Shown: positions 1-64,000 of the stretch, piece after piece
How positions within the stretch are numbered: the stretch's first letter is position 1
Layout: every line of letters begins with the position of its first letter
Assembly (NCBI GenBank): GCA_019448385.1
Contig: JAGTXO010000024.1
Span: forward strand, 474,001 to 538,000
DNA length: 64,000 nt
Origin: Diacronema lutheri
Taxonomy: Eukaryota; Haptophyta; Pavlovophyceae; Pavlovales; Pavlovaceae
Direction: 5' to 3'
The notes under the pieces: model-generated
Databases searched by the model: none
What the model was told of the DNA's origin: nothing
What the model saw: only the letters and a program-made list of their open reading frames with translations
Translations under genes and position numbers: made by a program

Positions 1-1
1 T

Positions 2-778
2 GTCGCCGCCGCTGCTGCTGCTGCTGCCGCTGCTGCTGCTGCTGCCGCTGCCGCTCCCGCCGCTGCGCCCGGCGGGGCGGCGCCGGCCGGCCGAACCGCG
101 CGCGGGCGGGCGCGGCTGATTGGCGCGGCTGTGCCAAGGCGAGAAGGGGGAGAGGTGGGTGCGGCTGTGCGGGGGCGAACGGCGGTGTGACGCCCGCCAC
201 TCCGTCTCCTCCTCCTCCTCCTCCTCCTCCCCGCGCCACTCGCCGTCCGAGTCGCTCGCGTCGGTAGCATCGCCGGACTGCGCGCCGGACTGCGCGCCGG
301 ACTGCGCGCCGGACTGCGCGCTCTCGCCGCAGCTGCCGCCGCTGCCGCCGCCGCGCTCGCGCGCACCGCGCACGTGCGCACCCGCGCGTGCGCGGCCGCC
401 AATCTCCCGCCACTCCGCGTGCGCCCATCGTGCCGTCTCGAAGGAGCTCACGGTGCGGCTCCTGCGCGAGCCCGTGCTCATCTGCGGGCGGAAGGTCGCG
501 CCCTCAAGCTCCGCCGCCTCGCGCCGCCGCCGCTCCTCCGCCGCGCGCGCGCGCAGCTCCTCGCGCGCGCGCACCGCCCGCGCGTACTGCGCGGCGCCGT
601 CCGCACCGCCACGCGAGTGCGCGGGCGGGTCGTAACGCGCGATGCGCACGGGCGCAAAAGGCGCGGCGAGCGCGGCCGCCTGCGCGTCGGCGCGGCGCAG
701 CTGCTCGAGCCGCTCCGCCTTGCGCGCCGCGCGCTGCGCGCTCCGCTCGTGGATAGTGCTTCTGCTGCCGCCACCGCT

Positions 779-811
<33 letters not shown>

Positions 812-1513
812 CTCGTCGCGCAGCCACGCGCTGCTCGCGAAGCGTTGGGGCACGTGCGGCGGCTCGGCCGGCGGCTCGGCGCCGTAACGTCCGGCGAGCG
901 ACGCCGTGGTCGGCGCGGCGTACGCCTCCGCCCGCCTCGCCTGCGCCAACTTGCGCGACGCTGGCGCCATCGGTGGCGGCGCCTCGGCCTGCGCGCGCAG
1001 CTCGTCGGCGAGCGCGGCCACCTCGATCCGGCGGCGCTCGCGCAGCTCGAGGCCGCGCGCGTAGAGGTCCTCGCCCACGTACGCGCGCTCATCCACCCGC
1101 GGCTCGCGCGCCAGCCGCTCGCGCTCCGCCGCCTCCTCCGCCTCCTCCTCGGCCGCGAGCGCGCGCCGGAGCGCGCTCTGCGTCGGCGCGCCCACCGCGC
1201 TCGGCGTGCGGCGAAGCGCGCTCGAGTACGGGCTGATCACGGGCGCAAAGCGGCCCTCGGGGTCGGCGGGCGGCTCGGCGAGGCGCTTGGCCGCCCATTG
1301 CTCCTCCGCCTGCTCCCATCCGCTCACCGGGCCGACGTACGCGCGGCCGCGCAGCAGCTCGGCCGAGCGCTCGCCGAGCCGCGGCGTGCGCTGCGACGCC
1401 TCGAACTGCTCGCGGCTCTCGCGCACGTCGCGTCGCAGCTGCTCGAGGCGCGCGTCGCGCTCTGCCGCCCACCGCCGGTTGCGCGCGTAGTAGGCATCCT
1501 CCAAAGCGGACAT
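2..1513 (-). CDS. Coiled-coil protein with Phe-x-Pro motifs, probably cytoskeletal or ciliary; 3' end outside the window
   Basis: An open minus-strand frame runs from an ATG at 1513 to the window edge without a stop, about 500 residues. It begins MSALEDAYYARNRRWAAERD and is rich in Arg, Glu and Ala, with long amphipathic helical stretches. Three short motifs of the form Phe-x-Pro-x-(Ile/Met) occur (GRFAPVIS, APFAPVRI, GATFRPQM); similar motifs recur in protist flagellar and basal-body coiled-coil proteins, which is the only basis for the functional guess. A Gly-rich linker lies near 780-815, an acidic poly-Glu run near 205-230, and a five-residue Ser-Gly-Ala-Gln repeat (12 bases, four copies) near 275-325. 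The frame was chosen over the antisense frames because it shows regular heptad-like composition. Introns beyond the window cannot be judged. No enzyme domain is visible. Confidence 0.5.
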
Positions 1514-1994
1514 CACCGCCTCGCTCGCATCGCCATTTTCGAAATGGAGGCGGCGATCGAGCTGATTGAAGGAAACGTGCCACAGCCCACAGGGGGTCTG
1601 CCGACGACGCGTCGCTCGCTCCCGGCGGGCGTTGCGGCTTCGTCCGCATGCGGCCGCCGCGCTCGTAGTGTCCTCGCCAAATTGACGACTTCCAAGTCGT
1701 CGATTGACGGGAATTACTAAAGAGGGGCGTGAAGAGGGGCGCGCCGCACTTGAGGAGGGGCGCGATCCCACGTCCAAATACACGAAGATGTCAACAGAGC
1801 GGCAGGCGCCAGGCGGGAAGCGAGGCGCACCACCCATGCGGCTCGCCCACGGATTGTGCAGCGCGCACGCGCAGCGACGGTCGTGGCGCATAGTTTTTTG
1901 AGTGCAGCACTGCCGGTACGTCTCGCCGTTGCGCGTTGGCCGGCGCTTGAACAGCCACCCGAGCCGCACGGGCGGCGCTCCAGCGCCGGCGTCT
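1514..1994. other. Intergenic region between two minus-strand genes
   Basis: No gene is supported here. The stretch holds the region upstream of the coiled-coil gene (from 1514) and the downstream region of the proline-rich gene (stop at 1995). A short GAGGGGCG-type repetition lies near 1722-1766. Short frames exist on both strands but none has a recognisable domain. Confidence 0.5.
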
Positions 1995-2959
1995 TCAGCG
2001 GGTAAAAATCGCCGCAAGCGGCTGCTCCCTGCGACGGGACTTGTGCACGCACGCGACGACGACGAGGCCGACAATGGCGAGGCCGCCTACGCCGCCCACG
2101 ACGCTGCCAACGATCACGCCCACCGGGCTGCTCGTCGGAACATCAGCCGGAGGGGTCGGCGACGGGGATGGGTCCGCGTCGTCGTCGCCGGGCGGTGGCG
2201 ACGGCGGCGGCGGCGGGCTTGGAGGGGGCGACGGCGGCGGCGACGGCGGTGGCGACGGCGGTGGGCTTGGAGGAAGCGACGGCGGCGGCGACGGCGGCGG
2301 CGACGGCGGCGACGGGCTCGGAGGGGGCGACGGCGACGGCGGCGGCGGGCCTGGAGGGGGCGACGGCGGCGGCGACGGCGGCGGCGGGCCTGGAGGGGGC
2401 GACGGCGACGGCGGCGGCCTGGAGGGGGCGACGGCGGCGGCGACGGCGGCGACGGGCTCGGAGGTGGCGACGGCGACGGCGGCGGCGGGCCTGGAGGGGG
2501 CGACGGCGGCGGCGACGGCGGCGACGGGCTCGGAGGGGGCGACGGCGACGGCGGCGGCGGGCCTGGAGGGGGCGACGGCGGCGGCGACGGCGGCGACGGG
2601 CTCGGAGGTGGCGACGGCGACGGCGGCGGCGGGCCTGGAGGGGGCGACGGCGGCGGCGACGGCGGCGACGGGCTCGGAGGGGGCGACGGCGACGGCGGCG
2701 GCGGGCCTGGAGGGGGCGACGGCGGCGGCGACGGCGGCGACGGGCTCGGAGGGGGCGACGGCGACGGCGGCGGCGGGCCTGGAGGGGGCGACGGCGGCGG
2801 CGACGGCGGCGACGGGCTCGGAGGTGGCGACGGCGACGGCGGCGGCGGGCCTGGAGGGGGCGATGGCGGCGGCGACGGCGGCGACGGTTGAGGTGCGCTG
2901 ACGCCGAGCGTTCCAATCGGGTGCGCGAGGATGAGCACGAGCGAGAGGAGTTGACGCAT
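1995..2959 (-). CDS. Pro/Ser-rich wall-type protein with signal peptide and C-terminal membrane anchor; one frame discontinuity in the repeat
   Basis: The ATG at 2959 opens a clear signal peptide (MRQLLSLVLILAHPIGTLGV, then a small-residue cleavage site). It is followed by a long array of Ser-Pro-Pro-Pro and Pro-Pro-Ser-Pro motifs like those of hydroxyproline-rich wall or scale glycoproteins of algae. The carboxyl end, in another frame, has further SPPP repeats, a short acidic stretch, a hydrophobic Gly/Val-rich membrane span (SPVGVIVGSVVGGVGGLAIV) and a basic cytosolic tail ending AAIFTR before a stop at 1995. The two halves meet near 2415, where one 72-base repeat unit is four bases shorter than its neighbours. 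Signal peptide, SPPP stalk and stop-transfer anchor together suggest a type I surface protein, with the frame step being an assembly error in a repeat, a polymorphism or a real lesion. It is not a recognised family beyond the low-complexity similarity. Confidence 0.6.
2290..2884. repeat. 72-base higher-order tandem repeat encoding Pro/Ser-rich segments
   Basis: About six or seven units of 72 bases, each built from GGCGAC and GGCGGC triplet sub-repeats with a fixed CTCGGAGG and CCTGGAGG landmark. On the minus strand each unit encodes 24 residues of SPPP type. Units are over 95% alike by eye; the unit near 2400-2465 lacks four bases, which changes the frame. Confidence 0.85.
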
Positions 2960-3176
2960 CTCGCTTTTCTCGGCTGCTTTTTAAGCCGTTCAATTTCCTT
3001 GGCAGCGTGGCGTGGCCCACCTGCCAATTTGAAGCCAGCTTAAAAGATGGACGACTCCGAAAATAGGCACGCGGGTTTCGGAACTCTTCTCATTGTCCGT
3101 CGAGAAGATCCGGGCGCAGTGCACCGCATCGCGAGCCAAGCTGACGCTCAGCTTGGACGCGGAGCCTTTTCGACGC

Positions 3177-3618
3177 TCACCGGGCGGTTTTCCGCACCTT
3201 TTCGACGCGCTGCTTGTGCGCGTCGGTCGGCCCAGGTCTCTTGACGCCGCCGCCCTTCGCGGCCGCGTCCGTCATCACCACGTAGCCCGGTACGCGGATG
3301 TCCCAATTCTTCTCGAGGCAGAGCTTGAGGTCGCGCGGCTCGAGCGTGTCGCCGCCTCGGTGCTTAGCGAGCTGGCACGAGACCGTCGTCACCTCTTCGA
3401 CAAACTGATCCGCGATGTCGAGCAGCACCTGCGAAGACGACGCGGGACGGACGGACGAGCGCGCGGCGCGACGGACGCATCGGCGCGGCTTGCGCGCGCC
3501 GCGCCGCGCCACGTGGCGCGCGCGCAGCGCGCACGTTGGCCACGTCGTCGTCGATCTCCACCGTCGGGTCCACCTGCTTTGCGAGCTCGCGCAGCTGCTG
3601 CAGCGACATGGCCTCCAT
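3177..3618 (-). CDS. TAF12: Transcription initiation factor TFIID subunit 12 (histone fold), two exons
   Basis: TAF12 is a histone-fold subunit of TFIID and SAGA that pairs with TAF4 in the nucleus. Exon 1 runs 3618-3535 ([20 protein letters not shown], then an acidic stretch ending DDVAN) and exon 2 runs 3428-3177. A 106-base intron (3534-3429) has donor GTGCGC and acceptor TTCGCAG, phase 0. Splicing gives the continuous histone fold with [35 protein letters not shown] and [13 protein letters not shown], which match the TAF12 helices and the diagnostic Trp-x-(Ile/Met)-x-(Val/Ile)-Pro-Gly ending. The start at 3618 was chosen because the upstream in-frame codon at 3639 is GTG. The product is about 111 residues, the minimal core without the N-terminal extension of animal TAF12. 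It is transcribed head to head with NFU1. Confidence 0.9.
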
Positions 3619-3682
3619 CGGCGCCTCGCCGCCCCGCACGACGCCGCGTGCGCCGGCCCTGCCCGCCTCCCTTCAGAAAACG
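3619..3682. promoter_or_regulatory. 64-base shared upstream region of TAF12 and NFU1
   Basis: Only 64 bases separate the start codons of the divergent TAF12 (minus) and NFU1 (plus) genes. Transcription start sites and both 5' leaders must therefore lie here or overlap the neighbouring coding sequence. No TATA-like motif is visible. That this is a bidirectional promoter is inferred from the arrangement. Confidence 0.45.
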
Positions 3683-4531
3683 ATGGCGCTGCGCCAGCTT
3701 ATCGGCCGACGGCTGCCGCTTCCCGAAACGGGGCTGCTGCGCGCGACGGGCAGGGCGTTGCGGCGGAGCCTCTTCATCCAGACTGAGAACACGCCCAACC
3801 CCGAGTCGCTCAAGTTCCTGCCAGGCAAGCCCGTGCTCGACGCGGGCACGGCCGAGTTCCGCTCCTTCCGCGACGCGCAGGCGTCGCCGCTCGCCAAGCG
3901 GCTCTTCCAGATCGACGGGGTCAAGTCGGTCTTCTTCGCGCAGGAGTTCATCACCGTGACCAAGGACCCCGCCGTCGCTTGGTCCATCATCAAGCCGCAC
4001 GTCTTCTCGCACGTGATGGACTTTTACGCCGAGGGCGGGCCGGTGCTCGACGCCGCGGGCACGGGCGCGAGCGACACGCTGATCACGGGCGACGACTCGG
4101 AGGTGGTGGCGATGATCAAGGAACTGATCGAGACGCGCGTTCGCCCGTCGGTACAGGAGGACGGCGGCGACATCGTCTTCAAGAGCTTTGACGAGGAGAC
4201 GGGCATCGTGCTGCTCAAGCTGCAGGGCTCGTGCTCGGGCTGCCCATCCTCGTCGGTGACGCTCAAGTCGGGCATCGAGAACATGATGATGCACTACATA
4301 CCCGAGGTGACGGCCGTCGAGGCCGTCGACGAGAGCGACGACGAGGACGACGCGCGGCCCGCGCATCCCCAGCCCAAGGCGGCGGCGGCGAAGGCGGCGG
4401 CGGGCGGTGGCGCGGCGGGCGGCGGCGCGGCGGGCGACGGCGTGGCGGGCGACGGCGCGAGTGCGGCGTACGCGGCGCAGCAGGCCAAGGCAGACGCGCA
4501 GGCGGCGCTGCACAGCCTGGGCGACCAGTGA
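3683..4531 (+). CDS. NFU1: NFU1 iron-sulfur cluster scaffold, mitochondrial
   Basis: NFU1 carries or delivers [4Fe-4S] clusters to mitochondrial targets such as lipoate synthase. The ATG at 3683 ([20 protein letters not shown]) opens an Arg-rich presequence. The NFU N domain follows from about residue 32 ([18 protein letters not shown]) through [16 protein letters not shown]. The C-terminal NifU domain carries the cluster-binding Cys-x-x-Cys in [16 protein letters not shown] and then [18 protein letters not shown]. An extra tail of about 70 residues is acidic and then Ala/Gly-rich low complexity, unusual for the family. The single-exon length is 282 residues. It is divergent from TAF12. An upstream in-frame extension exists but lacks the presequence logic, and it would overlap TAF12. 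Confidence 0.93.
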
Positions 4532-4663
4532 AAGACCGGCTCTCTGGTGCAGAGCAGCTGGTCATCCCACCGAAGGAGGATTATTCCGAAAAATTCCGAA
4601 TCGAGAAAAGATTGCTGCTCATGACGGTCAGCACTCACCATCGCACGGCCGCACGGCCGCAGG

Positions 4664-7600
4664 TCACCCCACCCGCTCGGCCGCGTAGAGCTGCGCGCAG
4701 CCGAGCGCCGCGCCCTCCGCGCCGCCGCAGCTCGCTCGAAAGCAGTCGATGAACGTGTCACGGCAGACGCCATCGCCGCACAGCACCGCCTGCTCGCCGG
4801 CGCAATGCGCGAGCGCGCGCTCGCGCATCAGCTCGCCCGCCTTCTTGTGCAGGCACGTGCCGACCGCGCTGACGGGCGGCTCGCTCAGCACGAGCGGCTC
4901 GTCCTTGTGCGAGCAGAGGCCGAGCTCGTCGAGCGCCTGCTGGTAGTTGATCAGCGCGGCGAGCAGGGGCGTCGTGACAGGCAGCATCGACCCAAGCTGC
5001 CGCGCGCTCTCGCCGCCGCGGATCGCGAGCGCGTCGCCCCGCACGAGCACCGTCCGTCCGAAGATGTGCTCGGCGAGCGGCAGCTGTGCGAAGAGCGGGC
5101 GCAACCGGCGACGGCCGTCCGCGTCGACGCCGAGCGCGAGCAGCGTGCGCAGCGGCACGCTGCCGTCAATGGGCACCTCGTGCGTGTCGCGCACGGCCGG
5201 TTCGCTCGCGCTGCGGCTCGGCGCCACCGACCTGCGCACGAGGAGCTTGCCGTCGGCCAGGCGCAGCTCGGCGGTGCCTGCGGCGAGGGGCCGAAAGGGG
5301 GGGGAGGGGGGGGGGGGGGGGGGGGGGGGGAAGGGGAAGGGGTGGAGGGGCAAGGAGGGGCGGAGGGGTGAGGGGCGGTGGGGTGGGGGCAAGGAGGGGC
5401 GGAGGGGTGAGGGGCGGTGGGGTGGGGGCAAGGAGGGGCGGAGGGGTGAAGGGCGGTGGGGTGGGGGCAAGGAGGGGCAGGGCGCGCGCGCTCGCGCTGG
5501 GGCGCGGCGCAGCGCGCACCATCGTGTTCGGGTTGAGAGCGTGAGTGCATCAACACCGTGCGCTGCAGCTCGGCCACCTCGACGAGTAGCAGCCAGCGCG
5601 AGGCGGAGGGGGCGGGGGCGGAGGCGGAGGCGGCCGCGGCCGGCGGCGAAGCGCGCGGCGAGCGGAGCACGCGCACGGCGGCGCGCGAGACGCCGGCCGC
5701 GGCGAGGAGCGTCCGCACGAGCGCGAGCAGGGAGGGCGCGTCCGTGTACGGCAGCACCGAACGGGCGAGCGCCGCTGCCGAGCTCGCGCTCAGCACGCGC
5801 GCGCGCACGGCGAGGCGAAGAGCGCGCAGCTCGCGCGCGAAGGAGGGCGCGTGTACGATGCTCGCGCGCGCGCTCGCGAGGTGCATCGCCGTGGCGCGCT
5901 GCCAGCCGGACAGCGGCGGCAGCGGCGGCGGTGCGGCCGCCCCCTTCTTGCCCGCGCGCGCGCCCGCCGGCGTCGCGGGCGTCGCGGCCGCGGCGCGCGC
6001 GAGCGGCGCGGCCGCAGCGGCGCGCGCGTGCGCCCCGCGCAGTTGCTCGCAGAATGGCGGCGACGCGTCGGGCAGCGCGCGGCACCCATCCGGGCACGCC
6101 CACGGCGCGTCGGGCGAGGCGCTGGTTCGGCACACGTCGCCGTGCCAGCCTACGCGCTCCGGGTGAGCGACAATCTGCAGCTCGAGGTGCGGGTGGGTGC
6201 GTGCGCATGGCCGCGCGCCGGCGCGCGACATGTCGGCGCGGCACGGCTGCGCGGCCGGCCGCTCGGCGGCGGCGGCCGCCGCCTCCTCGGCGGCGAGCAG
6301 CGCGCGACCGGTGGCGGCGCGTTGCACGTCGGCTGCGCCGCCGCCGCGGCCGCCGCCGTCGCCGCCGAGGAGGCGGCCGCCGAGGAGGCGGCGAAGCAAT
6401 GCGCCGCGTGCTCGATCGGCGCGCGCGCCGGCCCGCGCCTCGTCGCCGTCGCCGTCCGCCGCGGCCGCGCGCGCGATCGCGGCGGCGGCGGCCGCGAATC
6501 CAACCGGACGCGTCGCCTTCCACGCGGCGCAGAGCGGGTGGGAGTGCAGCAGCTGCATGCCCAGCTGCACGTCGGACATGTGCGGCGCGTCGAAGAGCGT
6601 GAGGGCGCGCTCCCACTCGCTGCCGTGCGTGCAGCCGTACACGCCAAGCGCCGTGCGCTCGCCCTCGCCGACGGCGGAGCGCGTGCCGCCGGCGCGCGCG
6701 CGCACGGGCGCGGCGTTCGCGCCGGGCGCGCGCGGCACGCAGCCGAGGCCCAACACGGTGAGCGGCGGCGGTGGTAACGTCACATATGCGGTCGCATATG
6801 CGGTTGCGTGCGCCTCGCGCAGGAGCGGCAGCCATGCTGCGACGCACGAGTGCAGCAACACGCTCGTGCCCGCGGGCGGCGGCCGGCCGCGCGCCGGCGC
6901 GAGCGCGCGGCCGAGCGAAGCGATGACGTGGAGGCGCTGCGCGTCGTCAACGCTCGGCGCGTCGAGCTCGATCTGGACGGTGCCATCCCACCCGCCCGCC
7001 ACAGGCGGCGAGCGCGGCGCGCTCGCGCTACCGTTGCGCGCCACGCGCACGTGCGTGAGCGTGCGCGCGTCGGCCGCCCACTCCGCCGATGAGAGCAGTC
7101 GCACGAGGACGGGCACGTCGGCAGCGGCGGCGGCGGCGGCGGCGGGCGGCGCGCCGTCGGGCGCGGCGCGCGCGTACGAGAAGGCAGCGCAGCCCGCCGT
7201 CGCCGCGCACAGCCGCTCGGCCGCACGCACGCTCAGCATGCGCGCGCGCTCGTGCCCGCGCAGCGCGCGCGACGGGTCGACGGCGCCGGCGACGACTACG
7301 AACGCAGCGGCGCCGGGCGGCTCGTCCGGTGCGGCGGCCGCCGCGCCGCGCGGCGGCGCGAGCGCGCCATCAACTACCCGGCCGCCATCAAAAACTACCC
7401 GGCCGCCATCGACCCACCGTCCGGCGCACGCGCTCGTCTCGCGCGCCGCGGCGACGATGTGCGCGAGCAGCGCGGGCGCGGCGCACCTCCGGCGCGGCAC
7501 GTCCGCGCGATGGAGTGTTGCGACCGACGCGAGGCCCGCGTCGCTCAGCTCGAGGCGCGCGCCGTTGTCGGCGGCGAAGGCGTCGAGCAGCTCGTCGAGG

Positions 7601-8187
7601 GTGAAGTCGCAGCTCAGCCTCGTCTCGGCTGGCTGCACCGCGCGGTGGGGCCAACGCGTCGACGCGTTGAAGGCGCGCACGCACTCGGCGCGCGAGCCGC
7701 CGCCTCCATCGCCGGACGCCATCGCGCTCGCGCCGCGCTCGGCGGCGGACGCGGGCGCGCCGAGCGCGTCGAGCGGCGCGCCGTGCTCGCCGTGCGCGCG
7801 CTGCGCCGCGTCGCGCTCGCGCGCCGGCTCGGCGCGCGCGAGGTAGGCCGCCTCGACGAGGAGGAGCGAGAGCGTGAGCGCGAGCACCGCCATGAGCACG
7901 CGCCAGAGCGACGTGCAGCGCGACTTTGGCGCGGCGCTCGCGAGGTTGGAGTGGACGAGGCGGAGCGGCACGAACGGCCGCGCGCGCACGCGGTGCTCGC
8001 GACGCCACCGGTGGATCTCCACCTCCACCTGCACGCCGCCGAGCGGCAGCGCGAGCGTCGACGCGCACCGCCGGTCGTGCCGCACGACGCCGTCGATCGC
8101 GACGCGCACGCGGCCGAGCACGCCGTCCTGCCGGATGGTGATGAGCGAGAGCACGCCGTCCACGTTGAGCTCGAACGCCGAGAACAT
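4664..8187 (-). CDS. Large single-pass (signal-anchor) protein of unknown function, two exons
   Basis: The gene is read from an ATG at 8187 (MFSAFELNVDGVLSLITIRQ; the in-frame codon further up at 8226 is GTG). Exon 1 is 8187-5520 and exon 2 is 5277-4664. The 242-base intron has donor GTGCGC and acceptor CGCCGCAG, phase 1, giving about 1,090 residues. A cytosolic segment of about 100 residues precedes one membrane span (LWRVLMAVLALTLSLLLVEA), consistent with a type II membrane protein with a long lumenal or extracellular part. That part contains several Cys pairs, NGS and NAS sequons, a Cys-containing LCAATAGCAAFSY patch reminiscent of PAN/apple-type folds, and a Cys-rich C-terminus (CGDGVCRDTFIDCFRASC). 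Ala-rich insertions are frequent. I do not recognise the family. It is head to head with seipin, 143 bases between ATGs. Confidence 0.65.
5278..5519. repeat. G/C-tract and 39-base repeats filling an intron
   Basis: The intron of the signal-anchor gene is almost entirely repetitive: a pure run of about 30 G (C on the sense strand) near 5299-5330, then about three copies of a 39-base G-rich unit (GGGGCAAGGAGGGGCGGAGG core) up to 5480. The sense strand is C-rich and serves as the pyrimidine tract; the other strand could form G-quadruplexes. Confidence 0.8.
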
Positions 8188-8330
8188 CCGCCCGCACCCC
8201 GCGCGAGCCACGTCGCACCGCCACACTCCGCCGCGGAGCGCGCGGATGGGCCGACCGACCTCCCTCGCCTCCCGCTCGCCTCCACACCCACCCCCGCGTC
8301 CGTCGTTTGCGCCTTTTGATCGGCCTCGCG

Positions 8331-9224
8331 ATGGCCGGTCCCGAGCCGCCGCCGGCCGGCGGCTCGGTCGACTGGGACACGGTCGCGCTGTGGGGCGAGC
8401 GAGTGGTGACCTACTCGGTGCGCTTCTGGATGATCTTTGTGCTCGCGTCCACCGCTGCCGTCGCCGCCTACCTCATGATCTACCGCGCCGTCGTGCCCGA
8501 CGCGAGCCACGTGGTGCCTCTCTTCTTCGCGTTCGACAATGGCGCGCCGCCCGCGGCGGACGTGGCGCTGGACGGGCCGATCATGGCGCCGGGGCACGCG
8601 TACGCGCTCAGCCTCGTCCTCGAGATGCCCGAGAGCCCGGCCAACTGCGCGGCGGGCAACTTCATGGTCGAGCTGGCGGTGCACGCCGGCCACTCCAACC
8701 GGACCCTCGCGAGCGTGCGCCGGCCGGGCATCCTGCGCTTCCGCTCGGGGCTCGTGCACTCGCTGTGGACGGTGGCCTTCTTACCGCTGCTACTGCTCGG
8801 CCGCGCCGAGGAGCGCCAGGCCGTCCGCGTCCCGCTCATCGAGCTCTTCGACAACCCGCGCAAGGAGCCGGCCGCGCGAGCGCGCGTCTCGCTGTCAAAG
8901 CCGAGCCTTCAGCTCTACTCGGCGCAGCTGCATGTCGACGCGGTCTTCCGTGGGCTATCCTACTACATGCACACGCATCGCCTCGCGACCGCGCTCGTCT
9001 TCATCTCCGCCATCGTCGTCGTCCAGTTCGTGCTCATCGCGCTGCTCCAGTTCCGCGGCCGCGCCGCCGCGCCCGCGCTCGGCCGCGACGGCTCGGACGG
9101 CGAGCGGCTCGACGAGGCGGAGGGCGCCGAGCTGAGCGAGTTGAGCTCGGGCGACGAGGCGCACTACCCGCCGCGCGGCGCCGCCGCCGACGCCGCCCGC
9201 CCGCGCCGCCGCCGCCAAAGATGA
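8331..9224 (+). CDS. Seipin, ER lipid-droplet assembly protein
   Basis: Seipin (BSCL2/SEI1 family) is an ER oligomer that organises lipid-droplet budding. The ATG at 8331 gives 297 residues. TM1 is near residues 20-45 (YSVRFWMIFVLASTAAVAAY). A lumenal beta-sandwich follows, with the typical HVVPLFFAF start, a GHAYALSLVLEMPESPANCA core, FMVELAVHAGHSNRTLASVR with a glycosylation sequon, and a membrane-proximal helix region around LVHSLWTVAFLPLLLLGR. The fold continues through LIELFDNPRKEPAARARVSL to TM2 (ALVFISAIVVVQFVLIALLQ). The cytosolic tail is acidic then Arg-rich. Domain order and spacing match the family. The nearest in-frame upstream start-like codon (8307) is TTG, so the ATG is preferred. 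The single intronless frame shares its upstream region with the preceding minus-strand gene. Confidence 0.9.
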   Translation: MAGPEPPPAGGSVDWDTVALWGERVVTYSVRFWMIFVLASTAAVAAYLMIYRAVVPDASHVVPLFFAFDNGAPPAADVALDGPIMAPGHAYALSLVLEMPESPANCAAGNFMVELAVHAGHSNRTLASVRRPGILRFRSGLVHSLWTVAFLPLLLLGRAEERQAVRVPLIELFDNPRKEPAARARVSLSKPSLQLYSAQLHVDAVFRGLSYYMHTHRLATALVFISAIVVVQFVLIALLQFRGRAAAPALGRDGSDGERLDEAEGAELSELSSGDEAHYPPRGAAADAARPRRRRQR

Positions 9225-9451
9225 GCGCCGTCAAGGCGTGTCAGCCTGTCGGCGGAGAGTTTCAAGTGCAGTGCCGAGTCACCGGTCTGCACTCGCCAGT
9301 CCGCAGTCGCCAGTCCGCAGTCGGTGTCGGGCTGCTGCAACATGCGAAATGCACGACTCCGGCCGAGCCCTCGTGCACTAGTCTTTGCCCGTTCAGAGTG
9401 CCCGTGGCGGTCTCTAATCTCAGTGTACCTCAAGCCTCTTGCAGAGGCGTA

Positions 9452-10073
9452 TCACTTGATCTCGCGCAGCCGCTTCTTGCACGACTCCTTGTCCTTGCCG
9501 CCGCCAACGTCGGCCGCGATCGATTGCCAGCGCGACGGCGTGCCATCCGGGTGCTTCTCCGCGCTCTTCTTGAGCGCCGCGTCCTCCTTCGCGGTCCACG
9601 CGCTCCCGCCGGGCGTGCTCGCGGGCTGCGCGGGCGTCTTGGCGGCGGGCGTCTTGGCGGCGGGGGTCTTGGCGGCGGGCGTCTTGGCGGCGGGCGTCTT
9701 GGCGGCGGGCGTGGCCTTTGCGGCCGGCGTGGCCTTTGCGGCCGGCGTGGCCTTTGCCGCCGCAGCCTTTGCGCTGCCGCCCTTGGGAGCGGCAGCAGCG
9801 GCAGCATCGACGCGCGGCTTTTTCGACTGCTGCACCGGCGGCATCTCCTCGTCCTCGTCATCGTCGTCGTCGTCGTCGTCGCCCTGCGCCCGGCGGCAGC
9901 GGAGCAGAGGGGCGCGCAGGTGAAGAGAAGCGTCAGAGGTGGCGCACACACCGCACACCGCTCGAGGATGGGGTGTGGGTTTGGGGGGGGGGGGGGGGGA
10001 CGCTCAGGAATGCCCATCAGGCCGAGAACCCAAAGCGCATCGATGCAGCGGCGCGCACGCTGCCGCTCACCTC

Positions 10074-10125
<52 letters not shown>

Positions 10126-10320
10126 TCGTCGTCGTCTTCGTCGTCGTTGCCTCCGTCTGCGCTGACCTCGGCGAAGCGCTTGTTGGGCGCAATGCGGCTG
10201 GCGGGTGCCTTGTCGTCGTCGTCGTCGTCGTCGTCATCGAGGTCGTCGTCGTCGTCATCGAGGTCGTCGTCATCGTCGTCGTCAAGGTCACCATCCTCAC
10301 CCTCCAGCTCGTCGTCATCG

Positions 10321-10352
<32 letters not shown>

Positions 10353-11047
10353 AGCCGCCGAGCGCTTGCCGTTGGCCACGCCGATGCGGCCGCGCATGGG
10401 ACGCTCGTCCTCATCCTCGTCCTCGTCGTCGTCATCGTCGTCCATGTCGTCGTCCTCTTCGTACTGGTCGAGGAAGCCGATCAGGTGCACAGGGCACGGG
10501 CCGGTGACGGTGAACGAGACCTTCTCGTCGGGCGTGAAGACCATGTCGAGGGGCCACTGCTCCGACCGGCCGCCGGCAAGGCGGCAGAGCGTAAACTTCT
10601 TGCCGTCACCAACGGCGACCTCAAGCGTGCACGTGCCCTCAAGCTTGGCCGCCGTCGAGGCCATCGCCGCCTGCGCAGTCCGGCAGCGCGCGGCGCGCGC
10701 GGCGCGCGGCGCGTCAGAGAGCCGACAGCCGCGCATCGGCCGCGCGACGGCGTTGCGCGCGCCTGCTTGACGACGAGCGGGCGCTCATCAGTCTCGACAA
10801 AAGTTGGCTTGCCCGGCTTGATCTCAAGCCCTGTGCACGCGGCGGCGCGTGCGGCGTGCGGGCCATGCGTGAGCGGCGCGCATGCGCGCACAGCGCGAGC
10901 GGCGGGCATGATCGGCGCGCGCACCGGCGCGCGCTGGGCACTGCTCGGTGCGCGCGACGCGGTGGTGGAGAGCCACACGGTGTGAGCATGCGGCAAAGGG
11001 AAAGCCGCGAGCGCGCGCGCGCGCGCCAGCGCACCCCAGAACGTCAT
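9452..11047 (-). CDS. Nucleoplasmin-like (HD2/FKBP-type) nuclear protein with acidic tracts and C-terminal SANT/Myb-like domain, four exons
   Basis: Exons are 11047-11035, 10830-10763, 10670-10071 and 9883-9452. Exon 1 encodes only MTFWG and joins exon 2 as MTFWGLEIKPGKPTFVETDE, the classic start of the nucleoplasmin-like domain of plant HD2 and fungal/plant nuclear FKBPs. The domain ends near VTGPCPVHLIGFLDQY. Very long Asp/Glu runs follow, then a Lys/Ala/Pro linker (AKTPA repeats) and a C-terminal SANT/Myb-like motif (SAWTAKEDAALKKSAEKHPD, SRWQSIAADV, CKKRLREI). No peptidyl-prolyl isomerase domain is present. Nucleoplasmin-like domains form pentamers and chaperone histones; the SANT domain would tether to histone tails or DNA. 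Introns 1 and 3 have GTGCGC and GTGAGC donors; intron 2 (10762-10671) needs a GC donor (CAG then GCGCGC). Intron 3 carries a C run as pyrimidine tract. A histone chaperone role is likely; deacetylase activity is not implied. Confidence 0.8.
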
Positions 11048-11517
11048 CGCTCTCGACGATCGCGGCCTCGAGGACGATCGCGGCCACCGTCGGCGATCGC
11101 GTGGACACGACACCCGGACTATGGCGCCCGAAACTTAACGGCCCGCGGACTGTATTGGCCTCCCGCGGCGTGCGGAAGGGCGAGGTGGTGCGCGCACGCC
11201 GCTCGAGCTGCGCGTCGTCTCGTCGATCTGCGCGGCGTCGCGCCAGGCCTGCCGGACGCGGTGCGCTGCCACGGTGACGATCCGCGCCCTGCTGCCACAA
11301 TTGCGTCAACTCGCGCTCGCGCACGCCGCGGAGCGCGCTGCGCCTTGGCGCGCGCGAGCGCAACTTGACGCAATGGTCGGCCAGCACACGCGCGCCAGCA
11401 TACGCGCGCCAGCATACGCGCCGCTACGCGCGCCGACGGCCCGGCGCGCATCATAGAGCGTCGCCGCGCTCGTCACCCGCTGACGGTACGGGCTGGCGAG
11501 CCGCCAGGGTCAAATCG
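11048..11517. other. Intergenic region upstream of the nucleoplasmin-like gene
   Basis: No gene is supported. The sequence holds CG-rich low complexity and a short GCGCGCCAGCATAC repetition near 11390-11425. The 233-base repeat element and UFC1 lie to its right. Confidence 0.4.
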
Positions 11518-11539
11518 CCATCATCATCACGCAGTGCGG

Positions 11540-11772
11540 CTCGTCGGCGCGCGTCACCTGCGCCGGCGGCCACGGCGCCGTCTGCTCCGGCCTCGTCGCG
11601 AGCAGCCCGACCGCTGCTCGCCGCCCGCACGCCGCCGCAGCAACGCTGCGCGTCGTGCTCCCGCGCTCGCCAAGCGAAGAGCTCCCTCACAAGGACACCC
11701 TTGCGAACGGCCCGCACTGCACTCGGGGCGCTCGACCGCGCCCCTGATCGGATTAGGCTTGACCATCTATAC
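11540..11772 (+). mobile_element. 233-base interspersed repeat, copy 1, bounded by a 22-base direct repeat
   Basis: This block (from CTCGTCGGCG to GACCATCTATAC) is about 95% identical to the reverse complement of 54378-54612. A perfect 22-base direct repeat (CCATCATCATCACGCAG plus TGCGG) lies immediately outside it at 11518-11539 and 11773-11794, as expected for a target-site duplication made by LINE-type machinery. No terminal inverted repeats, A tail or convincing polymerase III boxes are seen. It ends about 100 bases before the UFC1 start. A third, shorter CCATCATCAC-like match at 11798-11814 means local sequence repetition could mimic part of the duplication. Confidence 0.6.
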
Positions 11773-11869
11773 CCATCATCATCACGCAGTGCGGACCGCC
11801 ATCATCACGTGCGGCCATCGTGCGTGCCCCTGGTGCGTGGTCGCGCTGGTCGGCACCACCACACCGCAC

Positions 11870-12442
11870 ATGGCGAGCGCCCAGCCAGCCGAGGGCGTGC
11901 CCGCGGCGGCGGGCCCGTCGGAGGGCGAGCCGAAGAAGGAGATCAACATGATGGAGATGAAGACGACGGTGCAAAAGCTGCCGCTGCTCAAAGTGCGCGC
12001 CGGCCCGCGCGACGGCGACGAGTGGATGAACCGGCTCAAGGAGGAGTACGTCGCGCTCATCGCCTACCAGAAGATGAACAAGGAGGCGGGCAACGACTGG
12101 TTCACAATCGAATCGAACAAGACGGGCACCAAATGGACGGGCAAGGTGTGGTTCGTGCACAACCTCCTCCGCTATGAATTTGACCTCGAGTTTGAGCTAC
12201 CCGTCACCTACCCGGCCGTGCCGCCCGAGCTGGCGCTGCCCGAGATCGACGGCAAGACGGAGAAGATGTACCGCGGCGGGAAGATCTGCCTCGACTCGCA
12301 CTTCCGCCCGCTCTGGGCGCGCAACGTGCCGCACTTTGGCCTCGCGCACGCGATGGCGCTCGGGATGGCGCCGTGGCTCGCAGCCGAGGTGCCGCACCTC
12401 GTCGCGGCGGGGCGTATCACGCATCAGGACGGCAAAAAATGA
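11870..12442 (+). CDS. UFC1: UFM1-conjugating enzyme E2
   Basis: UFC1 accepts UFM1 from UBA5 as a thioester and hands it to the UFL1 ligase, modifying ER-associated ribosomes among other targets. The ATG at 11870 gives 190 residues, slightly longer than the usual 167 because of an Ala/Pro/Glu-rich N-terminal extension of about 25. Family landmarks are all present: [60 protein letters not shown], and the active-site region [20 protein letters not shown] with the catalytic Cys at residue 140. [20 protein letters not shown] follows. The single frame has no intron. Its upstream region contains the interspersed repeat, so promoter and repeat may overlap. Confidence 0.96.
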
Positions 12443-12632
12443 GGCGCAGCGGGCGGGCGCGCAAGCGGCTTGCGATGGGCCACGGCCCACGGCACGCGCC
12501 GCTCGCCCTCAGCTCATCGAGACCAGGCTGTCCAGCCGTCACAGAGTTGGTAGTTGGGAGTCACGAGTGAGTGACGCTCGGAGGGGTACCCATACGCAAA
12601 AGCGAAAGCGCCCAGACAGCCAGCCCCGCGGG

Positions 12633-14995
12633 ATGGCCGCGCTCCGCACGCTCGGCGTGCTGGCCGCCTGCCTGGCCGCGAGTGCGTCGGGTTTCGGCGC
12701 GCCGCGCGTCACGCCGTCGCGCGTGGGCAGCGCACCGCAGCGCCGCGCGCTCGCTTTGGCGGCCGCGGGCGGTGAGGAGCCACCGTCGCCGCCGGCCGAC
12801 GGGCAGGCCGAGCGCGACGAGCTTCGCGAGGGCTCCGAGCTCGCCAAGGAGTTTGAGCTCGCATGGCGGCGGAAGACGGGGCTCGAAGAGATTCGCGCGC
12901 GCGAAAAAGCGTCGATTGACGCGCTCATCGACTCGCAGATTGCGCAGATCCAGGCCGTCAAGGACCAGATGGACATTGACCTCGCGCGATCGCAAGCGGC
13001 GACCAATGAGGCGCTGCGGCAGCACACCGAGGCGGCGCTGCGCGCGATTGACGCCAAGGCAGACGAAGCGCAGCGTATTGGGCGCGCGCAGTTTGACGCG
13101 ATCTTGCGTGGCGAGTCGCCCGCCAGCATCGACGGCGCGGCGCGCGGCGCGGCAGGCGGCGCGGCGGGCGCGCGCGCCGGCGAGCGCGTCGTGCGCTCCG
13201 TCGTGCTCGTCGGCGCTGGCGGGCCGCTGATGCGCGCTGTGGCGCGGCAGCTGTCGGGCAGCGTGCGCGTGCGCGCCGTCATTGCGGGCGATGCCGCCAA
13301 GCGCGACAGCCGCGGCCTCGCGCCGTGGCCGCGCGCGCCGGCGGGCGCGCGGCCGGGCGGCAACGGCGCCGCCGGCGCGGGCGACGCGAGCGGCGGCGGC
13401 GAGGCGCTCGGCTTCGAGCTGGTGGACACGACGGCCGAGCCGCCGTCGCGCTTTGCTGTGCAGCGCGCGATGGACGGTGCCGACTCCGTCCTTTTCTGCC
13501 TCGTCGACGGCGAGCGGCGAGAGTGGTGCCTCGACGAGCAGGCGGCGCGCCGGTGGGTTGAGGGCGCGGGCGGGCCGACGCCGCCTCCCGACGGCGTGCC
13601 CTCGCTGCCCGTGCCCGTCAAGGTGGAGAACGTGGCGGGCAGGCTGCTGCTCGTCGCCTCCGCGCACGGCACCAACCGGGCAGGTGCGCTGCGCGCCGAG
13701 CCGCGGCCGATCGCAGCGCGCCGCACCCGGCGGGTGCGCCTCCGCATCCGACCGGGCGGCGGCCGCCAGCCAGCTCGCGTCCCCTCCCCGCGGCTCTTCG
13801 CTGTGGCTGATCACCGCGCGCGCGACTCGCGCCCGCCGCCGCCCAACCGCACCGCCCGCTGCGCACAGGTGTGATGCCGTACGCGCTGCAGAATGTGTGG
13901 GGGCAGCTCGACGCGTGGCGACGCGTTGAGCAAGACGCGCAGCTCGGCGCAAAGGCGCGCGCCGCTCGCCCGCGCGCTGCGACGCGAAGCTTCCCTCCCC
14001 CTCCTCCGCCCCCCCCCCCCTCCCCCCTTTCCCCCTTGCACCCCTCTCCTGCGTGCGCGCGCATCGCCGCGCTCACGCGCGCGCCCGCACGCGCGCGCGC
14101 GCAGGGCCGCGGCTTCGACTGGTGCGTGGCGCATTTGGGCAAGCTGCTGCCTCCGACGGACAAGGGCGCGGAGGGCAGCGGCCCGCTCACCGTAGCGCCC
14201 GGCGACAGCCTCTCAGCGCCGATCGCGCTCGACACGGCGGCGGACGGCCTCGCGCGCGTGCTGCGCGGCGCCGTGCCCGCCGCGCGCAACGCCTCCTTCT
14301 CGCTGCACGCGGAGGGCGTGGGCGCGCGCGCCGACGCCGCGTGGGCCGACGAGTTCCTCAAACTCGACGGACCCGAGCTCGCGCGGCTGCCATTGCGCGC
14401 AGACGCGGATGCGCGCGCGACGCTGCTCTGGCTGCGCGACTTTGGCGTCTCCCTCACCAAGCCGGGCAGGGACGCGTTGCCCACGCCCGCGCAGGCGCTC
14501 CCCACGGACGACGGTGCGCGCAGCGCCGTGCGCCGGCGGCGACCGCGCGTCCGCCGCGCCCGTCCGCCGCTCCCCGCGCCGCTGCCCACGCCATTTTAAA
14601 AGAGGAGACACCCCTCTCCCCCCTCTCTCTCTCTTGCCGCGCCAGGCGTCAAGATCGTCTTTTTAAAATCGGGCTTTGAGCTCAGCCGCGGCTTTGCGGA
14701 CAAGGACGCGGCGGAGGAGCGCGCGGCGGCGGGCGGCGCGGGCGGCACGAAGGGCGGCGCGAGCGGCGAGCAGCCCGAGCAGGTGGACGCGGGCGCGCGC
14801 GAGGCGCTGCGCGCGGCCGCACTGCGCGGCCGGCCGGACGGCGCGCTGCTGCTGCAGCTCGAGCAGGCGCCCGCGGCGGGCGGGCCGGCGCGCGTGCGCG
14901 TGGTGCGCCAGACGGAGGAGGGCGCGGTGATCAAGGAGACGAGCGAGGGCATCATCCTCGCGCGGCTCACGCGCGAGCTACCGAGCCGGGCGTGA
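12633..14995 (+). CDS. Plastid-targeted Rossmann-fold (atypical SDR-like) protein with N-terminal coiled coil, four exons
   Basis: The gene starts at an ATG at 12633 (MAALRTLGVLAACLAASASG), a signal peptide followed by FGAP and an Arg-rich transit-like stretch, the bipartite pattern of complex red plastids. A coiled coil covers about residues 60-155. A Rossmann-type start (VVRSVVLVGAGGPLMRAVAR) then leads to DGADSVLFCLVDGE, LLLVASAHGTNRAGVMPYAL and RRVEQDAQLGAK, resembling NAD(P)-binding atypical short-chain dehydrogenases, although the Gly motif is degenerate. Exons are 12633-13683, 13869-13954, 14105-14513 and 14646-14995; phases agree and give 631 residues. Introns 1 and 3 use GTGCGC donors; intron 2 has only a GC donor (AAAG then GCGCGC). 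The C-terminal 250 residues match no family I know. Introns 2 and 3 carry C- and CT-rich pyrimidine tracts. The substrate is unknown; a role in plastid complex assembly, as for other atypical SDRs, is a guess. Confidence 0.7.
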
Positions 14996-15129
14996 GGCGC
15001 GCCCACGGCTACGGCCTCACGCTTTCGAGTCCGATTACTGCCACCCACGGCCACGTTGCCGGATTCGAAGCCGTGAAGCTCACAAACGGAAGCAGGCGGC
15101 AAAGGGGGCGCAACGTGCGCGCGCGCGTG

Positions 15130-15639
15130 TCAGTGGCCGTGCGGCGGGCAAACCCTGCCGCCGGGATCGACGGTCCAGTCGTGCGTGCGCTCGGGCGTGC
15201 CACTGCCCAAGGAGCGGCCCGACGAGGCAGCGGCGCGCGCCGGCCCGACCGCGCCCGCGCAGCTGCCGAGCGCGGCGCGCGGCTGGTTGGCCGGCAGGCT
15301 GACGTACGCGTCAGCCTTCGAGGCGTCGCCGCGCAGCCCGGCAGCGGCGCGACCCGCGTGCCACGATGCGGCCCTCAGCCGCTCGAGCTCGACGAGCACC
15401 CCGTCGCTCTCGCCGAGCGGCGCGGTGCGCGCACGCTGCACGCGCTCGCTCGCGGGGAAGGCGCGGCGCAGGAGGCGCGCCGCCATTGCGACGGCTTCCG
15501 ATGGCGAGAGCGTCCATCGCCCAGAATGCGTGGCAACGCGGCGTGCGCGTGAATGGCTGCGCCGCAGAGTCGTGCGTGCTGCGTGCACGCCCTGCGAGTT
15601 GAGCGGCGCGAAGAGCAAGTGGCCAAACGCGGCGAGCAT
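15130..15639 (-). CDS. Hypothetical protein, low support
   Basis: A 169-residue minus-strand frame starts at the ATG at 15639 (MLAAFGHLLFAPLNSQGVHA) and ends at 15130. It has no recognised domain, but its Leu/Ser-rich N-terminal half and predicted helices (WTLSPSEAVAMAARLLRRAF) look more protein-like than the antisense frames. A second minus-strand ATG at 15782 in another frame opens a hydrophobic stretch (MAWTSAFVAVLVTCALNCAH) that could be an upstream signal-peptide exon, but I could not place a convincing splice pair between them. The gene may be real and mis-delimited, or not a gene. Confidence 0.28.
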   Translation of the reverse strand: MLAAFGHLLFAPLNSQGVHAARTTLRRSHSRARRVATHSGRWTLSPSEAVAMAARLLRRAFPASERVQRARTAPLGESDGVLVELERLRAASWHAGRAAAGLRGDASKADAYVSLPANQPRAALGSCAGAVGPARAAASSGRSLGSGTPERTHDWTVDPGGRVCPPHGH

Positions 15640-15782
15640 GTGAGCCTCGTACTGCGTCTGCAGCAGCGCGCATCCTCCCTATTCCGGCGGATCGCGCCGC
15701 GCCGCGGCCAGAGCGCGCGCTCGTGCGCGCAATTGAGCGCGCACGTGACGAGCACGGCGACGAAGGCGCTTGTCCACGCCAT

Positions 15783-16405
15783 GCCGAACGCGCACGGCCG
15801 CTCGGCCGCGCCACCCCGCCCAAAAATTTGCGGGGAGAACGGGCCAGACGACTTCTTAGTTGTGACGACTCCCGGCCTCCCGCTCGCTGCCAAGGAAAGT
15901 GGCGCGAGCGGGAGGACAGACTCTGCGTGCTGTTTTGTCCCCTCGTCAGCTCCGCCGAATTGGCGGGTGTTCGTCGTGCACGCACGGCAGCGCCGGCGTC
16001 GCTCGCACCCGCGCACTCACCGCCGTCCCACGCGGGCGCAAACCGGGGCGGGTGATCGCCGTCGCGCCACGCGCCGCGCGACGTCAGGAATGTGCTGCAG
16101 GCCCCAGATCGGTGCACGGCCCGTCGGCCGCCGACGCCGGACATCCGCCATCCGTACACCGGCGCATTTCGCACGCGCCCGCGGCCAGGCGGCGCGGCTG
16201 CGCGCCAATGGCCCGCCGGACATCCGCCACGCGCAGCGGCGAGCGATCGACCGCCCCCGAGAGAGCCGCGCGGCGACTGCGCCGTACGCGGCGCGTGCGA
16301 GGCGGCGCGCACGCGCGCGGGCAGCCAAGCAGACGAGACGTGCGCGAGCAGCCCGCCGTCGCCGATGCGGCGCAGCTGCGTGGCCGACCGGCGCCATGGC
16401 GCGTC
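15783..16405. other. Region with no supported gene
   Basis: No domain, convincing start or splice signature is visible on either strand between the hypothetical frame and the NDUFB2 stop at 16406. Part of it (15810-15960) is less GC-rich than its surroundings. Confidence 0.4.
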
Positions 16406-16942
16406 TCAGTCGTGCGCTTCCGCGCCCTCACCGTGCGCATCGTGATGGTCGTGGTGGTGGTGGTGGCTCGCGACCGCATTGATCACCTCCTCCAGCTTGT
16501 CCTCGTCGTCGACGTATTCGAGCCCCTTGGCCCAGCGGAGCAGCTCGGTGCGCAGCTCGCCCTTGTCCACGTGGTCGTAATGCCCCTCGATGCCCTACCG
16601 GTCGCCGCGGCGAGGCGCAGCGCCGGGGCGAAGCGGACGAAATGTGGCGGTGAGGAGGCGGAATGGCGTGGCGCGACGCACACGCGCACGCCGCGCGGCG
16701 CGCCTGCGCGCGCGCACAAAAAAGGCCTTGCCGTCGACCTTGAAGCGGTAGAAGATCCACAGCCACATCACGCAGCCCATGCCGCGTGCGACCGCCGTGT
16801 GCCAAAAGCTGGGCAGGTGCGGCTCGATGCCACGGTAGGGGCCGTCGCCATAGCCCGTCGGGCCGTGCCCGCCCGCGAAGGCGCGCGCCCGGCCGAGCGC
16901 CCGCCCGGCCAGGGCCGCCGTCTTCAGTCGGCCGAGCAGCAT
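16406..16942 (-). CDS. NDUFB2: NADH dehydrogenase (complex I) beta-subcomplex subunit 2-like, two exons
   Basis: NDUFB2 (AGGG) is a small single-span accessory subunit of the mitochondrial complex I membrane arm. Exon 1 (16942-16718) starts MLLGRLKTAALAGRALGRAR, a basic mitochondrial presequence, then RGIEPHLPSFWHTAVARGMG and the transmembrane signature CVMWLWIFYRFKVDGKAFF. This matches the Trp-His then Met-Trp-Phe-Trp-Ile pattern of plant and animal NDUFB2. A 123-base intron (16717-16595; donor GTGCGC, acceptor CCGGTAG, phase 0) leads to exon 2 (16594-16406): GIEGHYDHVDKGELRTELLR and a His/Asp-rich tail. The product is 137 residues, longer than the usual 70-110 because of the C-terminal extension. 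The His-rich tail also occurs in plant homologues. Its upstream region abuts the kinase gene, with ATGs 77 bases apart. Confidence 0.78.
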
Positions 16943-17019
16943 GGAGGCGACCGAGTGGTGCTCCCCGGACACCTGCGAGGGCGAGAGTGAAACCGGAACG
17001 AAGAATAGGAACCCCCATA

Positions 17020-17797
17020 ATGGGGTCGTGCGTGTCGTGCGGGAGGGACACGGGACGTTCACGGAGGACACGGGACGCCGACTTGCGGCAGGGCGACGCT
17101 GTCTTCGTGCTCGGCGGGCCTGGCTCGGGCAAGGGCACACAGTGTGCGCTGCTCGCCGCGCGGCACGGCATCGCGCACTTTAGCGCGGGCGACCTGCTGC
17201 GCGACGAGGTCGCGAGCGGCTCGGAGGCGGGCGCGGCGATCGGCGCACTCATCGCGGAGGGCCAAATCGTGCCCGCGCAGACGACTATCGACCTGCTCAA
17301 AAAGGCGATGGCCTCGCGGCAGGGGCCCCATCTGATCGACGGCTTCCCGCGCTCGATCGACAACGCGGCGCTCTACGAGGAGCAGGCGAGGAGCGCGCGG
17401 CCGCGCACCGGGGCGCGACACGCGGCGGCGCGCGCGCGCGCGCGCGCGCGCGCGCGTAAACCCGTGGCGCCCCGACTTCTCCGACCCGCAGCTCGGCGTG
17501 GCGCGCTGTGCGCTCTTCTTCGATGTCGACCTGCCGGCGCTCGATCGCCGACTGCTGCTGCGCGGCGAGACCAGCGGCCGCACCGACGACAACCTCGCGG
17601 TCATCCGCAAGCGCTTCGCCACTTTTGCACGGACATCGATGCCCGTGCTCGCGCACCTCGAGCGGAGCATGGCCGTGCACCGGATCGATGGTGCCGCCGA
17701 CATTGAAATTGTGTTCACCGCGGCCGAGCGCGCACTCCGGCTGGGGCCGTGGGGCGGCGCCGCCGCCTCAGCCGCGGACTTCGAATTTGCTGCGTGA
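17020..17797 (+). CDS. UMP-CMP kinase / adenylate kinase family, two exons, potentially N-myristoylated
   Basis: Nucleoside monophosphate kinases transfer phosphate from ATP to UMP/CMP or AMP. The product from the ATG at 17020 begins MGSCVSCGRDTG, a good myristoylation plus palmitoylation signal, so membrane or flagellar attachment is likely. The P-loop is VLGGPGSGKGTQCALLA; the NMP-binding part includes FSAGDLLRDEV and the LID-side landmarks are HLIDGFPRSIDN and RGETSGRTDDN. Exon 1 (17020-17385) and exon 2 (17492-17797) give 223 residues, typical of plant UMP-CMP kinase; joining yields YEEQ-LGVARCALFFDVD, which aligns with family spacing. The 106-base intron lacks a GT donor at the join and uses GC (CAG then GCGAGG) with a CCGCAG acceptor; it holds a pure CG alternation near 17430-17456. 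UMP-CMP specificity is favoured by the ARG-x-x-SGR-x-DDN-like loop but is not certain. Confidence 0.85.
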
Positions 17798-18210
17798 GCG
17801 GCAATGGTACCGTTGAGGCCGTCGGGCGAGCACGAGGAGAACGGATGGTGCGAGGTGAGCGGCACGTCATTCGAATGGCGGGCAGGCAATGAATGTCGGC
17901 AGTCAAGAGAATTTGGCGGAGGTCGGCAGCGCCGGCGTTGTGAGCTGCTTGGTGTCGGGCACCATAATGAGGTCCTCGGCGACGATCGGCGACTATCGGC
18001 GAGGAACTTCCGAGGCCTTCCGACGTTGGACGCTACGTCTTAATTATCACGTTGGGGCCGAAGTACCACCGCCCCCCTTTTTGGACTCGACTTTGAAACT
18101 GGCAAGGATGGCGCAGCATCGACACACCACGCGCAGCGCGATCTCCCCATTCAAGCGAGCCAGCTACCGTCGCAATTGGACATCGGCAACAGCGGTGACG
18201 CCCCGCCAAA
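17798..18210. other. Region with no supported gene, less GC-rich
   Basis: The GC level falls here compared with neighbouring genes. No domain is visible. It adjoins the helicase fragment and the AT-rich-ended element, so it may belong to the same block of degraded mobile DNA. Confidence 0.35.
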
Positions 18211-18888
18211 CATGAGGATGCTCGCCCCTTATGCCGCCCACGACAGCTCAAGGTCTACAACGTGAGCTCCGACGCGGACGCGGTACGCACCCCCCTCTGC
18301 GTGGACGGCCTCAAGGACCACGGCCCGCTATTCTGGGACGAGGTCGAGAAACTCGTTGAGGAGGTGCACACCGACTACCGATCGATGGTTGTGCTCGTCA
18401 ACACGTACCAGGAGAAGACGATGGAGGTGCTCGGCCTTTTCTCGCAGCACGTGCTGGACGTTGGCGACGACAAGCTCGAGCCGGATTTCCTTCTCGCCAC
18501 GATCCACCAGGTAAAGGGCCAGCAGTACGACAACGTGATGCTCGCGAACGACATCTGCGACGTGGCCGCGTTTCGCACCGCATGGACGTTCGCCGACGGC
18601 AAGCGGCAGCTGCTCGCGACCACGAGGCACACGTCTATGGCCTCAATCACCCTGGGCTCCGGCGTCAAGGCGGCCGAGTTCAAGGCGCACCAGGTGCGTG
18701 CGCTCGTCAGCCAGCTGTACACGCCGTTTGCCGCCGAGCCTCTCATGTCTTCTGACGCTCTCGCTTTGTCGCCAACGCGCTTTGGTTCGGCCACGACAAC
18801 CTGCGCCCCGCGCTTCGTCTGTAACACCTGCACCCCGTCTGTTGCCAGACGGACATACGGTTCAACCAGGGTTCGAGATTTTCACTGA
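18211..18888 (+). CDS. Fragment of an SF1 (UvrD/FBH1-like) DNA helicase
   Basis: An open frame without a good upstream ATG encodes the C-terminal part of a UvrD-type helicase: SMVVLVNTYQEKTMEVLGLF, then the diagnostic motif V region LLATIHQVKGQQYDNVMLAN followed by an acidic residue. No Walker A or motif II is found upstream, so the ATPase N-terminal domain is absent from this locus. The frame after about 18700 (past a possible GTGCGT donor) no longer looks conserved and runs into the AT-rich element. It could be a decayed host FBH1-like gene, or cargo of the mobile element that starts near 18851. The start coordinate is simply the beginning of plausible similarity. Confidence 0.5.
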   Translation, partial: HEDARPLCRPRQLKVYNVSSDADAVRTPLCVDGLKDHGPLFWDEVEKLVEEVHTDYRSMVVLVNTYQEKTMEVLGLFSQHVLDVGDDKLEPDFLLATIHQVKGQQYDNVMLANDICDVAAFRTAWTFADGKRQLLATTRHTSMASITLGSGVKAAEFKAHQVRALVSQLYTPFAAEPLMSSDALALSPTRFGSATTTCAPRFVCNTCTPSVARRTYGSTRVRDFH

Positions 18889-19922
18889 AAATGTTTTTTG
18901 ACGTTTTCACCTGAAAATTTTCATCAGAAATTTTCACTGAAAATGGTTAAAAATGGTGAAAATTTTCACTTCTCCCATGTGGGTACGCACGTAGATAGGG
19001 AAAAACACCGGATCGCAGGCGGGCAGCCATGCCGGGCAACGGGTCGCCCGTCTGGTCGGCGTGCCTGCGCGCCGTGGTCGACAAGCACAAGACGTCCCTC
19101 ATCAGTATTGATGACTCTGGTCTTGAGGCGATCTTCTTGGATCTCGGTGGCATGGCCTGCCTCAAGGCGGGCATGACAGCTACGCGTGCGCGCGCACGCG
19201 CGACGCTCGCAAGCGCCCTCGACCGGAAAGGTATCAAGCGCGTGCCGACTGCGCAAGACAAGGCAGCGGTGTGCATGATGTGCGGCTTCGTCGTCGAACA
19301 CTGCAACTTCACACGGTGGAAACAGCGCAATTGCTTGGTTTGCGCCGACGACCGCCCGCAACGCGACGAGTTTATCGCAACGATGCCGCTGCGGAGGAGG
19401 CCGCGCAGGAGGGGCCAGAGGGTGCGCTCCGCATGGTGCCGCTCTCGCGGCCCTCCTTCTTTGCTTGCATACCCCTGCCGCGACAGCCAGCTTAAAGTCG
19501 CTCGCGCCCTCGCAGTCCGTGCACCTGCTGCGGCCGCCGCCGCCGCCGCGCAAGGGGGGCATAGAGCTACCTGCACCGCAACCTCAGCCAAACGGAGGTG
19601 GCGCAAGTCGCCGCGCAGATGCAGCTCTACGGCACCACCGGCGGCAAAGAATGGGCCCTGCTCTCCTCACTGCCGCCAGGCATGGAGCTGGAGGGCTTCG
19701 CTCGTCAGGCGGCTGACGCGTACGCTGGCTCCGGCCAAGGCGGCCGCTTGGTCGTCGCCGGCATTCAGTGACAAACTGGGCCTGCCACTCCCGGACTGCC
19801 ACTCCCGGACTGGAAATTTTCACATGAAAATTTCTGCTTTTCTGGAGACATTTTCACTCGCACTGAAATTTTCATGTCAAAATGTTCACTAGTGAAATTT
19901 TCACTCTTACCCTGGGTTTAAC
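18851..19922. mobile_element. Transposon-like element with AT-rich, GAAAATTTTCAC-repeat ends in inverted orientation
   Basis: The left end reads GGTTCAACCAGGGTTCGAG and then AT-rich DNA full of GAAAATTTTCAC-like palindromic motifs (18868-18976). The right end, read on the other strand, starts GGTTAAACCCAGGGTAAGAG and has the same subterminal motifs (19812-19905). The outer 20 bases of the two ends match at about 15 positions as terminal inverted repeats. The interior is about 0.85 kb. Two AT-rich blocks in a GC-rich genome are conspicuous and suggest recent or foreign insertion. No clear target duplication was found. A non-autonomous or decayed DNA transposon is the best interpretation; the superfamily cannot be named. 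Confidence 0.6.
19029..19892 (+). CDS. Cys-containing hypothetical frame inside the inverted-repeat element
   Basis: The ATG at 19029 opens a frame whose first 110 residues look protein-like: VDKHKTSLISIDDSGLEAIF, a helical middle, and a possible zinc-binding pattern CMMCGFVVEHCNF with NCLVC downstream (two Cys-x-x-Cys pairs). The rest is Arg/Ala-rich and resembles shadow translation, and the frame finally reads through the AT-rich right end. It may be the remaining first exon of an element-encoded protein. No transposase catalytic motif is seen. Confidence 0.3.
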   Translation: MPGNGSPVWSACLRAVVDKHKTSLISIDDSGLEAIFLDLGGMACLKAGMTATRARARATLASALDRKGIKRVPTAQDKAAVCMMCGFVVEHCNFTRWKQRNCLVCADDRPQRDEFIATMPLRRRPRRRGQRVRSAWCRSRGPPSLLAYPCRDSQLKVARALAVRAPAAAAAAAAQGGHRATCTATSAKRRWRKSPRRCSSTAPPAAKNGPCSPHCRQAWSWRASLVRRLTRTLAPAKAAAWSSPAFSDKLGLPLPDCHSRTGNFHMKISAFLETFSLALKFSCQNVH

Positions 19923-20011
19923 CTGCGTTCTCTCAACTCAACTCAAACTCAAAAACGACATTATTGCCAAGTATCGCAGCCTCGGCGAAAGTCAAGCACT
20001 ACTGGCCCGCC

Positions 20012-21879
20012 ATGCCCCCGAGGCCCGCGTCGGCGCAGCCTGAGACGGCGCCTGTGCAGGCTGTGCAGGCGAAGGGCGCGGGGAACTGGCTGATGAGTGC
20101 AATGTCATGCGGCCAGCAGGCTGTGCAGCACGCGACCGTCGTCGTCGACGCGACGGTTGGCGTCGCGCAGCTGGCGATCGCACGGACGGACGCGCTCGTT
20201 CGCGCTTCTCAAGTGAACAGCCTGACGGCCGAGCAGGTCGCGCGCGTGCGCGAGCTGTACAACGAGGGCGATGTGCGTCACGACGGCTCGCTCGACAAGC
20301 AGGAGCTGCGCCACGCGCTCTACCGCCTCACCGGCAAATGGCTTTCCGAGGCCGAGCTCAACATCTTCTGGGCGCAGATCGACGCCGACGGCTCCAACAC
20401 CGTGTCGTTCGAGGAATTCCTCGCGCACGCAGGGCCTGCGCTGTTCCCGCCGGTCACGTACCAGGTCATGCGCGCCGCCGCCGAGCAAGCGCAGCGCGTC
20501 AAACAGTACGGCCACGACGCCGTCAAGAACGCCGCCCTCTCGGCGACCGACCCTATCGTCGATCTTGTGATCGACCGGCTGCACGCGATGCTCGTCGAAG
20601 ACTTTGTGGACATCGACATGCCGCACGTGATTCAAGCAGCGTCAAAGCGCGTGCTCTCGTCTGCCGTGGACGACCTGCGGGTCGAGGTGAAAGAGATCGC
20701 AAAGCACCAGATCAGCAAGCTCGCGCCCGAGCGGCCACCGCCCTCGTACACCAACCGCGTGTTCCACGCGCTCAAGGCCGTGCGCGCGCGCTTTCTGTAC
20801 ACGCTCTTCCCGTACGACAAGTCAGTGTGGCTGCAGCTCAAGGACCCGTTGTTCTACGTGCTCAAGGCGCTGTCCGTCTTCCCGCCGCCCGTGCAGCCCG
20901 TCTTCTTCCTCGTCCAGTTCCTGCTCATGGACCATTGGGACGAGTGCGCGCGCGCGCATCTCCGCCGCCACGCTTGCGCGCGCGCTCGTTCCGACGTCGG
21001 CCCGTGCCCGCGCGCGGCCCGTGCGCTGCGTCCGTCCCTTTTGCGTGCAGGTACCTTCTCGTTCGGTTCATTCTTGTCTTCAAGTCATCGCAATTCCTCT
21101 CAATCGGGATCATCTCGACCTTTGTGGGCGCCGCGCTCTACTTCCAGGCGGACGGCAAGCCGGTCGTCTTCCCCGTCTCGATCTTCTCATTCGCGCTCTT
21201 TGTGCTGCAGGTGCTAATTGTGTGGCTGGCGTTTCTTCTGCTCCCCTTTTCCCAGGAGAAAGGGCGACACCGCAGCGTACAGAGCGACGAGGACCTTGTC
21301 GGCGAATGCTGCGGCGTGCGCCGGTACAAGGGCCGCGGCGGCCGGCTCGCGCAGCTCTTCATCTACGACCTGTTCTGCTTTATCGTGCTGAGCGCCGTCG
21401 CCATTGCTGCATTTGCCGGTCGGCCAGAGGAGACCATCAGTGTCCTCGGAGACCTCAGCCTGCTCGGCGTTGCGCCCGAGGACATTGCGGGCATCGGCGT
21501 GTCCGAGCCGGACCGGCGGCTCGCCGAGGTGCTCTACTGGGCGCGCACCGTCTACGGGCTCGTCGCGCTCCCGTTCATGATCTTCTTGATGCCCGTGGCC
21601 GGCGACCTCCTCACGCACACGCTGCCGACAGCTTACGACCGGTGGGGGCGCACGACGGCGGCGATGGACGCCAAGCAGCTCTCGCTGCGCAGCCGCGAGC
21701 GGCGCATGCGCTTGGAGATGGCCGCGAGCGAGCGGCAGCTGAACAATGAGAGCTGGCTCTGCCAGCCGTACTACAAGCTGCGCGGCCTCGCACGCAGGCA
21801 CAACTCGGCAGCAGTCGCGCATGACCAGCCGGCCGGGACGGCCGCGAGCGCTGCCGCAGGCGCGCCCGCGCGTGTGTGA
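20012..21879 (+). CDS. EF-hand multi-pass membrane protein, two exons
   Basis: Exon 1 (20012-20943) and exon 2 (21051-21879) give 586 residues; the 107-base intron has donor GTGCGC and acceptor GCGTGCAG, phase 2. The start is the first in-frame ATG (the codon at 19964 is TTG). An EF-hand pair lies near residues 75-145: the first loop is degenerate (EGDVRHDGSLDKQEL), the second canonical (DADGSNTVSFEE). An amphipathic region of about 120 residues follows. Then come at least five hydrophobic spans: VQPVFFLVQFLL, FLSIGIISTFVGAALYF, IFSFALFVLQVLIVWLAFLL, LFCFIVLSAVAIAAFAG and VYGLVALPFMIFLMPVAG. The join restores a continuous span (DHWDE-YLLVRFILVF). The architecture implies a calcium-regulated membrane protein; no channel or transporter signature is recognised. 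Confidence 0.72.
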
Positions 21880-22181
21880 GATGCGAGGGGGATGTGCCCA
21901 TAACGCGTCCTGCCGCGTCCTTGCCGTCCCGGCCGTTCCCGCTGCCGGCGTGCACAGGGTCGACGCCCTGATGTCGGCCTGATGTTGCGTGCGCCCTTTC
22001 GCTCGCTCCGCTTGTCCAGCCTCGGCCCCGTGCACGCCCCCCCCTGCTGACCCGCCTGTAAACTGATCTCGCCCCGCCAGTTCCCGTCGGAGGTTTTTAA
22101 GTTGAGGAGGAGTCGGGGCACTCCCACTTCCATCGTGATCGGACCGGAGTCGCAGATATCCCCCTCGAGGGCGGGGCCGCC
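21880..22181. other. Intergenic region before the SNARE gene
   Basis: No gene is seen. The stretch is the downstream region of the EF-hand gene and the upstream region of the SNARE. Any N-terminal exon of the SNARE would have to lie here or further left, but no matching helical segment was found. Confidence 0.35.
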
Positions 22182-22523
22182 ATGCAGAACGAGCCGGGCA
22201 CGCTGCGGGCGAGCCTGCTGACGGACGACCACCTCCTGCAGGTGACGTCGTCACGGCTGCAGCAGACGGAGCAGATGTGCGCCGAGTCGGAGGCCATGGG
22301 GGCGAGCATCCTCGGTGAGTTGCGCGGGCAGCGCGAGCAGCTCACGAGCGCGCGCGACACGCTGAGCGGCGCGCAGCAGGACCTCGCGGCGGGGCAAACG
22401 ACGATCCGGAGGATGCTCGCGCGCACGCTCGCCGACAGGCTCATTCTCGCCTTCATCGTGGTGATGCTCCTCGCGCTCATTGGCCTCATCCTCTGGTACG
22501 AGTTTGCCGGCAAGAGGCACTGA
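22182..22523 (+). CDS. Short Qb-SNARE of Vti1 type (SNARE helix plus tail anchor)
   Basis: The ATG at 22182 gives 113 residues. The protein has a Qb-SNARE motif (LQQTEQMCAESEAMGASILG through LRGQREQLTSARDTLSG), with the central-layer Gln at the expected place in the QREQL segment, then a linker (QTTIRRMLARTLADR) and a C-terminal membrane anchor (LILAFIVVMLLALIGLILWY) ending in a short basic tail. Layer spacing resembles Vti1 and the plant NPSN/VTI1 families, which act in Golgi, endosome and vacuole fusion. The N-terminal Habc domain (about 100 residues) of normal Vti1 is missing; either it was lost, or an upstream exon is not recognisable. The tail anchor is complete. Confidence 0.72.
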   Translation: MQNEPGTLRASLLTDDHLLQVTSSRLQQTEQMCAESEAMGASILGELRGQREQLTSARDTLSGAQQDLAAGQTTIRRMLARTLADRLILAFIVVMLLALIGLILWYEFAGKRH

Positions 22524-22631
22524 GCGGATGGCCGGCTCGGCGGCCGGCGAGGGGCGCGCGGGCGGGGATGGCGGAGCGTCCAGCGCGCGTAAGCCACCTA
22601 GCTTCCGTTCATCGTGGGGCAGGAACTGATG

Positions 22632-25344
22632 TCAGTCGGCGGCCGCCGCGTCCAAGAAGACGCCACGCTGGCGCGCGTCGCGCACGAGCGCCGCCCAATC
22701 GGCTGAGCCGCGCTCGAGGCAGTCGGCGTGCCCGACGACCCACATCGCATGCCGCGCGCGCGTGAGTCCAACATTCATGCGGCGCACGTCGGAGACGAAG
22801 CCGATCCCGCCCGACCGGCCGTCGCCCTCGTCGTCCGCGTGCGGCGCGCGTGTGGCCGAGAAGACGACGACGTCCTTCTCGCGCCCCTGGAAGGCATCGA
22901 TCGTCTTCACCTCGACGAGCCGCGCGGCCTCAGGGCCAATCGCGCGTTCGAGCTCGGCGCGCAGCTGCCTGACCTGCGCGGCGTACGGCGAGAGGATCGC
23001 GACGGTCGCGCCGCCGAACGGCGCAGCGGAGGCGGCGGCCGAGACGCCGCCGCCGCCACCGGCGCCGCCGTCCAGCCGGCGAGCGTCGGCGGGCGCGGCG
23101 AGCAGCCGCGCGACGAGGCGCGCGCAGAAGGTGGCCTCGGGCGCGTTGGCGACGGACTGGCCGCCCTCGCCCGCGCGGTGCTCGCGCCCGGCGCGCAGGT
23201 CGTAGAAGGCGTACGGCAGGCACGGCAGCCCGCGCGGCGCCGCCGCGGCGGCGACGTGCGCGCGCGCGCGCAGCACGGCGGGCGGCGGGCGCACGTCTGG
23301 CGAGACGGACGGCGGCGAGATGAGGCGGCCGGCGTAGAAGCGCTCGGACGGGAAGCGCGCGATCTGCGGGTGCATGCGGTACTGCACCGTGAGGAGCGCG
23401 GGCGCCTCGCCGTTCGCCTGCAGCCGCTCGAAGAGCGAGCGGCCATAGCCGCACGCCTCGGCCGCGCGTGAGAGGATCGTGGCGGGCAGCTGCGCGGGGT
23501 CGCCGAAGAGGAGGAGGCGCCTGGCGCGGTACTGCAGCGCGACGATCAGCGCGGGCTCCGTCGCCTGGCACGCCTCGTCGACGAGCACCGTCTGGAAGGG
23601 CTGGCCCGCGCGCGCGACAATTTCGGAGCCCGCCGCTGCGAGGGTGGCAAAAATGATTTGCGCCGCGCCGATTTCGAGGGATCTGAGCTCCTGCCGGCGC
23701 CAGCCGAGGGAGCGGGACGAGTCGGTGCCCACGCGCCACTTGCGCGCCTCGGACGACGCGAGCCGCGCCTTCTCCCACTGGCGCGTGAGCGCGGCCGCGT
23801 GCTCCTTCGCCTCGGCCGCCCACGCGCCGCTCGCGACGCCGCCGCACGCGCGCACGCGCCGGTCGATGCAACGGACACACTCGCTCAGTTCGCGCTGCGC
23901 GGCGTCGTTGTACGCGTCAGCCTCGCCGAGCATCCGCTGCGCCTCCGCCGGGTCGCGCGCGATCTCGTCCAGCTTGCGATCGGCGCGCGTCTCGACGGCC
24001 ATGGCGCGCGCCGCGTCGCACGTCGCGCCGCCGCCCACGCGCAGCACTGCCGGGCGGTAGGCGCCGCCGAAGGTGTCGACGAACTCGGAGGCGAGGACGC
24101 GCGAGAGCAGCTCGTCCACCGCCACGTTCGACGGCGCGCACACGAGCAGCCGCGGGCTCTGCGCGTCGAGCTGTGCGACGGTGTGCGCGCTCTGCGCGGC
24201 GGCGCGCGCGCGCGCCGCGTCGCGCGCCGCGCGCGCGCCGCCGGCGATCGCGTTGTCGGTCGTGCGGGCGGGCGGCGGCGGCGGCGCAGCGCCACCACCG
24301 CCGCCGCCATCGCCGCCGCCGCCGCCGCCGTTGCCGCCCGCCACCGCGGCGAGATCGCGCATGAAGCGGGGCGTGCACGCCTCGCGGAGCAGGTGGTTGT
24401 AGTAGGTGGCGAAGGCGCGCGTGTGCGAGAAGTTGAGGAGGGCAAGGACGACGGTCGACTTGCCCGTGCCGGGCGGGCCAACGACGAGGCGCGCGCCCGA
24501 GCGGAGCTGTGCGCCGCTCAGCAGCGCCGCCTGCTGCGGCTCGTTGAGCCGCAGCCGCGCCGTGAGCACCGCGACGTGCGCCGCGCCGCGCGCGTCGAGC
24601 TCCGCCCATCTGCCGCCGTCGCGCGCGGGCGGATCGGCGGAAGGCGGCGCGAGGCGCGGGTCAGCGGGCGGCGGCGAGGGCGGCGGGCGGCGGCGCGGCA
24701 GCAGCGCCTGCAGCAGCTCGAAGCCGCCGACGAGGCGCAGCGCGCGCCACTCGCGCGCGGCGGTCGCCACGGAGCCGAGCGGCAGCGCACGCAGCCGGAA
24801 CGCGCCGCTCTCGCGGCCGGCGAGCAGCGCGTTCGCGGCGGCGCTCTGCTGGATGGCGAGCTCGGCCCAGCTCTCGCGCGTGCTCGCGCGCGCGCCGCGC
24901 ACCGCCGGCCGCAGCACCAGCGCGAGCACGCCGCCGCCGCCCGCGCCGCATGTGCCCGCGCGCGCAGCCGGCAGCGCACAGAGCACGCGCTGGTAACCGC
25001 TCGATCGGCGGCGCGGGTCGAGCGCGGCGCCGAGGCCGTCGGGCACGGCCGTGGCGGCAGCGGCGGCGGACGCGGCGGCGCTGTCCGCGCCGCCCATTGC
25101 GTCGCCGCCCGTCTGGCCGTAGCCCGGGCGCAGCCGCTTGCGCCGCGGGTCGACGGGCGGGGCGCTGGCGGGCGCATCGGCGCGCGCGCACGCCGGTCGG
25201 TGGCGCGGGTCGGCGAGCGGCGCCATCGTGTCCGACGCGAGCTCGCCCTCCTCGCTCCCCTCGTCCGCGTCGGCCGCCGCGTCGCCGGCCGCGCGTCGTG
25301 CCAGCGGCGGCGGCGACGGCGGCGGCGGCGACGGCGGCGGCGGC

Positions 25345-25382
<38 letters not shown>

Positions 25383-26066
25383 GCGCTCCGCGAAGTCGGC
25401 GCGCGCCGACCAGCTGGCCTCGCCCATGACCGGCGGCGCGTGCGGGTCCGGCACGAGCAGCAGCAGCTCGTCGCGCGCCCAGTCGGCCGCGGCCATGGCC
25501 GCCCGCGGCCCGCCAGCGCCGCCCGTGCGCGCGTCGCGCGCGCGTCCGTTGCGGCCGAGCGGCGCGTCGCCGACAGAGTGCGCGTCCGGACGCACCTGCA
25601 GCAGCAGCTCCCGCGCCGCGCCTCCCGTATTCACCGAGCCAACGACCGTCGAGACGCCGAGCGCGTTGCGCGCGCGCGCGTCGCGCAGCCGCGCGCGCAC
25701 GTCCTCGAAGAGCTCGCACAGCAGCGGCGCGGAGAAGGCAGCAACGTACTCCTCCATCTGCTCGAAGCGGTCGGGCAGCGGCGCGAGTGTCTCCGCCTCG
25801 GGCGCGCCGCGCAGCCCCGCGTGCGCGTCGGGTTGCCAGCTGAGGAGCGCGCAGCGCAGCGCCGCGTCGACGGACGCGGCGTCCGACGCGTGCGCGTCGT
25901 CGGCGCCGGCGGCCTGCCACTCGAGCTCGTCATGCGCGCGGCGCGCGGGCGGCGCACCGGGTGGCCGCGCCGAGAGCAGCCGCTGCCCCGCGCGGATGAG
26001 CGGCCGCTGCGCCGGCTGTGGCGCCGCCGCTAGCGGCTCGTGCAACGACGCGTCCAGCGCGCTCAT
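22632..26066 (-). CDS. Sen1/SETX-like (Upf1-family SF1B) RNA/DNA helicase
   Basis: The single-exon product is about 1,144 residues from the ATG at 26066 (MSALDASLHEPLAAAPQPAQ); an alternative ATG is at 26135. The N-terminal half is low-complexity, with Gly- and Pro-rich linkers. The helicase core begins with the Q-motif region RLNEPQQAALLSGAQL, Walker A VVGPPGTGKSTVVLALLN and motif Ia LLVCAPSNVAVDELLSRV. Motif II is VLVDEACQATEPALIVAL, motif III LLLFGDPAQLPATILS and motif IV TVQYRMHPQIARFPSE; motifs V and VI are VKTIDAFQGREKDVVVFSA and RRMNVGLTRARHAMWVVG. The insert between Walker A and motif Ia and the DEAC box fit the senataxin/Sen1 group, which resolves R-loops and helps terminate transcription. 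Antisense shadows are long because of the GC content. It is head to head with the ORAI-like gene, 126 bases between ATGs. Confidence 0.88.
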
Positions 26067-26192
26067 GGGCGCACCCCAGATTTTTAAAAACGGGCCCCAT
26101 GGTGTTCGCTCCGACGCCCAAACCAAGCGGAGCATAGCCGGCTTGTGCGAGTCGTAACCGGAAGAGCAGGCCGGCGGCAGCAGCGCGGGCGG

Positions 26193-28862
26193 ATGCTGTT
26201 CGCTGACAAGCAGCAGCTGCAGTACCAGCTGGAGGTGGACCTGCTCGCGCTCCGGCAGAAGGAGCTCGACCACTTCACCACCTGCTGCCTCACGCTCGCG
26301 TCGCCCGCCGCGCTGATCGCCGGGTTTGCTTACTCGGGCATCGCGGAGGTCTCGATCCCGGAGGACGTGCACTGGGCGACGGAGGGGCTGTACTACGTAA
26401 TGACCGTCTTGGCGATGCTCTTTCAGGTCGCGGCGACCGTCCGCGCCTCGCTCGTCGCGCTGATGGGCCCGGCGCTCGCGCTGCGCGGCAAGGCGGGCTC
26501 GATGCACCGCTCGGTCGAGGCGATGGAGCCGTGCTTCCGCGGCGCGTGGCGGCTCTTCCTCGCGGGAATGTTCTGCATCATGATGTCGACGTTGATCAAC
26601 GTCTTCCAGCAGTCGCAGTACTGGGCCTCCGCCACCTTTGTCGGCGTGGGCATCTGCCTGGCGACGATCGAAATCTACCGCGACATCCGCTACGTCTCGA
26701 AGCGCTTCAACCTGCCGCCGTCGATGGTCGAGCGGGGCGCCTTCACGCGCGACGAGGTGACGAGCATGTTTCGCGGGCGGCGCGGGCTCGACAGGCGCCG
26801 CCAGCGCCCGTCCACCCGATCGGCCACCACGACCATCCTTATCCAAGCGGCCGAGGGCGTGCCGACGACGCGCTTTGCGCGCGCGCACTCGCGCGACGTG
26901 GACAGCGAGGCGAGCGCGGGCGGCAGGTCGGGCGGCGGGCTCTCGTCCTATTTGGCGTCGCGCGCGCACTCGGCCAGGTCCACCTCGCCGCCGGCGCAGC
27001 CGCCGCGCGACCCTGTCGACGTGCGCACACGCGACGACGGCGCGCCGGGCGCGCCCACGCCCGCGCGACGCGCGCGCGTCACCTTCTCATCGGCCAACCC
27101 GCTGCGCGTCGTCGGCCGGGCGGCCGCGCCCGCGGACGACGCGACCGGCGGTGTGCCGCCCGCCCCGCCCGTCCACCGGCGCGGCTCGGCGCCGCCGCTC
27201 GGCGCGGTCGCCGTGCTGCCGCCGCGCGACGCACGCACTGAGGGGCAAGCGGGTGCTGCGATGCGCTGGGCGGGCGGATCGCCGCCCGCGGCGCCGCCGA
27301 GCGATGATCCGGTGCACGTCGTGCTCACCGCGCGCGACGGCAAGCGTTTGAGGTGCGCCGCGCGCGCCGCGCCGCGAGGCGAGGCGAGGCGAGGCGGGTG
27401 CCGACGCCGCCTCCCGTCATCACCGCCGCCTGCTCCCGCCATGCCCGCCTGATCTCACTCCCCCGCTGCTCCCGCCATGCCCGCCTGATCCCACTCCCCC
27501 GCTGCTCCCGCCATGCCCGCCTGATCCCACTCCCCCGCTGCTCCCGCCATGCCCGCCTGATCCCACTCCCCCGCTGCTCCCGCCATGCCCGCCTGATCCC
27601 ACTCCCCCGCTGCTCCCGCCATGCCCGCCTGATCCCACTCCCCCGCTGCTCCCGCCATGCCCGCCTGATCCCACTCCCCCGCTGCTCCCGCCATGCCCGC
27701 CTGATCCCACTCCCCCGCTGCTCCCGCCATGCCCGCGTGATCCCACTCCCCCGCTGCTCCCGCCATGCCCGCCTGGTCCCACTCCCCCGCTGATCCCGCC
27801 CTGGCCGCCTGGTCCCACTCCCCCGCTGCTCCCGCCATGCCCGCCTGATCCCACTCCCCCGCTGCTCCCGCCATACCCGCCTGATCCCACTCCCCCGCTG
27901 ATCCTGCCCTGCCCGCCTGATCCCACTCCCCCGCTGCTCCCGCCATGCCCGCCTGATCCCACTCCCCCGCCTGCTCCCGCCATGCCCGCCTGATCCCACT
28001 CCCCCGCTGATCCCGCCATGCCCGCCTGATCCCACTCCCCCGCTGCTCCCGCCATGCCCGCCTGATCCCACTCCCCCGCTGCTCCCGCCATGCCCGCCTG
28101 ATCCCACTCCCCCGCTGATCCCGCCATGCCCGCCTGATCCCACTCCCCCGCTGCTCCCGCCATGCCCGCCTGATCCCACTCCCCCTCTGCTCCCGCCATG
28201 CCCGCCTGATCCCACTCCCCCGCTGCTCCCGCCATGCCCGCCTGGTCCCACTCACCCGCTGATCCTGCCCTGGCCGCTGATCCCGCCCCTGGCCGCCTGC
28301 GTGGTGCGTCGCAGGTGGCAGGTGCCCGCGCGCACGACAATCACAGAGCTGCAGTCGCAGGCGGAGGGCTATTTTCACACGGTCCGTGCAGCCCCCCCTT
28401 CCCCCCCCCCCCCCCCCCCCCCCCCCCGCTCTGCCCACCGCCCCGCGCTTGCCCCTGTCCCCGCCCTCCGCTCACCACCCCGCGCCTGCCCCTGTCCTCG
28501 CCCTCCGCTCACCACCCCGCGCCTGCCCCTGTCCTCGCCCTCCGCTCACCACCCCGCGCCTGCCCCTGTCCCCGCCCTCTGCTCACCACCCCGCGCCTGC
28601 CCCTGTCCCCGCCCTCCGCTCACCGCCACGCGCTCGCCGCGCGCGATGCGCTGCGCCACGCGCCTCGCGCTCGCAGGAGGTCGAGACGCTGCTTGACGCG
28701 CACGACGCGGCCTTTGCCAACCCGGCGGCAGAGCAGGTTGGTCGGCACACGCGCACGATGGGCGGCGGCGAGCGCGTCGCCTTCTTCGGCGTCGTGCCAA
28801 AGGTGGTCGCGCAGAGCTCCTTCCCGCGCATGCTGTGGTCCAACTTTCTCGTCCGGATGTGA
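26193..28862 (+). CDS. ORAI-like four-span membrane channel protein, three exons
   Basis: Exons are 26193-27352, 28315-28381 and 28677-28862; phases agree (2, then 0) and give 470 residues. Residues about 15-190 hold four membrane spans preceded by a helix (VDLLALRQKELDHFTTCCLT). The first span is PAALIAGFAYSGIAEVSIPE, closely resembling the ORAI pore helix GFAMVAMVEVQL, with Glu52 at the place of the calcium-selectivity glutamate. The second span is LYYVMTVLAMLFQVAATVRA. The loop ALRGKAGSMHRSVEAM resembles one I recall from protist ORAI-like proteins. The third and fourth spans are WRLFLAGMFCIMMSTLINVF and WASATFVGVGICLATIEIYR. A long disordered Arg/Pro/Ser tail follows, and the small exons 2 and 3 add WQVPARTTITELQSQAEGYF and a C-terminal motif ending FPRMLWSNFLVRM. 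Store-operated calcium entry is the inferred role; partner STIM is not expected in algae. Confidence 0.6.
27428..28290. repeat. 36-base minisatellite filling intron 1 of the ORAI-like gene
   Basis: About 23-24 head-to-tail copies of a 36-base unit (CTCCCGCCATGCCCGCCTGA plus TCCCACTCCCCCGCTG) occupy nearly all of the 962-base intron. Units differ by one or two bases, and one near 27968 has an extra base. Units abut with no spacers. Because 36 is a multiple of three, all frames stay open on the minus strand and create false repetitive proteins. Confidence 0.92.
28436..28630. repeat. Second 36-base minisatellite in intron 2 of the ORAI-like gene
   Basis: About five copies of a different 36-base C-rich unit (core CGCCTGCCCCTGTCCTCGCC), directly after a run of about 22 C near 28407-28428. 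It lies between the donor at 28382 and the acceptor ending at 28676. Confidence 0.85.
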
Positions 28863-28923
28863 CCGCGCAAGGCAAACGTTGGTCGACCCCTCCAGTGTGG
28901 GGAGAGACTAAAGAAGCAACCCC

Positions 28924-29083
28924 TCCTGCGGAGACTTAGGCAATCTCGTCACAATCGCTGCCCTCGTCGTGGCTGGAGGAGGCGCTGCCCATCGCATCAA
29001 CCTTCCTGCGGAGACTTAGGCAATCTCGTCACAATCGCTGCCCTCGTCGTGGCTGGAGGAGGCGCTGCCCATCGCATCAACCT
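28924..29083. repeat. Perfect 80-base tandem duplication over the 3' end of the SET gene
   Basis: Bases 28924-29003 and 29004-29083 are identical. The unit contains the stop codon and the last codons of the SET-domain gene, so a second copy of its tail (SSSHDEGSDCDEIA, stop) lies just downstream. The lack of any difference suggests a very recent duplication or an assembly artefact. Confidence 0.9.
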
Positions 29084-29642
29084 TCCAGTCGGCGAGGAAG
29101 CCGACGCCGTAGTCGAGGAGCAGCTCGGCACCAGCCTCGACCGTGCGCGTCGTGAAGATGCCGATGCGCACCTCGCCGTGCTCGCACGCGCGGAGCACGC
29201 GCGCGACCACGTTGGGCTCTGCGGCGACGCCGGTGAAGTCGTTGATCATCCGCGCCTCCGAGCCGACGAGCGCCGCGTCGACGTCGAGGAAGAGCTCCGA
29301 GCGCGGCTCGGCCGCCAGCTCCATCAAGTAGCACGACCTATCCGACCTGCACACGCGCCGCACCGCCGCGCACACGACGCATGGGGTCAGCCGCGCGGTG
29401 GTGGTGCATGGCGCCGCGCGTGCTGCAGGTTGTGCTCGGATTGCCCCCTGAGGGCCACCCGGACGCGTTGGTGCATGGCGCCGCGCGGCGCGGACGGCGC
29501 GGATGGCGCCGTCGCCGCCGCTGCGCCTCGCCTCTTCTGCCGCTTGACCGTGCCGCCGTAGTCGCACACCCACAGCCCCGCGGGCAGCGCCGCGACGGCG
29601 AAGAGGCCGTGCGCGCAGCGCGGCGCGGCGGCGGGCGCTGCT

Positions 29643-29673
<31 letters not shown>

Positions 29674-32600
29674 CGGCGGCGCTGTCGGCGGCCAGCCGCG
29701 CGGCGCGCGCGCGGCGCTCCTCCGCCTCCTCCGCGAGCGCATCGGCGAGCGCCACCGCCGCCGGGTGGGTGGCGCCCACGGCGTGGATTGCGACGAGCGG
29801 CGCGGGCTGCGCGCGCGAGAGCCGCGAGCGGAGTGCCTCGCCGCGCGAGCCGGTCGACCATTCGAGGCCCGGCTGGTAGCGCACGTCGGCGGGCCAGCCG
29901 CGCGGCAGCACGTCGCCGCAGTCGCGCGCCTCGATCTCGAGCAGCTCGGCGAGGGAGTCGGCGATGCGGTAGAGCGGCACAGGGAGCCACGCGCACAACG
30001 GCGGGGCCGGCGGCGGCGGCGGCGGCGGCGGGGACGGCGCGCGGCGTGGGGCGGCCTTTGGCCTGCGCGCCGCGCCGTTGGCCGGAGCACCCGCCGCACG
30101 GGCAACGGGCGGCAGCTGCAGCGCGCGCCACGCCCATGCGCCCGCGCCGCTCGCAACGGCCTCGCCCCAGAGGAACGCGGCGACGGCGCGCGGCTCGTCG
30201 ATACGCCACGGCGGCTCCCACGATGGGGCGGGCGCCCCGCGGCCCGCCCAGCGCACGAGGAACTGCTGCTGCTGCTGCTGGGGCGCGCCCTCGTCGCCGC
30301 CATCCTCGCGCTCGCCCTTCGCGGGTGGTGACTCGGACGGTGGCGCGGGCCCCGGCGCGAGCCTGAGGGCGAGCACGCCGCCCACCTGCCACGCGCCGTG
30401 CCGCCGAGGCTGCGCGCGGCCGACGGGCGGGCCGCTGCCGTCGCGTGCGGGCGGATGCGCCCAACGGTTCTCGGATGAGGCACGCAAGAGGCGGGGGTCG
30501 CCGTGCGAGCTGCTGTCCGCCGCCTGATGCCCTCCGCCGTCGGCGATGTCGACCGCGCAGCCGACCATTGGCTGTGCAGCGTTGGCTGCCGCGTCCGCCA
30601 TCGCGCCAGTCGGCTGGGCAGTCGGCTGGGCAATCGGCTGGGCAATCGGCTGGGCAATCGGCTGGGCAATCGGCTCGGACCAGCAGCGGTCGCGCTGCGA
30701 CTGCTGCCGCTCGTCGTGGTGGTAGTCGTGCTGGTAGTCGTCGTGCTCCCCGCGCGCGAGCCGTGCCGCCCTGCGCGCCGCGCCCGCCCGCTCGGCAAGC
30801 AGCGCGCACGCGCGCACCGCCGCCTCTACACCCGCGCGCAGCCCACCGCACGCGCCGCCGCCCGCCCACGGCCCGGCCGCCGCGACAACGCCGCCGCCCG
30901 CCGCGGCGCGCGCGGCCGCGGGCTCGACGGCGAGCGCCACGGCGAGGGCGAGTTGCGCCTCGCGCACGCACCGCTCGAGCGCGCGCACCGCGCCGTCGCC
31001 GCGCGCGCCGCGCACGAGGCGGGCGGCGCGTGCGGCGACGGCACCGACGTGCCTCCTCCGCTGCGCGCTGGCCAAGGGCGCGCGTCGATCGGCGCAGCAC
31101 GCGCTGCCCTTGGCGCTGCCCAATGCGCCGCCGCGACCGCCACCGCCGCCGCCGCCGCGCGTGTCGCCCTTGCCCTCGCCCTTGCCCTCGCCCTTGTGCT
31201 TGCGCTTGCGCGAGGGCGGCGCGGAGGCGGCGGTGGCGGCGGTCGCCGCGGTGGCGGCGGCGGTAACCGCAGTGCGCGCGCCGTTGCCGCCGCTGGCGCG
31301 CTCGGCGTGCACACCGCCGAGCGCGTGCTCGAGCGCGCGCAGGCCACCGCCATCGACGGCCATGCTGATGCCGCCGTAACCTCCGCCGCCACCGCCTCCG
31401 CCCGCGCGCGCGCACGCGAGCACGGGCGCACGTGCGGGCGCGCGCGCCGCGCCACCGGCGGCGGTGGCGCGAGGCGGCGACGGACGCGCCGGCGCGCCGA
31501 GCGCGCGCGGCGCAACCGTCGTCGTCGCCGTCGTCGTCGTCGTCGTCGTTGGCGGCGGCGGCGGGCAGCGGAGCGGCGGCGATGGCGGCGTGTCGGAGAG
31601 CACCGCTGCATGCGCGTCGCGGCACACGGTGCGCAGCGCGGGCGAGACGCCGCCATCGTGCGCGAGCGCGCCGAGGGCACAGAGCGCGCCGGCGGCGCGC
31701 AGCGCGGCGCGCATGGGCGCGTATCGCATCGCCAGGTTGAGCGCGCAGCGCGCGGCGCCCCCGCCCACCCGCGCGCCGCGGATGTGCGTGCGCTCGCCGC
31801 TGAGCAACCAGCGCGCGCTCGGCACGTTGATGCGCGCGCTCGCTGGCACGAGCAGCGCGCGCAGCGCGGGCGCGAGGGCGGTCAGCTCGCCGCCCCAGCC
31901 GTTGGCCGCTGCGTCACCCGACTCGGCCGCGCCGGCCGCGCCGTGTGTCGGGGCGTCGGCGGCTCGATCGAGCGCACGCGCGCCGACGGGCGGCGGCGGC
32001 GGCGCGGCGGGCGGCAGCTCGGCACCGCCGCGCGCGGCGCAGCACGCATACGACTCGGCGTGCGGCGGCAGGGAGCACGTGTCGCCTCGCGCCATGGGCA
32101 GCGGCAGGTAGCAGCCAAGCGTCGCAATGGCCGCGGCGCACGCGTACGCAACGCCGAGCAGTCCGGCGGCACGGTCGGGCGGCTCGGCGGTACGGGCGGC
32201 GGCGGCGGCGACGCCGAGCTCGAGACCGTCGAGCGCCGCGCCGAGCGCACCGCCGCGCGCCAGCGCTTGCGCGCAGGACGCGTGCCGCGCGAGCGCGCCG
32301 AGCGCGCACGCCGCGTACTGGCAGCCGAGCAGCGCCTCCTCGCTGGGCGGGTGGACGGAGAGGGCGGCGGCGAGCTCGGGCAGCGCGCCCGCGTCGATCA
32401 GCTCGGCCGCCAACTCCGCGTCCGACGCGAGCACCGCCAGCCGGAAGAGGCCCTTGGCGCGCGCGCGCGCGCACGGCGCGCGCGCGGACGCGACGGCCGC
32501 GGCGACGAGCGGCCAGCGCTCGTCGGGCGCGGCGACGAGGATGTCGCGGACGGCGCGCGCGGAGGGTTTGAGTGCGTCCACCTCCTCCGCCGAGAGCGCG

Positions 32601-32686
32601 CCCATCGCCTCGCGCAGCGGCGGCGCCGCCGTGCCCACCTGCTCGGCGAGGCTAAGCGGCCGGATCGTCGGCGGGACAGCGGCCAT
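29016..32686 (-). CDS. SET-domain lysine methyltransferase with chromodomain-like segment and helical-repeat N-terminus, two exons
   Basis: Exon 1 (32686-29532) and exon 2 (29346-29016) give about 1,160 residues from the ATG at 32686 (MAAVPPTIRPLSLAEQVGTA; the codon at 32719 is GTG). The N-terminal 330 residues are Ala/Leu helices like ARM/HEAT repeats. A long Gly/Ala/His-rich middle includes six AQPI/AQPT repeats. A chromodomain-like strand set follows (QQFLVRWAGRGAPAPSWEPP). The SET domain spans the intron: GLFAVAALPAGLWVCDYGGT, then after splicing SDRSCYLMELAAEPRSELFL, DVDAALVGSEARMINDF and AGAELLLDYGVGF. The NHS-type cofactor motif reads INDF and the catalytic Tyr region LLDYG. The 185-base intron (29531-29347) needs a GC donor (AAGAG then GCGAGG), phase 2. 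The chromo plus SET combination recalls SUV39-type enzymes, but pre-SET and post-SET cysteines are absent. Confidence 0.75.
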
Positions 32687-32691
32687 CGATG
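32684..32691. promoter_or_regulatory. Palindromic CATCGATG: two divergent start codons two bases apart
   Basis: The minus-strand ATG of the SET gene (32686-32684) and a plus-strand in-frame ATG of the tubby-like gene (32689-32691) are separated by CG only. If both are used, each 5' leader and the transcription start must lie inside the other gene's coding sequence. The tubby-like protein could instead start at the ATG at 32779. Confidence 0.45.
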
Positions 32692-34946
32692 CCTCCCTCA
32701 CCGATCGATCGGTTTTCACTTTTTGTGGCGTGCGCGCCCTCCACCGACGCGAAGGCGCCGGCGGGAGTCGAGCAGCGAATGCAGGCGTCGGACGACTCGG
32801 ACGACGAGCCGCTCGGCGCGAAGCCGTCGGGCGTCGGCTCGCCGGTCAGACCCGGCCGCTTCTCCGCCTCGCGCCCCGCCACCTCCGCCTCGTCCAACTC
32901 GATGGGCCTAGCGCCGCGCGCCGGCGGCGCCAGCGCCTCGTCGCTCGGCGCCGGCGGCCCGCCGAGGCCAAAGTGTAACGGCGACGTGCTCGGCGGCGGT
33001 GGTGGCGACGATGGAGGCGATGAGACGCGCGCCGGCGCTGCCGACGGCTACGCCCACGCCGCCACCTGCGGCGGCGGCGGCGGCGGCGGCGGCGGCTCGG
33101 CGCGGCCACAGTCGGCGGCGCTCAACCGCGCGCGCGACATCCAGCTGCGCAAGCGGTCGGAGCGGCTTGCGATGATGGGGATGGCCGTGGCGAACAGGGA
33201 TGGGCCGTTGCACGCCGAGCCGCGCCCCGCCCTCCCCGCCGCCGCCGCGGACGCTGCCGCCGCCGACGACGCGGCGGCGCGCGCATCGGCCGCGTCCGAG
33301 GCGCCGCGCGGCGCCGCCGCCGGCGTGCCGGTGGGCGGCTCGCTCGCGCAGCCGCCGGCGGTGCCGCGCTTCTCCGCCGCGCCCCCGCCTGCGTACGACG
33401 AGGGCGACGCCACGCCGCGCGCCGCCTTTGAATCCGCCGTGCAGCCCCTCGACGGCGTCGCGGACGTGGACGACGACGACGACGACGGGCGCGGGCGCGG
33501 GCGTGGGTGTGGAGGCAGCGGCGAGAGCGGCGGCGACGGTGGCAGCAGCGGCCGTGGCGGCGGGGCGACGGTCGCACGCGCCGCCGCCGCATCCGTTGGC
33601 TGCGCGCGTGCGGAGGCGGACTCTGATGGCGCAGCGAGCCACCCGTCCGCCCCCGAGCCCACCGCGCAGCAGCCGCCGTTTGCGCAGTCCCGCGCGGGCG
33701 GCGGCGCCGTGCCGAGGCCCGTCGCCGCGCGGCCGGCGGGCGCGGCCGTGCGCGCGCGCGCTGCCCTCGACCTGAGCGACATCCGCCGCTTTTTAATGCG
33801 GCCTGCCCCCGAGGGCTCTCTGGTGCAATGCCACATCAGCCGTTCCAAGGCGGGCTTCCTCTCGTCCTACCCCAAGTACACCATGTTCCTCAAGCAGCCC
33901 GGCACCGCTGACCTGCCCCTTCTCGCTGCGCGCAAGCGGGGCCAATCAAAGTGCGCGCAAGGGGGGGGGGGGGGTGGTGGTGATTTGTGTGCTTTGCTGT
34001 GCTTTCTGGTACCGCCGTCGCCTCACCGTCGCTTCGCCGCCCAGCTGCGCCGTGCCTGTCCCCTCCCGCCCCCTCCCACCTCCCCAAAAGGTCGTCCAAC
34101 TACTTGATCTCGCTCGATGCGGACGACATGCAGCGAGCGAGCGGCGCCTATTTTGGAAAGCTGCGCTCAAACTTTATCGGCACCGAATTTGTGCTCTACG
34201 ACAACGGCATCTCGCCCGACAAGGCGGACACGGACAGCAAGGCGGATGCCGTGCGCACGGAGCTGTGTGCGGTGTTGTACAAGCAGAACGTGCTCTACAC
34301 GCGCGGGCCAAGGCGCATGACGGTGCTCGCCCCCGCGCTCACGGCGGACGGCGAGCGGACCGTCCTCCGCCCGTCAAAGTCCAACGACGAGTCTTCCATC
34401 CTCGAGAAGTGCGCCGCCCTAGCTTCCCCTCCCCCCCCCCCCCCCACTTCTCCTCCCCCCTTCCCTAACCCTTCCCCCATCGCGTGTGCGCTCAGCCGAG
34501 CCGCGAGCCGCGTGCGCCCCGCGCGGCGCTGCGCAGGCACAAGGCCGACGAGCGCGACGCCGACCTGACCGTGCTCAAGAACAAGAGCCCCAAGTGGAAC
34601 GACGTGGCCAACGCGTACGTGCTCAACTTCAACGGGCGCGTCACGCAGCCGTCGGTCAAGAACTTTCAGATTGTGCGCGCAGCGCGGCGCAGGGGCCGTG
34701 CGCCGCCCGCGAGGTGAGCGCGCGCAGTGCGGCGCGCCGACGGCGGAGCGGCCTGCGCCCCCCCCCCCCCCCCCTGGGTCGTAACGGCTTCAGGTGGACG
34801 AGAAGGACTCGGAGGAGGTGGTGATCATGCAGTTTGGCCGCGTGGGCGACAACGACTTCACGTGCGACTTCCAGTACCCGCTCTCGCCGCTGCAGGCCTT
34901 TGGCATCGCGCTCTCGTCCTTTGACTACAAGATCGCGTGCGAATGA
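32689..34946 (+). CDS. Tubby-like protein (TULP family), four exons
   Basis: The tubby domain binds PI(4,5)P2 and carries membrane proteins into cilia. Exons are 32689-33950, 34091-34408, 34537-34672 and 34794-34946; phases agree and give 622 residues. The first 370 residues are low-complexity with acidic and Gly runs. The tubby barrel starts [20 protein letters not shown] and runs through [21 protein letters not shown] joined to [54 protein letters not shown] and PSVKNFQI. It ends [22 protein letters not shown] then [10 protein letters not shown], the invariant C-terminal signature. All three donors are GTGCGC; acceptors are CAAAAG, GCGCAG and TTCAG. Introns 2 and 3 contain C runs, while intron 1 has a G run. 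The start is either 32689 or 32779 ([13 protein letters not shown]). Like most intron-containing genes here, every splice restores a family-conserved block. Confidence 0.92.
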
Positions 34947-35184
34947 CGCGCCTGCGTTGGCAAGCTTGCCTTTTTCAAATTGCGCTTCTCCTGCTTCTAC
35001 GGCCCCTGCTGCGGGGGCAGGGGCCGATTCGTCAACCCCCGGGCGAGGAACCGCTCAGCCGCCGCCGACTCGGCCCCGGCCCCCGCTGCCCCGCAGCAGA
35101 CGATTGACAGTGACAGTGACAGTGACGAAGCCCTAGATAGCTAATGAGGGATGATTGGTTTTGCGCGTCGCCCGCTGCCTCGCC

Positions 35185-37189
35185 ATGCGCCACCGGCTGG
35201 CTCGGCTGCCGAGCTTCGCGTCGCGCACGCCGCCGAGGCTGCGCGCCGCGACGTCGGTGGCGGCGGGCGCGAAAATGGGCGTGCTCTCGTGGTTTGGGCT
35301 GAGCGGCAGCGCGTCCGCGCCCATCGACCCGGCGGCCATCACGTTCCTCTCGATGACGCCGCGCCCGACGCTCGCAAGCCGGCTGTGGCAGTGGCTCGGC
35401 TCCAAGCGCGCGCTCGGCGCGCTGGGCAACGGTGGGCTGCCGACGCTGGTGGCGGAGGTGATCCTCGTCGTCGCGACACTCTCGCTCTTCCAGCTGCTCA
35501 TCCGCTTCGTCCGGCAGGTCGTCGCGCTCCTCAAGGAGGTGCGCAGGCGCAACGCGGCCGACGACGACGGCGCAGACGCGGGCTACTTGCACGGCCCGAC
35601 GGGCTCGCCGCGCGGCCCGCTCGCGCCGCCACCGCGCGGGCTGCCCGCGCTGCCGCTCCTCGGCCTCGTCGTCTCCGTGCTCGGCGCGTCGGCGCTCGAC
35701 TCCTTCGCCGCATCCGGGCTGCTGCGCACGGGTGCGGCGAGCGCGTGGGTGCGCTGGATCATTGGTCTACGGCTGGGCTGCGACCTGCTCCTCGAGGTGG
35801 CGCTCGCGGCGGTGGCGCTGCACCTGCTCGACGTGCTGCGCAGCCGCATTGTCTCGGAGGAGACCGCCGTCCTCGGCCAGAAGATCATGGGCGGATCGTC
35901 GCCGCTGCAGGCGGGGCGCGGGCTGGCGCGGCCACGCACGCTCGACCGGCGCGCGTCGATCAACGAGGCGCGGTTGAACACGCTCGTGCAGACGCTCTCG
36001 GCGGCGGTGTGGGTGCTCACGGCCTTTGCGCTCCTCGACACTGTCGGCGTCAAGTTCCAGGCGCGCGCGTGCGCGCCGCGCCGTGCGCGCGCGTCCGGGG
36101 CCGCGTCCGGGGCCGCGTCCGGGGCCGCGTCCGGGGCCGCGTCCGGGGCCGCGTCCGGGGCCGCGTCCGGGGCCGCGTCCGGGGCCGCGTCCGGGGCCGC
36201 GTCCGGGGCCGCGTCCGGGGCCGCGTCCGGGGCCGCGTCCGGGGCCGCGTCCGGGGCCGCGTCCGGGGCCGCGTCCGGGGCCGCGTCCGGGGCCGCGTCC
36301 GGGGCCGCGTCCGGGGCCGCGTCCGGGGCCACGCATCCGAACGGCGCGCGCGGACGCCCCCCCCCCCCCCCCCCCCCCCTCTACCCGGCGGCTGCGCAGG
36401 CGCTGCTGACGCTGGGCGGCGTCTCGTCGGTGCTGCTCGGCTTCGTCGGGCGCGACATCCTCTCCAACCTGATGGGCGCGACGGTGCTGTACGCGGCGCA
36501 ACCCTTCACCAAGGGCGACTGGATCCAGTCGATCAAGGAGGCGTCGGACGGGCGGCGCGAGATCGACGGGTGGGTTGAGAAGATCGGCTGGTACTACACG
36601 GTGATCAACACGTGGGACAAGCGGCCGTTACATCTGCCGAATTCCAAACTGGCAACGATGGAGGTGATCAACGCCAGTCGCATGACCAACCGGCGCATCC
36701 TGTGGCAGCCAAAGGTGCGGCTCGCGGACATGGCGGTGATGCCGCAGATCGTGTCGGAGATGCGCGAGGCGCTGCTCGCAAACCCCGAGCTCGACCCGGA
36801 GCAGCACCGCTTTGTCTTCCTGCGCTCGGTGAGCGAGTTGTCGCTCGACCTGTGGATCTCGTGCCACACGCGCTCCGTCTTCCTCGAGGACTTCTTGCGC
36901 ATCAACCAGGGCATCATCTTCACCTTCTCGCAGATCCTGCGCAGGCACGGCGCGCGCTTCGCCGACCGCAACCAGCGCGAGGCGCGGATTCTGCGCGCAG
37001 ACTCCGTCGCGCCGCCCGCGCCGCGCGTGCGCCAGCGGCGCATGCAGCCCGCCGGCGTGGCGGCGCGCGGCGCGGCGGGCGCGGCGCAGGGGCCGCGCGG
37101 GCCGCCGTCCGCGTACGCGCCGCGCTACGGCGGCGCGCCGCCGGCGCGGGCGACGGACGCGCCGTTCGCCGCCACGCCGGGCGGCGCCT

Positions 37190-37229
<40 letters not shown>

Positions 37230-37231
37230 TG

Positions 37232-37264
<33 letters not shown>

Positions 37265-37390
37265 AGGGCGTGGGCGCGGCCGCGCGCCTGGCCGAGGCGG
37301 ACGAGGCGGAAGAGGCGTTGCGCGCGCAGCTGGCGCGCATGGCGGCCGGCGACGACGACGGCGACGACGACGACGAGGCGCGCGCGCGAC

Positions 37391-37422
<32 letters not shown>

Positions 37423-38537
37423 CGCGTGCTCTCCGGCGGGCTCGGGCAGGTGTGGCGGCGGCCGCGCATCGCCATCGACGTGGACGCGCAGGAGGCGGCG
37501 GACGAGGGCGCGGACGACGGGCAGGCCGTGAGCGCAGCGGGCGGCCCGCCCGCCGCTGAGCGCGACATGCGCACACTTCTCGCCTACCAGGCGGAGCTCG
37601 AGGCGGCGTTGCGCGCGCGCCTCGACGAGATGGCCGCGCGCGAGGCGGGCCTCGCCCGGCAGCAGCAGGTGGCCGAGTCGGCGTGGGAGCGGCGCTTCGC
37701 GCAGGCGATCTCGACGGTCGCCGCGCGCGAGCGCGCGCTCGATGCCGCCGCGTCGCTGCTCGAGTTGCGCGAGCGCGCGCTCAGCGCGAAGGAGCTCGCC
37801 GCGCAGCTGCGCGCGCGCGCGCTCGCCGCCGCGGCGTCGGCCGCCGGCCCCGACGTGGTGGCGGAGGCGGCGGCGGCGGCGGCGGAGGCGGAGGCAGCGG
37901 CGGCCGACGCGCGCGCCGCGCGCGCCGAGCGGGCGACGGGCATGGGCACGCTCGACGCGCAGTGCGGAGCGGCGGCGACGGCCGGCGCGGGCACGCCCAT
38001 CCCCGACGCGGTCGTCGAGGCGGCCGTCGCCGCTGCCGCAGCCGCCGCCGGCGGCGCGAGCGGGGGCCAGCTGCCGCCGCCGGACCTGCACGCGGCGGCG
38101 GCGGCGGCGGCGGCGGTGGCCGACGGCGACGACACGGGCGGGGAGGCGGCGGCGGAGGAGGCGGGGGGCTTGGCCAGCGCCGGAGTCGGCGGCGCGCCGC
38201 TCGGCGACGCGGGCGTGCGGGCGGGAGCGGGCGCGAACGGCGTCACGTCCGAGGCGCCCGCGCAGTCACCCGCCGCGCTTGCCGACGACTGGGACGAGTC
38301 CGTCGAGGCGGAGTGGGACAGGGCGGTGAGTGCAGAGGGCGCGCGCAGGCCGCAGCGCCCGCCGCTCGATGCGCCCGAGCGCGAGATGGCACAGGCGGCG
38401 GCGCAGGCCGCCGCCGCCGCGCAGGCCGCCGCCACCGCCGCTGCCGCCGCCGCGCAGGCCGCCGAGCCGGCCGCCGCCGCCACCGCCGCCTCCTTCGTGC
38501 AGCCACCGCCCGCTGCGGCCGGCGCCCAGCCGACGCT

Positions 38538-38578
<41 letters not shown>

Positions 38579-38826
38579 AAGCCGCGCCGGTGGCGAGCGC
38601 GCAGGCCACCGCCGCGCCGCGCGATGCGGCCGCGGCCACCACGGAGCTCACGCCGTCCGCCGCCGAGCCGCGGCCCGTGGGCGCGCCGCCGCCCGCCACG
38701 GCCGACGCGCCGCCCGCGCCCGACGCGCCGGCCGCGGCCGACGCGGACGGCAGCGGCAAGGCGGGCGGCAAGGAGGGCGCTGGGCGCACGGACAACGACA
38801 TCCCGCTGACGCAGATGGGCGAGTAG
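35185..38826 (+). CDS. MscS-family mechanosensitive channel with organelle-type N-terminus, two exons
   Basis: The ATG at 35185 (MRHRLARLPSFASRTPPRLR) opens an Arg/Ser-rich mitochondrial or plastid presequence. Transmembrane helices are near AEVILVVATLSLFQLLIRFV, LPLLGLVVSVLGASALDSFA and RWIIGLRLGCDLLLEVALAA. The pore helix region is VWVLTAFALLDTVGVKFQ then ALLTLGGVSSVLLGFVGRDI. The MscS beta domain follows: PFTKGDWIQSIKE, DGWVEKIGWYYTVINTWDKR and PLHLPNSKLATMEVINASR. Exons 35185-36060 and 36400-38826 make 1,100 residues; the intron (36061-36399) has a GC donor (CAG then GCGCGC) and a CTGCGCAG acceptor, phase 0. After the alpha-beta domain a tail of about 550 residues has poly-Ala, poly-Asp, a coiled coil (YQAELEAALRARLDEMAARE) and Pro runs. 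The channel probably releases osmolytes under membrane tension. Confidence 0.88.
36091..36330. repeat. Twenty perfect copies of a 12-base repeat in the MscS intron
   Basis: GCGTCCGGGGCC is repeated 20 times without change inside the 339-base intron, followed by a run of about 22 C before the acceptor. Both the repeat and the intron are multiples of three, so the reading frame stays open through the intron. Confidence 0.93.
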
Positions 38827-38840
38827 CGGCGACGGGCCGC

Positions 38841-38842
<2 letters not shown>

Positions 38843-38876
<34 letters not shown>
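38843..38876. repeat. Run of 34 G downstream of the MscS gene
   Basis: An uninterrupted G tract 17 bases after the MscS stop codon. It lies between the convergent MscS gene and the minus-strand hypothetical gene ending at 39016, so it is outside any recognised intron. Confidence 0.95.
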
Positions 38877-39015
38877 CGGATGGTCGCGTCGACGGGCGCG
38901 GTGTGTCGCACGGGCGTGGGCAGCCATGAGACCAGACACTGGCCGAGGACGACAGTCATGAGGGCCAGGCAAAGGGCCTTGGCAGTCGTAATCACGGCTC
39001 ATCGATCACGGCTCA

Positions 39016-40125
39016 TCAGCAAACGTTGCGCACGCGCTCTGCGAGTGGCGGGCATGGGAGCCCTTCCTCCCGCGCGCCACTCGTGCCGCGCGGCGCGCGG
39101 AACGGGCTCGCCGCGCGCGCGCGCGCGAGGTCGCGCTGGTACACCGCCGCCGCCGCCGCGTTGTGCTCGCCCCACAGCGCGATCAGCGCCGCGGCGGCGC
39201 GCGGCGCGCGCGCCGCGTCCGGCTCGCAGCGGCCGGCGGCGGCGCGTCGCCTGCGCACGACGGTGGACCAGGCGTGCAGCGCGAGCGCGACGGACCGGCG
39301 ATGGACAAATTCGGACGGCGGCGCCGCGAGCAGCGCGCCGTTGAGCATCTGCGCGAGCGCGCGCGGCAGCTCGGCCAGCGGGCGCTGCCGGTCGGCGTAC
39401 TCGGCGGCGACGAAGGCGCAGTTCCACGATGCGTAGAGCGAGAGCCAGGCGGTGGCGAGCGGTGGGTGGACGTGCACGGTGGCGCGCGCGTCGGCGCCCA
39501 CCGATGCGGGCGCGCAGAGCACAGGCCGCGCGCCGCCGTGCACGCGGGCGTACGTCCGCGCCCGCCCGCCGTTCGGCCGCGCGGCCGCTAGCGCGCAGCC
39601 GGCGCGCGCGTTGGGCACGCGGCCACCGAGCGCGTCGGCGAGGGTAGCCTCGAGGATGTTGGCGGGCAGTCCGATGTGCGCGAACTCGGGCTCGATGGCG
39701 CGCGCCTCCCTCGCGCGTGCGAGCCGGCCGAGCGCGAGCGAGATCGTATCGAGCTTGGCGCCCTCGAACGGCGACAGTAGCCGCCGCCAGTCGCGCCCGA
39801 CAGCGTCGCTGCGCGCGAGGCGGGCGAGGTGGTCCGCAAGCTGGCGCGTTGCGCTCTGGTCGCCCGCGTCCACCACGCAGCGCGTCGCGCGCTGCAGAAA
39901 GAGCGCGTACGTGAGCCCGTCGACGACAGACGCGGCGCGCGCGCGCTCGGCCGCTGTCGCACCCGCGGCGCTGGCGGGTGGCGCGGCGCCGATGAGACCA
40001 CGGGCGTGCGCCACGTCGAGGAAGCGCACGAGCGTGGGCGAGCGCGCCGCGACGGATCTACCGAGCGCGCCGACGAGCGCGGGCCACGTCGCCTCGTCGC
40101 GCTCGAGCGCGCCAAGCCGCGCCAT
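39016..40125 (-). CDS. Helical hypothetical protein, possibly an organellar RNA-binding repeat protein
   Basis: A minus-strand frame ends at 39016; the in-frame ATG at 40125 (MARLGALERDEATWPALVGA) gives 369 residues. The frame is open further upstream to about 40305. In another frame an ATG at 40271 (MLLARAHAPGLAHLQATLLH) looks like a better N-terminus, so one splice or single-base difference near 40195 (a GGGCCCCC stretch) may join them. The sequence consists of amphipathic helices such as RQLADHLARLARSD, PFEGAKLDTISLALGRLARA and LPRALAQMLNGALLA, with the Leu/Ala spacing of OPR, HPR or FASTK-type helical repeats; no RAP domain is seen. Family assignment is only a suggestion. Confidence 0.5.
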   Translation of the reverse strand: MARLGALERDEATWPALVGALGRSVAARSPTLVRFLDVAHARGLIGAAPPASAAGATAAERARAASVVDGLTYALFLQRATRCVVDAGDQSATRQLADHLARLARSDAVGRDWRRLLSPFEGAKLDTISLALGRLARAREARAIEPEFAHIGLPANILEATLADALGGRVPNARAGCALAAARPNGGRARTYARVHGGARPVLCAPASVGADARATVHVHPPLATAWLSLYASWNCAFVAAEYADRQRPLAELPRALAQMLNGALLAAPPSEFVHRRSVALALHAWSTVVRRRRAAAGRCEPDAARAPRAAAALIALWGEHNAAAAAVYQRDLARARAASPFRAPRGTSGAREEGLPCPPLAERVRNVC

Positions 40126-40381
40126 GCACGGCAGCGCGCCGAGGCGCAGGTCAGCGCCGAGCGCGGTGACGGCGGCGGCGGAAGGTCGCGGGGGCCCGCG
40201 ATCGCGATGGCGTGCAGCAGCGTGGCCTGCAGGTGCGCGAGACCTGGCGCGTGCGCGCGCGCGAGAAGCATGTCGCCCGTCGGACGGCCAAGACCCCGGC
40301 TGCACTCTAATTTGCGCGGTAAATGCGTCCGGAGGCGCGAGTCCGGCGTCGAGGGCGCCTCTCGACGGGCGCGTTCAAAAA

Positions 40382-42369
40382 ATGTCGCCCCGACGGGGAG
40401 CGCCGGCGGAAGGGCCGTGCGCGCTCGAGCCGGCGCGGCTTGGCGAGCCGAGCAAGGCGTCGCTCCCGCCGCTGCACCGCCGCGGATATAGCGGCCGCGG
40501 CGCGGACGGCCCGTCGCCTCCGCGGCCACCGCGCTCGCCCGAGGGCGAGCGGCTCTCGCGCAGCCCGCATAGCCGCTCGCCGCCACTCTCGATGGCGGCG
40601 CCGGCGGTGCAGGGCGGCGCGCGCGTTGCCGGCGCGCGTGCCGCGTCCTGGCCACGTGCTGACGAGCGCGGTGCGCCCCTGCTGTCCGAGCGCTGGCCGC
40701 CGGACGGCGGCGGAGCGCGAAGCGGGCCGGCCGCGACGCCGCGCGCTGCGGCCGCGGCTGCGGCGGCAGCGGCGGCGGCAGCCTTGGCGGCTGGAGGCGC
40801 GGCGCAGCACGCGCTGGTGACGAGTGGTAGCGTCTGTGACCGGCGCGCGCGTGCGCCGAGCTGGGCTGACGCAAGCTCGGCCGACGACGGCCGGGCGGAG
40901 GCGGACGCTGTGCGCGACGGGGGCGCGGCCGCGAGCTGGGGCCCTGCCGCGCGCCCCGCTGCCGAGCGCAGCCGGCGCGCGCTGCTCTTCGAGACGCGCG
41001 AGCGCGACGAGGGCGAGGGCTGGCGCGAGCCCACGCGCGGCGCGGGGCACGCGCCATCGTGGAGTTGCGCCCACGCCCGAGGCGGCGCGGGGGAGGCCGC
41101 GGGGACTGCGCGTGGCGGGAGCGGGAGGGCTGGCGCCGCGCTGCGCGAGCTCGACGAGCTGGAGGCGAGAGCGGAGGCCGAGCTGCGCGAGCTGCGCGTC
41201 GTGCACGCGCGCCGCGCTGCGTTGGCCGGGAGGGGCGGCGGCGGCGGCGGCGGCGGCGGCGGCAGCGGCAGCATGCAGCCGACGCGCGTGTGGGAGGAAG
41301 CGCGCGCGGCGGCCGGGGGCGAGGCCGGGGGCGAGGCCGGCGGCGAGGAGCTGCGGCTCGTGCGAGCGCGAGAGGCCGCGTCCGCGCGCGAGGCGGCGCT
41401 GCGCGTGCAGCTGCGCGATGTGTGCGCGTCGGTCGGCGCCGCGCAGCTGCGCGCACTGCGTGCGCTGCTCGTGCTCTTCGCGATGCTCAGCCGGCAGCTG
41501 AGGGCGCGCGCATTCCTCGCGCTGCGGCTGCACGTCGCCGCGCAGAGGCTCGGCCGAGCGGCGCGCGCCGCCGCGCCGCTCCTCGAGCAGCGCGCGCCGC
41601 TCGGCGGCGGCGGCGGCGGCGAGGGCGGCCCGCGCGGCGCGCCGTCGCCGCCCGTCCCGCTGCTCCCGCCCGTGCCGCCGCCGCTGCCCCTCCCGTACGG
41701 CGCGGTGCGCGCCGAGGCGGAGGCGGACCGGGCGAGCGAGCAGCTGCGCGCCGAGGTGGACGAGCTGCGCCAGGCGCTCGGCAGGGAGCGCGCGCGCAGC
41801 CGCGCCGACGCGCGCCGCGCCGACGCCTCGGCCGACGCGGCGGCGAAAGCGCTCGACGCGGCGCGCGCCGAGGCGGCCACGCTCGCGCGCAGGGCGACGC
41901 TGCTCGCGCGCACGGCCGTCGTGCGCGAGGGCGAGGTGGTGAGGCTCAAGGCGGCGGCAGCGGCGGCGGCCAAGGGCGCACAACCCGCCGCCGCGTCCGC
42001 GCTGCCCGCGCAGGCGACCGCCGCCGTCGTCGGCGCCAGCGGCCGCGCGGCGCGCGCGCCCGCACCGCCGCCGCCGCTCGGCGCGGTGCCCGCGTCGGTG
42101 GCCGCGCAGCTCGCGGCGTGCGCCGCGGCCAACGCCGAGCTGCGCGGCCGATGCGAGCAGCTCGCGCGCCGCGCGGAGGCGGCCGAGGCCGCCGCCGCCG
42201 CCGCGACACGCGCGAGCGGCGTGTGCTCTGCAGCCGCGTGCGCGCCGTCGGCTCCGCCATACGCGCGGCTGCTCCAGCCGTCGCCCACGCGCGCGGCTGC
42301 AGCGGCGGCCGCAGCGGCCGCCGCCGCCGCGGCCGCTGCGCGCGGCGCGCGCGGGCCGGCGCACGCCGT

Positions 42370-42400
<31 letters not shown>

Positions 42401-43009
42401 TCGCTCGCCACCGCCGCCGCGCAGCTCGAGTTGGAGCTGCGCGCGGCGCGCGACGAGATGGCGGCGGCATCGCAGGTCGCGGCCTCGCCGTGTGCGCCCG
42501 AGGCGGCGGCGGCGCGCGCGGCGGCCGACGCGCCTGCGTCCGGCGCCGCGCTGCTCGAGCGCGACGCGGCGCTCGACCGGCTGCAAGCGGACGCGCGCGC
42601 AGCCGACGCGCGCGCGGCCGACGCCGAGGCGCGCGCCGCGCGCGCTGCGGAGGCGGAGGCGCGCGCGGCGCGCTCGGCCGACGAGGCGGACGCGCGCGCC
42701 GCCGCCGCGGAGGCGCGCGCGGTGCGCGCGGCCGAGGCGGCGGAGGCGCGCGTGGCGGCGGCCGAGCGAGCGCGCGGGGCGACGGCACACAGCGGCGCCG
42801 ACGCCGACGCGACGGCCGTGCGCGAGGCGGAGGCGGCGGCGGCGGTGTCGGCGCGCGCGCGCGCCGCTGCGGCCGAGCGGCGCGCGGACGGCGCGGACGC
42901 GGCGCGGCTCGCGGCGGAGGAGCGCGGCTTCGCGCTCGAGCGGCGGCTCGACGCGGCCGAGCGGCGGCTGGGCGCGGCGGAAGCGGAGGCGCGCGCGCGC
43001 GCGCAGGGC

Positions 43010-43067
<58 letters not shown>

Positions 43068-43984
43068 TGCGCGACCGCGCGGCCGCGGCCGAGGCGGCGC
43101 GCGACGCGCTGCACGCGCGGCTCGACGCGCACGAAGCGCACGCGCGCGAGAGTGCCGACGCGCTGCGCGCCGCGCGAGCGGCCGCCGAGCGCGCGAACGC
43201 GGCCGAGGCGCGCCACGCCGCGGGCGAAAGCGCGGCCGTCGACGCCGAGCGGCGCCGCGCGGCTGCGGCCGAGGCGCGTGCCGACGCGGCGACGCGCCGT
43301 GCGGAGGCAGCGGAGGAAGCTGCCGCGCGCGCTAGCGAGCGCGCGGCGGCGGTGGCTGTTGCCGCCGCCGCCGCCGCCGCCGCCGGCGCGCGCGCTGCTT
43401 CGCCCGCGCGGCCCGCCGCCGCCAGGTCCGCTGCCGCCGAGCGGCCCGTCTCGCCTGCCGCCGCCGCGCTCGGCGAGGCCGAGGCTCGGATGGCGCGGAT
43501 GCGCGCGCGCACCGACGCGTCGACCGGCGGCGTTGGCGTTGGCGGCGGGCGAGAAGGCGCGCGCTCGCCGCCGGCCACGCCATCGCGCGCCGAGGCGGCG
43601 CGCGCGTCGGCGGACGCCGAGGCGCGGCTCGCGCGGCTGCTCGCGCGCAACGGGCAGCAGCAACGGCCGTCGAGCGCCGAGCCCGCGCCGCGCGCGCCGA
43701 GTGCGCCCGCGTCAGCGCCCGCGCAGCCGTTGCCCGCCACGCAGCCGCTCGCGTCGAGCCTCGCGTCTGCCGAGGAGAAGCTGCAACGGCTGCGCGGCCG
43801 AGCGGGTGGACCTGGCCAGGGCGTTGGCGCCCTGCCGCCCGCCGCGCACGGCGCGGTCATCGCGCTGCCGCTCGTCGCGGGCGGCGCGGAGGTCGGTGGC
43901 TCCGCCGCGCGCGCAGCCGAGGACAAGCTGCGGCAGATCCGCGAGCGGCAGGCGGCGCGCGCAGCTCGCGTCTCCGCCGCGTAG
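40382..43984 (+). CDS. Long Ala/Glu/Arg coiled-coil protein
   Basis: The single-exon frame from the ATG at 40382 (MSPRRGAPAEGPCALEPARL) gives 1,200 residues. The N-terminal 300 are disordered, Ser/Pro/Arg-rich. Coiled coil then begins (LRELDELEARAEAELRELRV) and continues, with breaks, to near residue 1,080: VRAEAEADRASEQLRAEVDE, ELRQALGRERARSRADARRA, a poly-Gln run, and RASAEEKLQRLRG-type ends. Two near-identical motifs of LGEAEARMARMRAR and ASADAEARLARLLAR type and ASAEEKLQRLRGRAG and AAEDKLRQIRERQA occur as four spaced C-terminal repeats of about 15 residues. This plus-strand frame is preferred over two equally long antisense frames because only it has consistent heptads and charged helices. 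A centrosomal, basal-body or flagellar scaffold is plausible. No named family is recognised. Confidence 0.6.
43012..43067. repeat. CAG repeat encoding about 18 Gln
   Basis: An almost pure CAG trinucleotide run inside the coiled-coil gene. It is in frame and likely length-variable between strains. Confidence 0.92.
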
Positions 43985-44115
43985 GCGCTCGCATGCAGAT
44001 CGCCGAGCCTTCGGAATCGGTGGGTGTGCGAGTGCCACACCGGCGCTGGTCAGGACTCAGGACTCTATCACATGGCATGCTCTGTCACCAGCTGCGCGCG
44101 TAGGACGATCGGCAC

Positions 44116-44562
44116 TCAGATGCAGAGCGAGAGGCTCATCTCCTTCAGCCGCTCGAGCTCGCGCAAACGCGCCGCCGCGTCCGCGCCCTGCGCCGCTTCG
44201 AGCGCAGACGCCACCGCGTCAAGCAGCGCGACGCGCTCGGCGAGCGGCAAGCAGTCGGCGGGACCATTGGAATCGGCCTCACCAGCACGCGCATCCAGAT
44301 CATCCGCGCTGCGGTAGACCGCCCGCTCGCGCAACGTGTGCGCGTCGGCGAGCGCGCCGACGTCGGCTTGCTTGCGCTTCGCGCCGGCGCTCGCCACGTT
44401 GTAGCCGAGCTGGTGCGCGAGGGAGACGAGGTGCGTGCGCTCGGCGTGCGTCTGCGCGCTGAGCAGCGCGTGCGTGCTGAGCAGCGCGCTGATCATCGCC
44501 TGCTGCTGCTCCAGTCTGTGGCGCAAACGCTCCTCCTCCTCGTCCCCGCCCTCCGCCGCCAT
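44116..44562 (-). CDS. Small helical hypothetical protein, divergent from RPS2
   Basis: The ATG at 44562 (MAAEGGDEEEERLRHRLEQQ) opens a 148-residue frame ending MSLSLCI at 44116. It is mostly helical: an acidic N-terminus, QAMISALLSTHALLSAQTHA, RTHLVSLAHQLGYNV, a basic linker AGAKRKQAD, and a second helical part ERVALLDAVASALEAAQG. It may form a coiled coil. The start codons of this gene and RPS2 are 94 bases apart; the interval contains a directly repeated GGCGGAGGGAGCCAGAGTCC motif. No family was recognised, but composition and clean boundaries suggest a real gene. Confidence 0.6.
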   Translation of the reverse strand: MAAEGGDEEEERLRHRLEQQQAMISALLSTHALLSAQTHAERTHLVSLAHQLGYNVASAGAKRKQADVGALADAHTLRERAVYRSADDLDARAGEADSNGPADCLPLAERVALLDAVASALEAAQGADAAARLRELERLKEMSLSLCI

Positions 44563-44656
44563 CGTGCGCTCCGGCGGAGGGAGCCAGAGTCCGGCGGAGG
44601 GAGCCAGAGTCCGGCACGGAGACGTGCTCGCACGTGCCCTCCTGCGAGAGTACCAC

Positions 44657-45618
44657 ATGGCTGACGCACCGCGTGGTCGTGGCGGCTTTGGCCGCGGCTT
44701 TGGCGGCGATCGCGGGCGTGGCGACCGCGGGCGCGGTGGGCGTGGCGATCGCCGCGGCCCGCGCCGTGGCCGTGACGGCGACGAGAAGGTGTGCGGCCCT
44801 CCGCGCGCGGCGCGCGCCGACGGCGCGCGCGGGCGCAGCGCGGAGTGCGGCGGCACCGAGCCGACGGTCGTGGCTGGCGCGGGCACGCCCGCTCGCACGC
44901 TTCGCGCCTTGGCGCCGCGCAGGAGTGGGTGCCGTGCACGAAGCTTGGCCGCCTCGTCAAGGACGGCAAGATCAAGTCGATCGAGCAGATCTACCTCTTC
45001 TCGCTCACCATCAAGGAGTATCAGATTGTCGACATTTTCCTCGGCACCAAGCTCAAGGACGAGGTGATGAAGATCATGCCCGTGCAGAAGCAGACGAGCG
45101 CTGGCCAGCGCACGCGCTTCAAGGCGTTCGTCGCCGTCGGCGACAACGACGGGCACGTCGGGCTGGGCGTCAAGGCGTCCAAGGAGGTTGCGACGGCGAT
45201 CCGCGGCGCGCTGATCAACGCCAAGACCAACGTGATCCCCGTGCGCCGCGGCTACTGGGGCAACAAGATTGGCCAGCCGCACACTATCCCCACCAAGCTC
45301 ACGGGCAAGTGTGGCTCCGTCCGCTGCCGCCTTGTGCCGGCGCCGCGCGGCACGGGCATCGTCGCCGCACCGGGCTCGAAGAAGATGCTCACGATGGCCG
45401 GGCTGCAGGACTGCTACACGTCGTCAACCGGCCACACGAAGACGCTTGGCAACTTCATCAAGGCCGTCTTCGACGCGCTGAGCAAGTCGTACTCGTTCCT
45501 CGCGCCCGAGCTGTGGAAGGAGACGCGCTTCTCGATGCCGCCCGCGCAGGAGTTTACCGACTACCTTGCAAAGGTGCACAAGCCGGGCGCGTACGCGCAG
45601 AAGCAGGTCGGCGCATAG
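44657..45618 (+). CDS. RPS2: 40S ribosomal protein S2 (uS5), two exons
   Basis: uS5 sits near the mRNA entrance of the small subunit and contributes to decoding fidelity. Exon 1 (44657-44788) encodes [20 protein letters not shown] and the typical Arg-Gly repeat tail, ending DGDEK. A 134-base intron (donor GTGTGC, acceptor CCGCGCAG, phase 0) leads to exon 2 (44923-45618): [40 protein letters not shown], the S5 double-stranded RNA-binding signature [20 protein letters not shown], then [20 protein letters not shown] and [19 protein letters not shown]. The product is 275 residues, as expected. The RGG-rich N-terminus matches eukaryotic S2. The donor is GTGTGC, a slight variant of the window's usual GTGCGC. 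Confidence 0.97.
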
Positions 45619-45907
45619 AGGTGTCCTGAGCCGGCGTTGAGTGACTCTCGCGTGCCACACGCTGGGGTGCGCGACCGTGCCCCACAGTAAAGAAGCAGCC
45701 GAGAATGGCAAACCTCTCAGGCGCAGGCGACGTGGTCATCACCCGCTCGCTCGGCCGCACCCCAGGCACTTTCACACATGGTCATCGCGCGCGCGGCGTA
45801 AACACCGGCGCGAGGCGCGCAGCGCCCGCGAATGGCCGGGCGGGCGCCGGCAGGTGCGCGCCGACCGCGTGCGCCGGCGATGACGAGCTCTGGGCTCGCG
45901 CCGACCG

Positions 45908-46384
45908 CTAGCCGTTGAGCTGCGCCGCGTCAATGTTGACGACGCGCACAATTGTCACCTTTTGTCGGTGCCCCCGCCAGCGCCTGTACCCCTTTCGCCT
46001 CTTCTTCTTGAAGACGACGACCTTGTCGAGCTGGTTGTGCTCCTCCACGCGCACGACCACGCTCGCGCCCGCGATGAGCGGAGAGCCGATGACGGTCCGG
46101 CGGCTCGACCCGGCGAGCAGCACGCGGTCGAGTGTGAGCGTCGAGCCGACGGGCGCGTTCAGCGACTGCGTGCAGAGCACGCAGTCAGGCGTCACCTTGT
46201 ACTGCCTGCCGCTTAGCTCGACGATGGCAAAATGGTCGGCCGGCGGCGGCAGCACCGGCGCGTGCGTGAGTGCGGTGCGCGCCCATGCGGGCGAGGGGCC
46301 GAGCGGCGAAAAGAGCGCTCGCCGGCCGAGCACCATGCCCGCGCGCCACGCGCAACCCAGCCCGGCGAGCCGCCCGCGGAGCAT
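45908..46384 (-). CDS. MRPL21: Mitochondrial (or plastid) large-subunit ribosomal protein bL21
   Basis: bL21 binds 23S-type rRNA in bacterial-type ribosomes. The ATG at 46384 (MLRGRLAGLGCAWRAGMVLG) gives 158 residues; the codon at 46405 is GTG. The first 50 residues are Arg/Ala-rich, a mitochondrial-type presequence without a signal peptide, so mitochondrial location is favoured over plastid. The L21 fold follows: DHFAIVELSGRQYKVTPDCV, VGSTLTLDRVLLAGS, SPLIAGASVVVRVEEHNQLD and the signature KVVVFKKKRRKGYRRWRGHR, ending QKVTIVRVVNI. It is convergent with RPS2, 289 bases between stops, a stretch in which nothing else is supported. Confidence 0.92.
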   Translation of the reverse strand: MLRGRLAGLGCAWRAGMVLGRRALFSPLGPSPAWARTALTHAPVLPPPADHFAIVELSGRQYKVTPDCVLCTQSLNAPVGSTLTLDRVLLAGSSRRTVIGSPLIAGASVVVRVEEHNQLDKVVVFKKKRRKGYRRWRGHRQKVTIVRVVNIDAAQLNG

Positions 46385-46570
46385 GTCGCACTCGCGCTCG
46401 AGCACGCGGCACGTGCGTTTGCAAGTTCGCCCAACTCACGGCTTGATCCGGGTGTTGTACTGACTGTGACGACCTGAGAGGAAAGCCCAGTCCAGAGTTG
46501 CCTCACGGGACACGAGTCACACGACGGCGTCAGCGCGAGCCGGCTCGCCGGGGGTCGAGTGCAGTGGCCA

Positions 46571-46628
46571 ATGCTGCCCCTCGTGTCGACATGCGCGTTG
46601 GCATCACCATTGACACGAGGGACAGCAT
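46571..46628. other. 17-base inverted repeat with 24-base loop between bL21 and the DEAD-box gene
   Basis: ATGCTGCCCCTCGTGTC at 46571-46587 pairs with GACACGAGGGACAGCAT at 46612-46628 with one mismatch-like wobble. The perfect-length stem lies in the 300-base interval between the bL21 start and the DEAD-box stop, in locally less GC-rich DNA. It could be a 3'-end or small-RNA hairpin or a remnant of a small mobile repeat. Confidence 0.55.
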
Positions 46629-46684
46629 GGCTTGTCCATCAAAATTGGAGGGAACAGGCGCTTCCACCTCGCTCGTTTCGCCCC

Positions 46685-49390
46685 TCAGCGCGCGCTGAGC
46701 ATGCGCAGCGCCTCCGCCTCGAGGTCGGCGATCGATGGCTCGCGCCGCGCGCGTGCGCCACCCGCCGCCGCCTTTGCGCGCTTGGTTGCGCGGCCGGGCT
46801 CCTCCGTCGCGCCGGCGGCGACAGTGTCGTCCGCCGGCGCGCTCCGCCGCTTGCGCGCGCGGGCCGGCCGCGCGGGCTCGCCGTCGTCGCTGCCAGCGTC
46901 GGCGCCGTCCGCGCCGCCGCCGGCCTCGCCGATCTCCTCGTCATCATCACCGCCGCCGTCGCGTTCACGCACGAGGAGCTGCGCGCCGCCCGTGTCGTCG
47001 GCGTCGTCGCCGCCGCCTTCGCGCGCCTTGGCCTTCGCCCGCTCGAGCCTGTGCTTCTCACGCACGCGCTCGCGCTCGGCGGCGCGATCGGCGGGCGCCG
47101 ACGCGGCGAGTCGCCTACGGAGCGCGGAGACGACCGCGTCACGCGCGCCGGCGACGGCCGCGCCGGGTGGCTGCGGCGCGTCGCAGTCGGCCTGCAGGTG
47201 GTCGGGCGGGGCAAGCGGGTTGCCGTCCTCGTCGAAGGCCAGCTTGGTCGAGAGTGCCGCCGCAAGCTTGAGCGGCAGCTTGCCCTTGCGCAGGCCGCGC
47301 AGGAGCCGCGCTCCCGGCGCGTCGCGCTCGCGCAGCACCTCGTCGATGCCCGCGGCAGCGCCCGCACCTTCGCCTCCGCCCTCGTCGATGCCCGCGTGCG
47401 GGAGGACGCGCTTGACGACGAGCAGCTCGTCGTCGTCGGCGCCGTCGCGCCCCTCAACCGTCTCGCCGCCGCGCGCGTCGCCGCGCTTGGCCGCCTTGGC
47501 CTCGCGCTGCTGGTCGAGGAGGCGGAGCAGCTTGTTGCGCGAGCGGAACTTGCGCGCCCTGCCGCCGCCCAGGCCGTCGCTGCCATCGCTGCCGTCACTG
47601 ACGTCACTGACGTCGCCGACGTTGGCGCCGACGCCGGTGTTGGCGTCGCCCTCGTCGGTGCTGCCACTACCGCCGTCACCACCGCGGGAGGGGTTACCGT
47701 CACCACCGCCGTCACCGTCACCACCGCCGTCGGCGCCGGCTGCGGCTGCGGCGGCTGCGGCGCCCCAGTTGGTGCCGCGCTTCGACGCGCGCAGGAAGCG
47801 GACGCGCGGCACGCCCGGCAGGCCAAGCGACGCGGCGAGCGCATCGATGGGCAGCGCACGCACGTCGAAGACCTCCTTGTCCGCCTGCAACATCACCGAG
47901 CGCGTGTACGAGACGAGCGCCTTGTGCGCAAGCTGCCGCAGCTCCGGCCGCTCGGCGAGTAGCGTCTGCAGCTTGGCGCCGACAGCGCTCAGCTTGGCCG
48001 GGTTCTGCACGAGGCGGCGCAGCTCAACGCGCGCGGCGCGCAGCCGCTCGACGAGCGCGAGCTCGGACGGGAGCAGCAGCAGCAGCGCCTTGCCACTTGC
48101 GCGGAAGCGAGCGGTGCGGCCGGTGCGGTGGATGTACGTCGGCGCGTCCTCGGGCGCGTCGAGCTGCACGACCCAGTCGACGGCGGGGAAGTCGAGGCCG
48201 CGCGCGGCAATGTCCGTGGCGAAGAGCACCGCGCGCTTCGCGCCGCCAAACTGCGCAAAGGTGCCCAGCCGTTTCATCTGCTTTTGGCGGCCGTGCAGCG
48301 CCATGAGCGGCACGCCCGGCCGCAGCGCGGAGAACGCCTCGTGCAAGAAGCGTACCTGCTTGCACGACGAGGCGAAGACGATCGTCTTGGCGTGAAGGTG
48401 CGCCTTCAAGAAGGACCAGAGCGTGTCGAGCTTCGCGCCGAGCTGCACGACCATGAAGTGGTGCGACAGCCGGTCCGGCGTCGCGCTCGCCGCGCGCTCG
48501 TGCACGGCGACGTACTGCGGCCGGTCGAGCGAGAGCGCGGCGAGGTCGCGCACCGAGCGCGTCTGCGTCGCCGAGAAGAGGAGCGTCTGCCGGCTCGCGG
48601 GCAGCGCGCGCACGATCGCGGAGAGCGTGCGGTCGAAGCCAAGGTCGAGCAGCCGGTCAGCCTCGTCGAGCACGAGCAGCTGCAGCCGCGTGAGCTCGAA
48701 ACCGACGGTCTGGTCCATGTGCTGCAGCACGCGGCCGGGCGTGCCGACGAGGATGTTCATGAGCACAATACGACTCGCCTCGGCCGCGTAGTCCTTGCCG
48801 CCGATGATCATGCCCGCCGACAGGTCGTGCCGGCAGCCGGCGGCGCGCAGCACGTCGAAGATCTGCAGCGCGAGCTCGCGCGTCGGCGAGATGACGAGCG
48901 CGCCGCACCCGTCCAAACGGCCCCAGCGCAGCCGCCAGAGCTTTTCGAGCAGCGGCACGAGGAAGGCGAGCGTCTTGCCCGAGCCCGTCTTGGCCGCGCC
49001 CAGCACGTCGCGCCCGGCGAGCGCGTGCGGGATCGCCGCGCGCTGGATGTCGGTGAGGCGGGTGAAGCCGGCGTGCGCGAGCGCATCGAGCGTGCGGCGC
49101 GAGATGGGCAGCTCACCAAACCGCCGCGCCCAGCGCGGCGCGCCCGCGCGCGCGCCGCCGGCGGCGGCGTCGCCGCGCGCATCATCGTTGCCGCCGCCGT
49201 CGTCGCCGTCGCCGACGCTGCCGCCGCCGCCGCCGCCGCCCATACCGTCGCGCGCGGCGAGCGGCGTGGCGCCGAGGGGCGGCGCCTCGTCGACGACACG
49301 GCGCTCAAGCTCCGCGATCTCCTCCAGCTCCTGCGCGAGCCGCCCGCCCTTGCGCTTCTGGCCGCCGTCCTTGCCCTTCGCCGACGCCAT
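46685..49390 (-). CDS. DDX10: DEAD-box RNA helicase, DDX10/Dbp4 type
   Basis: Dbp4/DDX10 acts in the nucleolus on early 18S rRNA processing. The ATG at 49390 (MASAKGKDGGQKRKGGRLAQ) gives 901 residues in one exon. DEAD-box motifs in order: Q motif GFTRLTDIQRAAIPHALAG, motif I LGAAKTGSGKTLAFLVPLL, Ia SPTRELALQIFDVL, Ib LVGTPGRVLQHMD, II LLVLDEADRLLDLGF, III LLFSATQTRSVRDLAALSL, V FATDIAARGLDFPAVDWVVQ and VI TYIHRTGRTARF. Dbp4-specific features include the extended C-terminal domain (LQTLLAERPELRQLAHKALV then SYTRSVMLQADKEVFDVRAL) and a long charged tail with Asp/Gly runs and basic clusters. The conserved blocks are longer and more continuous than in the long antisense frames. About 300 bases lie between its stop and the bL21 start. 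Confidence 0.93.
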   Translation of the reverse strand: MASAKGKDGGQKRKGGRLAQELEEIAELERRVVDEAPPLGATPLAARDGMGGGGGGGSVGDGDDGGGNDDARGDAAAGGARAGAPRWARRFGELPISRRTLDALAHAGFTRLTDIQRAAIPHALAGRDVLGAAKTGSGKTLAFLVPLLEKLWRLRWGRLDGCGALVISPTRELALQIFDVLRAAGCRHDLSAGMIIGGKDYAAEASRIVLMNILVGTPGRVLQHMDQTVGFELTRLQLLVLDEADRLLDLGFDRTLSAIVRALPASRQTLLFSATQTRSVRDLAALSLDRPQYVAVHERAASATPDRLSHHFMVVQLGAKLDTLWSFLKAHLHAKTIVFASSCKQVRFLHEAFSALRPGVPLMALHGRQKQMKRLGTFAQFGGAKRAVLFATDIAARGLDFPAVDWVVQLDAPEDAPTYIHRTGRTARFRASGKALLLLLPSELALVERLRAARVELRRLVQNPAKLSAVGAKLQTLLAERPELRQLAHKALVSYTRSVMLQADKEVFDVRALPIDALAASLGLPGVPRVRFLRASKRGTNWGAAAAAAAAGADGGGDGDGGGDGNPSRGGDGGSGSTDEGDANTGVGANVGDVSDVSDGSDGSDGLGGGRARKFRSRNKLLRLLDQQREAKAAKRGDARGGETVEGRDGADDDELLVVKRVLPHAGIDEGGGEGAGAAAGIDEVLRERDAPGARLLRGLRKGKLPLKLAAALSTKLAFDEDGNPLAPPDHLQADCDAPQPPGAAVAGARDAVVSALRRRLAASAPADRAAERERVREKHRLERAKAKAREGGGDDADDTGGAQLLVRERDGGGDDDEEIGEAGGGADGADAGSDDGEPARPARARKRRSAPADDTVAAGATEEPGRATKRAKAAAGGARARREPSIADLEAEALRMLSAR

Positions 49391-49658
49391 CGCGCCACGA
49401 GGCCTGCCTGAGTTGGGCACTCCAGTCTCCAGAGTCTTCAGACAGTCTGGTCGTTCAGTCTCATCACTCTGTGCGACTGTGCCTACCCGCCCTGCGCCCA
49501 TCGGTCGGCGGTCGCGCGGCACATGCTGCCCGCGCCCACCACCGCCCTCAGCTTCCCGCGCTGTCCACGCGCGAGCGGCCGCTTTTGACCGGCGCAGTTC
49601 CGCAAGCGGAGACCAGTGCGGGCGTCCGGAGTTCCGGAATCCGGACGCCCGTGCGGCG

Positions 49659-50315
49659 TCACCCCGCGCGCGCGCCGTCGCCGCGCAGCACGATTCTTCC
49701 GACCAGCGCCGCCGCCGCAAAGGCGAGCGCGAGAACCGGCGGCGCGGCGGCGAGCGCCGCGCGCTCCGCGGCGCTGAGCCCACCGACGAGTGCAAGCGCC
49801 TGCGGCAGGAGCGGGAAGGCGAGGACAAGGGCAGGGAGGAGGAAGATGGGCGTGCCGAAGAAGGCGAGCGCCGGCCACAGTGCGCGCGCGGCCTCGCCGA
49901 GCGACGCGCGCTCGAAGCCGGCTGCAGTGAGCGCGCCGACCGTCGCGGTGTCCGCGTCAGTGCCGATCCACCACAGGCGCTTGCCGACGGGCAGCCGCGC
50001 CACGGCCTGCGCGGCGAGCGTGCGCAGCGCCTGTTCATCGTCTGCCTCGAGCTGCGCGAGCTCAAGCTCGTCCGCAAGGAAGAGGAAGCCGGCGCCTATC
50101 GACGCGCTCTGGAGCGAGCCGCGCAGCGCGCCGCCATCCTCACACACGAGGAGATCGCTCGGCCGGACGAGGCTGAGCGGCGAGCGGCAGCGCGGCAGCA
50201 CCTCAGCGCGCGTGCCGCGTCGCACCACCAGCCGCGCGCCGCTCCCCTCGGCGACGAGCAGCGCGAGCGCGAGCGCGCTGGCTCCCCATCTCCGAGGCCG
50301 CGACGAGGGTGCCAT
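49659..50315 (-). CDS. Hypothetical membrane protein with signal peptide
   Basis: The ATG at 50315 (MAPSSRPRRWGASALALALL) gives 218 residues; an in-frame upstream extension exists to 50420 but starts with a poorer context. A signal peptide (residues 1-30) is followed by a lumenal or stromal part of about 110 residues containing SIGAGFLFLADELELAQLEA and KRLWWIGTDADTATVGALTA. Two hydrophobic spans follow (ALAFFGTPIFLLPALVLAFP and PPVLALAFAAAALVGRIVL) and a short basic end. Signal peptide plus two C-terminal helices would fit a thylakoid or ER protein. The family is not recognised. It is head to tail with the USP gene, 115 bases apart. Confidence 0.6.
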   Translation of the reverse strand: MAPSSRPRRWGASALALALLVAEGSGARLVVRRGTRAEVLPRCRSPLSLVRPSDLLVCEDGGALRGSLQSASIGAGFLFLADELELAQLEADDEQALRTLAAQAVARLPVGKRLWWIGTDADTATVGALTAAGFERASLGEAARALWPALAFFGTPIFLLPALVLAFPLLPQALALVGGLSAAERAALAAAPPVLALAFAAAALVGRIVLRGDGARAG

Positions 50316-50429
50316 CGTTGCTGTCAGTCTGAGTTGACCAACTGAGTCTGGATGACTCTCCCGTTGGCCGTTGCCGGCGTTGGCGGGCCCGGGGCCCCGG
50401 GCCGACTTGGCAATGGGCACAGTCTCGGC

Positions 50430-52532
50430 TCATCTGCCGGCGGCGACGGCGTTGGTGCATGTGTCAGCGTCTTCGTCGGCGCCGGCATCACCGTTGCTGG
50501 CGGCGACGGTGTGCGCGGCGTCGTAAAAGAGCAAGAAGGCCTGGCTGTCCAGCACCTCGCGCTCAGTCGCCGCGACGACGCGTGTGTCCGAGATGTGAAA
50601 CCAGCCGCTTGCGCCGCCGCGCACATAGGCCGTGTAGTGCCCTCCGCGCATCGAGCCCTGATGCACGACGACCGCACTCAGCTCGTACCCGTACCCGTAT
50701 TGGCGGTATTGCCCGTACCCCCCGCGCGCCGTCGCGCCGTCGACGAGGGGCGGCGCGCGCAGCTGGTCCAGGTGCGTGGGTGGCGGGCCGGCGGCGGCGC
50801 AGAAGGGTCCAAGCTCGAGGCGGAGCGGGAAGTCGACGTGCGCGCTCACCTTGACGCACCGGCCGCGCTGCGCCGCGAACCGCTTCAGGTGCAGCGTGAG
50901 CGTGCGCGGCAGTCGCGAGAGCGCGTACCAGCGCACGGCTGGCTGGCGCGGCTTTGGTGACGGCTCGCCCGCGGGTGCGAGGCGCGCGACGCGCGCCGTG
51001 CACGCATCGCAGTCGTAGCCCGATCGGATCACCTCCTCGGACAAGAATGCCCACACGCACGCGCGCACACACAGACCCTTCGCCTCCGCCTCCGGCCACT
51101 TCGCCTCCACCTCCGCATCGAGCGCGCCTGGCGCACTGTCGTCGGCGGCGGCGGCCGAGTTGGCCGTCGGCGTCTGCGTGTGCGGCATCGTCGGCAGTCG
51201 GCTGTTGCGCACGGCGGCGAGCGCGACATCAAGCGGGATGGCCGGCTCGAAGGGAGGCTCGGCCTCGGCGGCGGGCGCGGCGGCGGGCGCGGCGGCGGGC
51301 GCGGCGGCGGGCGCGGCGGCGGGCGCGGCGGCGGGCGCGGCAGCGAGCGCGGCAGCGGGCGCGTCCACGAGCTGGAGCGCGTGCAATGCGGCCACCAGCT
51401 CGACGGCGGGCGCAGCGGTGAGCGGCGCGGCGGCCGGCGGCGAGGCGCGCGCGTGCACGGCCAAGCGTGCGGCGGCGGCCTTGCGCGCGCTGCGCAGATT
51501 TTCGCGCCGCGCCGCCTCCTTGCGCGCTTTGGCCGAGCCGCCGCGCGGCTCGCTCGGCGGGCGCGGCGAATCTTCGGCGGGCGCCGCCGTCGCCGCCGCT
51601 GCCGCGCGCGCGCCGATGCTCGGCGGCGCGCGGCGCGGCAGAGCGCGCACGGTCGCGCCGGTCGGGGTGCTCGGCGCTGCGCCGTGCGCCGGCAGCGGCG
51701 GCTGGAGAAGGTCGGGCGGCAGCTGCAGGGACAAGTCGAGGAATGGCTCGGCGCGGCAGCTCACACAGCCGCAGCTTAGGCAGAGAGTGTGCGCGCGCAG
51801 CTCGCCGCCGAAGACGAGGTCGACGAGCGTCAGCGGTGGCGGCCCGGCGGGCGCGCAGGCCGCCGGCGCGCTGGCCGCGGTGCGCGCGTCATCGTCGCCG
51901 CCGCTGCCGTCGCCACTGGCGTCACTGCTACTGTCATCTTCCACGTCAAGCGCGAACGGCACGCGCCGCGCCACCGTCGGTCGCGCCGCCCGCTCGGAGC
52001 GGGCGGGCGGGCGCGGCGCGCGCGGCAGCAGCTCGGCGTGCAGCGCGCCGAGCAGCGCGCGGAGCAGGTCGTGCGAATCCTGCTGCTCGCGGCCGCCAAA
52101 GCGGCGATCGTTGGTGGCGACGGCGCGGAGCACGTCCGCCGGCGTGCCCACCGCCCGCCCGCCGCCGCGCGCGCTTGCGCCGCGCGCCGCGCCGCCCGCG
52201 CCGGCCGCCGCCGCCGCCGCCTGCTCGCTGAGGAGCGCGCGCAGCGCTGCAGTGACACGGCCGGGCCTCGCAGCGTTGTGCATGGCAAGCGCATCCGGCA
52301 GGTGCCGCCCCGACGCGAGCGCCTGCAGCAGTGCGTTCGCGTAGCACGAGTTGCCGATGTTTGCGAGCCCTCGCGGCGACGATCGCAGAATGGCGGCCGG
52401 CGCGGACGGCGTGGCGGCGGCATGCGCAGCTGAGCGCGTGCTGAGCACAACAGTCGCCTCGCTCGCCTCCTCTTCCTCCTCCGCGCGGGCGGCCACCGAC
52501 GCACGCCGGCTGCCGCCTCGTGAGCGCCCCAT
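50430..52532 (-). CDS. Ubiquitin-specific protease (USP family C19 peptidase)
   Basis: USPs remove ubiquitin from proteins. The ATG at 52532 (MGRSRGGSRRASVAARAEEE) gives 700 residues in one exon. The Cys box is RGLANIGNSCYANALLQALA with the catalytic Cys; the QQDSHDLLRALL helix follows. The zinc-ribbon finger has LCLSCGCVSCRAEPFLDLSL and, after a long Ala-rich insert, SGYDCDACTARVARL. Then come LSRLPRTLTLHLKRFAAQRG and KVSAHVDFPLRLELGPFC, and the His box YELSAVVVHQGSMRGGHYTA with WFHISDTRVV and QAFLLFYDA. All catalytic parts (Cys, His, Asp) are present. The Ala/Pro insert includes a 12-base GCGGCGGGCGCG repeat near 51280-51345. The split fingers resemble USP16/USP45-like or USP36/42-like enzymes, but no accessory ZnF-UBP domain is visible. 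Confidence 0.9.
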   Translation of the reverse strand: MGRSRGGSRRASVAARAEEEEEASEATVVLSTRSAAHAAATPSAPAAILRSSPRGLANIGNSCYANALLQALASGRHLPDALAMHNAARPGRVTAALRALLSEQAAAAAAGAGGAARGASARGGGRAVGTPADVLRAVATNDRRFGGREQQDSHDLLRALLGALHAELLPRAPRPPARSERAARPTVARRVPFALDVEDDSSSDASGDGSGGDDDARTAASAPAACAPAGPPPLTLVDLVFGGELRAHTLCLSCGCVSCRAEPFLDLSLQLPPDLLQPPLPAHGAAPSTPTGATVRALPRRAPPSIGARAAAAATAAPAEDSPRPPSEPRGGSAKARKEAARRENLRSARKAAAARLAVHARASPPAAAPLTAAPAVELVAALHALQLVDAPAAALAAAPAAAPAAAPAAAPAAAPAAAPAAEAEPPFEPAIPLDVALAAVRNSRLPTMPHTQTPTANSAAAADDSAPGALDAEVEAKWPEAEAKGLCVRACVWAFLSEEVIRSGYDCDACTARVARLAPAGEPSPKPRQPAVRWYALSRLPRTLTLHLKRFAAQRGRCVKVSAHVDFPLRLELGPFCAAAGPPPTHLDQLRAPPLVDGATARGGYGQYRQYGYGYELSAVVVHQGSMRGGHYTAYVRGGASGWFHISDTRVVAATEREVLDSQAFLLFYDAAHTVAASNGDAGADEDADTCTNAVAAGR

Positions 52533-52822
52533 GTTGGCGCGCCTGGCTTGAGGGGCACAATGATGGCGGCGTACCGAGTTGACAGAGGGCCTGAGAGGGG
52601 GGCTGGACTTGGGAACTTGGGGTGGGGTGATGGGTCCACGACGCGCGCCCAGGATGGCACGGCGGCGGTCTGCGAGCCCCGCCGCCCCTGCGCGCGCCTC
52701 GTTACGCGTCCCCGCGCTGGTCGCCGGGCGCCCGCTTGGAAGCAACGGCCAGGCGGCGACCGTTGCTCATCGCGCAGTATGTACGCGCTTCCCAACTGGA
52801 CGCAAATCAGCTCTTGATCAAC

Positions 52823-54358
52823 ATGGAACCCTCCAAAATAATTAATGAATGGATTCAAAGGAAACCTGCTGTTGGCAAGATGGCCGACTCGCCGGCGGCA
52901 CCGCCGGCGTCAACGGCGCGCCGGGCGCGGCGCGACGCCAAGAAGCAGGCGCAGGCGCGCACGGCGGCATCCGTCAAGATCCAATCCGTGTGGCGCGGCA
53001 AGCAGGCGCGCGCCGACGGCAACTCGGCGCGCAGTGATGGCGCGCCGCGCGTGGACAACGCTGCGCGTGCCGGCGGCGCGGCGCGCGCCGACGGCACGGC
53101 GCCGGCCGCCGTCGTGATCGACGTAGACGGCGAAGGCGCGACGAGGACGCGCGCGATGCCGCCGTTGCGTAATGATGAGGCTGCGCCCGCCGGCGCCGCC
53201 GCTGAGGGTGAGCTGCGGCGACGGACGCCGCAGCAGCGCGCCGAGGCGTACGTGCTCGCCGTCGCCGAGGCCGCGCCCGTTGGCGCGCGCGAGCGGCTGC
53301 GCGGCGCCGCGCCATGCGTCGCGACATGCTGGGTGGGGTGCGTGGTCGCGTGCGCACGGGTCGCGACGAGCGTCGGCGCGCTCCACCGCGCGCTGCATTC
53401 CGCGCCCGCCAAGCTCGTCTCGGTGGCGTACGGCGCGCTGCTCTGCTTCTTCGGCGGGCCGTTCGCCGTCTCCTTCGCCGCGATCGAGGCGTTTAACGCG
53501 ATGGGGTGCGCCGCACGTGGCGTCCTCGTCCACTTTGCCCGTCGCCCTGCCGCGCGCGCCCCCACCGCGCCCGACCGGCCGTGCGCCCGCCGCGCCGGCG
53601 CCGCCCCGCGCGCGGCCAGGTGCGCGCGGCTGGTCGTCGAGGCGCGGGTCCTGCAGCGCGCGTGGGCCGAGGCGGAGGCGGCGGACGCGGTGGACAACGC
53701 GCTCGACGCGGATGGCGACGGCGCGGCTGACGTGGACGCGCTACCGCCGCGCGAACTGCTCGCGCGCAAGGCGGCGCTGCTGCTCGCCGCCGTCTCCGAG
53801 CCGCGGCGCGTGCAGCAGGCGGCGGGCGCGCTGCTCTCGGCGTGGCTCGGCGCTCTCGCCGTGCTGCAGCTGCGCTTTGCGCGCGCCGTTGCGCTCGCGC
53901 TTGGTGTTGCGCGAATGGCCACGCCGCCGCTTCTCTGGCTGCTCGGCGCGCCGCTCGGCCGTGCGCTCGGCCCGCGGCACGCGCACTGGGCGCCGGTGCT
54001 GCTCGAGACGCTCGCGCAGGCCGTCGCGACGTCGCTCGCGTGGCCGCTCGAGCGCGGCGTGTCCGCATGGTACTCGGCGATGCATGGCGGGCTGCTCGCC
54101 GCTCGCTCGCTCATGGAGCTCTGCGCGCAGCTCGGCTCGTCGGAGCGCGCGCCCGCACCGCTTCGCGCGGCCGCCGCGCGCGTCGGCTCGCCCGACGGGA
54201 CGCGTGCGGACGAGGCGGTCGGGTACGCGCTCTTCGTGGGCGGCTTCTCGTGCCAGCTCGCGTCGGGCTTTGAGCTGAGCTTCCCGCTGTCGGTGCTGCT
54301 GCTGCCGCTGCTGCTCATCGAGTGGGGCCTGACGTGGCAGCTGACGTGGCTCACGTAA
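52823..54358 (+). CDS. IQ-motif multi-span membrane protein, two exons
   Basis: The ATG at 52823 (MEPSKIINEWIQRKPAVGKM) is chosen as the first in-frame ATG; 52880 is an alternative. An IQ calmodulin-binding motif (AASVKIQSVWRGKQARAD) lies near residue 50. A membrane region follows (LVSVAYGALLCFFGGPFAVS). A 114-base intron (53506-53619; donor GTGCGC, acceptor GGCCAG, phase 2) joins FNAMG to CARLVVEARVLQRAWAEAEA. It is a multiple of three, so the unspliced frame is also open. An EF-hand-like acidic loop (LDADGDGAADVDAL) comes next, then further hydrophobic stretches (FARAVALALGVARMATPPLL and LSVLLLPLLLIEWGLTWQLT). The protein may be calcium/calmodulin regulated. It resembles the EF-hand membrane protein at 20-22 kb in style but not in sequence. 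Confidence 0.6.
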   Translation: MEPSKIINEWIQRKPAVGKMADSPAAPPASTARRARRDAKKQAQARTAASVKIQSVWRGKQARADGNSARSDGAPRVDNAARAGGAARADGTAPAAVVIDVDGEGATRTRAMPPLRNDEAAPAGAAAEGELRRRTPQQRAEAYVLAVAEAAPVGARERLRGAAPCVATCWVGCVVACARVATSVGALHRALHSAPAKLVSVAYGALLCFFGGPFAVSFAAIEAFNAMGCAARGVLVHFARRPAARAPTAPDRPCARRAGAAPRAARCARLVVEARVLQRAWAEAEAADAVDNALDADGDGAADVDALPPRELLARKAALLLAAVSEPRRVQQAAGALLSAWLGALAVLQLRFARAVALALGVARMATPPLLWLLGAPLGRALGPRHAHWAPVLLETLAQAVATSLAWPLERGVSAWYSAMHGGLLAARSLMELCAQLGSSERAPAPLRAAAARVGSPDGTRADEAVGYALFVGGFSCQLASGFELSFPLSVLLLPLLLIEWGLTWQLTWLT

Positions 54359-54377
54359 TTTTTTTTCACACAGCCTC

Positions 54378-54612
54378 GTATAGATGGTCAAGCCAAATCC
54401 GATCAGGGGCACGATCGAGCGCCCCGAGTGCAGCGCGGGCCATTCGGAAGGACGTCCTTGTGAGGGAGCTCTTCGCGTTTGGCGAGCGGGGGAGCACGAC
54501 GCGCAGCGTTGCTGCGGCGGCGTGCGGGCGGCGAGCAGCGGTCGGGCTGCTCGCGACGAGGCCGGAGCAGACGGCGCCGTGGCCGCCGGCGCAGGTGACG
54601 CGCGCCGACGAG
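54378..54612 (-). mobile_element. 235-base interspersed repeat, copy 2, downstream of the Fanzor gene
   Basis: On the minus strand this block is about 95% identical to 11540-11772, with differences clustered toward its last 100 bases and one two-base indel. It lies 172 bases downstream of the Fanzor-fusion stop (54785), in the same orientation, and about 20 bases after the stop of the plus-strand IQ gene. No flanking direct repeat is visible at this copy. Being downstream of and co-oriented with a TnpB-family gene, it sits where such elements carry the guide-RNA and right-end sequence; that link is inference. Confidence 0.55.
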
Positions 54613-54784
54613 CCGTAGCGAGCGTCCGTGATCCGCACGGCGGTTGGAGCGGGCCGGCTGGTGCGGCGCGCTCGGCCACGGGTGGCGGCGTGCACGGGCG
54701 TGCCGAATGCGGTACGCGTCGCCAGCCGCGCGCGACCTGGGCAGAGCCCGCAAAGCGTCGACCGCTGCGCGGCTCGGCCGTGCG

Positions 54785-57700
54785 TCAACGCCGGCCGCGC
54801 TTCGGCCCGCGCGCGCTGCCGCCGCCGGCACTGGCGCTGGCAGCTCCGCGGGCGGGGGTGCGGGCGCGAGCGCCGCCGCCGCCACCGCCGCCGCGCCCGC
54901 CGCCGTCGTCGCCACCGCCGTCGCCGCCGCCGCCTCCCCCGCCGTCATCGTCGTCGTCGCCGCCGCCGCCTCCGTCGCCGTCGCCGTCGCCGTCGCCCTC
55001 GCCGCCGCCGCCGTCGCCGCTGGCGTCGTCGTCGTCGTCGTCGTCGCCCTCGTCGTCGCCCTCGTCGCCGCCGTCGCCCTCGTCGTCGCAGTCGTCGCCC
55101 TCGCCGTGCACCATGCGCTCCTCACGCTCCCACACCTCGCCGCGCGCCCACCAGGCGAGCACGAGGGCAAAGCGCTCAGGCGTCGACGTGGTGTCGCGCC
55201 CGGCCGCGCGCGCCGCAATGTCGTGCACGTCGTAGAAGATGTTGCGCGCGGCGTTGTAGTCGCGGTGCACGGGCTTCTTGCCGCCGTTGCACGCCGGGCA
55301 GATGACGAGCGCGTGCACCGTGCGCGTGCCGCCCTTTGCCACGGGCAGGCGCGGGTTCTGCGCGAGCTCCGCGCCGCAGCGCTGCAGCCTGCCGCCCTTG
55401 GCGAGCCGCGGCATCGAGCAGTGCATCGACGTGTACGGCTCGGGTACGAAGACGGCCGCGACGCCGCGCCGCCGCAGCTCGCGCAGCAGCCCCACCTGGA
55501 AGGCGGGCGGCGCGCCCTTGGGCTGCGCGCCCTTGTGGTCGTGCAGCCACTTGCCCACGCACACGAGCAGCCGGTCGCGCGTCACGCCGTCGACGCAGTG
55601 CGCCGCGATGAGCGCCTCGGCGACGCGCGCCGCGTTGGACCGCCCGCCGCTGTCGCGCCGCCAGCGCTCCTTGCGGCGCGCCGGCGCGTCGTACACGTGC
55701 TCGGCGGCGCGCTCGCGCACCCGCGCGCTCTCGCGGTGGAAGGCGATGTATTTGCCCGCGTCGAGCACCTTGGCGCTGTGCGCCTCGCCAAGCCGCGCCT
55801 CGTCCGCCTCCACGCTGAACTCCTCGCCGCGCCCGTCGGTGCGCACGCGCCGCCGCGCCGCGTTGGTCTTGGCCGTCTCGCGCGCAAAGCCCGCGGCGCA
55901 CGCGCGCGCGCGCTGCGTGAACTGCCGCCAGACGGCCGCCCGCCCGACGTGCGCAGAGTAGGTGGTGATGTTGCCCATGTTCGGGTCGGCCGCGACGACG
56001 ACCGCCTCCTCGATGTCGATCGCCCGCCGCAGCTCGGAGCCGAGCGCGACGGCGATGCGCCCGTCCGGCCGGCGCCAGCGGTGCAGGACGCTCGAGCTGC
56101 CGGCCGGCGCCTGCGCCTTCGGCACGAGGACGGTCGCGACGGCGTGCACGGCGACGCCATCCGTCACCACCGACGTGACGGGCTGCCGGCCCGGGAGCGG
56201 CACGCGCGGCAGCGGCGCGAGGCCCACCCACGAGCGCCGCGCGTGCCACGGCAGATCGGCCGGCGGCCGCTCGCGCCCGGCGTAGTCGAAGACGCGGTTG
56301 GAGATGTCGAAGCGCGTCGCGAAGACCGCGTACCTGACGCGCACGTCGGACATTGGCGGGACAAACGAGCCGCCTTGAGCGGTCCACTTGATCGGCTCGC
56401 CATCGTGGTCGCGCAGGTCCAGCGCCTTGAGCCGCGCGCGCAGCTCCTTGCGCTCGTCGTCCGGGAGCGTCTCCCAGATGGCGTTCGCGGTGAGGCGCAC
56501 GTTGCGCGGCACCTGCGCGCAGCGCGCGGCGCGCGAGCGCGCGGGCGCGTGACCAACCTGGCCGCGGGGCGGCGCGCACGGCGGCGGCGCGCGCGCTTGG
56601 GCGCTCGGCGGCGGTAGCGGCAGCCGCGCCTCGCGCGCACATTGTGCGTGCGCAGCGGCGCCACATTATACCGCGGCGGCCGGTCGGTGAGCTGCGTGTA
56701 CAGGCGCGCGAGCCGGCAGAGCAGCGCCTGCCCCTTGGCCACGTGCTGCAGGTTGCGGATCTGCACGAGGAAGTAGCGCGTCGTGTGCCGGTCGTAGTTC
56801 CACCTTTTCGTGGGCGCGCACTCGTAGTTGATCTTGTGGAGGACCATGTCGGGCAGGTGGCGGTCGAGCGCGGCGGGGCAGCCGACGCGCGCGCCCTCCA
56901 CGTCGCCGCGCAGCAGCCGCTCGCACAGCTCGCGCACGCGCGCGTTTCGCTGCATCTCGGGCAGCGCGACGAGCGCCTCGTCGCGCTCGACTGCCGCGCG
57001 GACGACGTCGCGGAGCAGCCCGTTCACGACGCGCGATGGGTGCATCAGGCACGCGGTGGACACCTGCGTCGCCTCCGCCTCGAGGATCTCCGTGAGGCCC
57101 ACCGCGCAGACGGGCTGGACGCCCTCGGCCATCTCGCCGACGGCGCGCGCCGTCGCCGCCTTGGTCTGCGCGGCGGCTTGCTCGGCGGGCTTGCCTCGGG
57201 CCGCTGCACCGTACGTGCTCACGTCCTTGTGCCAGCCGATCGCCGAGAAGATCGCACGGACGGTTCCCTTGTCCATCGTGGTCGACGTGTGCACGCTTGT
57301 CGACGGGCCGCCCGACGCCGCGCCGACGGCCTGCGCGCTCGCCACCGCAGCCTCGTCGCGCACCACCTTGTTGATGACGCGGTACGCCTGTGTCGTGAGC
57401 CTGTGCACGGCCGCCGCGATGCGCCGCAGCTCCTTCCGCGCACCGGGCTGCGCCGTCACCGCCTGCGGCCCCGCGTTGAGCGTCGAGCGCTTGACCACGA
57501 AGCCCGGGAGCACGCTGCCGCGCGTGCGCGCCGTCGCGCCGCCGGCGGCGCGCGCGCTCGGCGCAGCGGGTTCGTCCACGCGCGCGCGCTCGACGCCGCG
57601 CGCGCGGGGAACGCTCGGCGCGCGCGCGCCCGCGGCGTCGCGCGCGCTCGCGGCAGCACCCGCCGCGGCGCGCTTGCCCGCGGCGCCCGACACGCCGTGC

Positions 57701-60700
57701 GCGCGAAGCGGCGCCGACGCCAATGCCGACGCCGCGCCCGCGCCGCCGCTGCCGCTGCCCGATCCGCCCGCGCGCCGCTTCTGCTCGTCGCGCGTCTTGC
57801 GGAACTGGGCGACGAGGTCGCTGCTCACGTTGGCCTCAGGCTCCCACGTGTCGGCGCTCTCGTCGTAGCCCCGCCACCTGATCCGGAACTCGAACGTCAA
57901 CTTCTTGCCCGCCTTGCGGCGCTCGTCGACGACCGCCTCGACCTCGTACGTGCGCGCCTCCTCGTCGACGCTCGCGCCCGCCGCGCTCGCGCCCGTGTCC
58001 GGCCACCCAGCGACCGTGCCGCCCAGCCTCTCGGCGGCCGCGCGCAGCTGCCGCTCGCGCTGGGCGGCCGCGGCGCCTCGCGCGACCAGCGCGGGCAGCA
58101 TGCCCGCGCCGCCCGCGAGGCCGTGCGCGCCGACGCTGGCGGTCATCAGCGCGTCGAGGCACGCGAACGTTGCGAGCGCACGCGCGCCATCGTCGCCGCC
58201 GCGCGGCTGCGAGCGCACGACGGGCGATGGCCGCGGCTCCCCCTCGGCCGCGAGCAGCGGCCAGATCGCACTGGCCAGCGCGACGGCATGCGCGCCGACC
58301 GCGACGGCCACGTCCGCGTCGAGCGGCGCAAAGTCGTAGCGCACGAGCGCGGCCGGGCGCGAGTCGTCCGTCGGCCGGTCGGCGACGAGCAGCCCGACCG
58401 GGCGCGGCGGCTCGCCGGACGGCGCGGCGACGGGCACGCAGAGGAGCACGACGAGCAGGCGCGGCGTGCCGCCGAGCAGCGCGCGCGCGGCATCCGCCCC
58501 GTCGGCTCCGCCGCGCGCGGCCGCGGCGAGCAGCTCGGCCGCGCGCGTCGGGCCCAGCGCCGTGCGCGCGTCCTTGCGCGCGCGTGCGCGCGCCGTGTAC
58601 GCGGCGCAGGCGTCGTCGAGCGCCGCCGCGCTGGGCGCGGTGCCAGTCGTCGCCCACGCGCGCAGCGCGTCGCGCACCCGCGTGACGATCGCCTGGTCGA
58701 CTGCCGCCTCGCCGGCAGCGTGCGCCGGCGCGCACGCCGGCGGTGCGGCGGCAGGCGCGAGCGCGGGCGCGCCGTCGGCGCCGTCAACGCCGACGGCGCC
58801 GTCGGCGCGCCGCCACGCGAGCTTCGCCTCGATCTGCTGCCGGACGGCGTGGCAGTGCCGGTCGATGCCGCGCGCGTCGTCGAGCGCGGCCAGCGCGTCC
58901 TCAGCGGCGGGACGGCCGCTCGCGTCCGCGACGGCCTGCAGGCAGAGCAGCGCGGCCGCACGCGCGTTGCACGCGCTCTGCGGCTCGGGCGCGAGCGCGA
59001 GCTCGAGCTCGAGCGGCGACGCGCCTCGCGCCGCGGCGATCGCGTCCATCAGCACGTCCAACCGCTGCACCAGCGCCCTGTGCGCGTCGCGCGACGCGCC
59101 CGTCGACGGCGCGCGCGAGCGCGTCGCCACGAGCCCGAGCGCGCGCGCCGGCGCGCCCGCCGGCGTGTGCAGCACGAGCAGCGCCGCGCCCGCCAAGCTC
59201 GCGTTGCGCGTGACGAGCGCGAAGATGCGCGTCGCCTCGTGCGCGCCCACCGACGCCCAGATCGCAGCGCGATCGGCGTCCGTCTGCGCGTCGCACAGGT
59301 CGCGCACGTCGTCCGGCGCGAGCAGCGCGCCGCCGCCGGCGGAGCGCGCGACGATCGCCCGCGCCTCCGCCACGAAGACGGCCTGCGGCAGGTCGGCGTG
59401 GCGCGCGTCGACGATGGCGCGCGTCGCGTGCACGCCGAGCTCCACGCCGCGGTAGAAGGCGCGCGCGTTGGCCGCGCGCGCGTGCGCCGGCCGTCCGTCC
59501 GCGTTGCGCCTCGCGCGCGCCTGCTTGCTCGTGCGCGCGAGGCCGTCGCGTGGCGGTGGCGGCAGCGTGGCGAGGAAGCGCGCGGCGGGCGGCGGCGCGC
59601 GCACGCCGCGCTGCCGCCGTGCGATGGCCGCGAGCCGCCGGCCCGCCGCGCTGCCGCCCGCGCCGACGTGCTGCCGGCGGCCGAGCGCCGCCGGTGGCGG
59701 CGGCGGCGGCGGCGCGGCGGCGGGCGGCGGCGCGACGGCGGGCGGCGGCGCGGCGGCGGGCGGCGGCGCGGCGGTGGGCGGCGGCGCGGCGGCGGGCGGC
59801 AGCGGCGGCGGCGCGCCGGCGACGGCAGCACCAGTCGGCTTGTCCGCCCACGCACCCGAGACGCTGTCCCAGGCCTTGCCCGGTGGCGCGCGCCCACGCG
59901 GCCGCGGGTGGCGGGCTCGAGCGGCGGGGGGCGGGCGGCCGGCGCGCCAGTCGAAGACAGGTGCAACCGTGGCGGCAGGCGCCGAGTGCCGCGCGTCGGT
60001 CACAGAGCGCGTGGTGCGCGCGGCGACCGTCGCGCGCATGGCGGGCGGGCGGTGAGCAGCGCCCGCCGGCGCGCCGGCGGGCGCGGCAGCCGGCGCGCCG
60101 GCGGGCGCGGCCGCCTCGAGCCCGGCGGAGGCGCCGCGCTTGCGCTTGCGCGTGCCGCCGCGCGTGCGCCTGCGCGCGCGCCCGCCGCGCGCCCGTTCGG
60201 CCTGCGCGTCGCCAGCCGCGTCGCCGGCCGCGTCGCCGCGCCGCACGTAGACGACCGCGAACGCCTCCTCGCCGGTCCCGTCGACGCCGCCGCGCGCGCG
60301 GCGCAGGACCGACCGCCACTGCAGCCGCCGCGCGCGGCCGGGCTCGCACGCAAACCAGCGCCCACCGCGCCTGACGACGGCCACAAAGTCGTCGTCGCGC
60401 CGCCCGCGCCGGCGCGTGCGCAGCAGCACGCACTGCACGTCGAGCCAGCCCTCGTGCCAGTCGGCCGTGCTGGGGGCGACGCGAATCGACTGCGGGAGCT
60501 CGACGCCAAAGCCGGCGAGCCGCACGATGTGCGCGACGATGACGCTCGAAATGGCGGGGGCGCTCGACGGGTCGCCCGCTGCAGCGAGCACCGCCCCGCC
60601 CCAGTGCTCACGCGTGACGCAATCCGCGTCCTCGACGTGCACGTGCGCCACGCTCGCGCCGAGCTGGTGCAGCAACGCGCAGATGTCGGCGTCGACCGTC

Positions 60701-63700
60701 CTCTCCTCCTCGGCCGCCTCGGCCGTGCCGCGGGCGGCGGCGTCGCCTGCCGGCTGCCCGAGGTACGCGATCGCCCGCTCGACGGCCGCGCGCTCCGCAC
60801 GCGCTGCGCTGTCGATCGCCGCATTGCCGACGGGCGCGCGCAGCGCCGCGATCGCGTCTTGCAACGCCGTCGCGTCGCCCGTCGCCGCCGTCGCCGCCAC
60901 CGCCGCCGCGCTCGCGGTGCCGTGCGCGACGGCGTGCAGCGCGGCGGCGCGCGCGGCGGGGATGCGCCCGTCCAGCGCGAGCACGAGCGGCGGCCCGGCC
61001 GGCGTCTGCTGCCGCCGGTGCCGCCGGCTCGCAGCCGGGTGGTCGGCGCGCGCGCGCTCGAGCCGCGCGCGCCGCTCGACGACGCGCGCCCAGAAGGCCT
61101 GCACCCTCGGCTGCGCGAATGCAAGCCAGCCGGCGCCGCGCGTCACGACGTGCACGACGATCCGGTCCTCGTGCCTGAGGTACTGCACGTAGAGCGCTTT
61201 GCGCACGCCGAGGACGTGCATGCCGAGCTGCAGCTGATCGCGGTGCGGCTGCGGCGGCCCGTCCTCGTGCGCCTTGGCGTCCGCCTTGGTGAGCGTCTTC
61301 ACCTCGACGAGGACCTGCTCGTTGTCTTCGGGGAGGATGGCGAGCCCGTCCGGCGAGAAGGCGAACGGCGCGCTCTTGTCGTGCGGGTCCGCACGCACCA
61401 TCGGCAGGTTGCACACGACGGTGATGCCGTACGCGGCCGCCAGCTTGCGCAGCGCGACGGCCTCGCCGAGGATGCCCGCGGTCGTCGCCTTGGTCCGCAC
61501 CTCGCGCCGCCGCCGGTGCACGTACTCGTCGGTGAGCGTCTCGTGCGCGACGCCGGCGTTGTCGTTCACGACGTCGCCAACCTTGCTGCCCGTGACCTCC
61601 TCCCATCGCTCGTCGTGCCAGCGCGGGCTGCGCTGCGCGGGCGCGCCCGCGCCGACGGCGTCGAGCACGCGGCGCAGCGCTGTGCCGTCGGGCGCAGCAG
61701 GCACGCGCGCGCGGTCCTGGGCCTCGCGAGCGTCGAGGACGCAGCCCGTAGTGGAATCTTGGGGTGGGTCGAGCTTGCTCGCCTCGCCGTAGCGGCTCTC
61801 CAGCTGGCGCGGTGCGTCGGCAGGGCCGCCGTCCGTGCGCGCACCCGACGCGCCCGCCAGTGCACGGGGCGCAGCGTCCGAGGCGCCCGCCGCGCCCGCG
61901 CCGCCGCCAATCGCGCCAGCGCACGCGCGCGCCGCGACCTGCGGACGGCCAGCCGCAGGGACCTCGTCCGCTCGGCCGGCCGCTGCGTCGGCCGTCCGCT
62001 TGGCCACCTCGCGCGCGTCTCCGAGCGCGAGCGTGGCTGGCGCCGTCGAGCTCCCGTGGCGTTTGTTCCAAAACTCGAGCAGCCCGCCAAGGAAGGGCGT
62101 GCCCGTCGGGCGGTCCTCGGGCACCTCCGCCAGGATCGCGTCGACGCGCAGCGCGGCCGCCACATCGCAAAACGCGCGCGCGGCGCGCGCCATCCGCTCG
62201 GCGCGCGCGCCGCCGTCGTCCGCCGCGCGGCGGATGGCGTGGCTCACGTGCGCGACGCGGAGCGAGACGACGGCGTGCGCCGGCGCGTCGGCGCCCGTGC
62301 CGAGCGTGTGCCGCCGGATGGCCAGCTGCCCATCGCCCATGCGCGGCGGGAGCGACGCGCACGCCGCGACGGTCGTCTTGCCGGCCGCGCTGTCGCACAG
62401 CCAGCTCGCCTCGCCGCCGCCCGCAAACTCAAAGGTCGCGAAGCCCTCGCGGCCGAAAAGCGCGACGAAGTGGTCGAGCACCGCCTTGTTGATCGCGCGC
62501 GCCGCCGGCCGCGTCGATGCGCCGCGGGCAGCGCCACCCGCCGCGCCGCGCGCATCGCTGCACGTCGCAGGGCAGGTGCAGCCGGACGCGCGCACGCCGT
62601 CCGACCGCGTCCGCGGCAGCTCGAGCTCGCGCACCTTGGGGCAGAACCAGAGCGGGTTGGACGCCTCGAGGCACAGCACGACGAGCCGCCCGTCCGTGCC
62701 GGCCAGCGCGCGCGCGTCGCGCAGCAGCTCGACGGCGAGCTCGGACGTCGCCGCGTGCACCGCCGGCTCGCCCGTCGCGCGGTCGGGCGGGAAGAGGCCG
62801 CCGCCGACGAGCGGGCTGGGGCAGCGGCCGAGCATCACGAGCAGCGGCGGCGGCGGCGTCTGCGGCGCCTGCTGCCCGACCGCAGCCGCCGTCAGCCCGG
62901 CCAGGTCGGAGCTCGTGCGGAGGGCCTTGAGCGCGACGCGCGAGCCGGTGCCCGCCTGCTCGGAAAACGTGGCGAGCATGGCGCACGTGCTCGCCCTCGC
63001 GCCGCACTGCCAGCTGACGCGCGCGAGGAGGCCTTCCAGCGTGTCGTTTTCGCGCGGCCGCGTGACCGCGTCGAGCGCCGCCGAGTCGAGCTGGAGGCTG
63101 CCGGGCGTGACGCACAGCACCGCCTCGTGGTAGGCGCGCAGCAGCTCCCTCGGCAGCTGCTCGGCGGGCGTCGCCGCCTGCCCGCCCACCCACCGTGCAC
63201 CGTGGCCGCCGTCGCCCGCGCCCGCGAGCCGCACCGCCGGCCCGCCCGTGATCGCCGAGGTCGGTGGCGTGCCGAGCGCGTCGACGAGCGCGCGCACGGG
63301 CGCGACACGCCTGCGCGCAGCGTCCGCGCCGACGGCGAGCGCGGCGATCCGAGCGCCCTCCCATGCGCGCTCCCTCGCGTCGTCCCGCGCGGCCGCCGGC
63401 GCGGCGCCCGGCCGCGCGCCGGGCGGCACCGCGCACGCCGCCGCGACGACCTCCGCGCGCGCGCCGGCGGCGTCGGGCGCGTGCAGCTGCGCGAGCGCGC
63501 CAGAGAGCGCGGCGGCCGAGCGGTAGCGGCCGTGCGCCGCGACGAGCGCGTAGAGCACGCGCAGCGCGGCCACGCCCGCCTGGTCGGGCGCGTCGTCAGC
63601 GATGCGCTCGACCTCCCACGTGCGCGTGGGCGGCGGGCTGCCGTCGGCCGGGTCCGGACGCAGCGCCCACGCGCGCTCGACGATCGCGTTGAACACGCCG

Positions 63701-64000
63701 TGCGCGGCGCCCTCGTCAAACTCGGCGGCGCCCGCCGCGTGCGCGCACCACCCGTGCACGCGCGACGTGGGCGCGTCCACGGCGCGCTGCACGACGAGCA
63801 CCGCCGGCCGGTCGACGCAGCCGAGGCTCACCGCCGCGTGCTTGCCCTCGAGCAGCGCCGCCGCCGCAGCCTCGACCAAGGCGTCACCAGGCGCGTCGCC
63901 GACGACGACGGCACAGCCGTCGCCGTACTCGGCCTGCATCGCGGCGACGCACGACGCGACAAAGTCGCCGCCCGCGGCCGCCGCGTGTCGCGCCGCCAGC
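54785..64000 (-). CDS. Giant fusion protein: YqaJ-like nuclease, chromodomain and C-terminal Fanzor (eukaryotic TnpB) RNA-guided nuclease; 5' end outside the window
   Basis: The frame is open from the window edge (first visible ATG 63939) to 56641; a 128-base intron (56640-56513; donor GTGCGC, acceptor GCGCGCAG, phase 0) joins exon 2 (56512-54785). At least 3,008 residues result. Near residues 770-960 (about 61.1-61.6 kb) is a PD-(D/E)XK fold of YqaJ type: GILGEAVALRKL, FSPDGLAIL, VLVEVKTL and HRDQLQLGMHVLG. An AT-hook-like PRGRAP lies near 59.9 kb. A chromodomain is near 57.8-58.0 kb (TYEVEAVVDERRKAGKKLTF, EFRIRWRGYDESADTWEPEA). The Fanzor part starts near 57.5 kb (IAAAVHRLTTQAYRVINKVV). Exon 2 supplies RuvC-I Asp (EAVVVAADPNMGNITTYSAH), RuvC-II Glu (FVPEPYTSMHCSMPRL), a zinc element ending ICPACNGG, and RuvC-III Asp (HRDYNAARNIFYD), then an Asp/Gly tail. 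The first zinc knuckle appears to have one Cys fewer than usual. The intervening 1,000 residues are Ala-rich and unassigned. Confidence 0.8.
56513..56640 (-). other. Intron inside the Fanzor domain
   Basis: Splicing joins APLRTHN to VPRNVRLTANAIWE in phase 0, which connects the Fanzor N-terminal helices with the RuvC part. Read without splicing, the first frame continues as Arg-rich nonsense to 56164, which supports removal. Confidence 0.75.

Follow-up and report, generated by a model that had tools for sequence, protein, structure and literature searches.

Why do transposons retain Fanzors? The question is raised by a stretch of 64,000 nucleotides from Diacronema lutheri, a haptophyte and marine alga (contig JAGTXO010000024.1, positions 474,001 to 538,000; referred to as the window), in which the initial annotation had recognized a YqaJ-type exonuclease, a chromodomain and a Fanzor nuclease in one spliced frame, belonging either to a mobile element or to a domesticated host nuclease. 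With moderate confidence, we interpret the locus as a copy of a Helitron-like element, both giant and young, the main gene of which ends in an exonuclease-chromodomain-Fanzor unit. The presence of all three modules in one predicted spliced frame is borne out by profile matches and kept residues, and the 3' part of this gene is arranged as follows:

56641..64000, minus strand: giant upstream exon, open on to 69903 outside the window
56513..56640, minus strand: predicted intron, GT..AG, 128 bp, phase 0, placed by splice-site letters where the frame switches
54785..56512, minus strand: last exon with the C-terminal Fanzor half (RuvC, TNB/zinc element) and an acidic tail; open frame, Pfam TNB

The minus strand is open from 63999 to 56641 and again from 56512 to 54785, where the frame ends in a stop; translated after splicing, it yields 3028 aa, counted from the edge of the window. 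The donor GT of the predicted intron is kept in all of the other loci checked (8/8). Past the window, the frame stays open as far as 69903 and another frame reaches 73603; the coding signature extends to about coordinate 73603, amounting to ~6,000 codons. Hence, the window does not hold the whole gene, which is about twice as long as was seen at first; its product appears to comprise ~6,000 residues and is perhaps a polyprotein. To the about 1,800 residues that the initial annotation left unassigned, some 3,000 are added upstream.

By itself, an open frame carries little weight in this sequence, because at a GC content of ~78% the antisense frame (56494-63999) is likewise open, over 2502 aa. 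GC at the codon positions shows a coding signature that is maintained along the frame. Moreover, in six of seven copies no stop interrupts the stretch from YqaJ via the chromodomain to the splice donor, and its length is divisible by three; the exception is the C9 copy with three stops. Within the frames, the C71 and C37 copies differ from the window copy by indels in multiples of three, provided that the adjacent insertions of C71 (29 and 4) are pooled. Frame breaks were found in the giant frame of C9 (between YqaJ and chromodomain) and of C4 (a 1-nt insertion upstream of YqaJ), in the N-terminal frame of C58 (a 1-nt insertion) and in the chromodomain-to-donor stretch of locus L017. C71 has an excess of synonymous changes in its giant exon (39 against 27.6 expected, a value that none of 300 draws reached). 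The Fanzor exons of C9, C71 and C4 also show an excess (16 against 10.5-10.9, P 0.02-0.03), these changes being probably common to all three copies. In the N-terminal exon, none of the five copies compared has a significant excess of this kind, nor do C9, C4, C37 and C58 in the giant exon, and between subfamilies substitutions are nearly flat across codon positions. Searches of the PDB with the upstream giant exons returned nothing of note, and the sub-cut-off Pfam matches to ANAPC1, bCoV_NS8, DGF-1_N, BTK and Phage_cement_2 were set aside as chance.

The first of the three modules, located at

61213..61620, minus strand: YqaJ/RecE-type PD-(D/E)XK core with E846, D884, E899-x-K901 and Q922

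matches the RecE-like exonuclease profile PHROG_434 (E 1.2e-17, 65.2 bits), and all five motif residues are kept in 6/6 other copies, in agreement with the exonuclease core proposed initially. The Pfam YqaJ profile scores 16.9 bits in the window copy (residues 794-929), below its cut-off of 22, and passes in the C71 copy with 28.2 bits; this higher score accompanies a single H-to-Y difference beside the Q motif. The E, D, E-x-K and Q motifs and the PHROG match are shared with phage RecE/YqaJ enzymes of the lambda-exonuclease class, whereas the D. lutheri exonuclease lies within a eukaryotic giant protein that also holds a chromatin reader. Among 5.8 billion proteins no homologue of the YqaJ region was found, either with the giant proteins or with a 481-aa YqaJ piece (~8000 candidates scored in each case), and an AlphaFold model from the single YqaJ sequence (pLDDT 36) was too poor for use.

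The second module lies at

57796..57948, minus strand: chromodomain, residues 2018-2068, Pfam Chromo E 2.8e-12, 46.8 bits (cut-off 25.1)

With a score well over the cut-off, the chromodomain of the initial annotation holds. Its matches in the PDB include CDYL (2dnt, 1.5e-9) and HP1 (1kna, 1.7e-7), and Y2018, W2042 and Y2045, which we take to be the aromatic cage positions, are kept in 12/12 other copies. These intact residues make a chromatin-guided action of the element plausible. Chromodomains are also borne by chromoviruses, which are LTR retroelements, and the likeness consists in the presence of this domain in a mobile-element protein; in contrast, the D. lutheri frames scanned gave no reverse transcriptase or integrase match, and the chromodomain is joined to a predicted RNA-guided nuclease. 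Chromodomain-bearing LTR retroelements are mentioned in a passage of PMC6338049.

The third module, the Fanzor, is distributed over both exons:

56641..57522, minus strand: presumed N-terminal Fanzor half, residues ~2160-2453, assigned by position and by the lack of Met in 1967-2242
55985..55987, minus strand: RuvC Asp 1, D2629, in VVVAADPN, kept in 12/12 other copies
55439..55441, minus strand: RuvC Glu in the rearranged Fanzor position, E2811, in PEPYTSMHC, kept in 12/12 other copies as well as in P0001 and P0002
55259..55261, minus strand: RuvC Asp 3, D2871, in HRDYNAARN, kept in 12/12 other copies as well as in P0001 and P0002
55238..55477, minus strand: Cas12f1-like_TNB (target nucleic-acid-binding, zinc) domain, Pfam 28.1 bits (cut-off 26.3)

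The D/E/D triad and zinc element claimed at the outset are thus confirmed by the kept residues and by a TNB score above the cut-off. According to Bao & Jurka (PMC3627910), Fanzors follow the motif D-X(125-275)-[TS][TS]-X-X-[C4 zinc]-X(5-50)-RD, and by eye the same order is recognized here, with 184 residues from D2629 to T2814-S2815, followed by MH, four cysteines and RD; the first cysteine pair of the zinc element is widely spaced and not CxxC. The rearrangement of the Glu beside the zinc element is described for Fanzors in a part of PMC10711439. The homologue P0002, 46% identical in one comparison and 50% in another, retains D, E and D, and so does P0001. The relatives P0001-P0004 all start at, or within four residues of, the start of the last-exon block. 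The presumed N-terminal half shares its exon with the chromodomain; when the other Fanzor family of D. lutheri was used as a profile, the alignment covered the C-terminal half only. An AlphaFold model of the Fanzor exon (pLDDT 49) was too poor for use. Judging from the intact residues, RNA-guided activity of the Fanzor part is plausible.

The distribution of methionines bears on how the modules are connected. From residue 1967 up to Fanzor residue 2242, across the chromodomain, there is none, so the Fanzor N-terminus lacks an ATG start of its own there, and chromodomain and Fanzor, at least, are joined. Between YqaJ and the chromodomain, Met residues occur at 1321, 1651, 1952 and 1967. Exonuclease, chromodomain and Fanzor would be encoded by one gene, presumably via one transcript and a splice.

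For this combination no precedent was encountered in the literature and databases searched. SpuFz1 is reportedly a free-standing nuclease whose RNA-guided cutting was demonstrated with an omega-RNA. Fanzors of this type (Saito 2023, PMC10432273, as far as the accessible part of the article goes) likewise feature the RuvC triad and TNB/zinc element and reside inside a mobile element, though they are free-standing, while the D. lutheri Fanzor part sits in a giant predicted fusion. In the main text of that article the words 'fusion', 'fused' and 'YqaJ' are absent, and 'chromo' appears only in two 'sister chromosome' passages. A further comparison is offered by the Chlamydomonas Helitrons CRe-1, -2 and -3, which captured Fanzor1 genes of five to ten exons (Bao & Jurka 2013, PMC3627910); many of the host elements treated there show 7-19 bp target duplications. 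Both systems combine an algal Fanzor, the D ... [TS][TS] ... zinc ... RD order and a Helitron-type element, whereas in the D. lutheri element no duplication was found and the Fanzor closes a gene of ~6,000 codons, the whole element measuring 20-30 kb; an exonuclease or chromodomain fusion goes unmentioned in the portion of that paper at hand.

The extent of the element was derived from its copies. It spans from 54379 of the window to coordinate 83497 (C74:557497), and its size is ~29 kb at this locus and ~31 kb elsewhere, the overall range being given as 20-30 kb:

54379..64000, minus strand: portion of the element that the window covers, 3' in gene orientation; the rest runs beyond the window to 83497
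54379..54393, minus strand: element terminus TATAGATGGTCAAGC (written on the window plus strand), from the junctions of 22 copies

The copies on C37, C58, C50, C4 and C9 all align to base 54379 and diverge past it, while the opposite, high terminus, outside the window, reads ...GCGCC[C/G]TATATA at the junctions of 22 copies. Genome-wide pattern counts, allowing up to three mismatches and with reversed-pattern controls of zero, gave 219 low ends, 200 high ends, 220 YqaJ cores, 207 helicase cores and 178 N-terminal modules. These ~200 copies with shared ends bear out the first of the two alternatives proposed for the locus, a mobile element, and tell against the second, a domesticated host nuclease. 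Among paired copies, 49 of 52 fall into four size classes (21.3-32.6 kb); by eye, none of 11 paired loci of the 21.6-kb class holds the N-terminal module, among the 100 of 178 module places listed. In five other copies, identity to the window copy amounts to 97.7-99.8% over the largest aligned blocks; shorter blocks in the 5' part of the C4 and C9 copies reach 87-97%. Beyond the shared TATA, no target-site duplication was detected in the 22 two-flank copies, nor any excess over shuffled pairs. By eye, 8 of 22 right flanks begin within ~12 bases of a CTAACGRCGCTT-like repeat, of which there are 974 occurrences; we tentatively read this as AT-rich target choice.

The classification of the element rests on a helicase near its 5' end, which in the window copy matches PIF1 at 4.4e-23 and 1.6e-16 and in the C9 copy PIF1 as well as Pif1_2B. 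When a 166-aa piece of the C9 helicase was compared with solved structures, the Helitron transposase Helraiser (7lcc, 3.2e-13) was the sole match at E <= 1e-5. In both copies read, the helicase motifs are split over two frames, which requires either an intron or a break. A Rep/HUH domain was absent from the Pfam scans of the element, and a six-frame PF14214 search of the whole genome gave one candidate, on C63, outside this element family; a six-frame regex scan found scattered H-x-H, including VAHVHV at 60645 in the giant frame, but no accompanying Y-x-x-x-Y. Because no Rep/HUH was found, the element is called Helitron-like and not a Helitron. Helitrons usually lack target duplications, and Helitron1 ends are TC ... 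CTRR. The element shares with Helitron/Helraiser the helicase match and the missing duplication, but differs from it by the lack of Rep/HUH, by its TATA...TATA ends, where TC ... CTRR was not found, and by the added exonuclease, chromodomain and Fanzor. Folding of the termini for hairpins gave z -1.5 at the 5' end and z +0.7 at the 3' end.

The Fanzor is the final coding part ahead of the terminus, from which it is separated by

54379..54784, minus strand: non-coding tail of 406 nt from the Fanzor stop to the element end, a candidate omega-RNA scaffold by position

Here an omega-RNA would be expected, with the host flank below 54379 as its guide. Folded as a whole, the tail shows no structure above chance (z -1.06); its piece 54458-54558 (101 nt) reaches z -3.7, matched by none of 200 shuffles, and three other pieces gave z -1.5, -0.6 and -0.8. 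An Rfam search of L037, a 10-kb piece made up of C37 copy sequence and the flank to its right, returned nothing.

Several other explanations have to be weighed against this reading. That a GC-rich genome keeps frames open by accident and the modules merely lie side by side is very improbable: the open antisense frame would fit such a view, yet the independent domain matches, the coding GC signature, the kept catalytic residues and the indels, mostly multiples of three, oppose it, and for the domains chance juxtaposition is refuted. Next to no credence is given to a domesticated host nuclease, which was rejected on account of the ~200 similar dispersed copies with common ends, even though the frame and active sites of the window copy are intact. 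An integrated DNA virus or virus-like element of the Polinton-like kind is improbable as well; the length, the RecE-like exonuclease and the helicase are reminiscent of large DNA viruses, but the frames scanned held no Pfam match to capsid, PolB, packaging ATPase or integrase, long terminal inverted repeats are absent from the element ends, and IMG/VR contained no relatives of the Fanzor or YqaJ part.

Two further proposals are possible, if doubtful, and concern the working of the element. In one of them, the frame is continuous but yields separate working proteins, chromodomain-Fanzor being freed from the exonuclease by proteolysis or by an internal start, for which M1952 or M1967, among the methionines between YqaJ and chromodomain, would be suited. 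Two stretches outside the window resemble, by eye, what we take to be H-D-Q-C cysteine-protease motifs, as would befit a self-cutting polyprotein; however, Pfam and PDB searches with them found nothing of note, and a genome-wide Peptidase_C48 search gave nine matches from eight candidates against ~200 copies and hence not this element family. The Met-free stretch, joining at least chromodomain and Fanzor, and the YqaJ-chromodomain linker frame kept in 6/7 copies also count against this proposal. The other tentative proposal assigns mobility to an unrecognised tyrosine, serine or DDE recombinase within the ~5,000 residues without assignment, with helicase and nucleases as accessories. While the short TATA at both ends without further target duplication also suits site-specific recombination and no Rep was found, the frames scanned gave no match to any recombinase family at E <= 0.5-1, and the helicase is of Helitron type.

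For the Helitron-like element with its exonuclease-chromodomain-Fanzor unit, the following course of events may be envisaged. A transcript running off the element end would supply the omega-RNA, with flanking host sequence as guide, whereupon the Fanzor would cut the empty allele or sister site. The RecE-like exonuclease would then resect the break and the helicase drive copying from the element, which would thereby be kept or duplicated, while the chromodomain might hold the complex on methylated chromatin of the H3K9 or H3K27 type. For the first insertion at a new site, Helitron-like strand transfer is thought likeliest, with a Rep acting in trans or diverged beyond recognition. A bolder version, which we consider unlikely, holds that the Rep initiator was replaced altogether, so that the Fanzor joined to a RecE-type exonuclease and a histone-mark reader, aided by the Helitron helicase, would copy a 20-30 kb element in marked chromatin by programmed break, resection and copying; if true, this would amount to a eukaryotic 'cut, chew and copy' machine complete in itself.

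Since the Fanzor is tied to an end-resecting enzyme type and a chromatin reader and has spread to ~200 copies, the cut-and-copy idea becomes directly testable. In addition, the fusion is a natural design in which one nuclease might take its cues from a guide RNA as well as from histone marks. With respect to the host, the D. lutheri genome is described as 22.9% repetitive, with LTRs and LINEs predominating among the annotated repeats, in the accessible part of PMC8379373; the main text of that paper lacks the word stem 'transpos'. The share of the present element in the genome is estimated at ~13%; if this estimate holds, the element would account for more than half of the repetitive share in this compact algal genome.

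Profile searches matched the three parts that the initial annotation had placed in one minus-strand gene at 54785-64000, namely a YqaJ-type nuclease, a chromodomain and a Fanzor, with the YqaJ match of the window copy lying below the Pfam cut-off. The gene is present as described, and its extent is larger than was stated, as the frame continues beyond the window. Including the Fanzor exon it amounts to about 6,000 codons, with an assumed intron between the two upstream frames.

Parts of the giant gene (coordinates above 64000 lie outside the window)
56512-54785, minus strand, Fanzor exon, open frame ending in a stop
56640-56513, minus strand, predicted intron, GT..AG, 128 bp
63999-56641, minus strand, giant exon, part within the window, open frame
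up to 69903, minus strand, upstream continuation of the giant exon, open frame
73603 to about 70000, minus strand, further upstream frame with a coding signature

Local GC content is 75-82% and stops are rare; because the antisense frame, taken as a control, is likewise open over 2502 aa at this high GC, openness was not used as an argument. The coding status is argued instead from the separate domain matches, codon-position GC, which carries a coding signature along the giant frame, indels in multiples of three and synonymous excess. Relative to the window copy, all seven indels in the coding frames of the copy on contig C71 (neighbouring indels of 29 and 4 being treated as one) and both indels in those of C37 are multiples of three, compared with 9 of 31 for the C9 copy in the comparison region 73604-83497. 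Synonymous changes exceed expectation in C71 for the giant exon, and in C9, C71 and C4 for the Fanzor exon; in the giant exon such an excess was not significant for C9 and C4 (P 0.12 and 0.10) and absent for C37 and C58, and in the N-terminal exon it was significant in no copy compared. Substitution counts between copies are flat across codon positions, and in C9 a 10-nt insertion disrupts the YqaJ-chromo frame. The roughly 3,000 upstream residues gave zero matches of note in Pfam or PDB. Two upstream stretches resemble, by eye, what we take to be cysteine-protease motifs, an identity against which a genome-wide Peptidase_C48 search counts.

The Pfam YqaJ match in the window copy (E 0.0083, below its own cut-off) is held to be firm, since the region matches the RecE-like exonuclease family PHROG_434 at 1.2e-17, the C71 copy, with one H-to-Y change, exceeds the Pfam cut-off at 28.2 bits, and all five motif residues are conserved in 6 of 6 other copies; the predicted PD-(D/E)XK core is thus found. 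The chromodomain was likewise recovered (Pfam Chromo, 2.8e-12); it resembles those of CDYL and HP1 in a PDB search, and its three aromatic residues are conserved in 12 of 12 other copies. The YqaJ exonuclease could also be made as a separate protein, with translation of the rest starting at M1952 or M1967. In the window-copy translation no methionine occurs between residues 1967 and 2242, so a Fanzor made from this exon without the chromodomain would lack its start.

For the Fanzor part, the profile search returned Cas12f1-like_TNB at 2.3e-6, and five of the 7999 candidate proteins scored match the exon. P0001 (94% identical) and P0002 (46%) keep the D, E, D triad, while the fragments P0003 and P0004 (40%) stop short of its second residue; P0005, a D. 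lutheri SAM-domain protein with a short match, was set aside. P0001-P0004 all start at, or within 4 residues of, the block just 3' of the splice acceptor, which fits the predicted intron. The genome also holds a second, more canonical Fanzor family (L002, L005, L006 and L008, extracted loci on C1, C9, C25 and C69, and other places), with a 586-aa open stretch in L002 and 13 places at 43.9 bits among 148 matches. Its profile aligned with the later RuvC/TNB portion of the giant-gene Fanzor at 96% probability and gave no alignment with the N-terminal half.

Copy comparison revealed that the gene belongs to a mobile element with sharp ends, TATAGATGG... at window position 54379 (low end) and ...GCGCC[C/G]TATATA at 83497, beyond the window (high end). 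Copies with shared ends, whose existence had been left to a genome-wide search, are abundant: at up to 3 mismatches, 219 low ends, 200 high ends and 220 YqaJ, 207 helicase and 178 N-terminal-module stretches were counted, with reversed-pattern controls of 0 each. Since core counts agree with end counts, there is no sign of an abundant short ends-only derivative. Among 100 low and 100 high ends listed, 52 pairs lie on one contig, of which 24 span 30.4-32.6 kb, 11 span 21.3-21.7 kb, 7 span 25.9-26.9 kb and 7 span 28.9-29.5 kb, the other three measuring 12.7, 16.0 and 57.6 kb. The assembly comprises 43,492,796 bases in 103 contigs, and its publication gives 103 contigs, the longest of 3.042 Mb (PMC8379373); 200 copies with a mean of 28 kb would make up an estimated 13% of it. 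The element is young and high in copy number, its domains are intact and the Fanzor adjoins a terminus.

The 22 copies compared on both sides (C32, whose left flank is short, not being among them) have no flanking sequence in common beyond TATA. The outside G at all chosen low ends is a selection effect of picking exact matches. By eye, 8 of 22 right flanks start near a CTAACGRCGCTT-like repeat. An interspersed repeat beginning (TATA)CTAACGRCGCTT, for example at C4:40371 and C4:227728, has 974 exact genome matches (reversed pattern 5) and lies directly beside the high end in several copies. Element termini coincide with contig starts or ends at C1:1, C12:1, C6:2, C8:187138, C32:562155 and C32:1; these probably mark points where the assembly broke at a repeat exceeding the length of most reads, though they may reflect placement at chromosome ends. 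A 70-C run lies in the 5' part of the element (L014:1110-1179, coordinate about 74110-74179), where C37, C58 and C4 lack 44-53 bases. At C28:227087-237797 and other places, helicase and N-terminal modules occur without a low end among the matches listed; they may belong to partial copies or to copies whose low end falls outside that listing.

In a six-frame Pfam scan, PIF1 was matched in two minus-strand frames of the 5' region (about 73601-83497). The C9 helicase features a 2B domain in addition, and a 166-aa piece of it matches the Helitron transposase Helraiser at 3.2e-13, with no other solved structure reaching E <= 1e-5. No Rep was found by Pfam scans that covered the coding frames at 54785-73603, the 5' region in all six frames and the 5' 6 kb of the C9 copy in three. 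A regular-expression scan gave H-x-H words, including one within the giant frame, none with the two tyrosines. A whole-genome PF14214 search yielded a single match, which lies outside the giant-element family; this sole Helitron_like_N (Rep) match, C63:35738-36019 (L083), is unrelated to the family by BLAST except for short low-complexity stretches. As no Rep was found, the element is called Helitron-like rather than Helitron.

The mechanism is a proposal drawn from sequence: RNA from the element tail (54379-54784) would take flank sequence as a guide, the Fanzor would make the cut, the exonuclease would resect the cut ends, the helicase would support copying and the chromodomain would act as a tether. 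A cut-and-copy role of this sort is discussed for Fanzors beside Helitrons by Saito and colleagues (PMC10432273). As support for a candidate guide RNA, tail folding is mixed: a 101-nt piece, picked after a DNA fold had been seen, reached z -3.7, against values between -1.5 and -0.6 for three further pieces and -1.06 for the whole tail.

Fanzor-bearing Helitrons are already known; new is the domain combination within a giant, abundant, Helitron-like element. In the literature searched, outside which most subscription papers lie, the exonuclease-chromodomain-Fanzor fusion was not found, Fanzor with Pif1 appeared in zero papers, and in two papers that name both Fanzor and chromodomain the terms occurred apart. 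The window of this pavlovophyte haptophyte, D. lutheri, also holds the following genes.

Ordinary host genes in the window
35155-38826, plus strand, MscS-like channel
46685-50095, minus strand, DEAD-box helicase with SPB4-like C-terminus
50430-52766, minus strand, ubiquitin carboxyl-terminal hydrolase

In addition, a 575-aa open frame at 52631-54358 on the plus strand stops 20 bases short of the element end, so that the element may sit just past the stop codon of a host gene.
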